Source of the DNA: Cornus controversa
Lineage: Eukaryota > Streptophyta > Magnoliopsida > Cornales > Cornaceae
Direction of reading: 5' to 3'
DNA: 64,000 bases
Assembly: GCA_026545225.1 (NCBI GenBank)
Contig: CM048845.1
Location: 51,002,033-51,066,032, forward strand
The notes beneath the pieces are model-generated. The model did not search any database and had not been told where the DNA came from. It saw nothing but the letters and a program-made list of their open reading frames with translations. The stretch's first letter is position 1, and the number at the start of each line of letters is the position of its first letter. Of this stretch, positions 1 to 64,000 are shown piece by piece. Made by a program: the position numbers and the translations under genes.

Positions 1-2520
1 TATCGATAGGTAATTTTATATTACAAATCCTAATCACTAAGTATGTAAAATTTACAAGACTTAGAGATATCATAAGTATGTAAAATTTACAAGACTTAGA
101 GATATCTATCCAAAATCGTAAACCACTCAAATCCAATCCTCTCATCCATCACATATACAAATAGTAACCATATGTCATGTGCATATTGTTTAACACTTTC
201 CATATTAAATCATAATAAAGTATTAAAAAATTTTACTAAAAATTTAAAATATACTAAAAAAAAGGTAAAAATAATAAAACACAAATAGGTTACACACTAG
301 AGTAAGAGCGAAACCATAGAATCAACTAATTGAGGAATTGAAGTTATCCAATTTCATGGGCACTAATCTAAACGTGATCACATAATTTATATGCAACACA
401 AAGTATCAAATAGACTGAACCTAAACAACCAAATATAAAAAACGAAGAATTAAATTCTGTAATGCCCTGAATTTATATGCAGCTATAGTTTGGAGAGATC
501 AATTTGTTAGCTCTGCTACATTTGTGCCCATGCCACAAACCATGTAGCAGAAAGGGTTGACTGTTCAGATTAGAGCAAAGCAATTTAGTGACCTTCTCAA
601 TCACACTTTTTTTTATAACTCAACAGTAAACCACATCACATCCTTAACTTCAAATAATGTCATAAGTGCCAAATAATCATTTTTCACTTTTATCTGAGAT
701 TTTTGTAGCCGAAGCAAAATAGCAAAGGAATATGGTAAATCATTAATAGGAGGTGGACTAGTAGTACATGCTACAGATCTAAGCATGAAGGACAACTTTG
801 TTAGGCCTTATGTTTGTATTTTCCTTACTTTCTCTCCATTTCTTCTCAATAACAAAACTGATAAAAATTATTCTTAATTTGTTATTATATCTTCTCTTCC
901 CCATTTCATTTTTCCTTCTCTTCCTTTTTTATTCCCACAAAAGAACCAAAGAGTGTGCAGGCAATATGTTTTACACAGACAATCACAACTTAAAATAAAA
1001 AATATATTGTATAAATGATTATGTCAAGAACTTTAGCAAGCAGACATTGTAGGAGCAAACCTCTTATGTCACAATCATGAAGTATTATAAATGCTAAACA
1101 TAAAACTCATCCTTTAATTTCTTTATTTCTACTTTTGTTTTTTCCCCAACCACCCCAACACCCCCACACCACCAAAAAATCTCTTTTTGTTTTAACCATT
1201 GTCATTCTTTGTAACCATTGTAATATCTTCCCCATCTAAAAATTTTACCATCATCACCATGATATTTACTTTATAATGTACATTTCACATAAATAACATT
1301 CAACCAAATGGTACCACTACCATAAGATATCCCAACATTATCAAGAAACAGAGACAATTAGATCCATACAAGATACAAAATAAACAAATCCATTGGACCT
1401 AGATTTTTTCATATGCTCATCCCCTTTGTGCAGGTTTTAACCTTTTGAGGCCAGAGAAGAAGTACTTGTCAATAGGTGTACATGGAGTGCAATTAAAGAT
1501 GTGTCTGTGTTCCTGGTACATTGTGACTAAGTTATAAGTTACACTATGCTATGTAAAGGATATACTAGCTAAGCTACACTAAGAAGTTAAGAAATCTAGT
1601 TAAGCTATGATGCATATAAACTAGTCTTCCCATCAGTCTAACTAGTCTTCGCTTTGGTCTAATCCTGCTCTTTCACTGCTAAAGAGTTCTCAAGTGTGGG
1701 ATTTATGGCAATTCACAATAGAGTATCCAAAAACCACCACCACCATTGCCAATTTCTCTGTCAAATTTTAATAGAATTGAAGGAGACCCAAATTTCAATA
1801 GATCAATTAAAGCTTTAAACATAGCATAACACAATAAAGATTCCAACTCTGTGCTTAGTCAATATGCCAAAAACCATGTTTAAACACCTAATTATAGATA
1901 TGTGGATGTCTCAGAAGTAATGAGATCTATAGAACTTATCCAATTCTTCAATATTTTCTCAAATAATATATGGGTACATTCTTAAATTGTGACGAATTAT
2001 GATGAATATATGGGTACATTCTTAAATCACTGTAATTCTTCACTATCTCTAATAAAATATTTATTGCCACAAATCCATAACAATGAAAGAGAAAAATCAG
2101 TACATGGAAAACAAACACATACCTATAGATAAACACGCATATGCATGTGAGAGTGGGTGAATGGAAGAGAAATATCACCTGGAATGAATCACACGAGCAA
2201 GGTGAGAAAGGTAACCCAATAGCAGTGGATAGAGAGATAGTCACGGTGGAGACAGAGACGCTGCTCTGGGACACTAAAACTGAAACAAAATTTTGGGTTC
2301 GAAGATTATATATCTTTTCCTAAACCACATAGATTTTTTTACCCCTTTTAATGCATCTAAGTTTACTTAGCCTCGAAGATTATGTCCCAATAAATAGTGC
2401 TTTTTGTTCACAATATTAATTCAATATAATCTTCTTATATTTTTAATATGGTAGTATTCGGTGTCCATCGCTCTCATCATCGGGGATGACACCATCTGCT
2501 TCATTCTGGTGGTCTCAATT
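1..2520. other. AT-rich intergenic DNA, no gene recognised
   Basis: No conserved coding region, RNA gene or element termini could be recognised in this stretch. It is AT-rich with scattered homopolymer runs. Short reading frames on both strands show no recognisable motif and have the composition of noncoding DNA. Two local direct duplications are present (39-106 and about 1965-2027). Confidence 0.6.
39..106. repeat. Tandem duplication, 35-bp unit x2
   Basis: A unit starting AAGTATGTAAAATTTACAAG is repeated head to tail with almost no change, which indicates a recent local duplication. Confidence 0.9.
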
Positions 2521-2537
2521 AACCGTAGAAAATAGCT

Positions 2538-2540
2538 TCT

Positions 2541-2579
<39 letters not shown>
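2538..2579. repeat. (AT)n microsatellite
   Basis: About 20 AT dinucleotides in a row. It lies just beyond the truncated 3' end of NLR copy A and may mark the break. Confidence 0.95.
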
Positions 2580-2582
<3 letters not shown>

Positions 2583-2599
2583 GCAGACAATAAAAGAAG

Positions 2600-3228
2600 A
2601 AAAATATAACAGCCTCGCTCAAGTTCACTTCCCAAGTTTCATAATTGACAAACAAGTAGGTGAGAGTAGTTTTACCTACACCCCTCATTCCGACGAATCC
2701 CAATGTCTTGATATGATCAGAAAGATTAGGTTGTTGGAGGAGAAAACATTTGATCTTTAGTAACTGCTCAACGAACCCATAAATCTGCAATTCAAATTTC
2801 GCTCTGCGTTTTCGTACAGAACAAGCTGTGACAGAGCTTGTCAGTAAAGAAGTTTCAGCTTCTAAATCAACATCCTCCATATGTTGCAACTTTCTTTTGA
2901 TTCAAAGTAGTTTCCTTCCAGTTTTATAGAAAAACCACAACTTGTTGATAGAAAGTGCATCCAAATGACTTTTCTTGTTCTGCACCTTACGCGCCCGCTC
3001 CTACTCTACTAACATGATGCAGTCCGCTAATGTGAACTTGAGTTTATACAGCCATTTCTTCATCATGATAGGCGGGGATGGACCAATGCTCTTTTCTTCC
3101 AACACCTTTTCAATCTCCTCAAAATGGAGGAGTAGGGGAAGTTCAACTCCGAATTCCTCCTTTGCTTCTTTGAATTCACTCATGAATTTGTCCTTGAGAA
3201 AAGGATCTGCTGCCAAGCCTGCTGCCAT
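2600..3228 (-). pseudogene. NLR-HMA family copy A: N-terminal domain and P-loop only
   Basis: The minus strand starts MAAGLAADPFLKDKFMSEF and continues through the charged helical N-terminal domain shared by all copies (EELPLLLHFEEIEKVLEEK-like) to a P-loop written GMRGVGKTTLTYLFVNYE. After that it stops matching the other copies and runs into unrelated sequence and the (AT)n repeat. The Walker B, GLPL and HMA parts are absent. The N-terminal part and the P-loop part are no longer in one frame, so this is a truncated relic. The ATG at 3228 is in the same place as in copies C and F (AAATGGCAGC context). Confidence 0.85.
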
Positions 3229-4072
3229 TTCAATTAATTTGACAAATATTCTCTTTCTTTTCTCTCTTTCTCTCTCTAGAAACCTCATATAACTCGATCA
3301 AATTGATAAACCTCATATAACTCGATCGGATTGATAAATTGTATTTTTACCAGACCATACAGAACACAAGTCATTGCAGTAAGGTCAAGGTCTTTCCACG
3401 TCTGGCCTTGGAAGTTAAAAGCTAATTTATGGGTCATTTTTATCATTGAGTAATCCTATTGTGATTTGTGAGGGGCTCTCATGACTCTTATGGCAAGCTC
3501 TTTCTTAAAATAAATATTTTTGATGTAAATCTTGAACCATCTTTCATAAATTCAATTTACGATATTTCGAGCTTATTTATTTATTTTTTGCCTGAGAACA
3601 TTTTAGTATTAGCTATGTGATGATATATATATATATATATATATATTGATACATTGCATTCTTTTGTGTTTAAAATTTTTTATTTTGAGAGAGACAAGAG
3701 CAATAAGAACCTTTTAGCATTTCTCTTTATCATTTTCCAACGCGTATGTATGTTCAGAATTTGTTTGCAAAGTCGGTGGTCACGACTTAATCAAATATAA
3801 ATAAGAGACTTTTAGGTCTCCCCTCTCCTCCTTCCATTGGGATAAAAAAGAACCCTCATTGTAGCATTTCTCTTTATCATTTTCCAATGCGTATGTATGT
3901 TCATAATTTGTTTGCAAAGTTGGTGGTCACGACTTAATCAAATATAAATAAGAGACTTTTGGGTCTCTCCTCTCCTCCTTTCATTGGGATCATATATATA
4001 TATATATATAAGTCAACAATCTAGTAAGGAATTCACTTTGGCCTCCTTGTGGCCATTTTCCCTTTATTTATA
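3229..4072. promoter_or_regulatory. 5' leader and upstream region of NLR copy A, shared with copies D and G
   Basis: Directly upstream of the ATG lies a CT-rich leader (CTCTCTTTCTCTCTCT). It is followed by a conserved block (CAGACCATACAGAACACA, GTCATTGCAGTAAGGT, GTCAAAAGCTAATTTATGGG) that recurs upstream of copies D (23640-23780) and G (56700-56840), and in variant form upstream of C and F. It presumably holds the ancestral promoter; no single TATA box can be chosen with confidence. Confidence 0.5.
3700..3990. repeat. Tandem duplication, about 140-bp unit x2
   Basis: The block around CATTTCTCTTTATCATTTTC, through CACGACTTAATCAAATATAA to CTCCTCCTT..CATTGGGAT, occurs twice in succession with few differences. 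Single copies occur at 24160-24295 and 57095-57215, and an inverted copy at about 27770-27880 upstream of copy E. It is therefore part of the NLR upstream region and was duplicated only here. Confidence 0.85.
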
Positions 4073-4324
4073 GGAAAATGCTACATGTGCCGAATAAATA
4101 TTTCAGAATATATCTCGAATCTATGTGACAGGTGATATGGTGGTTAGTTAATCTAAAAATAGATATCAACATATATTAGACCACCGGGACTCTGTGTATA
4201 GGGGGAATCCCACCAATACTAACTCACCATTTAATTTTATCTCTTAAAATAATGCGCTATGTCACTTGCCCCATAAATTCGAGATATATTTTGGGATATT
4301 TATTCGGGACGTCTATCATTACTC
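4073..4324. mobile_element. MITE, Mutator-like (252 bp, 9-bp target duplication)
   Basis: Long imperfect terminal inverted repeats of about 60 bp are readable: the left end has GCCGAATAAATATTTCAGAA then ATATCTCGAATCTATG, and the right end reads back as CCCGAATAAATATCCCAAAA then ATATCTCGAATTTATG. Both ends are flanked by TTATTTATA (4064-4072 and 4325-4333). The paralogous sites near 24490 and 57415 lack the element and have one copy of the target. A 9-bp duplication with long TIRs fits Mutator-derived MITEs; no coding capacity. Confidence 0.9.
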
Positions 4325-4333
4325 TTATTTATA

Positions 4334-4706
4334 TTGCTTTTTTAACAGCTTATGCAGATTTCTCTCAGTGAATCAAGAGATTACATTATCATACGAATTT
4401 TGAGTTTGAAATATATTTGACTGCTGGGTTAGTGGGTAAGTTGAATGGGTCAATAATAACACGTGTTCTGCTACTCCGACATCTTATGCTGACATGGAAC
4501 CATGCCTTGTGTACACTAACTTTTCATATGTCTTCTCTTCATTGGTGGGTTTTTTCTTTTATTCTTTGTCCCAAATTCTTTCCATCTTCCGTGCACACAG
4601 AATTTGGAGAGAATTTCTTTGCAGTTATATATTTTGATGGTTGGATTGGTGCCATTTCTTGAGTGTCATACCTATATGATGCATGGGTTCCCAATCGTCA
4701 CCTCCG
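4334..4706 (+). repeat. Truncated copy of the block upstream of the PF04195-like pseudogene
   Basis: From TTGCTTTTTTAACAGCTTAT to CCCAATCGTCACCTCC the sequence matches 24495-24865 and 57425-57795. It breaks off abruptly at about 4706, where a gypsy fragment begins. No gene can be read in it. Confidence 0.8.
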
Positions 4707-5700
4707 TCGAATTTCATTTGTTGACAAGTGAGACACCTTGTTACAACCTGTGTGATATCTTTCTTCTTACCCTTCCACCAATATTGCCTCCATAAATTAT
4801 GATACATTTTAGTACAACCGGGATGCACAGCAAGTTTAGAGCTATAAAACTCTTTAAGAACCTCATCCCTGCAAGTCAACTGTACAACCATTTTGCCTTT
4901 GAACCTCAAGCCTTCATCTAAATGAACCATCCAATCTTCCACCACTTCACCATCTAAAATTCAAGTGTGAATACACTACATTCATTATCATTTCTTTGCT
5001 ACTCAACCACTCTACTCACTAGAGTAGGTTGTGCAATAAGTGTGAACAAAGTCACCAGTTCATAACCCTCACTAAAGTACAATCCCATTTATGAGATGTC
5101 TTCCATCATCTTCACTCTCGGATGGCAATGCTAGCCAAAGTACCATGTGATTTTCTACTCAAAAGCATCGACAATCACATTAGCTTTCCCCGGGTGATAC
5201 TGAAGATCAAAATTGTAGTCTTCCATATACTCTACCCACCTCAATTGCCTTAAGTTCAAGTCCTTTTATGTAAAAAGGTACTTTAAGCTCTTTTGATCGG
5301 AGAAAACTTTAAACTTTTCTTCGTATAGATAATGCCTCCACATCTTCAATGCAAAGATTACCGGCGCTAACTCCAAGTTGTGAGTCGAGTAATTCTGGTC
5401 ATGGATCTTCAACTGTCATCCATGTACTCCACCCACCTCGATTGCCTTAAGTTCAAGTCCTTTTATGTAAAAAGGTACTTTAAGCTCTTGTGATGGGAGA
5501 AAACTTCAAACTTTTTCTCATACAGATAATGCTTCCACATCTTCAATGCAAAGATTACCGCCACTAACTCCAAGTCATGAGTCAGGTAATTCTGCTCATG
5601 GATCTTCGACTGTAGGGAGTCATATGCAACAACCCTCTCGGTTTGCATGAATACACATTACCCAGACCACGTTCGGGGATAATCAATATAGGAGCATTAG
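4707..5700 (-). mobile_element. Ty3/gypsy pol fragment (RNase H and integrase zinc-finger parts), fossil
   Basis: Minus-strand reading gives an RNase H segment ([20 protein letters not shown] followed by [10 protein letters not shown]) at 5463-5648. An integrase H2C2 zinc-finger segment (HPGCTKMYHNLWRQYWWKGK, then TRCLTCQQMK) lies at 4625-4945. Both are typical of plant chromovirus-type gypsy elements. The fragment has no LTRs of its own in phase with it and is heavily broken. Confidence 0.85.
5220..5610. repeat. Tandem duplication inside the gypsy fragment, about 200-bp unit
   Basis: The stretch from CTCCACCCACCTC..TTGCCTTAAG through CTTTTATGTAAAAAGGTAC and TCTTCAATGCAAAGATTACC occurs twice, at about 5230-5415 and 5428-5610, with modest divergence. 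Confidence 0.85.
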
Positions 5701-5819
5701 TCAATCTACTCTTCAACTCCATAAAAGCATGCTTAGTTCATTTGAGAATATGCTTAGTTCATTTGGAATCATATAAATGATTTTGAAGACATGTATGTTG
5801 CATGCCCCATGTGTTTGAT

Positions 5820-7329
5820 GAAATGCACAGAAGAAATGTTTTTCGTAAAAATGCATGATTTTTTATAAATAGTGAGAAAGATGCCATTACATCATGATAT
5901 GCATGATTTGGACTTGTTATACATTGATTAAAGTGGCATAAAATATACTTGTGAAGAATTTGATGAATTCTTGATTTGGTTAGAATGGATGTGTTTGTAA
6001 CTTATGTGATATGGTGTTGATTTTTGGGAGGATGTCATAGGAAGCAAGAAGGGCCTAGAGCCCTAGGGTAAAAGGCCCTAACATTTGACCTAGCGGGTGT
6101 CGTTACCATAGGGTTAGTAGCCCATAAAACAAGAGCAGGGTACTTGGCCTTTAAGGCATGTACTTCAGTTTTTGATTGTCGACTACTCCCAAACTTTTGA
6201 TTTTGAATGTTAACTTGGTGTTTGAGTTTTGCTTATGTTTGTCAACCCAAGTTGAATTTGTTGATATGTATTTGTAATACATGATGTTATATTTGCTTAT
6301 GATATGGATAAGCTTTATTTGATGAAATATCAATGCATATGTAGCGTGAATTTAATGTTAATGTCATGAGCATTGTATGGAATGCCATGTAGTTTGATAG
6401 GTATGCTATGTTGCATTCATGCATGAGCTCTTGAATCATTGTTTTAAGTTGGTTTGAGCATCTGTACTAGGCAATTTGTCACTCACCCCCTCCCCCACAA
6501 ACGTTTTTGCATATAAGGTGCATGTAACCAAGGACACTTAGGAGTGCTAAGGATCGGAGCACTTGACTTTTGAGTCCTTCTATATTTTGCTTATGTATGC
6601 TATGTTGGGCATTTAGAGAGCGAATGTGGATAATATAGACGAACAATGATGTTAGGATGACGATCTTATCAAATACATATCATGACCGTTGTTCCCCATT
6701 AATCTTCTCTCTTTTCCTCAAAGAAGTAAGTCTTTGGACTAGTTTAATTCCTTTGGGATGAATGTATTCTGGACATGTTTTGGATTACGAACAATATATT
6801 ATGATGTTGCTCTCATATACATATGCTATTATTGGTTTTATTTGAGTTATGGACAACTTAGAATGTTTGGTTGAAAATGATTAAGAATTTGTTGGTAGAT
6901 GGTGAAGTGTAGAAACTATGCCTTTTGGCCACTACCTAAAAGGTGCCCGTGTCCCTTTTAAGGGTACTCGTGCGCCCTATTTGAGAAAGCCGATTTTGGG
7001 CTACTGTTTAAAAGGCGCATGTGCCATTTCTAAGGGTACACATGCACCTTATTCATAACATTGATAAAAAAATTTCCCAACTTCGAATGGGCATATCTCC
7101 TTTTTTTCAAATCAGAATCGAGTGACTATTATTATTATTATTATTATTATTTGAACTTGAATATTTTTAAACCCTCTATTCAATGGTGTAAGTTTTAATT
7201 GGAAATCATGAACACGTATGGAGTCAAGTACCCCAGTTGAGAGATTCATTAGGGTGAACCAGTTAAACTATTTCTTAATCACTACCATTTCCTTTGTTCT
7301 TAACCGGACGTTGGAAATCAAGGCATGAC
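5820..7329. mobile_element. Partial LTR related to the solo LTR at 37.5-40.6 kb, fossil
   Basis: The order of landmarks matches the 37498-40585 LTR: CACTCACCCCC near 6481, a gap, CATATCTCC..TTTTTCAAATC near 7090 (compare 40248), TTTTTAAACCCTCT at 7167 (compare 40304), and a terminus GGCATGACA at 7329. The 5' end was not found. It is old and diverged; age cannot be set without its partner. Confidence 0.6.
7123..7153. repeat. (ATT)n microsatellite
   Basis: About eight TTA/ATT repeats inside the LTR remnant. Confidence 0.9.
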
Positions 7330-7454
7330 AAGTGAACTTCCGAAACATATGTTAACTTAAATTGTTTACTCTTATAATTGACTTAAAAAGATAGTAATAG
7401 AAACATGAACATCAGTGAGGTTGGGGGATAAAAGGTAATGCAATGCAACTCTTA

Positions 7455-9450
7455 GAGCATCTGCATTGGCCTCTTTGGATTTTGGCACTCCAAAATTTCC
7501 ACCTCAGCTTTTCCCAGAGCCATGTTAGCGATTTCAGCTATTTAGATTTTGGCTCACATTGGCCTCTCCAGATTTTTGCTAGCCGAAGAATAATAATTTT
7601 TTATTTTTTAATTTTATTTTTATTTTTTCGCAATGACTGTATTTTAAATGTCTCTATTTCAAACAGCTATATTTCAACAAATACAATATAAATTTGAAAT
7701 AAATTAAATCAAATACAACATAGGTTTAAACAATACAAATTAAAAAGAAATATATTTCCTAAAGATTAAAATAACACTTTAAGAAGTTTAGCCATGGAAG
7801 GAACATATATTCTCCAATATCTCTTGTTGGCGTTCAATAAGCCATTCTTTTGCTACGGGTGTTGGCATCGATTCTGGATCTTTTTGCATTATCTCTATTT
7901 CTTCACCTCTTTGTATCCTCTTTGTTTTTTCTGCTTTGCATGTCTCTCATGCTAATTGGGTAGTCGCAAGAGAATTTGTCTTAGAGTAACTTTTACATCA
8001 TCAAACATGTTAATGAATTGATCCAGTAATTGACTGGAAGATTGAAATTTATTCTTATTTCCCTTCTACTACGCTGCTTTTCATCCCGGTTGTCGTTGTA
8101 ATGACTAAGATTCTTCAACAATGGGTGAATCATTGTCGCCAATGTGTGAAAGTCCGTCAACCGAACTTGGGGTCATCGCTACATTAATTAGTTGATGGAA
8201 TAGATGGCCCTGAGTAAGTAAGATGCTCATTAATATCAATCTAGAATCCACTCCTCTTCTTTGGTTGTTTCTTCTTTTTGTTTTTAATTCTTATTTTCCT
8301 CTGCATAATGTGAAGTCCATTTACTATTATGCTTCAGAATTAACTAACAATGATCATACATAAATTTCTCATTTTCACTTTCACTAGCATATAGATATTC
8401 TGCTGTGTTTATCCATATGTTTAAAATTAACAATAATTAGAAGCTGAATGTTTAAAATAAATAAGAGTTAAATTTCATATTGTAAAAACTTACCGAATCA
8501 TCATTGTTGTAGCCACTGATCTGATTTATTTCGATCTTCTTTGAACATCCAGAGAATTTGTTAATTTTTGTTTGGAAGATTGACCAACGATTCATCAAAG
8601 TCGTGTGAGTTTGAGTAGATGGAGCACCACTAAGATGTTCTTGCTAATTTTTGAGAATTCGGATCCATAACGCCGACCTCCTTTGGTCTGTATTGGTTAT
8701 TGCATAAGAGCTAACGTTCAACCATGCGTGACACAAAGTTTCATCTTCGACCGTAGACCAATTGGGATTCCAGAAAGTCGGTTGCTTTCTGGGAGGTTGG
8801 GAGAAATCCTTATTAGTACCAAATTAGAATGGTTGATGAGATGAAAATTGCGATTTGAATGGTGGTTGTGAGTAAGATGGAAAACCAGTATTATTTTTAT
8901 CGAATACTGAAAACTCATGACTTGAGTTGGGGGTAGTATGGTGATCGGTTATGCATGGAATTGGATTGATGAGTATATAAAAAATAATTAAGATAGAGAT
9001 AATAAAAAAGATTTGTAAATTGAAGGAGTAGAGAAGATAGATAATTTTGATATGAGGTGAATGGCGGTGGGGTTCATGTATTTATAGAGGTGAAAAGAAA
9101 GAAAGAAAAAAAATTAAAAGAAAATACTTCCTTTCACATTTTTTTTAAAAATTATTTACTTTGGCCCATTGATTGTGCAATATAGTCATTGGGGGGCCAA
9201 AACCATTTTAAAGTAGTTTTGACATTTCATCGTTAATTTTAAAGTAAAAAGAAAAAAAAAAAAGAGGAGGAGGGACGGGTGTGGGCTGGCTTCATGCACC
9301 TGTATTTTAAAAAAAGAAAAAAGACCGGCCGGTGGTTGGGTTTCCTATTGGGAGCCCCAAGTGGGGCCAACCAATCCAGCGGGCCCCAATGGGAGGCTTA
9401 ACTCGCAGAAATGTTAAAAATGGGCTCTTCGAGAGCCCATGTTGAAGCTC
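7455..9450 (-). mobile_element. PIF/Harbinger-like DNA transposon carrying a decayed ORF1
   Basis: The ends are imperfect inverted repeats: GAGCATCTGCATTGGCCTCT on the left, and the right end reads back as GAGCTTCAACATGGGCTCTC. The 3-bp target is TTA on the left. The right flank is now TTC, but the duplicate copy of this end (13429) still has TTA. GAGC(A/T)TC-type ends with a TTA target are characteristic of PIF/Harbinger. The interior holds a Myb/NAM-associated ORF1-type relic on the minus strand and no transposase, so the element is non-autonomous as it stands. Confidence 0.8.
7780..8960 (-). pseudogene. PIF/Harbinger ORF1-type protein (trihelix/Myb-like plus NAM-associated)
   Basis: Minus-strand reading gives NNTGFPSYSQPPFKSQFSS, then RKQPTFWNPNWSTVEDETL, CHAWLNVSSYAITNTDQRRS and THTTLMNRWSIFQTKINKF. 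This is the SANT/trihelix-like first exon of the widespread plant proteins annotated as 'glutathione S-transferase T3-like' or NAM-associated, which serve as the accessory ORF1 of PIF/Harbinger elements. The exon ends at a good donor (GTAAG, last exon base 8494). The second exon at about 7780-8480 holds weak NAM-associated remnants. The first exon contains two in-frame stops (after HQPF and after ILKN), so it is not functional. Confidence 0.75.
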
Positions 9451-12057
9451 TTCGATTTTTTTTATGGCTGTAAGGGAAAATAAAGTTGAACTTCACTAAT
9501 TTCAAGAGTAGCCCATGACTGCACCATGTATTATACTATTCTACCTAATTAGTATGCTCATATTGAGATTAATAATTGCATAATATTTAATCAAATAAAT
9601 TGAAACAAGTCGATTTAATTTGTTAAACCAAAGCTGTAATCAGATTAATTGAAACTGAATTTTAAATTATTTTACAAAAGCCCATTCATCCTTCCCTAAT
9701 TCTAGATCAACCGATGTTGCTCAACTTTATTTGAAAGCCTAAACCTCTCTGGTTCTTGTAAACGGATGTAAGCTCTACAATCCAAAATTTTCCCAATTCC
9801 CTCGCAATTGCTTCAGGATCACATGTTCCCACAACTGTTATTTCATCATCATGGTCAGATCCACCAAAGACATTACGAACTCCTACAAATTAAGTTCAAA
9901 AAAGTCAAAGGGCACTTCATTTTTATAAACAATTTACCAATACTTGTAGAAGAGAGCTAATATTCGCACTACACCAATATTCTTTGGCACTTCACTATCA
10001 TTTTTTTGTAGAGTAAAATTAGAAAGGTGTCCTCCTGATATACAATTTTTTATTCTTATATTTTTAATACCCTAATTGCCATTATTTGATAATGTTAAAA
10101 TTCTTAACCCCAAATTGCAACTTCTCTGTCACTTTCTCTATCTTTTTTGGCATGAAAAGGTTTTAGAAATCTATGAATCACGCAATCCTAATTTTCAGAC
10201 TATATTGTTTGAGTTGATTTTAAAAATATCATTTCTTCTTGTTGAATCAATTTATCAATATTTATTTTAGAAGTAGAAAAATTTACGATTCCATATAATG
10301 ATTCAGAGAGTATCAACCAAATGCATATAATTAGGATAATAAAAGTTACGTGATTAGATAAGTTGGGAAGAAGTTATTAATAATAGATTACCAATATAAA
10401 TATTTAAAAAAGTATTTGAGTTGAAAAAAAACATTAAATTAATGAATAAAACCTATTTGGGAAAAAATTAATTATATGTAAAATCAAAAGAAAGTTTAAT
10501 TTCACTTAAATAAAAATTATGATATATCGTTCTTTAAGGAAACTAAGGAAACCTTTTTTTATTTTAATAGGGAACTTCTAGAAATTAAAAGATGAAAAGA
10601 GAAACATGACTCTATGAAATCCTTTTCCAATTATAGTTGTCTTAATTTAACTAAGGAGCTTTTGCACCAAAATTTCAAAAAGTAAAAATAAAAAAATTAA
10701 TATGATGGTATGTTTCTAATTTTTAATTTATGTTATTTTATAAATAAAACACATGAAAAATAAATTACACGTTTGGTGAGCAAAAAGACAATATTTCAAA
10801 ATTTGGATTCTTTTAGTTATATAGGATAGGGACACGAACAACAAGTTTCAATTGAAAAATGTCTAAACTATAGTATCTGAGTGGTAATAAATGAATTGTT
10901 ATATTATAAACTTAAAGCAAAAACAAAATCAATCACAAATTTCTTAGGATAACAAGGATGCAATTGAAAAAACTTTTTTTTTAAAAAAGATAAAATAGAA
11001 TTAGAATTGAGTTTTGATTTAAAAGGACAATTAGGATACTAAAAATATAGAAATCAAATATGGTATAATATAAGATCACTTTTGCAATTTTACTTTACAA
11101 AATGCTGAAAATGAAATGACAGAAAATATTGGTGGAGTGCTAACATCACCCACCCTTGTAGAATAGTAAAGTGTTTGACTTATACCTGGAAGTCTCTCAA
11201 CTAAGTCCCTGATGTTGTCGTCGTAAGGTTGAGTAAATTTCAAAAAAAACTGCTGGAAGGACAAACAAACAACATCTAAAGATCTAATCAGAGTTGATAT
11301 TACATTTTCTGGACAACTGAGTTAAAAATAAAAGATTCAACAAAATTACTGTACATATATAGACATTGATTCAAGACTATAAAACCGATATATATAGAAT
11401 AAATTATGGGAACAAAATTTGGATAGAAGCGAGAGAATCAAACCTTGACCACAAGTGAATTTGTCCAGTACCTAAGGATGTGTTTGCAGAAAGTTAGTAA
11501 TGGAGAGAGAATCTTTGCAAATGACAGAAACACCATTCCGATTTGGGAAAACCCAAATATGTATGGTAGACGAACAGTGAAAAAAAATGGAGTACTTACT
11601 CTTTGTTGGCGAGTTCAAGGGAAATAATCTCCGCCAACGATTTTGCTGCAAAAGGAAGACCATCGCACCTGTCAATAATATCCTGCTTCATTCTTGAAAT
11701 CATTAGGTGATGATCTGAGGTTAAAAATGTCTTCCTTCCAACTGAATCCATAAATATGGACCAGAGTGTCCCTTCATCGAAAGTAGGCTCAAGTCTCAGC
11801 AAATTTTGCTCACCCACCATGCTTATGACTACGTCTTCGCTACAGGTGACAATGACAGCACCCCCACAACCCTTTGGCAAGCTGTCAAAAAGATTACGGA
11901 AGCATATAGGGTGGTCCGAACCCAAATCAGAGTACCACTCACTCACATGACGATCGTGCTCTGAGCCGCACGGATAGATGATCATAGACATTGTAATGGT
12001 AACGCAATGTTTCCACCAAGCATCTCACAATTTCTGAGGGATTCATTATTTTTTCAG
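8692..12057. repeat. Tandem segmental duplication, unit 1 (partner 12664-16200)
   Basis: Collinear with 12664-16200 at an offset of about 3.97-4.04 kb. It includes the 3' part of the Harbinger element, about 1.7 kb of intron/spacer, and the NB-ARC and HMA exons. Unit 1 ends abruptly inside the NB-ARC exon at 12057, where an LTR fragment starts. Confidence 0.9.
9707..12057 (-). pseudogene. NLR-HMA family copy B: NB-ARC 3' half plus complete HMA domain
   Basis: Minus-strand exons are as follows. The NB-ARC part is 11600-12057, with PICFRNLFDSLPKGCGG, AVIVTCSEDVVISMVGEQNL and RCDGLPFAAKSL (GLPL motif), ending at donor GTAAGT. The micro-exon 11444-11471 encodes YWTNSLVVK. HMA exon 1 is 11186-11252 (QFFLKFTQPYDDNIRDLV). 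HMA exon 2 is 9707-9882 (VRNVFGGSDHDDEITVVGTC, DPEAIARELGKFWIVELTSV, then a stop). Phases 2, 0 and 1 are compatible across all junctions. The Walker B region is deleted (the sequence jumps from EHDR to HVSEWYSDLGSD), and everything 5' of RNBS-A is replaced by an LTR fragment. The 3' exons themselves have no stop. Confidence 0.85.
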
Positions 12058-12059
12058 AT

Positions 12060-12655
12060 AGCGTGACCCAAATAATGGTTGCACCTATAATTATTTCTTG
12101 TGTTCCTCACACTGAGGGTATGTGTATTGGTTCTCTGATTGGGATATAGTAGATAGAACTTGCTCGTGGGTTTAACCCACTTTGTTGATATTTCAGGTCC
12201 TAGGCAGTTTCCCCCGCGAGGATAGAGTACTAGGGTTGATTGTGACAGACATCTACTCTCATCAGTCACAGGGTAGGAATCTAATAAACGAGGATAGAGT
12301 ACTAGGGTTGATTGTGACAGACATCTACTCTCATCAGTCACAGGGTAGGAATCTACTTTTTATTCAGGAGTTAAACTATGAACTCATTTAGAGGTTTTGG
12401 TTATTGGTTTTTAATTAAAGTCTTAAAACTTTTGTTCTTTCTGGTTAAGGGGTCCTTGGGTTACGGGACTTCCAAATTGTATTACTAGACATATAATTAT
12501 TTATTTATCAATTATTTCAATTCAATGGGATTTCTGTTAAGCTTTTAGTAGTTATTTTATTTCTGTCTTTTGCCTCCATGCTTGTTGCTATCAGTTGTTA
12601 ACATTCCTCAGGTTTTGTGTATGAGACTGGCCACCTCATGCGCAAAATTTTCTGG
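12060..12655. mobile_element. 3' end of a chromovirus LTR (same family as 50881-53789), fossil
   Basis: The landmarks TTCTCTGATTGGGAT, CTCATCAGTCACAGGGTAGG, GGGTCCTTGGGTTACGGGAC and ATGAGACTGGCCACCTCATG occur in the same order at 53300-53780. Here only about 600 bp of the LTR remains, wedged between NLR copy B and the truncated Harbinger copy. A 72-bp segment (12218-12289) is duplicated in tandem (12290-12357). Confidence 0.8.
12218..12357. repeat. Tandem duplication, 72-bp unit x2
   Basis: The unit GAGGATAGAGTACTAGGGTT..GGTAGGAATCT is repeated almost exactly. The related LTR at 53415-53480 has it once. Confidence 0.9.
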
Positions 12656-12663
12656 GGGTATTT

Positions 12664-13429
12664 CAATTGGTTATTGCATCGAGTTAATGTTCAACCATGT
12701 GTGACACAAAGTTTCATCTTCAATCGTGGTCCAATTGGGATTCCAGAAAGATGGTTGCTTTCGAAGAGGTTGGAAGAAACTGGATTGCAGCACTTTACTA
12801 GGACCAAATTAGGATGGTTGATGAAATAAAAATTGTGATTCTCTGTAGGAGAATTCATAATTCATGTTGAATAGTGCTTGTGAGTAAGATGGAAAACCTG
12901 TATTATTTCTATCGAATACCAAAACTCATCACTTGATTTATTGAGTTGGGGGTAGATATAATAAAATAGATTTGTAACTTGAAGGTGTAGAGAAGATAGA
13001 TAAATTTGATGTGAGGTGAATGGCTGTGGGGTTCATGTATTTATAGAGGTAAAAAGAAAGAAAGGAAAAAAATTAAAAGAAAATACTTCTTTACACATTT
13101 TTTAAAAAAATTATTTATTTTGGCCCATTGATTGTGCAATATAGTCATTAGGGTCAAAACCATTTTAAAGCAGTTTTGACATTTCATCGTTGACAGAAAA
13201 AAAAAAAAATTTGAGGAGGGGTGTGGGCTGGCTTCACGCACCTGTATTTAAAAAAAAAAAAAAAAAGATCGGCTCATAGTTGGTTTCCCCGACTGGAAAA
13301 AGGCTGGGAAAATTACCTCAGCCCTATTGGGAGCCCCAAGTGGGGCCAGCCAATCCAGCGTGCCCAATGGGAGGTTTAGCTCGCGAAAATGCTAAAAATG
13401 GGGCTCTTTGAGAGCCCATGTTGAAGCTC
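12664..13429 (-). mobile_element. 5'-truncated duplicate of the PIF/Harbinger element
   Basis: Collinear with 8692-9450, with small indels. It ends in the same inverted-repeat terminus followed by TTA at 13430-13432. The start is the tandem-duplication breakpoint rather than a transposon end. A fragment of the ORF1 exon is still recognisable (TTCCAGAAAGATGGTTGC-type sequence near 12740) but carries no open frame. Confidence 0.8.
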
Positions 13430-13758
13430 TTAGATTTTTTTTATGGCTGTATGGGAAAATAAAGTTGAACTTCACTAATTTCAAGAGCAGTCCATGACTG
13501 CACCATGTATTATACTATTATACCTAATTTGTCCATGATTGTGCTTATGTTTGATCATAGTCAGTTGTAGAAGTACATAGTATGCTCATATTTAGATTAA
13601 TAATTGCATAATATTTAATCAAATAAATTGAAACAAGTCAATTTAATTTGTTAAACCAAAGCTGTAATCAGATTAATTGAAACATAATTTTAAATTATTT
13701 TACAAAACCCATTCATCCTTCTCTAATTTTGGATCAAGCCATGTTGCACAACTTTATT

Positions 13759-13907
13759 TCAAATCCTGAACCCCTGGTGCTTGTAAACGGATGTAAGCTC
13801 TACTATCCAAAATTTTCCCAATTCCCTCGCTATTGCTTCAGGATCACACGTTCCCACAACTATTATTTCATCATGACGGTCAAATCGATGAAAGACTTTA
13901 TCAACTC
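13759..13907 (-). other. Exon 4 of copy C: second half of the HMA domain
   Basis: It begins after acceptor TTTGTAG and reads VDKVFHRFDRHDEIIVVGTC, then DPEAIARELGKFWIVELTSV, then YKHQGFRI and a stop. The pattern 'V-x-V ... VVG-x-x-DPEAI-x-x-L-x-K-x-W' is the beta-alpha-beta C-terminal half of an HMA fold. The exon enters in phase 1, completing the Gly of LPG encoded at the end of exon 3. Confidence 0.8.
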
Positions 13908-15232
13908 CTACAAATTAAGTTCCGAACAAGAAAAAGTCAAAGGGCACTTCATTTTTATAAACAATTTATCAATGCTTGTAAAAGAGAGCTGGTATTTGCA
14001 CTCCATCAGTATTTTCTAGCACTTCACTCCCATTTTTTTGTAAAGTAAAATTAAAAGGTATCCCTCTGCTATACAGTTTTGGATTCTTATATTTTTAATA
14101 CGCTAATTGCCATTATTTGATGAGATTAAAATTCTTAACCCCAAATTGCAACTTCTCTCTCTCTTTCTCTATCATTTTTTGCATGAAAAGATTTCAGAAA
14201 TTTATGAATCACACAACCCTAATTTTGTAGACTATATTGTTTGAATTGATTTTAAAAATATTATTTCTTGTTGTTGAATCAATTTATCAATATTTATTTT
14301 AGAAGTAGAAAAGTTTATGATTTCATATAATGATTCAGAGAGTATCAATCAAATGCATGTGATTAGGATAATAAAAGTTACGTGATTAGATAAGTTGGGA
14401 AGACGTTAATAATATATTACCTAGATAAATATTTAAAAATGTATTTGAGTTAGAAACAAACATTATATCAATGAATAAAACTTATTTGAGAAAAAAAATT
14501 AATTATATTTAAAATCAAAAGAAAATTTAATTTCACTTAAATAAAAATTATAATATATAGTGTTTTAAGGAAACTAGGGAAACCTTTTTTATTTTAATAG
14601 GGAACTTCTAGAAATTAAAAGATTAAAAGAGAACCATAACTTTATGAAATCCTTTTCCAATTGTAGTTGTCTTAATTTAACTAAGGAGCTTTTGCACCAA
14701 AATTTTAAAAAAAAAAAAATTAATATATTGTTTTTCTTCCTTTGTTTTTTATTTTTCTCTCCTTCCTTTCTGTTTTGTTTGTTCACAAATTGATGATATG
14801 TTTCTAATTTTTAATTTATGTTATTTTATAAATAAGACACATGAAAAATAAATTACACGTTTGGTGAGTAAAAAATAATATTTCAAAATTTGGATTCTTT
14901 TAATTATATAGGATAGGGACACGAATAATAAGTTTCAATTGAAAAATGCCTAAACTATAGTATCTGAGTGGTAATAAATGAATTGTGATATTATAAACTT
15001 AAAGTAAAAACAAAATCAATCACAAATTTTTTGGGATAACAAGGATGTAATTGAAAAAACTTTTTTTGTTTAGGAAAGATAAAATAGAATTAGAATTGAG
15101 TTTTGATTTAATAAAGCAATTAGAGTACTAAAAATATAAAAATCAAAGATGATATAATATAAGACCACTTTTATAATTTTATTTTTAGAAAAGTTAAAGT
15201 AGAGTGCCAGATAGTAAAATTTGACTTGATAC

Positions 15233-15299
15233 CTGGTAGTGTCCCAACTAATTCTATGGTTATGTCGTCGAAAGGTTGATTAAATTTCAAAAAAAACCG
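15233..15299 (-). other. Exon 3 of copy C: first half of the HMA domain
   Basis: The acceptor is TTTGTTCTTCCAG and the donor is CCAG|GTATCAAG. It encodes RFFLKFNQPFDDITIELVGT followed by LPG. The LPG at the exon end matches the 'LPGV' turn of plant HMA domains. Where a metal-binding HMA has MxCxxC, this one has QPFDDI. Confidence 0.8.
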
Positions 15300-15482
15300 C
15301 TGGAAGAACAAACAAACAACATCTAAAGAAGTTGAGATCACATTTTTTGGACAACTGAGTAAAACTATAAAAGATTCGACAAAATTACTGTAGATATATT
15401 GACATTGATTCAAGACTATAAAACCGATATATATAGAATAAATTATGGGAACAAAATTTGGATAGAAGCGAGAGAATCAAAC

Positions 15483-15510
15483 CTTGACCACACGTGAATC
15501 TGTCCAGTAC
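15483..15510 (-). other. Exon 2 of copy C: 28-nt micro-exon
   Basis: The acceptor CATCCTTAG is preceded by a good branch-point sequence (TTACTAAC) about 20 nt upstream. The donor is AAG|GTTTGATT. With the last two bases of exon 1 it encodes EYWTDSRVVK. The length and borders are the same in copy B (11444-11471). In copy G the same exon has a TAG and its donor is changed to AT. Confidence 0.75.
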
Positions 15511-16788
15511 CTAAGGATGTGTTTGCAGAAAGTTAGTAATGGAGAGAGAATCTTTGCAAATGACAGAAACACCATGGCGATTTGGGAAAACCCACAGGTA
15601 GACAAACAGTGAAAAAAATTATGTATGCGTGAGTAGAAAAATGGATTACTTACTCTTTGTTGGCGAGTTTAAGGGAAATAATCTCCGCCAACGATTTTGC
15701 TGCAAAAGGAAGGCCATCGCACCTGTCAATAATATCCTGCTTCATTCTTGAAATCATTAGGTGATGATCTGAGGTTAAAAATGTCTTCCTTGGAACTGAA
15801 TCCATAAATATGGACCAGAGTGTCTCTTCATCGAAAGTAGGCTCAAGCTCACCTACCATGCTTATGACTACGTCTTCGCTACCGGTGACAATAACAGCAC
15901 CCCCACAACCCTTTGGCAAGCTGTCAGAAAATTACTGAAGCATATAGGGTGGTCCGAACCCAAATCAGAGTACCACTCACTCACATGCGATACACTGTCC
16001 AATACGATCAAATACTTCTTACCAGACAGTCGATCGTGCAATTCTCTGAGCTGCACGGATAGATCATCATCATCATCATCATCATTGACTGCATGTGCGT
16101 TATTATCATTGTAAGGGTAACGCAATGTTTTCAACAAGCGTCTCACAATTTCTGAGGGATTCATTATTTTTTCAGATAGCGTGACCCAAATAATGGGTGA
16201 GAACACTCTCCGAGCTTCATAATTGACAAACAAGTAGGCAAGAGTAGTTTTACCTACACCCCTCATTCCGACGATTCCCACCATCTTGATATGATCAGAA
16301 GGATTAGGTTGTTGGAGGAGAGAAGATTTGATCTTCAGCAACTGCTCATCGAACCCATAAATCTGGAATGCAAATTTCCTATTAACCCATGAAGAATTCC
16401 ACACAGAACAAACTATGACAGAGCCTGTCACTAAACAACCTTCAGCTTCTGCATCAACATCCTGCATTTTTTGCAACTTTCTTCTGATTTGAACTAGTTT
16501 CCAACCAGTTTTACAAAAAAACCACAGCTTTTTCACTGAAAGTCGATCCAAGTGACTTTTCTTCTTCTGCGCCTTGCGCTCGCGCTGCTTCTTAAGTGTA
16601 TATAGCCAGTTCCTCATCGCAATAGGCGTGGATGGACTGATGCTCTTCTCTTCTAACACCTTTTTGATCTCCCGAAAATGGACGAGGAGGGGAAGTTCAG
16701 CCCCGAATTCCTCCTCGGCTTCTTTGAATTCAAGCATGAATTTTTCATTCAGAAATTCTATGTAATCCGCTGCCAAGCCTGCTGCCAT

Positions 16789-17040
16789 TTCAACTAATTT
16801 AACCAATATTCTTTTTCTTTTCCCTCTCGATCTCTCTACAACTACATATATTGTTAAGAGACAACTCTCTCTCTCTCTCTCTAGAAACGTGTATAACTCG
16901 ATCGAATTCATACTCTCTCCCTTTAGAAACCGCGTAGAACACACGTCATTGCAGTAAGGTTAATATTCTTTCCGTGTCAAGCCTTAGCAGTCAAAAGCTA
17001 CTATGGGTCATGTTTATCACTTTCCTTAACTTATATTACC
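16789..17040. promoter_or_regulatory. 5' leader and probable promoter of copy C
   Basis: A (CT)n tract (16866-16883) lies about 80 bp upstream of the ATG. Beyond it is a conserved block (CGCGTAGAACACACGTCATT, GCAGTAAGGTTAATATTCTT) also present upstream of F (37320-37370). A pyrimidine-rich leader is common in plant core promoters. No TATA box can be assigned. Confidence 0.45.
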
Positions 17041-17569
17041 CTAATAATAATTCCGTTCATACTAACTCATTGTTTGGGAATAAAATCCTCTCCAATTAGG
17101 AGGCCTACTGTTAAGTTTGCCAAAAACAACCACGTTTGGATAAATTTCAAGTGAATGGATAATTAATTACCCTTACCAACTGTTCGATCAATTAATCAAC
17201 TGACCAAGTCGATTATATTGTCAGCATGTATGCGGGCATGCTAGAATTGTTCAATTGGCTCAATATAGAATCAATTGGTCCAATACAATATTTTTTTTGA
17301 ATATTGGGTTAGATTAGACGATTGCCTAGGGAGAGAGAATACACAACTCCCTATTGAGTTCTTTTTTGCTTCAATAAAGGGGCTTTAGAATGCGCAAAGA
17401 ATTACGAGATTGAATCATATCAAGGAGGGAGGTAGAAGGAATGAGATAGGAAGGAGGGAGATAAAAAGCGAGGGAGATGTAGACTGAGAGATTGATTAGA
17501 GGAGGTAGGAAACAAAAAATTTAAGATAGAGATGTAGAGTAAGAAGATATAAGAGCAATATTGTTTGAG
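17041..17569. repeat. Intergenic spacer shared with 37430-46900 (segmental duplication)
   Basis: No gene is visible. The spacer is collinear with 37430-37497, 40586-40845 and 46606-46830. It therefore preserves, as single target copies, the empty sites of the solo LTR (CCAATTAGGAGG near 17095) and of the young Athila-like element (AACTCCCTATTGAG near 17350). Confidence 0.85.
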
Positions 17570-17664
17570 AATATTGTAGTAACCCTTGTGGACGGGTGTG
17601 AGTGGGCGGGTGCATAGACAGACACTGGGCTGAGCTACCACACTGACAGGGTACAGAGTGCTCA

Positions 17665-17707
17665 ATCCCACATCGCCTGGGTGTGGAAAAGGGGATGTGC
17701 TTATATG
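17665..17707 (+). promoter_or_regulatory. snRNA-type USE and TATA arrangement in the TRIM left repeat
   Basis: ATCCCACATCG (17665-17675) matches the plant snRNA upstream sequence element RTCCCACATCG. TTATATG starts 25 bp further on (17701). About 24 bp is the spacing known from plant U6 (Pol III) promoters, while Pol II snRNA genes use about 34 bp. Function is inferred. Confidence 0.5.
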
Positions 17708-17985
17708 TAGTATGTTCTCTTCAAATGGTATGAGGCCTTTTGGGGTAAACCCAATAGCAAACCGTGCGGGCTATGGCCCAAAGCGGACAATATCATACCA
17801 TGTGTTGGAGCGGGGTATTACAGTTGGTATCAGAGCCTGAACCCAGCCGGAAGAAGTGTGCCGACGAGGACGTCCGGCCTCGTAGGGGGGTGGATTGTAG
17901 TAACCCTTGTGGACGGGTGTGAGTGGGAGGGTGCATAGACAGACACTGGGCTGAGCTACCACACTGACAGGGTACAGGGTACTCA

Positions 17986-18028
17986 ATCCCACATCGCCTG
18001 GGTGTGGAAAAGGGGATGTGCTTATATG
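17986..18028 (+). promoter_or_regulatory. snRNA-type USE and TATA arrangement in the TRIM right repeat
   Basis: The same motif pair, ATCCCACATCG at 17986-17996 and TTATATG from 18022, again with 25 bp between them. Confidence 0.5.
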
Positions 18029-18116
18029 TAGTATGTTCTCTTCAAATGGTATGAGGCCTTTTGGGGTAAACCCAATAGCAAAACCGTGCGGGCTATGGCC
18101 CAAAGCGGACAAATAT

Positions 18117-18781
18117 TGTGTTTGAGAAGAATTTCCCGTGATGCAATATTTGTGAAGTGATTGTTGAACCCTGAACTAGGACTTCCTTTCTTTTATTTAT
18201 AGGAATTTAGTACAACTAACTTCCTAAATCTAGGTTACAAAATAATAATGGAATAAAATAATTATATAAAAAGAAATAAACAAAACATATCACAATGCTC
18301 TATGTCTTCAAGCCCCAACAACATAGCGTATCATTCCAAACTTTTAGATTCCAAATCCCACTTGGACTTATCCACAAAGCCAACTTTTAATCAGTCTGTC
18401 ATAGTCTTCACAGAGTCCTACTCCTACTCAACTTCATCTTCATGTCTTCAGTATAGCTGATCTTACAACAACCCTATTTGTGCAGAGTCCACAATGTATC
18501 AAAGTCTTCAATTTAATATTAATACATCTCAGACTTATATATATCTGAATTTTATATATATATATATATATATACACATATATTTCACACATAAGAGTCC
18601 ATAATATCCAAAGTCTTCAAATGTACCTTTAAGAGTTCAAAGTATCCATAACTCTATCCTGTCATCCTTCACAGAGTCCATAGTTCAACAAATACCTTCC
18701 CATTAATATAACATACCCAAATTTTGTAATAGTCCATCTTCAATATAAACTGATCATATATATATATATACACACACATAC
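18117..18781. repeat. Intergenic spacer shared with 46835-47499
   Basis: No gene is visible. AT-rich sequence with an (AT)n run (about 18555-18575) is collinear with the second spacer copy, differing mainly in microsatellite lengths. A diverged third version lies at 53990-54330. Confidence 0.85.
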
Positions 18782-18962
18782 TGTAATACTCCGCTCCAAC
18801 ATATGGTATGATATTGTCCGCTTTGGGCCTAAGCCTGTACAGTTTTGCTCTTGGGTTTTACCCCAAAAGGCCTTATACCATTTGAAGATAACATACTACA
18901 TATAAGCACATCCTCTTTTCCACACCCAGGCGATGTGGGATGGAGCACCCTGTACCCTGTCA
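18782..18962 (-). mobile_element. Solo or partial terminal repeat of the same TRIM family
   Basis: The reverse complement of the TRIM repeat: TGTAATACTCCGCTCCAAC at the left, through CGATGTGGGAT (USE, reversed, 18931-18941) and CATATAA (TATA, 18899-18905). Again 25 bp separate the two. It is older than the TRIM at 17575, judging by many more differences. It is also present at the paralogous position 47500-47680, so it predates the segmental duplication. Confidence 0.85.
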
Positions 18963-19537
18963 GTGAGGAGGTGAACACTAAAGAGAATAATGTGAGTAGT
19001 TTAACAAATGGTTTGATTTAGACTACTTGACAAGTCATTGTGGGTAATCTAGCTTATTCCACTTATACTCATGTGGTTGATACTGCATTGCAGCACTGTC
19101 AAATAAGGAGGGATTACAGGAAAGGATAGGGGGAGAAATGAAATGATAGATACTTCGCTAGCCATATAGTGAAAAAGAAAAACAGAAATAGTAGGGTAAT
19201 TTGTTTAATTGATGAACTATGGGAGGGTCTACAATGTCATACCATATAATGTGCAGGCTCTTCGGAGATCGAGGGTAGGGTTCCGATAAAGGGTAACTTT
19301 AATCGTGTTTTTATTTAATACTAGGGCATCTCACTCTTTTGTGTCTCAGTTGTTTGTTAGGATAACGGGTATACTTACTCAGTCGTATAGTTCTCCACTT
19401 ACTATAACTACACCATTGGGAGTTAGTACGTTATTAAGGGAACGATGTAGTTAAGTCACTATAGGCATTGGCAGACTAAGGTTCATGGCAGACCTATTGG
19501 TCCTAGACATAAATTCATATGATGGCAGACCTATTGG
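18963..19537 (+). mobile_element. Chromovirus fragment (5' part up to the protease region), fossil
   Basis: Collinear with 47681-48245, which leads into the protease of the chromovirus at 47.7-53.8 kb. Here it is cut off at about 19523 and joined, through a 14-bp filler, to an Athila-like element. Confidence 0.8.
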
Positions 19538-20663
19538 CCCACCCGCTTCACATCTTCTCAGTGGGAGCGGGTGAGGTGACACTTAGAGCGACAGGACCAC
19601 CAGGGCGATCCTCCGGACGATGTAGATATGGATGCCCTGGTGGAGATGGAGGAGGGAGAGCCTGCAGGGGATGGGTCTGAGTCTGAGGAGATGGATATGG
19701 CTGCAGAGCGGCACGACATCCTGGCGACGGGCTATTCCTGCCTGGCGGCTGATGTTGAGCGGCTCCAGCAGGGTTCTGACGAGCACGTCCAGGTGAGGCA
19801 GAGTCAGCTGGAGGGCATTCGTTCGGACATTTCTTCTCTGGCTCAGGGTCAGAGGGCGATTCTCGAAGAGTTCCGAGCCTTCCGGCAGGACCTACAGTTC
19901 CTGTTTGCAGGACGAGCTTCCACCTCCACTTCTGCTCCCACCGAGCCACCACCACCACCACCCGCCCTCGAGTAGCTATTTTTATGTGTCTTTTCTGTTT
20001 TACTTTATGTATTTCATGTTCTTTCTTTATGTTTGATAGGCCATGTTGGCCATGTTTTCTTTCATTTTTAGTTTCTTTTTGAGTATTCCACCTACATGTA
20101 CACCGTGTACTAAACTCATTTTCCCATTTATGGAATTCAGTTATTTTTCTTTTTTCTGTACTACCATGTGTTATCTTTACTGTCTTTATTTCTGCTTTCT
20201 GTCAATATCTCTGTTCTCTATACTTTGACTATGTATGTAGTACCACTTGTCTAATTGTTATATGCGATTCAGTTGATGATTTCCGTTTATTACCGCCTAG
20301 TTTAAATTCCCAATACTGTTGAGATTGCTTCAACACAGTATGGCCTTAATAAAAAAAGGCAGCCCCTTTGCGTGCTATACGTTAGCGTGCCTGGATAGTC
20401 AATATCTTATCGCATAGACCTCTTAGACAATTGGAAAACACCAGTTCGGACCCTTAGATATACAGTGATATTGGCATTGTCTGTTTGTGCATAATTATTT
20501 CATTATGTTCTGTTTATCTACTTTTTGTTCCTTTTAATGCTCGTGGTATCCAGTTGGTGCTTTGTGCAGGTTCTTCTTACTTGCAGGATGACCGCTACTG
20601 TGGAATACCATTTTTGTCGCATTCAGCAATCCCGGTAACTTCTTTCCTTGTTCTTCTTGTCCA

Positions 20664-20698
20664 AACATTGAGGACAATGTTGCATATACGTTTGGGGG
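20664..20698 (+). other. Conserved hairpin plus polypurine-like tract
   Basis: AACATTG-AGGA-CAATGTT (20664-20681) can fold into a 7-bp stem with an AGGA loop. A GTTTGGGGG tract follows at once. The same pair occurs in the two other Athila-like elements of the window. Confidence 0.55.
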
Positions 20699-21215
20699 TG
20701 CGGTATGCTATACCACTTGAGTGTCATTATAGAGCAGTTTTCTTTTTCTTGATATTTTTTCATGCTTGCTATGATGTCTTGCTTTTTTAAAGGAAGATCA
20801 TTTGAATAAATGTCCGAGGTAAATGCAGTAGGTAGTTAAGAACTTTAACATTGTAAATACCCGCACTTTTGCAAGCTATACAATAGGCTAGAACGGTCTA
20901 CATTTTTGTCTAAATTTGAGCACGTATGGTTCTTGCCCTAAATTTGTCCTTAACCGCACAAATTCGCACACATGCATTTTAAACTGTGGGGTATAAGTCT
21001 GAGGGAGAATTTTGTAAATTTCTGTTTTTATCTGAACAACTTAAAGAATAAGTTCTTCCAGTTGTTGCAAAAAAAAAAGGAGAGAAAAAGAGAAAATTTG
21101 CAATAAGCCTTCTCACTCAATAAACCGGATTTCTATGCCTCAAAGCAGGGAATATTTGCGTATAAGTGTGCAAGGTTGAGCAATAATAAGCGGGTGGCTT
21201 GCTTAAGCTCATCGC

Positions 21216-21320
21216 CTTGTAAGCTCGGTTATTAAGTCCGAGGGGTGTTTCTTCACCTAATGCCCTAAAACCAATTGGTTTGGGAGTCATTGGCCCAATG
21301 CCGCTACATGGGCTTACAAG
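21216..21320 (+). other. Conserved 105-nt block, possibly a structured RNA region
   Basis: Bounded by CTTGTAAGC and its exact complement GCTTACAAG. The interior is rich in short inverted repeats (CCAATTGG, ATTGGCCCAAT). The same block is found at 60776-60880 (opposite strand), and twice, diverged, at 44291-44396 and 44451-44556. Confidence 0.55.
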
Positions 21321-21767
21321 AAAGCAAAAAGAGCTAAGCATTGCACGGTCATCCGCACATGAGCAATCATGAATGTTTTGCGATAATGAACAGCGGTGTC
21401 GAACGTTTTCAATGAGTTTTTCTCTTAAAAATAGATTTGTTCATTTTCTTCTCCGAATATGACAAAAGCCACGCGTTAGAATGCATGTTCACTTTTCAAA
21501 GAGGATTTTGGGGTCAGAATTGGTATGTTTGTTCGGACTGGCCATTATGTGGGGACCGTCGTTTATTTATAGCTTGTGCGAGTCCATTTTTGCTAATGAC
21601 CACATAGTTCTGTAATACTTTTTGCATTTGCCAAATGTGAAATGAACGGATGATCGCCCTTTATCTAGTTGATGACTAAGCATGATTCAACTTTTGTATA
21701 AGATAGTTAATTTCATTTTTGTAATATTGCATTGCTAAGGGACTAGCAATATGTAAGTTTGGGGGTG

Positions 21768-23172
21768 TGATAAGTGTTCAATTTTATGCATTTGAACCCT
21801 CTTTATTGCATATGTTAATTCTGTTTTTGCGTTTACCGAGATATGTTTACGGTATTTTTGTGTTTTTGATGTATTGCAGGTATTAGAGTAAATGGAGCAA
21901 AGTTTGAAGTTATTTGCAGCTGAAGAGAAAAAGTCAGAATTGCAGCCAAAGGCATCTTGATCAATCGAGATGTTGATCTTGATCAATCGAGATCTCGATT
22001 GATCGAGATCTCATTTCGATTGATCGAAATCTCGATCAATCGAGATTCAATCGAGATTGATCGAGATTCTGCAGAACCCACTTGGCCACTTGCTCACCTG
22101 CTCTCCCACTTGCAACAAAATCCCCCTTTTTGCACGACTTAGGGGGATTGTCTGACTTGAACAAGACCCTTGGGGACCTTCTTGATACAAGGGATATATA
22201 TATTGATATATATATATATATGGTGGGCCCCAAGGTTGAAAAGGAAGCCAAAAAGCACACAAAAAGGGCCATATCTCTCATATCTCACATATCTCTCAAG
22301 ATACATCAGACCATCCAAGGAGAGACCTTCGGGAGAGGAAGAAGAGGAGCTAAACCAGACCAAGAAGCTTCACTTTCTTCATCAATGGAAGGGTGCAAGG
22401 CTGCCATGACCAACTAACTCCTCTACTAGGGTGTGGTTGACACACCTAGCCATGTAAACTTGTTCATTTTTGTAGCACTTGGGGATTTATAGTTAAATGT
22501 TGATTATTTAGCCTAGTGAATATGTACACAAATACATTTCTTATATATATTCATTTGATTTGGAATTTATTCTTGTCTTAGAGTAGATTTTGTCACTTGA
22601 ATGCACAACATTTGCATATTCCACAAGAAGTGCAAATGATGGCTAGATAATGGTGTTTAAATGAATGTGTGATGTTTGCTTGTATAGACCATGCCAAAAC
22701 AAGGTAGTTTGGATGCATGTAGGGTTCACCTAGAGAGTAGGGTAATTAGGTAGTTAGTTAGGTTGAAGAGCTATGCTTGTTGAAGATGGATTATGATAGG
22801 TTAGCACACACATTGATCTTTTGATATGTCATTGAGGTCACAAGCCTAATGACATTGTTAGGCACTTAATTAATGAATCCCATGCTTGCTACACTTATGA
22901 ACATGTGAATGGCTAGTGGTGGAAACGAACCCTAGTTCTCTCTCCCAACTTTACTCTTTAATTTTATTGTCATTTCATTCATGCAATAGTTTATAATCCA
23001 AAATTCAAAAACCTATTTTTAGGATTAAAGTAGAATTAATCTTTCTTTAAGACAAGTGCAACTAGTCCTCGTAGGATCGATACCTCTATATAGAACCTTA
23101 TCTACAAAGATTCGTGCTCTTGCGAGTGGTTAAATTATATTTTGATAAAAAAGGGCAAAAATTAAGCTCACA
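21768..23172 (+). repeat. 3' LTR of the Athila-like element
   Basis: It starts TGATAAGTGTTC directly after the polypurine tract and ends near TTAAGCTCACA. It contains a dense cluster of GATCAATCGAGAT / TCGATTGATCGA words at 21957-22070. The outer boundary is approximate (23172-23194). Confidence 0.75.
21957..22072. repeat. Palindromic TCGATTGATCGA array in the LTR
   Basis: About eight occurrences of ATCAATCGA or its complement lie within 116 bp, many embedded in perfect palindromes such as GATCTCGATTGATCGAGATC. A parallel array is at 60027-60143. Confidence 0.85.
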
Positions 23173-23194
23173 ATTTAATCCGAGTTTAGCCACA

Positions 23195-23419
23195 TCAACT
23201 CTTTTGCATAATGAATAAGAGAGTCCTTGCCCAATAAAAAGTCCATCAACACCTATCTTCAATCTCTGCAAATTAGTTGGTCATTACAAGAAGAGTCCTA
23301 CACCTTTAGAAACTTATCACTACCTAACTAACTCCATCTATCTTCAAATACACACTTATTTTAAATATGTTGCATGTAGGGGCTAAATTATCACCCGGTC
23401 CAATGGGTTGAACTGGTAC
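23195..23419. other. Intergenic, related to 54345-54480
   Basis: AACTCTTTTGCATAATGAAT, GAGTCCTTGCCCA and TTAGTTGGTCATTACAAGAA match 54355-54470. No gene is seen. Confidence 0.7.
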
Positions 23420-23605
23420 AGAAAACGGACCAGGCCACTTCTTCATCACGATAGGTGTGGATGGATAGATGCTCTTTTCTTCCAACACCTTTTCAATCTC
23501 CTCAAAATGGAGGAGCAGGGGAAGTTCAACCCTGAATTCCTCCTTTGCTTCTTTGAATTCACTCATGAATTTTTCCTTTTGAAATTCTAAAGGATCTGCT
23601 GCCAT
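23420..23605 (-). pseudogene. NLR-HMA family copy D: N-terminal domain only
   Basis: The minus strand reads MAADPLEFQKEKFMSEFKEA, then ELPLLLHFEEIEKVLEEKS and STPIVMKKW, and is then replaced by unrelated sequence. The N-terminus lacks the GLAA residues seen in A, C and F (MAAD instead of MAAGLAAD). Only about 60 codons survive. The upstream region is the same conserved block as in A and G. Confidence 0.85.
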
Positions 23606-24540
23606 TTCAACTAATTTAACCAATATTCACTTTCTTTTCTCTCTCTCTCTAGAAACCTCATATAACTTGATTAGATTGATAAATTGTATTCTTACCAGAC
23701 CATAAGTCGTTGCAGTAAGGTCAAGGTCTTTCCACGTCTGGTCTTGGAAGTCAAAAGCTAATTTATGGGTCATGTTTATTATTGAGTAATGCTATTGTGA
23801 GGGGCTCTCATGGCTCTTATCACGAGCTCTTTCTCAAAATAAATATTTTTAAATAAAAATATATATATAAGCACGTAATCAATACTAAAATAATCTTACA
23901 CAAAAAAGGGTACCTTAAAATATCATAAATTAATTTATAGAAGATGGTCAAAGTTTGATGTAAATAAATGTAAAGGAAATAGGATGTAAATTTTGAATCA
24001 TCTTCCATAAATTCAATTTATGATATTTTGGGTTTGTTTATTTATTTTTTGTGTGAGAACATTTTAGTATTAGCTATGTGATGATATATATATATATATT
24101 GTATTTTTTTGTGGTTAAAATTTTTTATTTTGAGAGAGACAAGAGCAATAAGAACCCTCTTTGTAGCATTTCTCTTTATCATTTTCCAACATGTATGTAT
24201 GTTCAGAATTTGTTTGCAAAGTCGATGGTCATGACTTAATGAAATATAAATAAGAGACTTTTGGGTCTCCCGTCTCCTCCTTCCATTGGGATCATATATA
24301 TATATATTACAAAGAGTTTTTTTTTTTTTTGAGTTTCAGTACTATTTTTTTTTTTTTTTAATAAAATAATTAGAGATGTGTTGGTACACAAAATTTCCAA
24401 CTAAATGAAATTAATGCTCATATTCAATTGCAAGTCAACAATCTGGTAAGGAATTCACTTTGGCCTTCTTATGGCCTTTTTTCCTTTATTTATATTTCCT
24501 TTTTAACAACTCATGCAGATTTTTCCCAGTGAATCAAGAG
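23606..24540. promoter_or_regulatory. Upstream region of copy D, shared with A and G
   Basis: It contains the CT-rich leader (23637-23652), the conserved GTTGCAGTAAGGTCAAGGTC block, (AT)n runs, and one copy of the 140-bp unit duplicated at 3700-3990. No gene is seen. Confidence 0.5.
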
Positions 24541-26490
24541 ATTACATTATCATATGAATTTTGAGTTTGAAATATATTTGACTTCTAGGTTAGTGGGTAA
24601 GTTGAATGGGTTAATAATAACTTGTGTTCTGTCACTCCAGCATCTTATGCTGACATGGAACCATGCCTTGTGTACACTGACTTTTAATATGTCTTCTCTT
24701 CATTGGTGGGTTTTTTCTTTTATACTTTGTCCCAAATTCTTTCCGTCTTCCGTGAAAACGGAAGTTGGAGAGAATTTATTCGTAGTTATATATTTTGATG
24801 GTTGGATTGGTGCCATTTCTCGAGTGTCATGCCTGTATGGTGCATTGGTTCCCAATCATCACCTCCATTGGTTTAAACATCACGCCAAAGAACTAGAGTA
24901 CCACTTTCCCAAATTTGGCTTCTTAGAGAATCAGAGGCATCAGAGAGGGATTGCTGTCATCAAATTTGTATCTTAAGCTTCCTTGCTTCTTCTATGTTGA
25001 ATCGTGATGGTTTATCTTCTAACCTCCAAAATCAGTCAGGCGATCATTTCTTCTCCATTTTTATTCTTCAGTGTTTTGATTAGTTTATTATAAGTAGTTG
25101 TGGAACAATCAAAATAGTTGATAGGTTTGAGGATGTTGAAAATGTTGAGGATGCTCTTAGCGGAAATGAGAGCGAACTAGAGTAATCTAACCCTGAAGAT
25201 CTGACCCTTGTGATCATATTAGGGTTTCAGTTAATTTAGAAAAGCTTCGGAGTGAATGTTGCATTCCTTCTAACATTTTGTCGAAGTCGTATATATCCTT
25301 CGGTTTGTAATTTTTGTTTTGGGGAAAAGATAGGCGAGGGTGAAATAATTTTTTCAACAAAAGCATTTTCCTGCATTTCGATTTCTCCTTCATTCATTCT
25401 ACCATCTTGTTCTTTTTCATATGCATTTGGCTCCTCTGCAAGTCAACCCCAATTTCTTTAAGGTAGTTTCGAGTTTCTTGGCTTTAAATCAAATGAAATC
25501 GCTTGAGTTAGAATTCGACAATCTGTTACTTTGCTACAAGGTAAGCAGGATCAAGTTTGAGCGACATCGCTATCATTTCTTTCCCAGAAGTAGGAGTTCT
25601 CTATGTTCTGGACACCCTTCCTTAGACAAGGGTTGGAAAGAGTAGTTGGTTGTTGTAGGAGGGAAATGGATGGTTCCTTTCTTAGAGAAGTACTCGATCC
25701 CCAAAAAATTCACTTCCATAGGTATACCCCAATTTGATTCCTTTTTCGCTCCTCATTGTAATTGTTTGGTACGTGAGGTTATGCTCTTTCTCATGTTTAC
25801 TCTTACCTTGGTGTAGTTAAGGACTCTCTTTCTCATTCTAAAGTTGATCCTTGGCTTCAAACCCTTTAGCAGCAAGTGTAGAGTAACCGCCCAATTTCAA
25901 AGGTTCTCCTTAGTCTGGGAAATCTTAAGCTCATCGCAAAAAGTGCCTCCAAACTGGTGAAGATGAGCATGCCTTCAACCACCCATCGTAAGGGCAAGGA
26001 AAGTTCTGAGGAAGAAAAGAGTGTTATGGCCTCTTTAAAAGAGAAACATGCTCAAGATTTTCTAAAAAAGAAGTCACTTGAGTGTCTTTCTATAGTTGAA
26101 GGATTGAGCACTCCTACTTAGAAAGTTGTCCAAATTTCTTCTCATTTGGCTTCTTTTGCTTCCAATCAGATCGTTGTTCCATCTGCTGCCTCATCATCTT
26201 GCTCGATTCCAGTGCCAAAATCGATTTTTGGGGCTCACACAACTCCTCTTGCTCTGGGCAATGGAAATGCCCTTGATGGATCTTCCGCTTAATGGATTAC
26301 TCTATGGACTTCTAAGCTAATTAAACCTGGTGGGGTACCACTTTCTGTTGATGACTCTATTATTCAGAATCAGACTTCGATGTGTGCTTTCATTAATGGG
26401 ATGTGACCACCAAAGGATGTTCAGACTCTGTACAATGTTCAATCCTTTGAACTTGGGAATTCATGCCAAAATTTTGCTATGAGGGTAATT
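24541..26490 (+). pseudogene. Decayed coding block resembling the plant 'putative gypsy type transposon' domain (PF04195-like)
   Basis: One plus-strand frame runs through much of 25420-26490 with coding-like composition. It includes RYHFFPRSRSSLCSGHPSLD and KGWKE, reminiscent of the '..YFSPR...PTSNKGWKxRFFFV' signature of the PF04195 family found in plant retroelement-derived proteins. Further on it reads LIAKSASKLVKMSMPSTTHR and KGKESSEEEKSVMASLKEKH. The block is broken in several places. Parallel copies lie at 4334-4706 (start only) and 57421-58917. The assignment to PF04195 rests on a short motif and is tentative. Confidence 0.45.
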
Positions 26491-26920
26491 CCCATCCTAT
26501 TATCTATCAAATTTTCTTTGTAATACCTTTGCTTATACTGACTTTCACTTTATTTTTGTTCTCAAAATCTGTTTGGAGTGGTTGCCATGGTTAAGTTTGT
26601 TGAGATAACAATCAATCACATCTATGGACAGCACAATATTTTACATAGTTCACCCAACTCTAAGGCTACGTCCATGGAGAGAGATTTCACTATAATTGAA
26701 AAAAAAATATACAACACGCGAAAAGTATGCCTACCACACACACTCTTTCACTCCTTATCTTGACATCTTACCCCTGGAATTATATATACTCTCATCTCTT
26801 TATAGCAGTACTCACCAACCTATTGCATCTTTCCTCTCTCTCTACCATTTTTCTTTAACCCTACTTTTATTTATAGAGTCTCCACACTCATTACTTCTTG
26901 CACAAACACTACAATTTCTT
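26491..26920. other. Intergenic, nothing recognised
   Basis: AT- and pyrimidine-rich; no motif, repeat or coding signal that I can support. Confidence 0.5.
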
Positions 26921-26921
26921 A

Positions 26922-27630
26922 GTGCCTGTTTGGGGGAGCTTCCTGAGCCCCCCAAAAGTCCTTCCAAGCATTAAAAGTCCTTTTAAAAAAAATTGTGACA
27001 TTTGGTTACACATATGTAAATGCCTTTCCGAAGAAGCTATTGGTCAGGAAGTCCACATCAGAGAAGTAAAAAAATATTACTTTCAGAACCTCCTTTTAGG
27101 AAGCCAAATTTTCTTTTTAAGTAAATTTGTTATTTTACTAATTCGTCCATGTACTTTTTATATATTAAAAAGATTATGCAATATTATCTCTTGGTCCTTT
27201 ATTCCTCCATCGTTGCTGCCTTCGACCACCACCAGTACTACTGCCACCTCCACCACTACCATCGCTACCTCCATCGTCATTGCCACTAGCACCACCACTG
27301 CCACCTCCATCGCTACCTCTACCGCCGTCACCACCACCACCTCCACCTCCACCGCCACCACCATTACTGCCAGCACCACCACCTCCATTGCCACTGCCAT
27401 CTCCACAATTGCCTTGCACTACCATCATCTCCACTTTTATTGCGAACTTTGCATTTTGTAAGGATATAGGATAAGATTGTCAAGAAAAAATAATTTAAAA
27501 GTTAAAATATATTTAAAAAATGCTTCGCCAAACTTATTTTTTCTTCTAAATTCCTTTTAACAAAAATCATTTTATAAAAGCCTTATCAATGAATTCCTTT
27601 TGATATTAAGAAGCTCCCCCAAACGGGGCG
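26922..27630. mobile_element. MITE with GTTTGGGGGAGCTTC inverted ends
   Basis: The left end GCCTGTTTGGGGGAGCTTC and the right end, read back as GCCCCGTTTGGGGGAGCTTC, form inverted repeats about 709 bp apart. The interior is AT-rich except for a CCN-repeat insert. GCC-GTTTGG ends occur in plant hAT- and Mutator-type MITEs. No clear target duplication was found, so the superfamily is open. Confidence 0.65.
27205..27420. repeat. CCA/CCG/CCT trinucleotide-rich tract inside the MITE
   Basis: Degenerate (CCACCACTG)-like trinucleotides run for about 215 bp. They create long spurious Thr/Pro-rich and Gly-rich frames on both strands. Confidence 0.9.
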
Positions 27631-28199
27631 TAGAGTCCAAAATACCTTGTCTTATAAAAATTATCTACAGAATTAAAATACAACTCATAATTATGTTAGA
27701 AATATGAGCAACAATTTCTAGCAATTATGCTCCGAAAAACTTGACAAAAATTAAATTATTTCATATATATATATATTTGATTCCACTCCAAGACGGAGAC
27801 CCAAAAGTCTCTTTTTTTCATAGTTGATTACAAGTCATGACAATCGACTTTGCAAACTATTCTCAATCATACATGTAGCCAGAGAGTGACAAGATTGGGC
27901 TCGGTAGAAACGGAATCAGTATCATGCTTGTATAAATTAATACTGACAGAACATGGCCCTTGTTTAGACGAATCATTGCAAAAGTAAACATTTTTTTCAG
28001 TTAAAGTTATATGATAAAGTTTGCGCTCCAATGTCCTTTACTTGGCATGTGAAATTACTAACTTGCCCATTCTTCCAAATTTTTTATTTATTAAAACAGA
28101 CCATGAAATAATATTCGGTGGTGTAGGGATAGAGAAAAATCTGAAGTTGCGAGCGAGTGTTGTCTCTTAACAATACATGTTGTTACTAAGTTAGAGAGA
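27631..28199. promoter_or_regulatory. Upstream region of NLR copy E (inverted relative to A, D and G)
   Basis: GAGACCCAAAAGTCTC, AAGTCATGAC..TCGACTTTGCAAAC and CATACATG are the reverse of the conserved upstream unit. This is as expected for a gene copy on the plus strand. Confidence 0.5.
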
Positions 28200-28209
28200 G
28201 AAAAGAAAG

Positions 28210-28669
28210 GCAGCAGATTATCTAGAATTTCTCAATGAAAAATTCATGTGTGAATTCAAAGAAGCAAAAGAGGAATTCGGGGTTGAACTTCCCCTCCTCC
28301 TACATTTTGAGGAGATTGAAAAGGTGTTAGAAGAGAAGAGCATCAGTCCATCCACGCCTATTGCGATGAGCAGACTGCATCATGTTCGCAGAGAAGGAGC
28401 GGGAGCACAAAGCCCAGAACAAGAAAAGTCACTTGGATGCACTCTCTGTGAAAAAGTTGCAATCTATGAAGGATGTTGATGCAGAAGCTGAAGCTTCTTT
28501 AACTACGGGCTCTGTCACAGTTTGTTCTGTGTGGAAACGTAGAAGGAAATTTGCATTCCAGATTTATGGGTTCGATGAGCAGTTACTGAAGATGAAATCT
28601 TTTCTCCCCGAAGAACCTAATTTTTCTGATCATATCAAGATGGTGGGAATCGTCGGAATGAGGGGTGTA
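28210..28669 (+). pseudogene. NLR-HMA family copy E, 5' part (up to the P-loop)
   Basis: The plus strand reads YLEFLNEKFMCEFKEAKEEF, GVELPLLLHFEEIEKVLEEK, then, after frame changes, KKSHLDALSVKKLQ, FAFQIYGFDEQLLKMKSFLP and HIKMVGIVGMRGVG. There the Sirevirus-type element interrupts it; the next codons (KTTLAYLFVNY) resume at 36362. The region of the usual ATG is lost by a small deletion (AAGGCAGCAGATTATC). The copy was therefore probably dead independently of the insertion. Confidence 0.85.
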
Positions 28670-28674
28670 GGTAA

Positions 28675-29852
28675 TGTGAGTTGCGCGGTGCGGAAGCGGT
28701 TGCGAAAAGTATTTTAGAACCTAGAGGGGGGCTGAATAGGATCACTTGCTCGTTTGCTTAATTTTTAATTAATTCAATTTTAAGTTCAATTAATCAAACA
28801 ATTAAAGCAAGTAAATAAATAAAGTGCAAGTAAAGAAAATAATGCACCAGATATACGTGGAAACCCAAGGCGGGAAAAACCACGGAGGGAGGCGGCACGC
28901 CTCAGGGAACCAATTCACTATGATGAAGCAAAGTACAACAGACTATGTCTCAGTCTCACACCCCTCTTCACTCTGTCAAGGATCTGATGCGAAACACCTC
29001 AGGCTTATGATTGCGACAACACGTCCAACTGCTGCAGACTTCCGGCTAACGTCACCACCCTTACAGAAAGGTTGCTGGAAGAACCAAAATACTCAGCAAG
29101 TATTTTGTTCCCTTCGTAGTGCAATCTGGTTACCTTTCTTCCTCAGCAAGCAAGCGAAGAACCTTCAATCTAATGTTCTGATTAGCAAATCAATTTGATG
29201 CAGTCTCTGAGCAGCTAATCAGAAGTAGAATACCATCCTAAATATCACTCGTGAGGTATGGATGTGTGTTCTAAAAATATAAAGCCCTAATTATACTGTA
29301 TATATTTTCTCTCTCTAAAAATATTATTTCAGGGCCTCTTTTGTAGAGAAAATATGAATACATATATATAGGCAAGGAAGTCCTAATTCTACTTGGAAAA
29401 GAAGTTGAATACCAAAATAGAACTTTCTTAGAAGTTTCAAACCCAATAGGAATCAGAATTTCCGTCAAAATCTATTTCTTATTTGGAACAGGCTAAGTTG
29501 GACCGGTGCCAAATTATCAGGACCGGTGAGACTTTTTGAAAACCTGCAGAAACCATCTTACCGAGAAAAGTTGGACCGGTCCTAAATATTGGGGACCGGT
29601 CCTACTTTGAAAAACCCTAAACTTTTTATTTAAACCCTGGTTTTTCAAAATAGGCTCGGAACTAAAAAGTGCAGAGTGTCCTCACCATACTTACCTGTAC
29701 TATGGTGTTCTAACTGATTTATCGGCTTCCATGCACTTGAGTGTTAGTTTGAAGTTGTCGATGATCGGTTACATAAAATAACATGAAACTTACACCTCGA
29801 TCATTCAGGTTTTGATCACCGAAATATGCCAATTACAAATTTATATGTCACA
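28675..29852 (-). repeat. 3' LTR of the Sirevirus-type element
   Basis: 1178 bp direct repeat of 35176-36361. It contains two ACCGGT hairpin pairs (29499-29530 and 29573-29604). Confidence 0.9.
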
Positions 29853-30080
29853 ATCTCCCCTTTGGCAATTTCGTGACAAAACCACTTAGACAATCAATAA
29901 CCTAACCCATTGGAAAAATTAGATTACAAATTTGCCCAAATACACAGAAATATAGAACTGATCATTAGAAGCTTTACTTGTGTGTTCAAGAGGGTTAGTA
30001 CAAACCTGTTGTACCTACACATCTCTTAAACAACATAACCTGTGAAAAGCTTAATAAAGAGATACAATCATATATTAATA

Positions 30081-30162
30081 TCTCCCCCTTAATCTGATAA
30101 ATATTGATCCCCCTTTGTCAAATAATCTCATATCATATAACAATATTATCTCCCCCTTTTTG
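30081..30162 (-). other. Extra polypurine tracts of the Sirevirus-type element
   Basis: Three AAGGGGGAGAT-like tracts (reverse of 30081-30090, 30106-30117 and 30148-30160) resemble the true tract at 29853-29866. Multiplied polypurine tracts near the 3' end are known from Sireviruses. Confidence 0.7.
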
Positions 30163-30362
30163 GAACAAATTGACAAAGAACTAGCAAAAAGATATAGATA
30201 AATCATGAAGCATATAGAGATATTAAGATAAACATAATCATTATCACTGATCAAATAAATATCCAAAACATATCAGTTGATGGAATAAATATCTAGACAT
30301 CAAGGATAAGTAAGTCAACCATAGTCTAGAACTAAAAAAATATCAAGACCTAAAGTCTAAGT

Positions 30363-31580
30363 CTAGTCAGCCTCATCAGCAGACTCATCAGAAGCAGTAG
30401 GGTCAAGCTTGTCTATCCTATCATGTAAACGATCGAACCCTTGCTGAATGAACCTGAGAACTTGGTTCATCTGATTGGCCGTCACAGGTGTGTCAGTAGC
30501 AGGAAGTTGGAAAACTCCACGACCCCCAGACACAGCCTGACCAGCTCCTTGACTGAGCTCATAGGCCTTTCTGTCCTTCTCCTTCTTGTTTACCGAGCGA
30601 GTAATTGATGTGGCATCAATCATCCCTTTCGGTTTCTCAATATCAGCTCTCTCTGGAATACGAACCCTAGCATCCCTCAAAATAACCATCACTATCTGTG
30701 GAAAAGGTAATGCTGATGAAGACCTAGAATGTCGAGTGGCTAAGATCATGGTACGCATGATTGTTGCGGGAAGATTGATCGAATCTCCTCGAACAATGTG
30801 ATAGAGAATCTCAGCTCGACTCTTAATCAAATTACCCTTGTGGTCATGAGGATCTAAATTGTATGAGACTATCAAATTCAATGCTGAGACCTCATCGGTA
30901 ATGTAGAGTGAAGACAACCTATCTACTAGCCGTGGGGCTTCGGGTATACACAACTCTCTAATCATATCATCCATGCTCGGTCTGTTTGGATCCTCAACTT
31001 GATATGGCAATACAATGCCATCTTCATTCTCTGCAATACCTAACATATTGGCAATTTTGTCCTTGGTGACCTCAACACGAATACCATAACATTTAGTCAC
31101 AAACATTAGGTCGTCCAAGCTTGATGTAATCATATTTCCATAAAAATATCGGACCATGTCGGGCTTTACAATTTCTCTAAGATCACAAAGAGACTCCCAA
31201 CCATTGTCTTCAAAGTATTGCACAAAATTCATCTCCCATTTGCGCTTGATTATTGCAAGATTGACTCGCCTTTCAATCCTCATAGCCCGGCACCCTATGA
31301 TATTCACAAAATTATTGAAATTGAACTCATCTTCAAACATGTCTAATGTGAATATAATTCGATTCTCATCACTGGTAGATGCCTCAGTACGCCCCCTCTT
31401 TCGTACCATAAGAACTACAATGAATGGGACCAAAAATAACGACAAAAGTTCCATTGAGTCAAATTGTCGAACACTTGGTGTGCAAGTGCGAAATCCCCAA
31501 ATGTCAAAGCTATTTGTTTGGTCAAACTCTCCCAAATCAACAATCAACCAATCACAATCCTTCAAACACTTTAATCCCAA
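30363..31580 (-). CDS. 405-residue plant mobile-element protein of unknown function (PF20167-like)
   Basis: An uninterrupted frame in the sense direction of the Sirevirus-type element, occupying the place where pol or an env-like gene would lie. It has a central alpha-rich domain with the landmarks VRYFYGNM, CYGIRVEVTKDKIANMLGI, ILYHIVRGDSINLPATI and ALPFPQIVMVIL. These are typical of proteins called 'putative plant transposon protein'. The C-terminus (QMNQVLRFIQQGFDRLHDRI) looks like a short coiled coil and ends in an acidic tail. The start is uncertain: M1 or the M that begins MELLSLF, with the domain starting about residue 90. No catalytic motif is seen. The same domain type occurs in the Athila-like ORF at 62162-63400. 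It may be a gag-like or accessory protein; the role is unknown. Confidence 0.7.
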   Translation of the reverse strand: MGLKCLKDCDWLIVDLGEFDQTNSFDIWGFRTCTPSVRQFDSMELLSLFLVPFIVVLMVRKRGRTEASTSDENRIIFTLDMFEDEFNFNNFVNIIGCRAMRIERRVNLAIIKRKWEMNFVQYFEDNGWESLCDLREIVKPDMVRYFYGNMITSSLDDLMFVTKCYGIRVEVTKDKIANMLGIAENEDGIVLPYQVEDPNRPSMDDMIRELCIPEAPRLVDRLSSLYITDEVSALNLIVSYNLDPHDHKGNLIKSRAEILYHIVRGDSINLPATIMRTMILATRHSRSSSALPFPQIVMVILRDARVRIPERADIEKPKGMIDATSITRSVNKKEKDRKAYELSQGAGQAVSGGRGVFQLPATDTPVTANQMNQVLRFIQQGFDRLHDRIDKLDPTASDESADEAD

Positions 31581-31589
31581 CCTCCAATT

Positions 31590-33000
31590 AAAAGAAATAT
31601 AGAAGAAGAAGATTGTGTGAGACTTTGATTGTTTTAGTGTATGAGTGTGTATGTAGCTTGAGTTGAGAGATGAGAGTGAGAGATAAGGGCTGTGCGCACA
31701 TGTATAAGGGATGGGTTACTTAAACCAACAAGGCGCGCGCGTGGATTGTCAAGAATCTGGGCATCCGCTAAGTGCGACCGGTCCTCATATTTGGGGACCG
31801 GTCCAACTTCTTTCTGTTCCTCAGAACCTACAGAAGTGCGACCGGTGCTCAATAATGGGGACCGGTCCAACTTTGTGAATTATGAAAAATTACACTTTGG
31901 ACCTTTAATTCACCAAAACACATATTTTTAATCTGATTTAGCAATTTAGCACATAAAGAGTGAAAAATAACCACAAAATCAAAATAAACATATTTTTGAA
32001 AAAAAAATTTCTTTTAAGAGAAAAGAAAAAAAAATAACACTAAAACATGAATAATCTCATGAGAATACTCAAACCACATTTTTCAGAGAATAACATGAGT
32101 TCTAAAATTTCTGAAAAATTTCAAACATTTATAAATGCAGAATTTTAAAACCCATAAATTGTCTTTAAAATTCATTCTCAAATTCATGATCATGACACAA
32201 CTTCCAACACACAGATATTTATAAAAATTTAGAAATTCATCTAATAAATCCATGTGAGTGTGTGCAATCCAACTTCATCAAAAATTAATCAAATTCCTTT
32301 GATCTATCTTCTAAAACATATTGGATAATAAGCAAATATAATTACACATGATCAAACATTTTTTTCATTAAATTTCATCATTTTTTTTCTTTCTAAGACG
32401 GTGGCTTTCACTCTTACGGGCAGCCAGCTATTTTCCTCAAAACAACTCTTTAATTTTTTAAAGATATCTCATTGGAGATTTACATTGTAGTGGAAGCTAC
32501 GAACACATCCCGAAGGTAGCCTTTTCCATTTGTCTTAGATATTCAGCAAATTTTCATATTTTTTTTCTTTTTTTTTTTCATGCTGAATATATATTTTTTT
32601 TCATCATTTTCCTTTTGTTGATCATTTAAGCTTTTAATGCTACTCATACAATATATTCTAGTCAACTTCACATTAGTTTTCAATTAATTCTCTCAGAGTT
32701 GGACTAGTGCACAAATTGTATGGACTTAGAAGATTTACCTCTAAAAAGAAATAAATAAAGCATATTGGTCATCAATGTTTAGATCATAAAATCAAGTACT
32801 TCATTCATTGACAAGCTGAGTGTCCCAATTATGCATTCACAAATTAAAGTGAAATTAAAAAGAAATATAAGGAAATCACATCATTTTTTAGAAAAATATA
32901 ATTATCATAATCTCATATGATTATTACTAAAAATAAACAAAACCTAACCAAAAAAAATATGGTCCAATGGAAAACAAATAATGAACATAAGCTCAATCCA
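31590..33000. other. Noncoding interior of the Sirevirus-type element
   Basis: AT-rich sequence with no coding signal. It contains two further ACCGGT hairpin pairs (31775-31804 and 31839-31868) just upstream of the 405-residue frame. Confidence 0.7.
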
Positions 33001-33023
33001 TGACCATCAAAGTCCTAAAAGAC

Positions 33024-35084
33024 TTAGTTAGGGGGTTTTGCACCCAAAAACCTATTAGGAATAAATCCCATAGTATCAACAGGCACAAACTTCTCCAAAT
33101 CTTCCTTTTTCATCCAGATAGTTTTAACATGCAGTTTATCAGGAAAGAATTTTGGAGAAACAAAAACATTCTTCTTTTTATTTGAATTCTTTTTACCTTG
33201 AGAATTTTTGGGTTTGTTCCAATAATGTGACTTTTTAGCATGACCCCTATTCTTAGCAAAAGAATTATGAACATGAAAATCAGAATTAGAATGTTTCCTC
33301 TTTTTATAGCAATAGTGTTGAATATGTCCAGTCTTACCACAAAAAGTACAATACAGCACATTGGACACGACATTAGCATGCACAGACTCAACTTGAGACT
33401 TAGGTTTGGGTTTAGACACAATCAAATTCTTGGGTTTAACAAAAATAGTTTTTCCCTTAGATAATGACCCAACAAAACCTAATCCAGTTTTATCTCCTGC
33501 AGCCTTACCAACACTAATCATGCTATCAAGCTTAATCTGCCCAGAAGTAAAAGCAATTAATTTCTCTTATGATTTTCTCAATTCAGGCTCAAGAAAATTA
33601 ATTTTAGCAATAAGAACATCTTTAGCAGAATTAGCTTGTCTTACCTCGTTTTCGAGAAACTTGACTTTGCCTTGAAGATTCAGAATTTCTGTTTTACTTT
33701 CTTCAATCAACTTCACTTGATCTTCATTCTTTTTCTTCAAAGTCTCTTTCTCAGATTTTTCTTGCTTCAGCTTCTCAGATTTTTTATTATAAGCTTCCAG
33801 CAATTTCTCAAAAAGTTCTGGCAGCTTGCTTTCACATGGTTCTTCATCAGACTGCTCAACTTCTAAATCGTCAGACCCTACTTGACTGAGAGTAGTGTAC
33901 ATCTCTGTTTCACCTACATTAGAAGAAGAATCATTAGCAGTATCACCATTCAATAAAGCAACAAAAGCCAAAGAATCATTCTCAACAGAAGAATCACTAT
34001 CAGAGTTAGAAGATTCAGACTCAGAGATAATAGCTTTCATAACTTTCTTGTTTGAAATTTTCTTTACACTAAAGCTATTTTTCTTAGGACTTGGACATTG
34101 ATTAGATGTGTGTCCTTTACCACCACATGTCCAACACGTAACCTCAATTTCCTTAGAGTCCTCTTCTTTCTCTTTCCTTTCCTTACCTTTGGATGATGAG
34201 CTTTGATTCCAGAATTTAGAAGGATTTCCTTTTCTCAAATTTTTACCTTTTTCATATTCAAGAATCTTTCTAAATTTCCTAGCAAGGAGTGCAACATCAT
34301 TATCTGAATCATATTCAAACCTTTCAATTTTTTCAACTTCAGATTTTGAAGAATTTGAACAATTTGACAAACTTGAAGACTTTGAAGTCTTTGATGTTTT
34401 TAAAGCCAAATTTTTTGATTTCTGAAGCTTTGGATATTTCATCTTAAAAGTTTAAATTGATCCAATTAACTCAGCCACCTCCATAGAATCTACATCTCTG
34501 CTTTCATCTAAGGCTTCCAACTTAGCTTGGAACCTATCAGGCAATGATCTCATGATTTTTCTAATAATCTGAAAAGAAGGAATTTTCTCTCCAAGGTTAG
34601 CACTACTTTGAACAATATCATTAAGCCTAGAATAAAAATCAGAAAACATCTCATCTTCATCCATTCTAATTGTTTCAAATTTAGTGGCAAGCATTTGTAG
34701 CTTAGATCTCCTTACCTTGGTGGTACCCTCATGAGTTACCTGTAAAATATTTCATGCTTCTTTTGAAGTGGAACACGTAGAAATTCTAGCAAATTCAGAA
34801 GGAACAACAGAATTAAATATAGCATATAAACCCTTGTTGTTATTATTTGCATCTTCATGTTCAGCATTAGACCATGTTGCCTTATCCTTTTCTACAGTCA
34901 CAACAGCATCACCATCACCAGTTGTAATGGTAGGAATTTTATACCCATTCTCTACAGCCATCCAAACTCTCCCTCCTTGAGATTTTAAAAAGGCTTTCAT
35001 GCGAGACTTCCAGAAAGTATAATTTGAACCATCAAACAAAGGAGTTCGCTGAATCGATCCACCCTCTTTCATGCAAGATTCCAT
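33024..35084 (-). pseudogene. copia gag region of the Sirevirus-type element, broken
   Basis: The N-terminal part has FDGSNYTFWKSRMKAFLKSQ. A middle part has the UBN2-like segment DFYSRLNDIVQSSANLGEKI. Two CCHC zinc knuckles follow (CWTCGGKGHTSNQC and CTFCGKTGHIQHYC). The order and motifs are those of Sirevirus gag. The region is interrupted in a few places and treated as a fossil. Confidence 0.85.
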
Positions 35085-35161
35085 GATAATTTTTTAAAAT
35101 AAAAATAAATTTTGATTTTAAAAATACTTCGCAAGGAACTACTCACAAATTAGAGAACACT

Positions 35162-35173
35162 GCTCTGATACCA
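35162..35173 (-). other. Primer-binding site of the Sirevirus-type element
   Basis: TGGTATCAGAGC on the minus strand, complementary to the 3' end of tRNA-iMet, 2 bp inside the 5' LTR. Confidence 0.9.
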
Positions 35174-35175
35174 AT

Positions 35176-36361
35176 TGTGAGTTACGCGGTGCGGAAGCGG
35201 TTGCGAAAAGTATTTTAGAACCTAGAGGGGGGGTGAATAGGATCACTTGCTCGTTTACTTAATTTTTAATTAATTCAATTTTAAGTTCAATTAATCAAAC
35301 AATTAAAGCAAGCAAATAAATAAAGTGCAAGTAAAGAAAAGAATGCACCAGATATACGTGAAAACCCAAGGCGGGAAAAACCACGGAGGGAGGCGGCACG
35401 CCTCAGGGAACCAATTCACTATGATGAAGCAAAGTACAACAGACTCTGTCTTAGTCTCACACCCCTCTTCACTCTGTCAAGGATCTGATGCGGAACACCG
35501 CAGGCTTATGATTGCGACAACACGTCCAACTGCTGCAAACTTCCGGCTAACGTCACCACCCTTACAGAAAGGTTGCTGGAAGAACAAAAATACTCAGCAA
35601 GTATTTTGTTGCCTTCATAGTGCAATCTGGTTACCTTTCTTCCTCAGCAAGCAAGCAAGCAAGCGAAGAACCTTCAATCCAATGTTCTGATCAGCAAATC
35701 AATTTGATGCAGTCTCTGAGCAGCTAATCAGAAGTAGAACACCATCCTAAATATCACTCGTGAGGTATGGATGTGTGTTCTAAAAATATAAAGCCCTAAT
35801 TATACTGTATATATTTTCTCTTTTTAAAAATATTATTTCAGGGCCTCTTTTGTAGAGAAAATATGAATACATATATATAGGCAAGGAAGTCCTAATTCTA
35901 CTTGGAAAAGAAGTTGAATACCAAAATAGAACTTTCCTAAAAGTTTCAAACCCAATAGGAATCAGAATTTCCGTCAAAATCTATTTCTTATTTGGAACAG
36001 GCAAAGTTGGACCGGTGCCAAATTATCAAGACCGGTGAGACTTTTTGAAAACCTGCAGAAACCATCTTACTGAGAAAAGTTGGACCGGTCCTAAATATTG
36101 GGGACCGGTCCTACTTTGAAAAACCCTAAACTTTTCATTTAAACCCTGGTTTTTCAAAATAGGCTAGGAACTAAGAAGTGCAGAGTGTCCTCACCATACT
36201 TACCTGTACTATGGTGTTCTAACTGATTTATCGACTTCCATGCACTTGAGTGTCAGTTCGAAGTTGTCGATGATCGGTTACATAAAATAACATGAAACTT
36301 ACAACTCGATCATTCAGGTTTTGATCACCGAAATATGCCAATTACAAATTTATATGTCACA
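35176..36361 (-). repeat. 5' LTR of the Sirevirus-type element
   Basis: 1186 bp direct repeat of 28675-29852, slightly longer because of extra CAAG units near 35650. It holds ACCGGT hairpin pairs at 36009-36037 and 36081-36113. Confidence 0.9.
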
Positions 36362-36574
36362 GGTAAAACTACTCTCGCCTACTTGTTTGTCAATTATAAA
36401 GCTTGGGAAGTGTTCTCACCCATTATTTGGGTCACACTATCTGAAAAAATAATGAATCCCTCAGAAATTGTGAGACGCATGTTGAAAACATTGCGTGACA
36501 ATGACAATGACAATGACGACATACAAGCAGTCAATGATGATAATGATCTAGCCGTGCAGCACAGAGAATTACAC
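36362..36574 (+). pseudogene. NLR-HMA family copy E, continuation after the insertion
   Basis: The plus strand reads KTTLAYLFVNYKAWEVFSPI, IWVTLSEKIMNPSEIVRRML and an Asp/Asn-rich run (NDNDNDDIQAVNDDNDLAVQ), then stops matching at about 36574. There it meets the 5' flank of copy F in inverted orientation. Walker B, GLPL and HMA exons are absent. Confidence 0.85.
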
Positions 36575-37182
36575 GCTTCATAATTGAGAAAAAGGTAGGC
36601 AAGAGTAGTTTTACCTACACCCCTCATTCCGACGATTCCCACCATCTTGATATTATCAGAAGGATTAGGTTGTTGGAGGAGAGAAGATTTGATCTTCAGC
36701 AACTGCTCATCGAACCCATAAATCTGTAATTCAATTTTCCCTCTAACCCATGAAGGATTCCACACATAACAAGCTGTGACAGAGCCTGCCACTAAACAAC
36801 CTTCATCTTCTACATCAACATCCTGCATTCTTTGCAACTTTCTTCTGATTTTAACTAGTTTCCAACCAGTTTTACAAAAAAACCACAGCATTTTCACTGA
36901 AAGTCGATCCAAGTGACTTTTCTTGTTCTGCGCCTTGCGCTCGCGCTCCTTCTCTGCTAATATGATGCAGTCTGCAAATGCAAACTTAAGTGTATACAGG
37001 CAGTTCCTCATCGCAATAGGCGTGGATGGACTGACGCTCTTCTCTTCTAACACCTTTTCAATCTCCTCAAAATGTAGGAGGAGGGTAAGTTCAACCCCGA
37101 ATTCCTCCTTTGCTTCTTTGAATTCACACATGAATTTTTCATTGAGAAATTCCATGGAATCCGCTGCCAAGCCTGCTGCCAT
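36575..37182 (-). pseudogene. NLR-HMA family copy F: N-terminal domain to P-loop
   Basis: From ATG 37182 the frame is open through MAAGLAADSMEFLNEKFMCE, LLLHFEEIEKVLEEKSVSPS, FAFADCIILAEKERERKAQN, WFFCKTGWKLVKIRRKLQRM and KMVGIVGMRGVGKTTLAYLF. It is cut after FLNYEA at the inversion junction. This is the best-preserved N-terminal region and shows the 11-residue segment (FADCIILAEKE) missing from copy C. Everything from RNBS-A onward is lost. Confidence 0.85.
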
Positions 37183-37492
37183 TTCAACTAATTTAACCAA
37201 TATTCTTTTTATTTTCCCTCTCGATCTCTCGACAACTACATATATTGTTAAGAGACAACTCTCTCTCTCTCTCTCTCTAGAAACCGCGTATAACACGATC
37301 GAATTCGTACTCTCTCCCTTTAGAAATCGCGTAGAACACACGTCGTTGCAGTAAGGTTAATATTCTTTCCATGTCAAGCCTTAGCAGTCAAAAGCTACTT
37401 TATGGGTCGTGTTTATCACTTTCCTTAACTTATATTCCCCTAATAATAATTCCGTTCATACTAACTCACTGTTTGGGAATAAAATCCTCTCC
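37183..37492. promoter_or_regulatory. 5' leader and probable promoter of copy F
   Basis: (CT)n at about 37258-37279 and the CGCGTAGAACACACGTCGTT block, collinear with the region upstream of copy C. Confidence 0.45.
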
Positions 37493-37497
37493 AATTA

Positions 37498-40400
37498 TGT
37501 GATGACCCGAATTTTTTTTATTTATAATTACGGGTCGGTAACTTTTAAGCATGATTAATTGTTTGATAACATGCTTAGTGGACTTAAATGATCTTTTTAT
37601 GTCTCTTTATGTTTTGAATTTGGGTAGGGGACCGAAATGGGTTCGGGTGACCCGAGAAAAGTAACTACGGACTCTAGAAAGTTTCGTGGGGGTATGGATG
37701 TAAGTTTAAGGACTTAAGTGAAGTTTTAGAAAAAGAGGAAAGGCTAGTTTGCAAATAAGTGCAAATGACCCATAACAAGGAGCAAATAAGGAGAGGTGGA
37801 GGGTTTAGTTGCAAAGGGCCAAATATATTATACATATATGATATATACATGGAAAAAAAAAGAGGAAAAATCAGATTTTTCACTCCTCTCTCTCTCTCTT
37901 GGCCGGCTCTCCCATTCTCTCTCTCTACAAGTTCTCTTCTCTCCTTCTCTCTAAGTTTTGAGGGCCTAGAAGTGAGATTTGAAGGTAAAGCCAAGAATTA
38001 AAGTTGTTCTCCTCACTCTCCTCTTCGATTTGATCGGTGGAAAGTTGCCGTTGGAGGAATTTGAAGCTTGGTGAAATTTGAGTCTTCCACTTCTAAGCTT
38101 GGATTTTGAGGTAGGGGTTCTCCTTCTCTTCTACTTGTTGATTCTAGGATGTTGGGTGAAGATGGAAGGTATAGGTTGTGTTTTGCATGTTTTGTGGTAG
38201 TGAGAGGGGAGGGATGGATGTGTTCTACTTCTCTTGAGTTCCTTTTCCTTGCAAAATAGTGTACCTTGTGTTGAGTATAACATGTGGGTTCAATGTGCAT
38301 AAATTGAGAAATTGTGAGTATGTATGATTATATGCTCAATTTGGGGTATATGTGATAAATGTGAAATGTATGACATATTGATGTGATTATATGTGAAATG
38401 TGTGATGATTAAATGCATGTGAGCTCTATGTGCTAAATTTATGCATTTAGTGTGGTATGAGAAAAACATGCTAAATTTTGGAGTTGCATGCATATGAGAG
38501 ATTATATGTATGAGTTATTCATATATATGCTATGTGTGGTTTTATGGAGATGAAATGCATGCTATGTTCCTTTATAACTAGAGAATGCATTGTGAAGCAT
38601 GAATTTTGAGTGCTTGATTACAATATGTTCGAAATGCATATATGGGCCGTTGTGAGGAAACGGGGAAAGTGGTCTATATTAGGTGTTGGTCAATTGGGTC
38701 AATTATGCTCGGTGACGGTGCTGACATGGACTAATCACCTTGAGCCACTCAATGATTCGGTGACGGTGCTGATATGGACTAATCACCTTAAATTCAATTA
38801 TGCTCAGTGGCGGTGCTGACATGGACTAACCACTTTGAGCCACGTAACACTCGGTGACGGTGCTGATATGGTCTAATCACCTTGAGTAACCAAATATGTG
38901 GTGACGGTGCTGATATGGTCTAATCACCAATGGGTAAAGCAAAATATTGCCCCAAAAGGATGTCGTTGGCGGAGTGGGCCAAAGTCGGGAGACGGTTGTG
39001 AGAGGTGTCCCAGGTTATATGGTTGGTCAAAAACCATGTTAGGGTACCGGGTTGAGTCCTAGGGAGGAACGAGGGTATGTTATTGCTTTCATTTTAAATT
39101 GTGAAGCATGATACACGTGTTTAATGCATTCTTATTTATATATGCATCGCTTGAGAATGAACATGGCATATGTTGAATGATACATGAAATGTGGTGACAT
39201 GCATTCATGTAGGTCGTGTCGAGTCGGCACTTAGGAGGGTTGGGGTATCTCTACTGAGCCGCAGTGGTGCTCACCCCTTTATTCTAAACTTTTTACAGAT
39301 AAGGCGCCGATGACGGATGGGACTTGAGTGTCCGAGTGGAATTTTAGTTATATTTTGCTACATTTTGGATATTTGTACATTTGGCTATCTGTGCCGGCTT
39401 GTGGCACGGTAATGATCTAGTTGTAGTCATGGTAGAATTCGTTGCATTTTGAACCTTATGTATGAATTCTTGTAATGACTATAAACTTGGAAAATCATAT
39501 GAATGATATGTGCTTCTTGAGAAGGGTGTATGTGTTGGAAAGGTATGGAACTATAGAACTATTTTTATCTTGAGTTATGACTTCTTGTATGGATATTTAT
39601 GAGTTAGTGGAGTATGGAATGAATGTATGCATGTATTGTTGAATGAAGATGGAAAGGAAAAATTGATGGAATTACATTTCAATTGTGAAATACATGTTGT
39701 GTGAATATACTTGATGACCATTAAGGCATTAGAGTAGCCATTGGGGGGACACGTGCCCAAAAGTGTCCCTTTTGAGTTTATGGCATGGATGAAATTTATA
39801 TGTATTGAAGGGTAATTGTATTAGCTTCAATTTGATAGGTCATGGGCCTTGTTTGGATATAAAATGAGGAAGATATGCATGTTTTAGTGCAAGGGTTTAA
39901 TTTCGGACCCATAGTCATTGATTTGGATATAACCCGGGTTTTGGTTGATATTTTTAGATGATTCTAATTGGGTTGGATGCTAGACATGTCGAGGATGATC
40001 CATGCCAAATTTCGGGTCAAACGGACTTATAGATTGTGAGATATTCAAATTTGAAGTTGGGATGAAGTCTTGGTTAAAATAGGGTTGTAGAATTTCGCCA
40101 GGAATTTACGGCGATCGATCGCCCTCATTCACGGCGATCAATCGCCCCTGTAAAAGGCCAAAATCTGGCCTCGGTCGACCTTGGGCGATCGATCCCCCTT
40201 TTACAGCATGCACTATTCAAACAGTGTTTTGTCCAACTTCAAAGAGGCATATCTCCTTCGTTTCAAATCGGATTTCGATGATTCTTTTTTTGAAATTGTG
40301 TATTTTTAAACCCTCTTTCCAATGGTTTCATTTTCAGACATTGATTATAAACTCACAAGGAGTTATGTGTTCGTATTTGTGGGTTGGAAGCATTTAAAGG

Positions 40401-40585
40401 GTTGTTTGGTTGAGGCCATTGAGGTTAGGTGATGTTGACTTGTGCATAGGTAATTATAAGTGGGTGACTAGGCTTCCGTGTTAATGAAAGGTTAAGATGG
40501 TCCATTAGGAATTAATGGATAGGTTCACACTCGGGATTCGAGTCGGTCTGGGGGAGTCTCGGGGCCCGGATTCCGGGGCGTGACA
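37498..40585. mobile_element. Solo LTR, 3088 bp, probably chromovirus (Ty3/gypsy)
   Basis: TGTGATGACCCG...GGGGCGTGACA with a perfect 5-bp target duplication AATTA (37493-37497 and 40586-40590). The paralogous spacer at about 17095 has the single empty site. No internal region or second LTR is present, as expected after LTR-LTR recombination. The long LTR and TGTGATGACCCG start suggest a chromovirus. It contains a minisatellite (38690-38935) and a palindrome cassette (40109-40199). It postdates the segmental duplication. Confidence 0.9.
38690..38935. repeat. Minisatellite in the solo LTR, about 50-bp unit x5
   Basis: The unit CGGTGACGGTGCTGACATGG..CTAATCACC(TTGAGCCA) is repeated five times with substitutions. 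Confidence 0.9.
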
Positions 40586-40590
40586 AATTA

Positions 40591-40840
40591 GGAGGCCTAC
40601 TGTCAAGTTTGCCAAAAACAACCTAGTTTGGATAAATTTCAAGTGAATGGATAATTAATTAACCTTACCAACTATTCGATCAATTAATCAACTGAGCAAG
40701 TCGATTATATTGTCAGCATGTGTGAGGGTATGCCAGAATTGTTCAATTGGCTCGATATAGAATCAATTGGTCGAATACAATATTTTTTTTTGAATATTGG
40801 GTTAGATCAGAGGATTGCCTAGGGAGAGAGAATACACAAC
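40591..40840. repeat. Intergenic spacer, copy of 17098-17350
   Basis: The stretch of ancestral spacer between the two insertions. No gene. Confidence 0.85.
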
Positions 40841-40845
40841 TCCCT

Positions 40846-42366
40846 TGATAAGTAATGAATATTGCATATTCAATGCCCTTAAAATTATATGAATTAGTGT
40901 CTTAGTAATATTTATTTCATATTTTTTATTAATAATTTTAATATTTTTATGATTGTAGGTGATTAAGGGTAATTCTGATTAGGAATGGTGAAATCGGGCT
41001 ACAAATGGTGCTCATTTAGTTATCACTGAAGCTTGGCCCATTAGAGATATGTTTATATTGAAGATCCAAACTAAATGGACTAAAGAAATGGGCTGGAAAT
41101 GAATTTAAATGAAGAAAAGGAGCACGGGCCCATTCGCATAGAAGATTGGGCCAATTCAGGCCTAAAAAGTCCTGGACCCGTGTTGGTATTCAGACCATAA
41201 CTCCGTACACGATTGTCAAAACGACCCAAACTCCGCGAGGGTTGAAGGAAATTCAATTCTGCACAATTTCATATTTCACGAAAATTTCCTAAAACGGACG
41301 TTTTCATCAACTTTCTGCCCTATTTGCGCAGCTGCCACTTTTTGGGCGCAAATGCCACTTTGTGAGGAGCAAGTGCCATTTTATTATGCGCACTTGCCAC
41401 TTTGGGTAGGCCAGGTGTCCCGTTGGTTTGTTTTCGCAAAGTAAAAAGGAGGAAACGAAGAAAAACTAGGGTATTCTGGAGGGGGGAAGCAGAGAGAGAT
41501 ATATAGAGGCAATTCGTGACGATACGGGCAAGACGACGACGACTTCATCATCGTTCAAGCTTGGACCTCCGATCATGAACAACTAAACACCATTCCGGGG
41601 AAGTGATGTAACCCTAACCTATCTTTCAATGTATTAGCTTGTATATTAATTTGGGAATTATTTATTTTGTGCATTGATTGTATAACCAAGACATAAACAA
41701 CAGCTGTGCTGTTAGTTTTAATTTGAATGGATTATTTCATTACATATTTACTTTTGTTCTTGTAGAATGAATGCATGTTTGCAGTGATTAGGGTTTAGTT
41801 CTTTTCAACTTCTGTGATTTTGTTAAGACAGGTTATACAATAGTTTTCACATATCATTCAATTTAGAGTTTTTATAATTCGTACTAAGCGAAGATGGGTT
41901 ATCATATCATTAGTTAGTCAGATGTATAGGCCATGCTTAGCGAAGACGAGTTATGCTTAATTGTATGTTGAATGAATCCTCTTGATAGAACTGAATTTGG
42001 CTTGTAGCCATTCTTTTCTGAATGCATAGATTAAATGTCCCAAATTAGTACAACTTTCATTGTCAAAAGGTTAGTGGTGAAGTCAATTCCCAGGACCCTC
42101 TATCTCCAGTATCCATCATTTATTTATGTTATTTAATTTCAGCAACTTAATTTAAAAACAAAACAAATTCTCTTTCAATTAAATTAGACAAGATCTTGAT
42201 AGCTTAACAACACAACCAATGCAGTCTCTGTGGGTTCGACCCCTACTCACCACTTTACTAATTTTAGTAGAGTATTTGTAGGGTTTTATAAATTCTTTTT
42301 TGTCGAGGTGTAAAACAACAACGACATTATTCCATATTATTTTATCTGTGTTTTGCACGTCGAACA
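40846..42366 (+). repeat. 5' LTR of the young Athila-like element
   Basis: 1521 bp, nearly identical to 45085-46605. It contains a cluster of TGCCACTTT words (41334-41410). Confidence 0.95.
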
Positions 42367-42369
42367 AAA

Positions 42370-42386
42370 TGGCGCCGTTGCCGGGG
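42370..42386 (+). other. Primer-binding site (tRNA-Asp type)
   Basis: TGGCGCCGTTGCCGGGG, three bases after the 5' LTR. Confidence 0.85.
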
Positions 42387-42629
42387 ACTGCGATCATGAT
42401 TGTGTTGTTAAGTTTAAAGATTAAGTCTATTTTAATTATAATTTAGGACTTGTATATATTCTATTTTTAATTTATTTTAGGTGTTTTGTGTGTTTGAATA
42501 TAGGTACAAGAGCTACTACACAAGTGGAAAGAAGTTGAAATTTCAGGACGTCTTGTGAGTTTTTGTATTTTAATTCATTCACTTATGTTTAGGATTGTTA
42601 TTTTCTTTTAATTTTGATTTTTTTTAAAC

Positions 42630-43511
42630 ATGTCATTTCAGTATGAGTATCCTTCAGAGGCATGTTTTGATCAATTTGGTTGTGTTATGGAGAATGTGAG
42701 TGAAAATTCAATGGATGTGTCTAAAAAATTAGACATATTATCATGGAGATTGGACCAATTTATGCCCTTTAGTAATGCTACTCCTACTCACTCGTCCATA
42801 CCATATGAGTCATGTGCATGTTGCTTTAATCCTTTTCATCATGTGATAAATTGTCCTACTACGGGACAATATTATGATTTTTATCCTGAATACACACATG
42901 AAAATTTTTCTATACCGAGTGATGATCCATTTTATCATACTTATTCTCCGGGATTTGAGGACAAAGTTTTGGTTGCCCTTGGCAAACTTGATGAACAAAT
43001 TGGCAAACATGAAGAACAAACTAAATTGTTAAATTCACATTCACAATCCATAGCTAGGCTAGAAGTTCAAATCGAGGAAATAACCAATGCTTTGAATTGT
43101 GAGGATCAAGAGGAACTTCCAAGTCAGCCCATGACTAATATTGAACTCACACAACCAATTGAGTTAGACCATGCCCCCTTTGTGGAACCATTACCCATAC
43201 CGGACTCCAAAACATTACATGAAGAACTTAAGTGTGATCACTTAAGTCCTAATGAGAGTCCACCTTTTACCTTTGTTTTTGACTTGAGTAGTGACAAATT
43301 AGATATCAATGAGAAAATTAGTCAAGAACAAGTTAAAGGGTCATGTTTTCCTGAATTAGTCGAATTTTATTCGATTGATTCATTTTTCTTAAAACCTCAC
43401 ATTGATATAGATAAGAGGTGCCTAAAAATTGTTTGGATTCCGGCACAAGAAAGTGAGGACAAAATAGGGGGGACACTCTTAGAGCTCCTCAAGAGATGTG
43501 GTATAGGGTGA
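42630..43511 (+). CDS. 293-residue gag-like protein of the young Athila-like element
   Basis: An uninterrupted frame from ATG 42630 to a TGA at 43509-43511. Residues about 50-75 contain CACCFNPFHHVINCPTTGQY, a Cys/His cluster reminiscent of a degenerate zinc knuckle. About residues 110-150 (DKVLVALGKLDEQIGKHEEQ, LNSHSQSIARLEVQIEEI) form a heptad-like coiled coil. The C-terminal half is acidic and Pro-rich and ends in LLELLKRCGIG. Similar short proteins are typical of non-autonomous Athila relatives. No protease, RT or integrase motif is present. It could act in particle assembly or RNA packaging; this is inference. Confidence 0.7.
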   Translation: MSFQYEYPSEACFDQFGCVMENVSENSMDVSKKLDILSWRLDQFMPFSNATPTHSSIPYESCACCFNPFHHVINCPTTGQYYDFYPEYTHENFSIPSDDPFYHTYSPGFEDKVLVALGKLDEQIGKHEEQTKLLNSHSQSIARLEVQIEEITNALNCEDQEELPSQPMTNIELTQPIELDHAPFVEPLPIPDSKTLHEELKCDHLSPNESPPFTFVFDLSSDKLDINEKISQEQVKGSCFPELVEFYSIDSFFLKPHIDIDKRCLKIVWIPAQESEDKIGGTLLELLKRCGIG

Positions 43512-43705
43512 ACCTTCCATCAAAAGTAGTAGTTAGGAAGTGTGTGTTTTTCTTTTCATTTATTTTTTTTTTCATTTTAATTATTATTTGTGTTTGTTTT
43601 TCATTTTGTTACATTCATTTTATTTTATTATTTTTTTTTCCTTTTAATATTTTTTTTTCCTTTTAATATGCGTGGTGTGTAGTTGTATTTTTTATGACAG
43701 GTTCT

Positions 43706-43867
43706 TGCATCCAAGTTTGGGGGGATGGCCAACCCTTATTCATGTGAATGCTTTGCCAAATTTTTACATTTCTACCACCACGGTAATATTGTTCTATCAC
43801 TTACCATACGCTTTATATTTTTGTTACACATTGAGGACAATGTGTGATTCAAGTTTGGGGGTAAGGA
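43706..43867 (+). other. Internal polypurine-like tracts and conserved hairpin
   Basis: CAAGTTTGGGGGG at about 43711. A hairpin ACACATTG-AGGA-CAATGTGT lies at 43826-43845, and a second AAGTTTGGGGG at 43851-43861. The latter duplicates the true polypurine tract (about 45072-45084). Confidence 0.6.
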
Positions 43868-44269
43868 AGAACACTTTTGTTTGTTTATTTATTTATTTAT
43901 TTTAGGTTGTTTTGTTTTCAGTTTAGATGTTTTAACACCAATCAAGAGTTTAATACTTTATGTAGGTTCTTGACTTGCAATTGTAGAGTATGTGTAAAAT
44001 TTCTAGAAACTATGGTTTGAATGCAGTGGTTTAAGTCGTTATTTGCATTGACATGACTTGGAGTGGTTGACTCTAGTTCTTTTCACAATTCACATGCACA
44101 CTAGTAGAGTTAGTGGGGTTTGTACTTGGCTTTGAGTATCAATTATGATTGCTGAATATAAGTCGGTATCCCTTGAGAATAAACATTTTAAACATGCTAT
44201 ACTTAAAAATATATATATATAGTAAAATAAAAAAATATAAAATAAAAATAAAAATAATAATCCTATGGT

Positions 44270-44580
44270 TTGTGGCCGTTTTGGTTCGAGTTATTAGGTC
44301 CCTCGAGGTATCTTGAAACCTGGTGCCCTAAAGCCATTTGGTTTGGGAGTCACAGGCTGAAAGCTCGCTACATGGACCAATTCGAAAGCCTAATAAACCT
44401 AGGCATTGCGTTTTTGGTTAATCTATGGTTTGTGGCCGTTTTGATTCGAGTTATTAGGTCCCTCGAGGTATCTTGAAACCTGGTGCCCTAAAGCCATTTG
44501 GTTTGGGAGTCACAGTCTGAAAGCTCGCTACATGGATCAATTCGAAAGCCTAATAAACCTGGGCATTGCACAACCATATC
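44270..44580 (+). repeat. Tandem duplication, 160-bp unit x2, containing the conserved 105-nt block
   Basis: ATGGTTTGTGGCCGTTTTG..CCTAATAAACCT is repeated at 44266-44425 and 44426-44575 with few changes. The block's boundaries TTATTAGG and CCTAATAA are complementary within each copy. Confidence 0.85.
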
Positions 44581-45084
44581 AAAAAAAAAAAAAAAAAAAT
44601 TGCATGTGTTCATGTTTTGAGTGATACATTCAATAAGGGGATCCAATAAATTGAAGGGACTTGTAATTGCTCACTCAAGGCCGGGTTAAATCACATTGAT
44701 GAATGCTAGTTCACTTTTCATGAGGGGGCTAGAGTTAGTTTCTTTGAGTTGTGATTGATGTAAATTTTGGGTGAGAACCATTGTTTTGAATTATGGGGTT
44801 TAGGGATTTGAAAGTATTCTTCAATGCAAGTCTTTTAACTGCATTTTGTAATCTTTGTCTTGATTAATGTTTGAAATAGGAATTTTGGCATGTTTGTGGG
44901 TAACATCTCTGGAAACCCTCACGAGACTTCACTCGTCCACTAGGGGTAACCTAGGGGTTTAAAAGGCTTGTTACATATGCTAAATGCAATCGGATCTCCC
45001 ACGAAAGAGGAAGTAGTTTAGTTGTTTTATTTCATTTTTAGTTGTGTATTGCTAAGAGACTAGCAATATATAAGTTTGGGGGTG

Positions 45085-46605
45085 TGATAAGTAATGAATA
45101 TTGCATATTCAATGCCCTTAAAATTATATGAATTAGTGTCTTAGTAATATTTATTTCATATTTTTTATTAATAATTTTAATATTTTTATGATTGTAGGTG
45201 ATTAAGGGTAATTCTGATTAGGAATGGTGAAATCGGGCTACAAATGGTGCTCATTTAGTTATCACTGAAGCTTGGCCCATTAGAGATATGTTTATATTGA
45301 AGATCCAAACTAAATGGACTAAAGAAATGGGCTGGAAATGAATTTAAATGAAGAAAAGGAGCACGGGCCCATTCGCATAGAAGATTGGGCCAATTCAGGC
45401 CTAAAAAGTCCTGGACCCGTGTTGGTATTCAGACCATAACTCCGTACACGATTGTCAAAACGACCCAAACTCCGCGTGGGTTGAAGGAAATTCAATTTTG
45501 CACAATTTCATATTTCACGAAAATTTCCTAAAACGGACGTTTTCATCAACTTTCTGCCCTATTTGCGCAGCTGCCACTTTTTGGGCGCAAATGCCACTTT
45601 GTGAGGAGCAAGTGCCATTTTATTATGCGCACTTGCCACTTTGGGTAGGCCAGGTGTCCCGTTGGTTTGTTTTCGCAAAGTAAAAAGGAGGAAACGAAGA
45701 AAAACTAGGGTATTCTGGAGGGGGGAAGCAGAGAGAGATATATAGAGGCAATTCGTGACGATACGGGCAAGACGACGACGACTTCATCATCGTTCAAGCT
45801 TGGACCTCCGATCATGAACAACTAAACACCATTCCGGGGAAGTGATGTAACCCTAACCTATCTTTCAATGTATTAGCTTGTATATTAATTTGGGAATTAT
45901 TTATTTTGTGCATTGATTGTATAACCAAGACATAAACAACAGCTGTGCTGTTAGTTTTAATTTGAATGGATTATTTCATTGCATATTTACTTTTGTTCTT
46001 GTAGAATGAATGCATGTTTGCAGTGATTAGGGTTTAGTTCTTTTCAACTTCTGTGATTTTGTTAAGACAGGTTATACAATAGTTTTCACATATCATTCAA
46101 TTTAGAGTTTTTATAATTCGTACTAAGCGAAGATGGGTTATCATATCATTAGTTAGTCAGATGTATAGGCCATGCTTAGCGAAGACGAGTTATGCTTAAT
46201 TGTATGTTGAATGAATCCTCTTGATAGAACTGAATTTGGCTTGTAGCCATTCTTTTCTGAATGCATAGATTAAATGTCCCAAATTAGTACAACTTTCATT
46301 GTCAAAAGGTTAGTGGTGAAGTCAATTCCCAGGACCCTCTATCTCCAGTATCCATCATTTATTTATGTTATTTAATTTCAGCAACTTAATTTAAAAACAA
46401 AACAAATTCTCTTTCAATTAAATTAGACAAGATCTTGATAGCTTAACAACACAACCAATGCAGTCTCTGTGGGTTCGACCCCTACTCACCACTTTACTAA
46501 TTTTAGTAGAGTATTTGTAGGGTTTTATAAATTCTTTTTTGTCGAGGTGTAAAACAACAACGACATTATTCCATATTATTTTATCTGTGTTTTGCACGTC
46601 GAACA
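45085..46605 (+). repeat. 3' LTR of the young Athila-like element
   Basis: 1521 bp, nearly identical to the 5' LTR. Confidence 0.95.
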
Positions 46606-46610
46606 TCCCT

Positions 46611-47499
46611 ATTGAGTTCTTTTTTGCTTCAATAAAGGGGCTTTAGAATGCGCAAAGAATTACGAGATTGAATCATATCAAGGAGGGAGGTAGAAGGAAG
46701 GAGATAGGAAGGAGGGAGATAGAAAGTGAGGGAGATGTAGACTGAGAGATTGATTAGAGGAGGTAGGAAACAAAAAATTTAAGATAGAGATGTAGAGTAA
46801 GAAGATATAAGAGCAATATTGTGTGAGAATATTGTGTTTGAGAATAATTTCCCGTGATGCAATATTTGTGAAGTGATTGTTGAACCCTGAACTAGGACTT
46901 CCTTTCTTTTATTTATAGGAATTTAGTACAACTAACTTCCTAAATTTAGGTTACAAAATAATAATGGAATAAAATAATTATATAAAAAGAAATAAACAAA
47001 ACATATCACAATGCTCTGTGTCTTCAAGCCCCAACAAGATAGCGTATCATTCCAAACTTTTAGATTCGAAATCCCACTTGGACTTATCCACAAAGCCAAC
47101 TTTTAATCAATCTGTCATAGTCTTCATAGGGTCCTACTCCTACTCAACTTCATCTTCATGTCTTTAGTATAGCTGATCTTACGACAACCCTATTTGTGTA
47201 GAGTCCACAATGTATCAAAGTCTTCAATTTAATATTAATACATCTTAGACTTATATATATCTGAATTATATATATATATATATACATATATTTCACACAT
47301 AAGAGTCCATATATGTCCGAAGTCCGAAGTCTTCAAATGTACCTTTAAGAGTTCAAAATATCTATAACTCTATCCTGTCATCCTTCACAGGGTCCATAGT
47401 TCAACAAATACCTTCCCATTAATGTAACATATCCCAATTTTGTAATAGTCCATCTTCAATATAAACTGATCATATATATATATATATACACACACATAC
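46611..47499. repeat. Intergenic spacer, copy of 17352-18781
   Basis: Continues the ancestral spacer after the insertion and lacks the TRIM (empty site near 46830). (AT)n and (CA)n runs; no gene. Confidence 0.85.
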
Positions 47500-47680
47500 T
47501 GTAATACTCCGCTCCAACATATGGTATGATATTGTCCGCTTTGGGCCTAAGCCTGTACAGTTTTGCTCTTGGGTTTTACCCCAAAAGGCCTTATACTATT
47601 TGAAGATAACATACTACATATAAGCACATCCTCTTTTCCACACCCAGGCGATGTGGGATGGAGCACCCTGTACCCTGTCA
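47500..47680 (-). mobile_element. Solo or partial TRIM terminal repeat (copy of 18782-18962)
   Basis: The USE (reversed, CGATGTGGGAT 47649-47659) and TATA (CATATAA 47617-47623) are retained with the 25-bp spacing. Confidence 0.85.
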
Positions 47681-50600
47681 GTGAGGAGGTGAACACTAAA
47701 GAGAATAATGTGAGTTGTTTAACGAATGATTTGATTTAGACTACTTGACAGGTCATTGTGGGTAGTCTAGCTTATTCCACTTATACTTATGTGGTTGATG
47801 CTGTATTGCAGCACTGTCAAATAATGAGGGATTATAGGAAAGGATAGGGGGAGAAACGAAATGATAGATACTTCGCTAGCCATATAGTGGAAAAGAAAAA
47901 TGGAAATAGCAGGGTAATCTTTTCAATAGATGAACTATGGGAGGGTCTACAATGTCATACCATATAATGTGCAGGCTCTTCGGCGATCGAGGGTAGGGTT
48001 CCGATAAAGGGTAACTTTAATCGTGTTTTTATTTAATACTGAGGCATCTCACTATTTTGTGTCTCAATTGTTTGTTAGGATAGCGGGTATACTTACTCAG
48101 TCGTGTAGTTCTCCACTTACTATAGCTACACCATTGGGAGTTAGTACGTTATTAAGGGAATGCTATAGTCAAGTCACTATAGGCATTCGCAGACTAAGGG
48201 TCGTGGCAGACCTATTGGTCCTAGACATAAATTCATATGATGTCATACTTGGGATGGATTGGTTATCGCATTATCTTGCTCATGTTAATCGCCATGATCA
48301 AGCAATTCTTTTTGTTATACCGGATCAGGAGGTGTATTTGGTTGTTATACCGCAATTAAATGAAGGGTCTAGAACTCGCCTATTCTTTATTAGTGAAGAA
48401 TCTCTAGAGGGAAATATAGTTTTTATGAATTCCATTCCAGTGGTGCGAGACTTTCAGGATGTGTTTTAGGAAATTCCAGGACTACCACCGAGTTGGGATA
48501 TAGACTTTGTAATTTACGTAGCTTTAGGCACCAAGCCTACTTCTAGGTTAGAGGAGGATAATGCCAGACATCTTTGTATCATTTTGTAGACACTGAGAGA
48601 TCAGAAGTTGTATATAAAGTTTGAGAAGTGTGATTTCTGGCAGGGGGAGATGAAGTTCTTGGGTCACGTAGTATCTAAGAAAGGGATAGCGGTTGATCTA
48701 AGGAAGGTGTCTGCATTATTGGAGTGGGGGCAACCTACCTTACCCATAGAGATTTGTAGTTTTCTGGGGTTAGCTGGTTATTGTTATAGGTTCATTCAAG
48801 GCTTCTCCAATATTTCTAGCCTGTCACCCATTTAACTAAAAATGGTGTGTCTTTCGTTTGGGATGATTCTTGTCAGGTAGCGTTTGATAAGTTGAAGAGC
48901 TGGTTGATAATTGAACTTGTCCCAACTACTCATCAGAGTGGTATTGAGTACTTGGTATTCACTAATGCGTCATTGCAGGGTCTGGAGTGTGTGTTGATGC
49001 AGGAAGAGAAACCGATATCTTATGCTTCATATAAGCTTAAGCCTCATGAGCTTAATTACTCGACTTATGACTTGGAGTTGGCAGCCGTGGTTTTTACTTT
49101 AAGGATTTGGAGGCATTACCTCTTCAGTGAGACCTTCAAATTGTTCAGCGACTACAAGAGTTTGCAGCATTTATTCTCACAAAATGAGCTGAATATGAGA
49201 CATCATAGGTGGTTAGAATTTGTGAAAGACTATCATTTTTCTATCCAGTACCACCCAGGGAAAGCGAACATAGTAGTTGATGCACTTAGTTGCTGACCCT
49301 ATGCTAGTTTATCTACCTTATTTGAAGCAGAGTAGAATGACTTAAGTAGTGTTGATGCCTTAGCTGATGCCTTTGTGGCATGTGTGGTGTTTAAACCTAC
49401 TATCATACGGAGAGTAGATACAGGTCAGCTTACTGACCTGCATTGAGTAGAGAAGGTGACGAGTTGAAATCTGGGGACCATTCTATATAGTGGGTAGAGA
49501 TGGATGATTGAGGTACAAGGTGATTAGTAGTTCCTCACAATGATGATTTGAGGAGGGCAGTGATGGGTGAGGCTCACAGTTCTCAGTTCTCGGTCCACCT
49601 GGGAGAGGATAAAATGTACTAAGACATGAAACAACAGTTTTGCTGGGCAGGTATGAAGAGGGACATAGCTGTATTTGTCTCTAAGTGCAGGACTTGTCAA
49701 ATAATCAAGATTGATCACCAGAGACCGCCGAGGTCTTTGCAACCACTACCTATACGAGAGTGGAAATAGGAGAACATCTTTGTGGATTTCATTGTGGGAC
49801 TTCCCACCTCACAGAGAAACCATGATACTATTTGAGCGATAGTGGACAGGTTGATGAAATCAGCACATTTTTTGCCAATTCGCTCGAGTTACACTTCAGA
49901 GCAATATGCGAAGCTTTACATTGCAGAGATAGTGAAGCTTTATGGTGTGCCTTTGTCCATTATATTGGATAGAGATCCGAGTTTTGTTTCAGGGTTTTGG
50001 GAGAGCATTCAGCAAGCAATGGGTACAGCCCTGCACCTCAGTACAGCTATCACCCTCAGACTGATGGTTAGACTGAGAGGGTTAATCAGATTCTAGAGGA
50101 TATGTTGCGAGTATGTCTACTCAACTTCAAGGGTAATTGGGAGAGTTACTTGCCACTGGTTGAGTTTACCTATAACAATTGTGATCAAAAGACTATTGGT
50201 ATGACACCATTTGAGGCTCTGTACAGACATCCATGTAGACCTCCGGTTTGTTGGTTGGAAGTTGGAGAGAACAGATTATTGGGTCCTGAATTCATTAAGA
50301 ACACTTTCGAGAAAGTTGCTCTTATTAGAGACCGTATGAGGACAGCACAGAGTAGACAAAAGAGTTATGCTGATGAAGAACTCGAGCATTAGAGTTCAAG
50401 GTGAGGGATCAGATTTTACTCAAAGTTGCTCCCATGAAGGGAGTGATGCGATTTGGGAGAAAAGGGAAGTTGGCACCTCGTTTTGTAGGATTTTTTTTTA
50501 TGATTACCGACATGGTTGGGGTGGTAGCATATAGACTGACATTACCAAACATGATGCACAAGGTGCACAATGTCTTTCATGTCTCTATGCTGAGGAAATT

Positions 50601-51949
50601 CTCTAGAGATGAGGATACTTACTAGCACATTGTGGTTGGAAAGATTGAATTGCAGCCAGATGCAACATATGAGGGGCAACCTTATTGTATTCTTGATCAT
50701 AGGGACCAGGTTCTTCGTTCTAAGACCATTCTGTTAGTTCGTGTTCAGTGGTGCCACCATAATGAGGCGAAGTCCACTTGGGAAAGGGAGGATGACATAA
50801 AGGCAAAATATCCAGAGCTTTTTATTTCAAGTATTTGGGCGAATTTCAAAGACAGAATTCCTCTTTTTAGGGGGGACGAATGTAATACCCCGTAATTTTG
50901 GAGGTCTTTTAATTTTAATTTAAATGCTTTATTTCTTTTATTAGTTAAATTGAATTATTTTATTGGTTGGATTAAATTCTTTCACTGCTTTAAATATTGT
51001 GGTGTAATTTACTTTATTTTTATTTTATTTCATTTTATTTTATTTTATTTGGACTGGGTCATTATGTTTCTTTATTTTAATTTTGGATTGGGCTAGGGAG
51101 GAATCTGGGTTGAGTTGAGCTGGAATGGTTGGGTTAGGTGTACTTATTTTTGATAGGCTAGGGTTTGTTTTATGAATTTTTTCTTTTAATTTTATTTAGT
51201 CTTAATTAGTTTTCTGAAAAAAAAAATAAATGAAAAGAAAAGAGGGGATTAGGGTTTCTACCTTTAGCTTACGCGCAGAAACTCAGAGTGTAGACGAAAG
51301 AGAGGATGGAGAGAAGGAGCGATCGTGTGGATGGATTTTGAATCATCGAAGAGGCAAGTTCGACTCTTCTCTTCCCCTTTGAATCTGTATACATAGACTA
51401 AATCCTGTAATGTGTATATTATTTGTGGCATTTTTTTAAATATTTCATTTTGGTATAAAATTGATTTTTATAAATCTGATTTTTTTCTGTGAATTATGAT
51501 GTTTGTGAAATTAAATTGGCAATTGAGAATTGGTGTTGATATTTATTTATACACATATAGATACATGCATACGTGTATACGATGAATATAATGATATGTT
51601 AAGTTTAAATTTGTGGACGTTTATTGTAGAAATTTGGGGTTTGTTGAGTGGTTCTTGCAGGATTAAATTTACCCTTGAACATTTGGGAATGGATCATGGA
51701 GGAATTTAAATTTAATTTTTTGTTGAAGAACCGTATAAGTTGTGATTTGGGGGTTTTCATTTCGGGACATTTTTGATAGAGCTTTTGGTACCAATAGATA
51801 GCTTACGATGAGAGGAGAAAATCGATATAAAATTTGGGTTGAACGGGGGCCAAAAAATGGCAAGAAAGGGGCTGCTTGCGCACATAAATAGTGCGCGCAG
51901 GCTGGGGGTTGAAATTTTGAAAAAAATTATTTTTTAAACATACTTAGAT

Positions 51950-52520
51950 ATTTCATAAAATTCTCAAATTTTTACTGTAACTTCCTAGAGGTTAAAGGAA
52001 CTTGGGTTTAAATTTTTATGCCGAAATGAGCTTCTCTTATAGTTCAATTGATTTTTAAAGTGTCCAAAAATTGGGATTTTCACCTTCTTTTATTTTAGAA
52101 AATACTTTTATAATTTCACAAATTTCCAAATTTTTACTGTAACTTCCTGGAGGTTAAAGGAACTTGGATTTAAATTTTCATACCGAAATGAGCTTCTCTT
52201 TTACTTTTATTGATTTTTAAAGTGTCCAAAAGTTGAGTTTTTCATCTTCTTTTATTTTAGAAAATACTTTTATAATTATAAAAATTCCCAAATTTTTAAT
52301 ATAACTTCCTGGATGTCAAATGAACTTGGGTTTAAAGTTTCATCTCGAAATCAGCTTCCATTGGTGTTCAATTAATTTTTAAAGTGCCTAAAATTTGGGT
52401 TTGCTCCTTCTTTTATTTGTAGAAAATATTTTAAAATTCCAAAAAATTCTAGAAAAATTTAGATAACTTTATAGGGATAAAATACACCTATGTTTTAAAT
52501 TTTAGGTGGAAATGAGTTTC
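51950..52520. repeat. Tandem repeat in the LTR, about 165-bp unit x3-4
   Basis: TTTTTACTGTAACTTCCT..GGTTAAAGGAACTTGG, CGAAATGAGCTTC..TTT and TTTTTAAAGTGTCCAAAA recur three times, plus a diverged fourth. Confidence 0.85.
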
Positions 52521-52959
52521 CCTTGTACTTTTATCGATTTTAAAGTTTGCCTAAAAAATTATGTTTTATTTTATTTTGCTGGAAAAATATATCTTTTTAA
52601 AAATTCCTAAAAATTCCATAAAATTAGAGAATGTTTAAATAGGGTTCTTAGAAGCATAATAGGCCCAAGAACTTAAATTTGAGTTAGGTTTTGACTCCCT
52701 TCAAGGTTTAGATAAATTGGAGGTTTGATTAGGTGTTTGCTTCTAAAGTGGATAATTGTGTTCTTTGATTTATTTGAATGTATTTTCCTTTGAAGTTATA
52801 AATGTTAATGCAATAGTTGATTTTACTTTACTTGTGAACGAGTTGTCTTATGGTGATGATTGCATATCGGATAACTTAAATCACTTTGTTTGTGCAAATT
52901 AAAATCATGATGTACCTTATTTTTATTTTATGTTTCATATTGGGAATGAGGCATGTAAG

Positions 52960-53135
52960 CATTGTCAGGCGTGTCAGGATCACCCATACCTAATAAGGTA
53001 TCTATACATTATATTTGGCATGTCAGGATTGCCAGGCGTGTTAGGATCGCCCATACCTAATAAGGTATCTATACATTATATTTGGCATGTCAGGATTGTC
53101 AGGCGTGTCAGGATCACCCATACCTAATAATAAAA
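52960..53135. repeat. Tandem repeat in the LTR, about 72-bp unit x2.5
   Basis: GGCGTGTCAGGATCACCCAT..ACATTATATTTGGCATGTCAGGATTG is repeated almost exactly. Confidence 0.9.
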
Positions 53136-53789
53136 TGCATGCATATGTTTCTTTATTTTTGAACTTATAGAATGTGTTCATTGTTGAATGATAAGGGTAT
53201 GTTGGGATAATGCATAAGGGGATTTTTATTTTTTTTGAAAACATGAATTGAATAAGGAATGACCTGGATGTTTACACCTATATTTATCTCTTGTGTCCCT
53301 CACACTAAGGGTATGTATATTAGTTCTCTGATTGGGATGTAGTAGATAGAACTTGCTTGTGGGTTTAACTCACTTTGTTGATATTTTAGGTCCCAGACAA
53401 GTTCCTCCGCGAGGATAGAGTAGTAGGGTTGGTTGTGGTAGGCATCTACTCTCATCGGTCACAAGGTAGGAACCTATCTTATTATTCAGGAGTCAAACAA
53501 TTAACTCGTTTGAAGATTTTGGTTGTTGGTTTAATTAGAGTCTTAAACTTTTGTTCATTCTCGTTAAGGGGTCCTTGGGTTACAGGACTTCCAAATTGTA
53601 TTACTAGACATATAATTATTTATTTATAGGTTATTTCAATTCAATGGAATTTTCTTTTTTAGCTTTTAGAAGTTATTTATTTCCGTCTTTTGTCCTCTAT
53701 GCTTGTTGCTATCAGTTGTTAACATTCCTCAAGTTTTGTGTATGAGACTGGCCACCTCATGCGTGAAATTTTCTGGGGGATATTTCACA

Positions 53790-54480
53790 CACACTACGTA
53801 TCAGTTGAACCACTTGAAACACTTCTCTATATAATGAGTAACTGAGGCCTTGCCCACTATTCGATCAATTAATCGACTAGGCTGGCCGATTATATTGTCA
53901 GCGTGTGTGCGGGCATGCCAGAGTCGTGAAATCGGATCAAGAGAAAAATCAGTTGGTAAAACACACTATCAAATAATGGAAATAAATGAAATACAAAATA
54001 AAATAAAATAAATGGTGTATATCCACAAGCAACATGTCTTCAAGTCCACTTGTTTGTAGCATATTATCCCAAGCTTTCACAGAGTTATAGTCATATTCAA
54101 ACTCATTTACATGACTTCTGTATAACTGATCATGTATGTAGCAAACTGATATAGCTCTTTCCCTAAACTCCCATAGAGTCCAAGTAACACATAGACTTAT
54201 CCACACAACCAGCCTGTCATAGCCCTTAGCCTTCTTAGAGTCCATAACTTAGCAAATACCTTCCTAATAATATAACATACCCTTGTAAGAGTCCATCATC
54301 AATGTAAACTGATCAACTACATAAATATATATATTATGTATCAGTTGAACTCCTTGAAACACTCTTTTGCATAATGAATAAGAGAGTCCTTGCCCACTAA
54401 AAATTCCATCAACACCTATCTTCAATCCCTCCACATTAGTTGGTCATTACAAGAAGAGACCTACACATTATTGCCCTTTC
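53790..54480. repeat. Diverged third copy of the intergenic spacer
   Basis: ATTCGATCAATTAATCGACT..GATTATATTGTCAGCGTG matches 17175-17235, and later parts match 18300-18770 and 23195-23330, in rearranged order. No gene. Confidence 0.7.
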
Positions 54481-54870
54481 CTTTGAACTTTGGGGCATCA
54501 TAATATTTTTTCTTCTTTATTTTGGGAGCATTAGGACAATTTGCAATGTAATGTCCTTGTCTTCCACATCCAAAACACTTTTGGTCTTGTAGTTGCTTGG
54601 GCTTCTTTCTCATCTTGAACTTTTTGAATTTCCTTGCAACATATGCTATTTCATTTTCAGACTTTTCTGAACCTGATCCTTGCTTGCTTCAAACTTCAAC
54701 TTCCTTAGCTTTCAAAGCTGATTCTTTCCTTGATACTGAGGGAGGTCCAATTCTCATCTCATAGGCAGTGAGAGATGATTCTAGCTCATCAATGGACATT
54801 TTGGAGATATCTTTGTCTTCAAGTATAGTAACCTTGGGATTGAACCTTTTATTCATGGTGAGCAGTATCT
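54481..54870 (-). mobile_element. copia gag fragment with one CCHC knuckle, fossil
   Basis: Minus-strand reading gives KCFGCGRQGHYIANCPNAPK followed by KIKKKKYYDA, a CX2CX4HX4C zinc knuckle of a Ty1/copia gag. No LTRs accompany it. It replaces the last HMA exon of NLR copy G. Confidence 0.8.
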
Positions 54871-54879
54871 TTTTGCTTT

Positions 54880-56623
54880 AAAAAGGCAATTAGGGTACTA
54901 AAAATATAAAAATCAAAGATGGTATAATATAAGACCACTTTTATAATTTTACTTTACAAAAAGATGAAAGTGAAGTGACAGAGAATATTGGTGGAGTGCC
55001 AATATCACCCTTATAGAATATAAAGTTTGACTTGATACCTGGAAGTCTCCGAACTAATTCCATGACGTGCTCGTCGAAATGTTGAGTAAATTTCAAAGAA
55101 AACCGCTGAAAGAACAAACGAACAACATCTAAAGATCTGATCAAAGTTGATATTACATTTTTTGGACAACTGAGTAAAACAATAAAAGATTCGACAAAAT
55201 TACTGTACATATATAGACATTGATTGAAGACTATAAAACCGATATATATAGAATAAATTATGGGAACAAAATTTGGATAGAAGTGAGAGAATCAAATCTT
55301 GACCACACTTGAATCTGTCTAGTACCTAATGTGTTTGGAGAAAGTTAGTAATGGAGAGAGAATCTTTGCAAATGACAAACAGTGAAAAAAATTATGTATG
55401 CGTGAGTAGAAAAATGGAGCACTTCCAACACCAACACCAATACTGAATTATTGAACTTACTCTTTCTTGGCGAGTTTAAGCGAAATAATCTCCGCTAACG
55501 ATTTTAATGCGAAAGGAAGGCCATCGCACCTGTCAATAATATCCTGCTTCATTCTTGAAATCATTTGGCGATGATCTGAGGTTAAAAATTTCTTCCTTCC
55601 AACTGAATCCATAAATATGGACCAGAGTGTCTCTTCATCGAAAGTAGGCTCAAGTCTCAGCAAATTTTGCTCACCCACCATGCTTATGACTACGTCTTCA
55701 CTACCGGTGAGAATGACAGCACCCCCACAACCCTTTGGCAAGCTATCAGAAAGATTACGGAAGCATATAGGGTGGTCCGAACCCAAATCAAAGTACCACT
55801 CACTCACATGCCATACATTGTCCAATACGATCAAATACTTCTTACCAGACAGTCGATCGTGCAATTCTCTGAGCTGCAGGATAGATCATCATCATCATCA
55901 TCATCATTGACTGCTTGTGCGTTATTATCATTGTAATGGTAACGCAATATTTTCAACAAGCGTCTCACAATTTCTGAGGGATACATTATTTTTTCAGATA
56001 GCGTGACCCAAATAATGGGTGAGAACAGTTGCGGAGCTTTATAATTGACAAACAAGTAGGCGAGAGTAGTTTTACCTACACCCCTCATTCTGACGATTCC
56101 CACCCTCTTAATATGATCAGAAGGATTAGGTTGTTGGAGGAGAGAAGATTTGATCTTCAGCAACTGCTCATCCAACCCATAACTCTGGAATGCAAATTTC
56201 CTATAATCCCATGAAGGATTCCACACAGAACAAACTGTGACACAGCCTGTCACTAAACAACCTTCAGCTTCTGAATCAATATCCTGCATGTTTTTCAACT
56301 TTCTTCTGATTTGAACTAGTTTCCAACCAGTTTTACAAAAAAACCACAGCTTTTTCACTGAAAGTCGATCCAAGTGACTTTTCTTGTTCTGCGCTTTGCG
56401 CTCGCGCTCCTTCTATGCTAATGCAAACTTAAGTGTATACAGCCAGTTCCTCATCGCAATAGGCGTGGATGGACTGATGCTCTTCTCTTCTTACACCTTT
56501 TCGATCTCCCAAAAATGGAGGAGCAGGGGAAGTTCAACCCCGAATTCCTCCTGTGCTTCTTTGAATTCAAGCATGAATTTTTCATTCAGATTCTATATAA
56601 TCCGCTGCCAACCCTGCTGCTAT
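54880..56623 (-). pseudogene. NLR-HMA family copy G: near full length, last HMA exon lost
   Basis: Exon 1 (about 55457-56623) carries KMVGIV-like P-loop text (IVRMRGVGKTTLAYLFVNYK), an Asp run, KKYLIVLDNVWHVSEW (Walker B), LSDSLPKGCGGAVILTGSED and RCDGLPFALKSL. HMA exon 1 is 55039-55105 (RFSLKFTQHFDEHVMELVRR, LPG). Damage: the start codon is ATA instead of ATG at about 56623; a small deletion and other changes lie in the N-terminal domain; a 1-bp deletion lies near 55877 before the Asp run; the micro-exon has a TAG and a changed donor. The final exon is replaced by a copia fragment. It is related most closely to copy C. Confidence 0.85.
55039..55105 (-). other. HMA exon (first half) of copy G
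   Basis: 67 nt between acceptor TTTCAG and donor GTATCAAG, the same length and phase as in B and C. It encodes RFSLKFTQHFDEHVMELVRR then LPG. It also lacks CxxC. Confidence 0.75.
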
Positions 56624-56650
56624 TTCAACTAATTTAACCAATATTCTCTT

Positions 56651-56651
56651 T

Positions 56652-56703
<52 letters not shown>

Positions 56704-56704
56704 A
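56651..56704. repeat. (CT)n microsatellite in the leader of copy G
   Basis: About 25 CT units, longer than the roughly 8-10 in the same place in C and F. Confidence 0.9.
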
Positions 56705-57420
56705 ACCTCATATAACTCGATCGGATTGATAAATTGTATTCTTACCAGACCATACAGAACACTAGTCGTTGCAGTAAGGTTAAGGTCTTTCCGCGTCTGG
56801 CCTTATCAGTCGAAAGCTAATTTATGGGTCATGTTTATTGCTGAGTAATGTTATTACGAGCCTCTCACGTCCCTTGTCACAAGCTCTTTCTAAAATAAAT
56901 ATTTTTAAATACAAAAAAAATATTATCTGGTAATTAATACTAAAATCATTTCAAAAAAAAAATCACCTTAAAATTTCATAAATTGAACTTATATTTACTA
57001 TTTGATGATATATTTTATTTTTACATTTTTTTGTGTTTAAAATTTTTTATTTTGATATAGAGTTTATGATAAGAGCAATAAGAGCCCCTCATTATTGCAT
57101 TTCTCTTTATCATTTTCCTGTGTGTATATATATTCAGAATTTGTTTGTGGTCACGACTTAATCATATATAAATAAGAGAGGGTCTCCCGTGTCCTCCTTC
57201 CATTGGGATCAAATATATATCTATATATATATATATATATTATAAAGAGTTCTTTTTCTTTTTTTTTAGTTTTAGTACTATTTTTTTTAATTAAAAAAAT
57301 AGAGATGTGCTGATACACAAAATTTCCAACTAAATGAAATTAATGCTCATATTCAATTGCAAGTCAACAATCTGGTAAGGAATTCACTTTGGCCACCTTG
57401 TGGGCTTTTTCCCTTCATTT
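56705..57420. promoter_or_regulatory. Upstream region of copy G, shared with A and D
   Basis: Conserved GTCGTTGCAGTAAGGT block, one copy of the 140-bp unit, and (AT)n runs. No gene. Confidence 0.5.
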
Positions 57421-58917
57421 ATACTGCTTTTTAACAACTCATGCAGATTTCTCTCCGTGAATCAAGATATTACATTATCATATGAATTTTGAGTTTGAAA
57501 TATATTTGACTGCTCGGTTAGTGGGTAAGTTGAATGGGTCAATAATAACACGTGTTCTGCCACTCCGACATCTTATGCTGACATAGAACCATGCCTTGTG
57601 TACACTGACTTTTCATATGTCTTCTCTTCATTGGTGGGTTTTTTCTTTTATACTTTGTCCCAAAGTCTTTCCGTCGTCTTCCGTGCACACGGAAGTTGGA
57701 GAGAATTTCTTTGCAGTTATATATTTTGGTGGTTGGATTGGTGCCATTTCTTGAGTGTCATGCCAGTACAATGCATTGGTTCCCAATCGTCACCTCTGTT
57801 GGCATTAAACATCACGCCAAAGAACTAGAGTACCACTTTCCCAAATTTGACTTCTTAGTGAATCAGAGGCATCAAAGAGGGATTGCTGTCATCCAATTTG
57901 TATCTTAAGCTTCCTTGCTTCTTCTGTGTGTTGAATCTTGCTGGTTTATCTTCTAACCTCCAAAATCAGTCCGGCAATCATTTCTTCTCCACTTTTATTC
58001 TTCAGTGTTTTGATTAGTTCATTATAAGTAGTCGTGGAATAATTGAAATAGTTGATAGGTTCGAGGATGTTGAAGATGTTGAAAATGTTGAGGATGCTCT
58101 ATTAAGGGCAAACCAGAGTAATCTAACCCTGAGGATCTGACCATTCTGATCATATTAGGGTTTTAGTTAATTTATAAGCTTTGGAGTGAATGTAGGATTC
58201 CTTCTAATGTTTCGCCGGAGTCGTATATATCCTTCAGTTTGTAATTTTTGTTCTGGGGAAAAGATAGGTGATGGTGAAATGGTTTCCTCAGCAAAGCATT
58301 TTTCTACATTCCAATTTCTCATTCATCCATTCTACCATCTTGTTCTTTTCATATGCGTCTGGCTCCTCTGCAAGTCAACCCTAATTTCTTTAAGGTAGTT
58401 TCGAGTTTTTTGGCTTTAAATTGAACAAAATTGCTTGAGTTAGAATTCAACAATTTGTAAGTTTGCTACAAGGTAGGTAGGATCAAGTTTGAGCCACATC
58501 GCTATCATTGCTTTCCCAGAAGTAGGTCTCTATGTTCTAGACACCCTTCCTCGGACAAGGGTTGGAAAGAGTAGTTGGTTGTTGTAGAAGGAGAATGGAT
58601 GGTTCCTTTCTCAGAGAAATACCCGATCCCCAAAAAATTCACTTCTGTAGGTATACCCCAATTTGATCCCTTTTTCGCTCCTCATTGTAATTGTTTGGTA
58701 TGTGAGATTATGCTCTTTCTCATGTTTACTCTTACCTTGGGGTAGTTAAGGACTCTTTTCCTCATTCTAAAGTTGACGCTCGGCTTCAAACCCTTCAGCA
58801 GCAAGTGTGGAGTAACCGCCCAATTTCAAAGGTTCTTCTTAGTCCGAGAAATCTTAAGCTCATCGCAAAAAGTGCCTCCGAAGTGGTGAAGATGAGCATG
58901 CCTTCAACCACCCATCG
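57421..58917 (+). pseudogene. Second long copy of the PF04195-like decayed coding block
   Basis: Collinear with 24495-25985, including the segment that reads FPRSRSL-like text near 58520 and KGWKE near 58560. It is cut at about 58917 by the Athila-like element. It has several breaks. Confidence 0.45.
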
Positions 58918-58929
58918 TAAATTATATTG

Positions 58930-60327
58930 CAAGCTTAATTTTGCCCTTTTTATCAAAATATAATTTAACCACTCGCAAGAGCACGAATCTTTGCAGATAA
59001 GGTTCTATATAGAGGGTATCGATCCCACGAGGACTAGTCGTTAATTGTCATAGAGAAAGATTAATTCTACTTTAATTCAAACAAAACAGATTTTTGGTTT
59101 TGTGTTTAGAAACTATTGCATAAAGGAAATGACAATAAAATTAAAGAGTAAAGTTGGGAGAGAGAACTAGGGTTGGTTTCCACCCCTAGCCATTCACATG
59201 TTCATAAGTGTAGCAAGCAAGGGATTCATTAATTAAATGCCTAACAATGACATTAGGCTTGTGACCTCAATGACATATCAAAAGATCAATGTGTGTGCTA
59301 ACCTATCATAATCCATCTTCAACAAGCATAGCTCTTCAACCTAACTAACTACCTACTTACTCTACTCTCTAAGTGAACACTACATGCATCCAAACTACCT
59401 TGTCTTGGCATGGTCTATACAAACTAGCATCACACATTCATTTAAACACCATTATCTAGCCATCATTTGCACTTCTTGTGGAATATGCAAATGTTGTGCA
59501 TTCAAGTGACAAAACCTACTCTAAGACAAGAATAAATTCCAAATCAAATGAATATATAAAAGAAATGTATTTGTGTACATAATCACTAGGCTAAATAATC
59601 AACATTTAATTACAAGTCCCAAGAGCTACAAAGATGAACAAGTTTACATGGCTAGGGGTTGAAACCAACACCCTAGTAGAAGAGTTAGTTGCTCATGGTT
59701 GCCTTGCACCCTTCCATTGATGAAGAGAATGAAGCTTCTTGGTCTGGTTCAGCCCTTCCTCTTCCTCTCCCGAAGGTCTCTCTCTTCTTCTTCCGATTTG
59801 TATGTGTTGAGAGATCTATGAGATATGTGGCTTTTGGTGCTTTTTGTATGCTTTTTGGCTCCTTTGGGCCCACCATATATATATATATATCATTATATAT
59901 ATCTCTTGTATCAAGAAGGCCCCCAAAAGTCTTGTTCAAGTCAGACAATCCCCTTAAGTCGTGCAAAAAGGGGGATTTTGTTGCAAGTGGGAGAGCAGGT
60001 GAGCAAGTGGCCAAGTGGGCTCTGCAGCATTTCGATTGATCGAAATTGCATTTCGATTGATCGAGATTTCGATCAATCGAAATGAGATTTCGATCAATCG
60101 AAATTTCGATTGATCGAAATCCACATCTCGATTGATCGAAATGCCTTGGCAACAGTTTCTGATTTCATCTCTTGACTGTAGAAAGCTTCCAACTTTGCTC
60201 CATTTACTCCAATACCTGCAATACATCAAAAACACAAAAATACCGTAAACATATCTCGGTAAACGCAAAAACGGAACTAACATATGCAATAAAGAGGGTT
60301 CAAATGCATAGAATTGAACACTTATCA
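58930..60327 (-). repeat. 3' LTR of the minus-strand Athila-like element
   Basis: Homologous along its length to 21768-23172. It carries the TCGATTGATCGA palindrome array (60027-60143) in the equivalent place but with different spacing. Confidence 0.78.
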
Positions 60328-60775
60328 CACCCCCAAACTTACATATTGCTAGTCCCTTAGCAATACAATATTACAAAAATGAAATCAACTATCTTATACA
60401 AAAGTTTAATCATGCTCAGTCATCAACTAGATAAAGGGCGCTCATCCATTCATTTCACAATTGGCAAATGCAACAAGTATTACAGAACTATGCGGCCATT
60501 AGCAAAAATGGACTTTCACAAGCTATAAATGAACGACAGTCCCCACATGCTGGCCAGCCCGAACAACTATAACAATTCCAACCCCAAAATCCTCTTTGAA
60601 AAGTGAACATGCATTCTAACGTGCGGCTTTTGTCATATTTGGAGAAGAAAACGAACAAATCTGTTTTTAAGAGAAAAACTCATTGAAAATGCTCAACCCG
60701 GCTGTTTCATTATCACAAAACATTCATGATTGCTCATGTGCGGATGACCGTGCAATGCTTAGCTCTTTTTGCTTT

Positions 60776-60880
60776 CTTGTAAGCCCATGTAGCGGCATTG
60801 GGCCAATGACTCCCAAACCAATTGGTTTTAGGGCATTAGGCGAAGAAGCACCCCTCGGACTTAATAACCGAGCTTACAAG
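60776..60880 (-). other. Conserved 105-nt block (third element)
   Basis: Bounded by CTTGTAAGC / GCTTACAAG, like 21216-21320. Confidence 0.55.
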
Positions 60881-61018
60881 GCGATGAGCGTAAGCAAGCC
60901 ATCCGCTTATTACTGCTCAACCTTACACACTTTTACACGAATATTTCCTGCTTTGAGGCATAGAAATCCGGTTTATTTAGTGAGAAGGCTTATTGCATAT
61001 TTTTCTCTTTTTATTTCT

Positions 61019-61061
<43 letters not shown>

Positions 61062-61454
61062 CAACCGGAAGAACTTATTCTTTAAGATGTTCAGATAAAA
61101 ACAGAAATTTTCAAAAATTCTCCCTCAGACTTATACCCCACAATTTAAACTGCATGTGTGCGAATTTGTGCGGTTAAGGACAAATTTAGGGCAAGAATTG
61201 TACGTGCTCGAGTTTGGACAAAAATGTAGACCGCTCTAGCCTACTATAAAGCTTGCAAAAGTGCGGGTATTTACAATGTTAAAGTTCTTAACTACCTGCT
61301 GCATTTACCTCGGACATTTATTCGAATGATCTTCCTTTACAAAGCAAGACATCATAGCAAGCATGCAAAAATATCACAGAAAAAAACTGCTCTACAATGA
61401 CACTCAATATAATGACTGAACATTGCATGCATATGCAAGTGGTATAGCATACCG

Positions 61455-61492
61455 CACCCCCAAACTTATATGCAACATTGTCCTCAATGCTT
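61455..61492 (-). other. Conserved hairpin plus polypurine-like tract (third element)
   Basis: Minus strand: GCATTG-AGGA-CAATGT followed by AAGTTTGGGGGTGCGG. Confidence 0.55.
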
Positions 61493-62161
61493 GGACAAGA
61501 AGAGCAAGGAAAGAAGTTACCGGGATGGCAGAATGCGAGAAAAATGGAAGTCCACAGCAGCGGTCATCCTGTAAATAAGAAAAATCTGCACAGAATACCA
61601 ACTGGATACCACGAGCATTACGAGGAACAAAAAGTAGATAAATAGAACATAATGAAATACTTATGCACAAACAGACAATGCCAATATCACTGTAAATCTA
61701 ATGGTCTGAACTGGTGTTTCCCGATTGTCTAAGAGGTCTATGCGACAAGATATTGACTATCCAGGCGCGCTAACGTATAGCACGCAAAGGGGCTGCCTTT
61801 CTTTATTACCGCCATACTGTGTTGAAGCAATCTCAACAGTATTGGGAATTAAAACCAGGCGGTAATAAACGGAAATCATCAACTGAATCGCATATAACAA
61901 GTAGACAAGTGGTACTACATACATAGTCAAAGTCTAGAGAACAGATAAATTGACGGAAAGCAAAAAGAAAAGGCAGTAAAGATAACACATGTCATAAAAG
62001 CAAATATAAAGGTATTCCATAAAGATGAAAATGCGTTTCAGTACAAAGGGTACATGTAGGCGGAATACGCAAAAAAGAAACTAAACATGGCCAACATGGC
62101 CTATCAAAAATAAAGAAAGTAAAATACAGAAAGTAAAGTATAAAAGGTGAATAAAGTGCAG

Positions 62162-63400
62162 CTACTCGAGGGCGGGTGGTGGTGGTGGTGGCTCGGTGGG
62201 AGCAGAAGTGGAGGTGGAGGCTCGACCTGCGAACAAGAACTGCAGATCCTGCCGGAAGGCTCGGAACTCATCTAAGATCGCTCTCTGGCCCTGCACCAGA
62301 GAAGAAATGTCCGTCCGAATACCCGCCAGCTGACTCTGCGTCACCTGGACGTGCTCGTCAAAACCCTGCTGGAGCCGCTCTACGTCAGCCGCCAGGCAGG
62401 AATAGCCTGTCGCTAAGATATCATGCCGCTCTGCAGCGACATCCATCTCCTCGTCCTCCATCTCAGCCCCTGCTGGCTCTCCCTCATCCATCTCCACCGG
62501 GGCATCCATATCTACATCGTCTGGTGGATCACCCTGATGGTGCTGTCGCTCTAAGTGTCGCCTCACCCGATCCCACTGAGTAGATGTGAAGCGGGTGGGC
62601 GGTGCCAACTGAACGTCAGTCCGACTGACTGGTATACTGGCACTGCTGAGAAAAGCGGCGATCAGGAATGGAAAGGGAAGATGCCAACTCGCTGCTCTCT
62701 TCTTCCTCTTGTCGACAAGGCCATCCCAAACTTTGTGCATCTGCCCCCAGATAAGCGATGGGACAGAAAACCAAGTGCCCGTATGGAAAGCATAGAGGCA
62801 ACGGAGGAGGTCGCCCCTGCGCTCTGCCACGTGCTGCAGCGGACACGCGTTCTTGAGGAGAACGGTGTCCAGGAACCAATATCTGCTCGGGCACATCGAT
62901 TTGGACGTGCAGTTGCGACGGGGTGTGGTAAACTCCCCGCCACACATGTCCATCACCATCGAGAAGAGCGTAGTGTCGGCTGGGAGCGCGGCTCTATAAA
63001 GTGGCTGACCGTCCGGGCCAACCATATCCGTCGGCTGCTGGTGAGGAATGCCGAGCATATGAGCAATCCGGCTCGGCGTAATCGTGATCGTGACAGTGGC
63101 CACGGTAGTCTCGAGTGTATCTGGCGCTGTGCAGGAGTAGGTCATATGCTCGTAAAAGACCTGCACTAGGTGCTCATGTGCCACGTCTGTGGGAGGCACA
63201 CATAGCCGATCGAGGCGACGCCTCCTGAGCTCGGCAACCGTCCACTCGGTGTCGGGACGCCTCTCAAACTCGGCTAAGTCGAAAACCTGCTCCGGGTGGA
63301 ACTTCCGAGACCGGAAGGCTCGCCCGGGCACGTCACGAACAGCACCGGCGGCGTTCTTCACTCTTGCCATGGCCGCGGAACAGTCTGCACTGGATTCCAA
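62162..63400 (-). CDS. 412-residue plant mobile-element protein of unknown function (PF20167-like)
   Basis: An uninterrupted GC-rich frame in the sense direction of the Athila-like element. Landmarks: VAHEHLVQVFYEHMTYSC, TITPSRIAHMLGI, LRCLYAFHTGTWFSVPSLIW and SWHLPFPFLIAAFL. This is the same order as VRYFYGNM, DKIANMLGI, ILYHIVRGDSINLPATI and ALPFPQIVMVIL in the Sirevirus-borne protein at 30363-31580. An acidic linker follows, then a coiled coil (residues about 330-395: LAADVERLQQGFDEHVQVTQ, ISSLVQGQRAILDEFRAFRQ) and a Pro-rich tail. The start may be the second Met (MARVKNAAG). Its much higher GC than the surroundings is notable. Function unknown; a gag-like or RNA-binding role is possible. 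Confidence 0.7.
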   Translation of the reverse strand: MESSADCSAAMARVKNAAGAVRDVPGRAFRSRKFHPEQVFDLAEFERRPDTEWTVAELRRRRLDRLCVPPTDVAHEHLVQVFYEHMTYSCTAPDTLETTVATVTITITPSRIAHMLGIPHQQPTDMVGPDGQPLYRAALPADTTLFSMVMDMCGGEFTTPRRNCTSKSMCPSRYWFLDTVLLKNACPLQHVAERRGDLLRCLYAFHTGTWFSVPSLIWGQMHKVWDGLVDKRKKRAASWHLPFPFLIAAFLSSASIPVSRTDVQLAPPTRFTSTQWDRVRRHLERQHHQGDPPDDVDMDAPVEMDEGEPAGAEMEDEEMDVAAERHDILATGYSCLAADVERLQQGFDEHVQVTQSQLAGIRTDISSLVQGQRAILDEFRAFRQDLQFLFAGRASTSTSAPTEPPPPPPALE

Positions 63401-64000
63401 AAGGTACGTAAATAAAAGATGAATAAGAAGAAAGTTAAACTACTACTAGACTAAAAGAATAAAATAAAAATAAAAAAATAAAAATGAAGTCCTAGTCCAA
63501 GGTACTGACAAAAATGCAAAAAGTTGCACTCGAAGAGGCAATGTGAACGGGCGCAACCGAAACGAAGGTGCCACGGTTATACACCGAACACTAAGCGTTT
63601 GAAATGAAGAAAATGCCAAATCCCACTCCTGCTTGAATTCCTACCCCCCCCCCCCCCGAAACCCACAAAAACTGGATTCGGACATCGCACTCGCAACCAT
63701 CCACCCCAACATGATCTAACTATGTTTATTCCGCTGTAAAACTATCAAAAATGGCGAGAGACTAAACAAAAAGTAGCCATGCATCACTTACCTCGTGAGG
63801 AAGAAGATGAACGGCTCAACCGAAGAAAACTCCACGCGCAGCCGCGAAGAGAAGATCGCGCAGATGCTTGCGGCGGATCGGACTGCGTCGGATGGCGGCG
63901 GATGATCGGGAATGGAAGATCGAGTGCTCGGGAGTGCTTGGATAGGGCTTGGATCGCACAGAGGGAGAGAAGAAGTCGGATGGTCTTTTAAAATGGGAGG
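63401..64000. other. Leader of the Athila-like element
   Basis: GC-richer than the window average, with a run of 14 C. No coding region, primer-binding site or LTR end could be recognised, so the element continues beyond the window. Confidence 0.55.

Follow-up and report, generated by a model that had tools for sequence, protein, structure and literature searches.

Few integrated baits have been studied as thoroughly as HMA domains. Excerpts of the published accounts place such domains in RGA5 and Pik-1 (PMC4759884, PMC9528084), and a survey of 2016 (PMC4759884), in the part available, records NLRs with HMA domains for B. napus, C. rubella, M. domestica, M. truncatula and T. urartu, so that their occurrence in eudicot NLRs is as such not new. 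An LRR-less protein in which ARC1 is followed at once by an HMA domain was not found in the excerpts of the open-licence literature that we covered (including PMC12787737, PMC4759884, PMC9528084 and PMC11371149), and neither was a report of an NB-HMA family in Cornales. Here we describe a gene, gene A, in a stretch of 64 kb (the window) that has 36.5% GC and many repeated blocks and whose protein matches mark it as plant DNA. Our best reading is that gene A belongs to a family of Cornales NB proteins that have no LRR and carry an integrated HMA domain which Pfam misses.

Gene A and its relatives in Cornales

An earlier reading of the window, made from the sequence only, had joined an NB-ARC exon through a 28-nt micro-exon to two tail exons, with introns of phases 2, 0 and 1 and suitable splice ends. 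All of these elements are present, on the minus strand (Table 1). The introns have GT/AG ends, with the GT donor following the end of exon 1 at 15654. The single frameshift of that reading is there as well, as one frame change in exon 1 near 15925-15931, and has to be supplemented: gene A has also lost 11 and 5 residues in frame when compared with its kin.

A whole-chain protein search with gene A, in which 7,993 candidates were scored, returned 43 proteins at E <= 10. The closest relatives in this set, Cornus florida P0001-P0004 and Nyssa sinensis P0005-P0007, come first, with P0009 (also Nyssa) in ninth place; both genera belong to Cornales, and so, to judge by these matches, does the window plant. 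Gene A shares 43-47% identity with these relatives, which cover 93-98% of the query in Cornus and 34-90% of it in Nyssa. The Cornus florida proteins have an unbroken reading and thus provide the intact relative that the sequence-only reading had proposed to look for, and its description of the NB-ARC part as At5g45490-like agrees with the names that relatives in the search carry. In an unrooted tree of 22 rows (gene A and 21 of the 43 search matches), gene A, Cornus and Nyssa lie on one side of a branch supported at 99/99 and in 200/200 bootstrap trees.

The chain of gene A, written with an X at the frame break, matches the Pfam NB-ARC family (PF00931) at E 2.9e-21. This match stops at profile position 214 of 248, and in the predicted model of P0002 the HMA domain comes directly after ARC1, in line with the earlier claim of an NB-ARC part without ARC2 or LRR. 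An MHD-like motif is absent in all 10 Cornales rows. The family has neither ARC2 nor LRR, and with them lacks the canonical NLR body. In the eight readable Cornales rows (P0001-P0006, gene A and copy C; P0007 and P0009 are unreadable), the second kinase-2 Asp is without exception replaced by N, S or H; it is kept in 34 of 35 non-Cornales rows, eight of which share one Prunus persica gene name and four of which come without organism name. The loss of this switch residue coincides with the HMA tail.

The distribution of the tail was followed with a five-sequence tail profile that includes P0002, P0003 and P0004, whose scores therefore follow from the way it was built. For the rows that are not part of the profile, the E values for the set of 43 are 4.9e-16 (P0001) and, in Nyssa, 2.5e-4 (P0006), 0.016 (P0007), 0.046 (P0005) and 2.3 (P0009). 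Outside Cornales, the profile found no tail among the 35 proteins, the best E value being 0.24. All four Cornus proteins thus have the tail, and three of the four Nyssa proteins have the first half of the domain, after which the annotated chains diverge; P0009 has none. In Nyssa sinensis P0006 (F0562_006926), the half HMA is followed by weak Pfam matches of transposon type, to a zinc knuckle and to Pol_BBD, and this part of the chain is probably a gene-model error. The simplest account, which the tree supports, would be that an At5g45490-like NB protein acquired the HMA domain once, ahead of the divergence of Cornus, Nyssa and the window plant.

Nature and attachment of the tail

Evidence for the attachment of the tail comes from Cornus. 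Over 78 columns, which start at the micro-exon and reach the domain end, the spliced gene A tail shares 33 identities with P0003 (E 3e-12), and the micro-exon residues YWTDSRVVK align with YWSDSNVEK. Because this alignment runs through the micro-exon, it speaks for a fusion and not for two adjoining genes, as the sequence-only reading had held. P0002 matches the second half of the domain (E 5e-11), and in a comparison of profiles the A and B tails match the three Cornus tails with 99.4% probability. With five Cornales tails as tblastn queries, exon 4 of gene A and copy B was found by the four Cornus tails and not by the Nyssa tail; matches to exon 3 and the micro-exon were weak (E 0.95, 1.4 and 4.5), amid chance matches. 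The donor of exon 1, the acceptor of the micro-exon and both ends of exon 3 are common to gene A and copies B and C.

PF00403, the usual criterion in surveys, gives no match at E 10 in the A and B tails, the eight Cornales proteins or the five aligned tails, and Pfam and NCBIfam searches with the tails alone return no HMA family. The HMM search that had been suggested for the predicted protein thus recovers the NB-ARC and not the HMA domain, and the absence of a PF00403 hit is the very finding that had been named as speaking against the HMA claim. The claim nevertheless draws support from profile searches against 177,635 distinct PDB sequences and from a predicted fold. The five-tail profile has six PDB matches, the best of which is OsHPP09-HMA (9rsv, there named Os03g0111400; E 3.9e-7); the others are HIPP6 and four 9tf- chains, two of them named as the integrated domain of Rmo2 and two as 'protein kinase domain-containing protein', the latter being probably HMA constructs to judge by the alignment. 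A profile built from Cornus tails alone finds OsHPP09 at 9e-7, followed by four 9tf- chains (E 0.11-0.34) and by three further proteins (E 1.2-1.6). The window-only profile is weak, with a heavy-metal protein (E 0.54) and OsHPP09 (E 1) as its two rows, so that the HMA signal needs the Cornus sequences. A reversed-profile control gave seven rows with no HMA among them (best E 0.022). As single sequences against the PDB, the A tail has three matches (best E 0.1), with a bacterial heavy-metal protein second (E 0.44) behind a CheA domain, and the B tail has three (best E 0.16), none of them HMA. Tail-only searches of 5.8 billion proteins gave 23 and 485 candidates, none at E <= 10.

The beta-alpha-beta-beta-alpha-beta fold that had been expected after the NB-ARC was obtained in a predicted model of the Cornus florida tail. 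The alignment used for fold prediction took in 25 of the 43 proteins. The best fold matches of this model are the HMA domains of Pik-1 and RGA5, with the ancestral Pik-1 HMA as the best Foldseek match (E 6.9e-5); the receptor structures matched by the tail come from rice. The best 50 matches listed in each fold search with the full-length model were NLR, apoptosome, replication and proteasome proteins, held no HMA chains and give no test of the tail, which was therefore folded alone. The marks of metal-binding HMA domains and HIPPs are an MxCxxC motif and a CaaX end. CxxC is absent from all five aligned tails and a CaaX end from the C-termini of gene A and the Cornus proteins, which makes metal binding and lipid anchoring by the tail unlikely.

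Two alternatives concern the tail itself. An NB-ARC gene and an HMA gene could be neighbours without joint splicing, and this would agree with the length of intron 3 (1,325 nt, from the coordinates) and with the ease with which such exon chains arise: at least one chain of a 28-nt and a 67-nt exon occurs in 42 of 200 dinucleotide shuffles of the gene A region, and the real region holds two candidate micro-exons and two candidate 67-nt exons. Splice fit was therefore rejected as proof of the exon chain. On its own, the splice fit of gene A is weak evidence; homology carries the case. The Cornus florida predicted proteins have NB-ARC and tail in one annotated chain, which, together with the P0003 alignment across the micro-exon, leaves separate genes very improbable. 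Equally slight is the chance that the tail is a different alpha/beta sandwich, of the KH or ACT kind. Such a domain would account for the silence of PF00403, for a KH_GLD-3 match of the cut P0004 tail, one of the five tails (E 0.0009), and for a weak ACT_4 match of P0006 (E 0.042); profile and fold searches, however, lead to HMA domains, and in the excerpt seen the Pik-1 HMA is likewise interrupted by an intron (PMC8294853). We are thus highly confident that gene A is an NB-HMA fusion and a member of the Cornales family.

Copies and probable decay of the cluster

Beside gene A, the window holds six further copies or fragments, B to G (Table 1). The block 8692-11954 with copy B is 81% identical to 12666-15991 with gene A. 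Among A-G, no intact copy was found within the 64-kb window, and exon 4 of copy C was not found there. Scans of the window for tRNAs and Rfam families gave no match.

Table 1. Gene A and its copies in the window.
Feature	Positions	Strand	Content and basis
Gene A exon 1	15654..16788	-	CC-like helices, NB and ARC1; reading frames, Pfam NB-ARC
Gene A micro-exon, 28 nt	15483..15510	-	YWTDSRVVK after split codon; splice ends common to copy B
Gene A exon 3, 67 nt	15233..15299	-	beta1-alpha1 of HMA; within P0003 alignment
Gene A exon 4, 149 nt incl. stop	13759..13907	-	beta2-beta3-alpha2-beta4 of HMA; tblastn with four Cornus tails
Copy B, part of NB-ARC exon	11600..12082	-	no CC, no P-loop
Copy B micro-exon	11444..11471	-	splice ends as in gene A
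Copy B exon 3	11186..11252	-	
Copy B exon 4	9707..9882	-	HMA second half, longer C-terminus; low end counted off on the translation
Copy C	54871..56838	-	NB-ARC exon with stops and frameshift
Copy C micro-exon	55325-55298		stop inside, donor lost
Copy C exon 3	55105-55039		
Copy D	36574..37182	-	N-terminal half to P-loop, then rearrangement break
Copy E	2626..3228	-	N-terminal fragment, 2 stops
Copy F	23435..23605	-	short N-terminal fragment
Copy G	28210..28714	+ (opposite strand)	N-terminal fragments, two frames

Gene A and copy B differ at 12 of 67 sites in exon 3. The comparison with intron 2, where 9 of 182 sites differ, has p 0.003, and that with intron 3 has p 0.06. The changes are concentrated in alpha1 and beta2-beta3, with nonsynonymous to synonymous counts of 10 to 2 in exon 3 and 10 to 1 over the 20 codons that follow. 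Positive selection on the tail was rejected, since the comparison with intron 3 stays at p 0.06 and the dN/dS tests on the A/B tail all lack significance (p 0.07 to 0.99).

Several repeats lie in and around the cluster. Close to exon 4 lies a block of some 125 bp (13990-14114 and 9960-10083) that recurs inverted at copy C (54882-55007) and, as a weaker match, at 11028-11143; it is possibly a small mobile element that helped to break this copy. At 36361-36575, an NB-ARC stretch is inverted with respect to the rest of copy D and matches 16035-16255 in reverse. Long inverted repeat arms (19537-23019 and 59083-62600; 89-95% complementary, in seven pieces) surround much of the cluster. Two stretches of 300 nt each, 40846-41145 and 45085-45384, are 100% identical and 4,239 bases apart, perhaps as the ends of a young transposon. 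A 162-bp unit is repeated in four tandem copies, 63-100% alike, at 51931-52578, and open frames in the window have a transposon-derived look by eye.

Possible function and known systems

By sequence, alignment and model, the proteins of the family are made up of a CC-like helical bundle, NB, ARC1, a linker encoded partly by the micro-exon, and an HMA domain without CxxC. In the mechanism that we find most likely, the HMA domain would serve as a bait that mimics host HPP/HIPP proteins targeted by effectors, and the NB part, with the second kinase-2 Asp lost and ARC2 absent, would be a weakened switch. This combination points to a role as sensor or decoy, in which the protein would work alongside a full-length helper NLR, in the manner of RGA5 with RGA4, and would form no resistosome alone. 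A weakened sensor switch has a precedent, which is not a rule: according to the portion of the source seen, a P-loop mutation inactivates the RGA4/RGA5 pair when it is in the helper and not when it is in the sensor, whereas Pik-1/Pik-2 require the P-loops of both partners (PMC9528088). The bait mechanism for the intact family is in our judgement evenly poised between right and wrong.

The family and the locus have to be weighed separately. Gene A and the copies may be nothing else than pseudogenes of a birth-and-death cluster with no working protein here, which we think rather probable: gene A has its frameshift and in-frame losses, copy B is without CC and P-loop, copy C has stops, D-G are fragments, and the RNBS-B Arg is missing in gene A and copies B and C. 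Against this, A and B have kept an open and spliceable micro-exon, exon 3 and exon 4, and a single-base frameshift can come from a sequencing error. Decay of the locus is compatible with our explanation for the family, and gene A itself is probably decaying and no longer functional. As regards the family, the HMA tail might also be no bait but a working part that regulates the NB part as a dimerisation, targeting or chaperone-like module. That all Cornus proteins have the tail, and three of the four Nyssa proteins a part of it, would suit such a module, as would the last 25 codons, which are nearly constant between A and B (1 nonsynonymous and 2 synonymous changes). It would have to do without metal binding and lipid anchoring, as discussed, and the closest folds are effector-binding HMA domains, although a shared fold proves no function; we regard a working part as unlikely, if worth keeping in mind. 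For the explanation as a whole, a Cornales NB-HMA family with a bait or sensor mechanism and a probably nonfunctional window copy, the balance tips slightly in favour. Only tentatively, and with somewhat more doubt than belief, do we propose its most specific form: a minimal effector-bait receptor of Cornales, consisting of CC-NB-ARC1 with a switch without ATP hydrolysis and a cryptic HMA domain, without ARC2 and LRR, and convergent with RGA5 and Pik-1.

If this is true, a bait needs no LRR, since the HMA domain would sit on a CC-NB-ARC1 receptor in a distant eudicot order. It also suggests that surveys based on PF00403 would undercount such fusions. HMA integration in eudicots would then be invisible to Pfam surveys, and HMA proteins would be likely effector hubs for eudicot pathogens too.

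The known systems share single features with the gene A family. At5g45490-like short NB-ARC proteins, such as P0013 of Fagus and P0028 of Punica, are also CC-NB-ARC1 proteins without ARC2 or LRR, at about 30-35% identity. They keep both kinase-2 Asp residues, and no HMA tail was found in them; the Cornales family differs in both respects. In Pik-1, a rice sensor NLR, an intron lies inside the HMA domain, as in gene A (PMC8294853, in the excerpt seen). Its HMA domain is inserted between CC and NB-ARC of a full CC-NB-LRR body, whereas that of the LRR-less gene A family is C-terminal. In the rice sensor NLR RGA5 (Pia-2), the HMA domain follows the LRR, as far as the available text of the source goes (PMC9528084); in the gene A family, which lacks ARC2 and LRR, its place is after ARC1. 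No other solved sequence comes as close to the tail profile as OsHPP09, a rice HMA protein solved with AVR-Pia bound (9RSV). HPPs are by definition without CaaX in the passage of the source seen (PMC13395435), and so is the gene A tail; OsHPP09 is, by the same partial account, apparently not part of an NB protein, whereas the gene A tail is. As OsHPP09 is a target of AVR-Pia, this match makes the bait hypothesis directly testable with the Cornus proteins.
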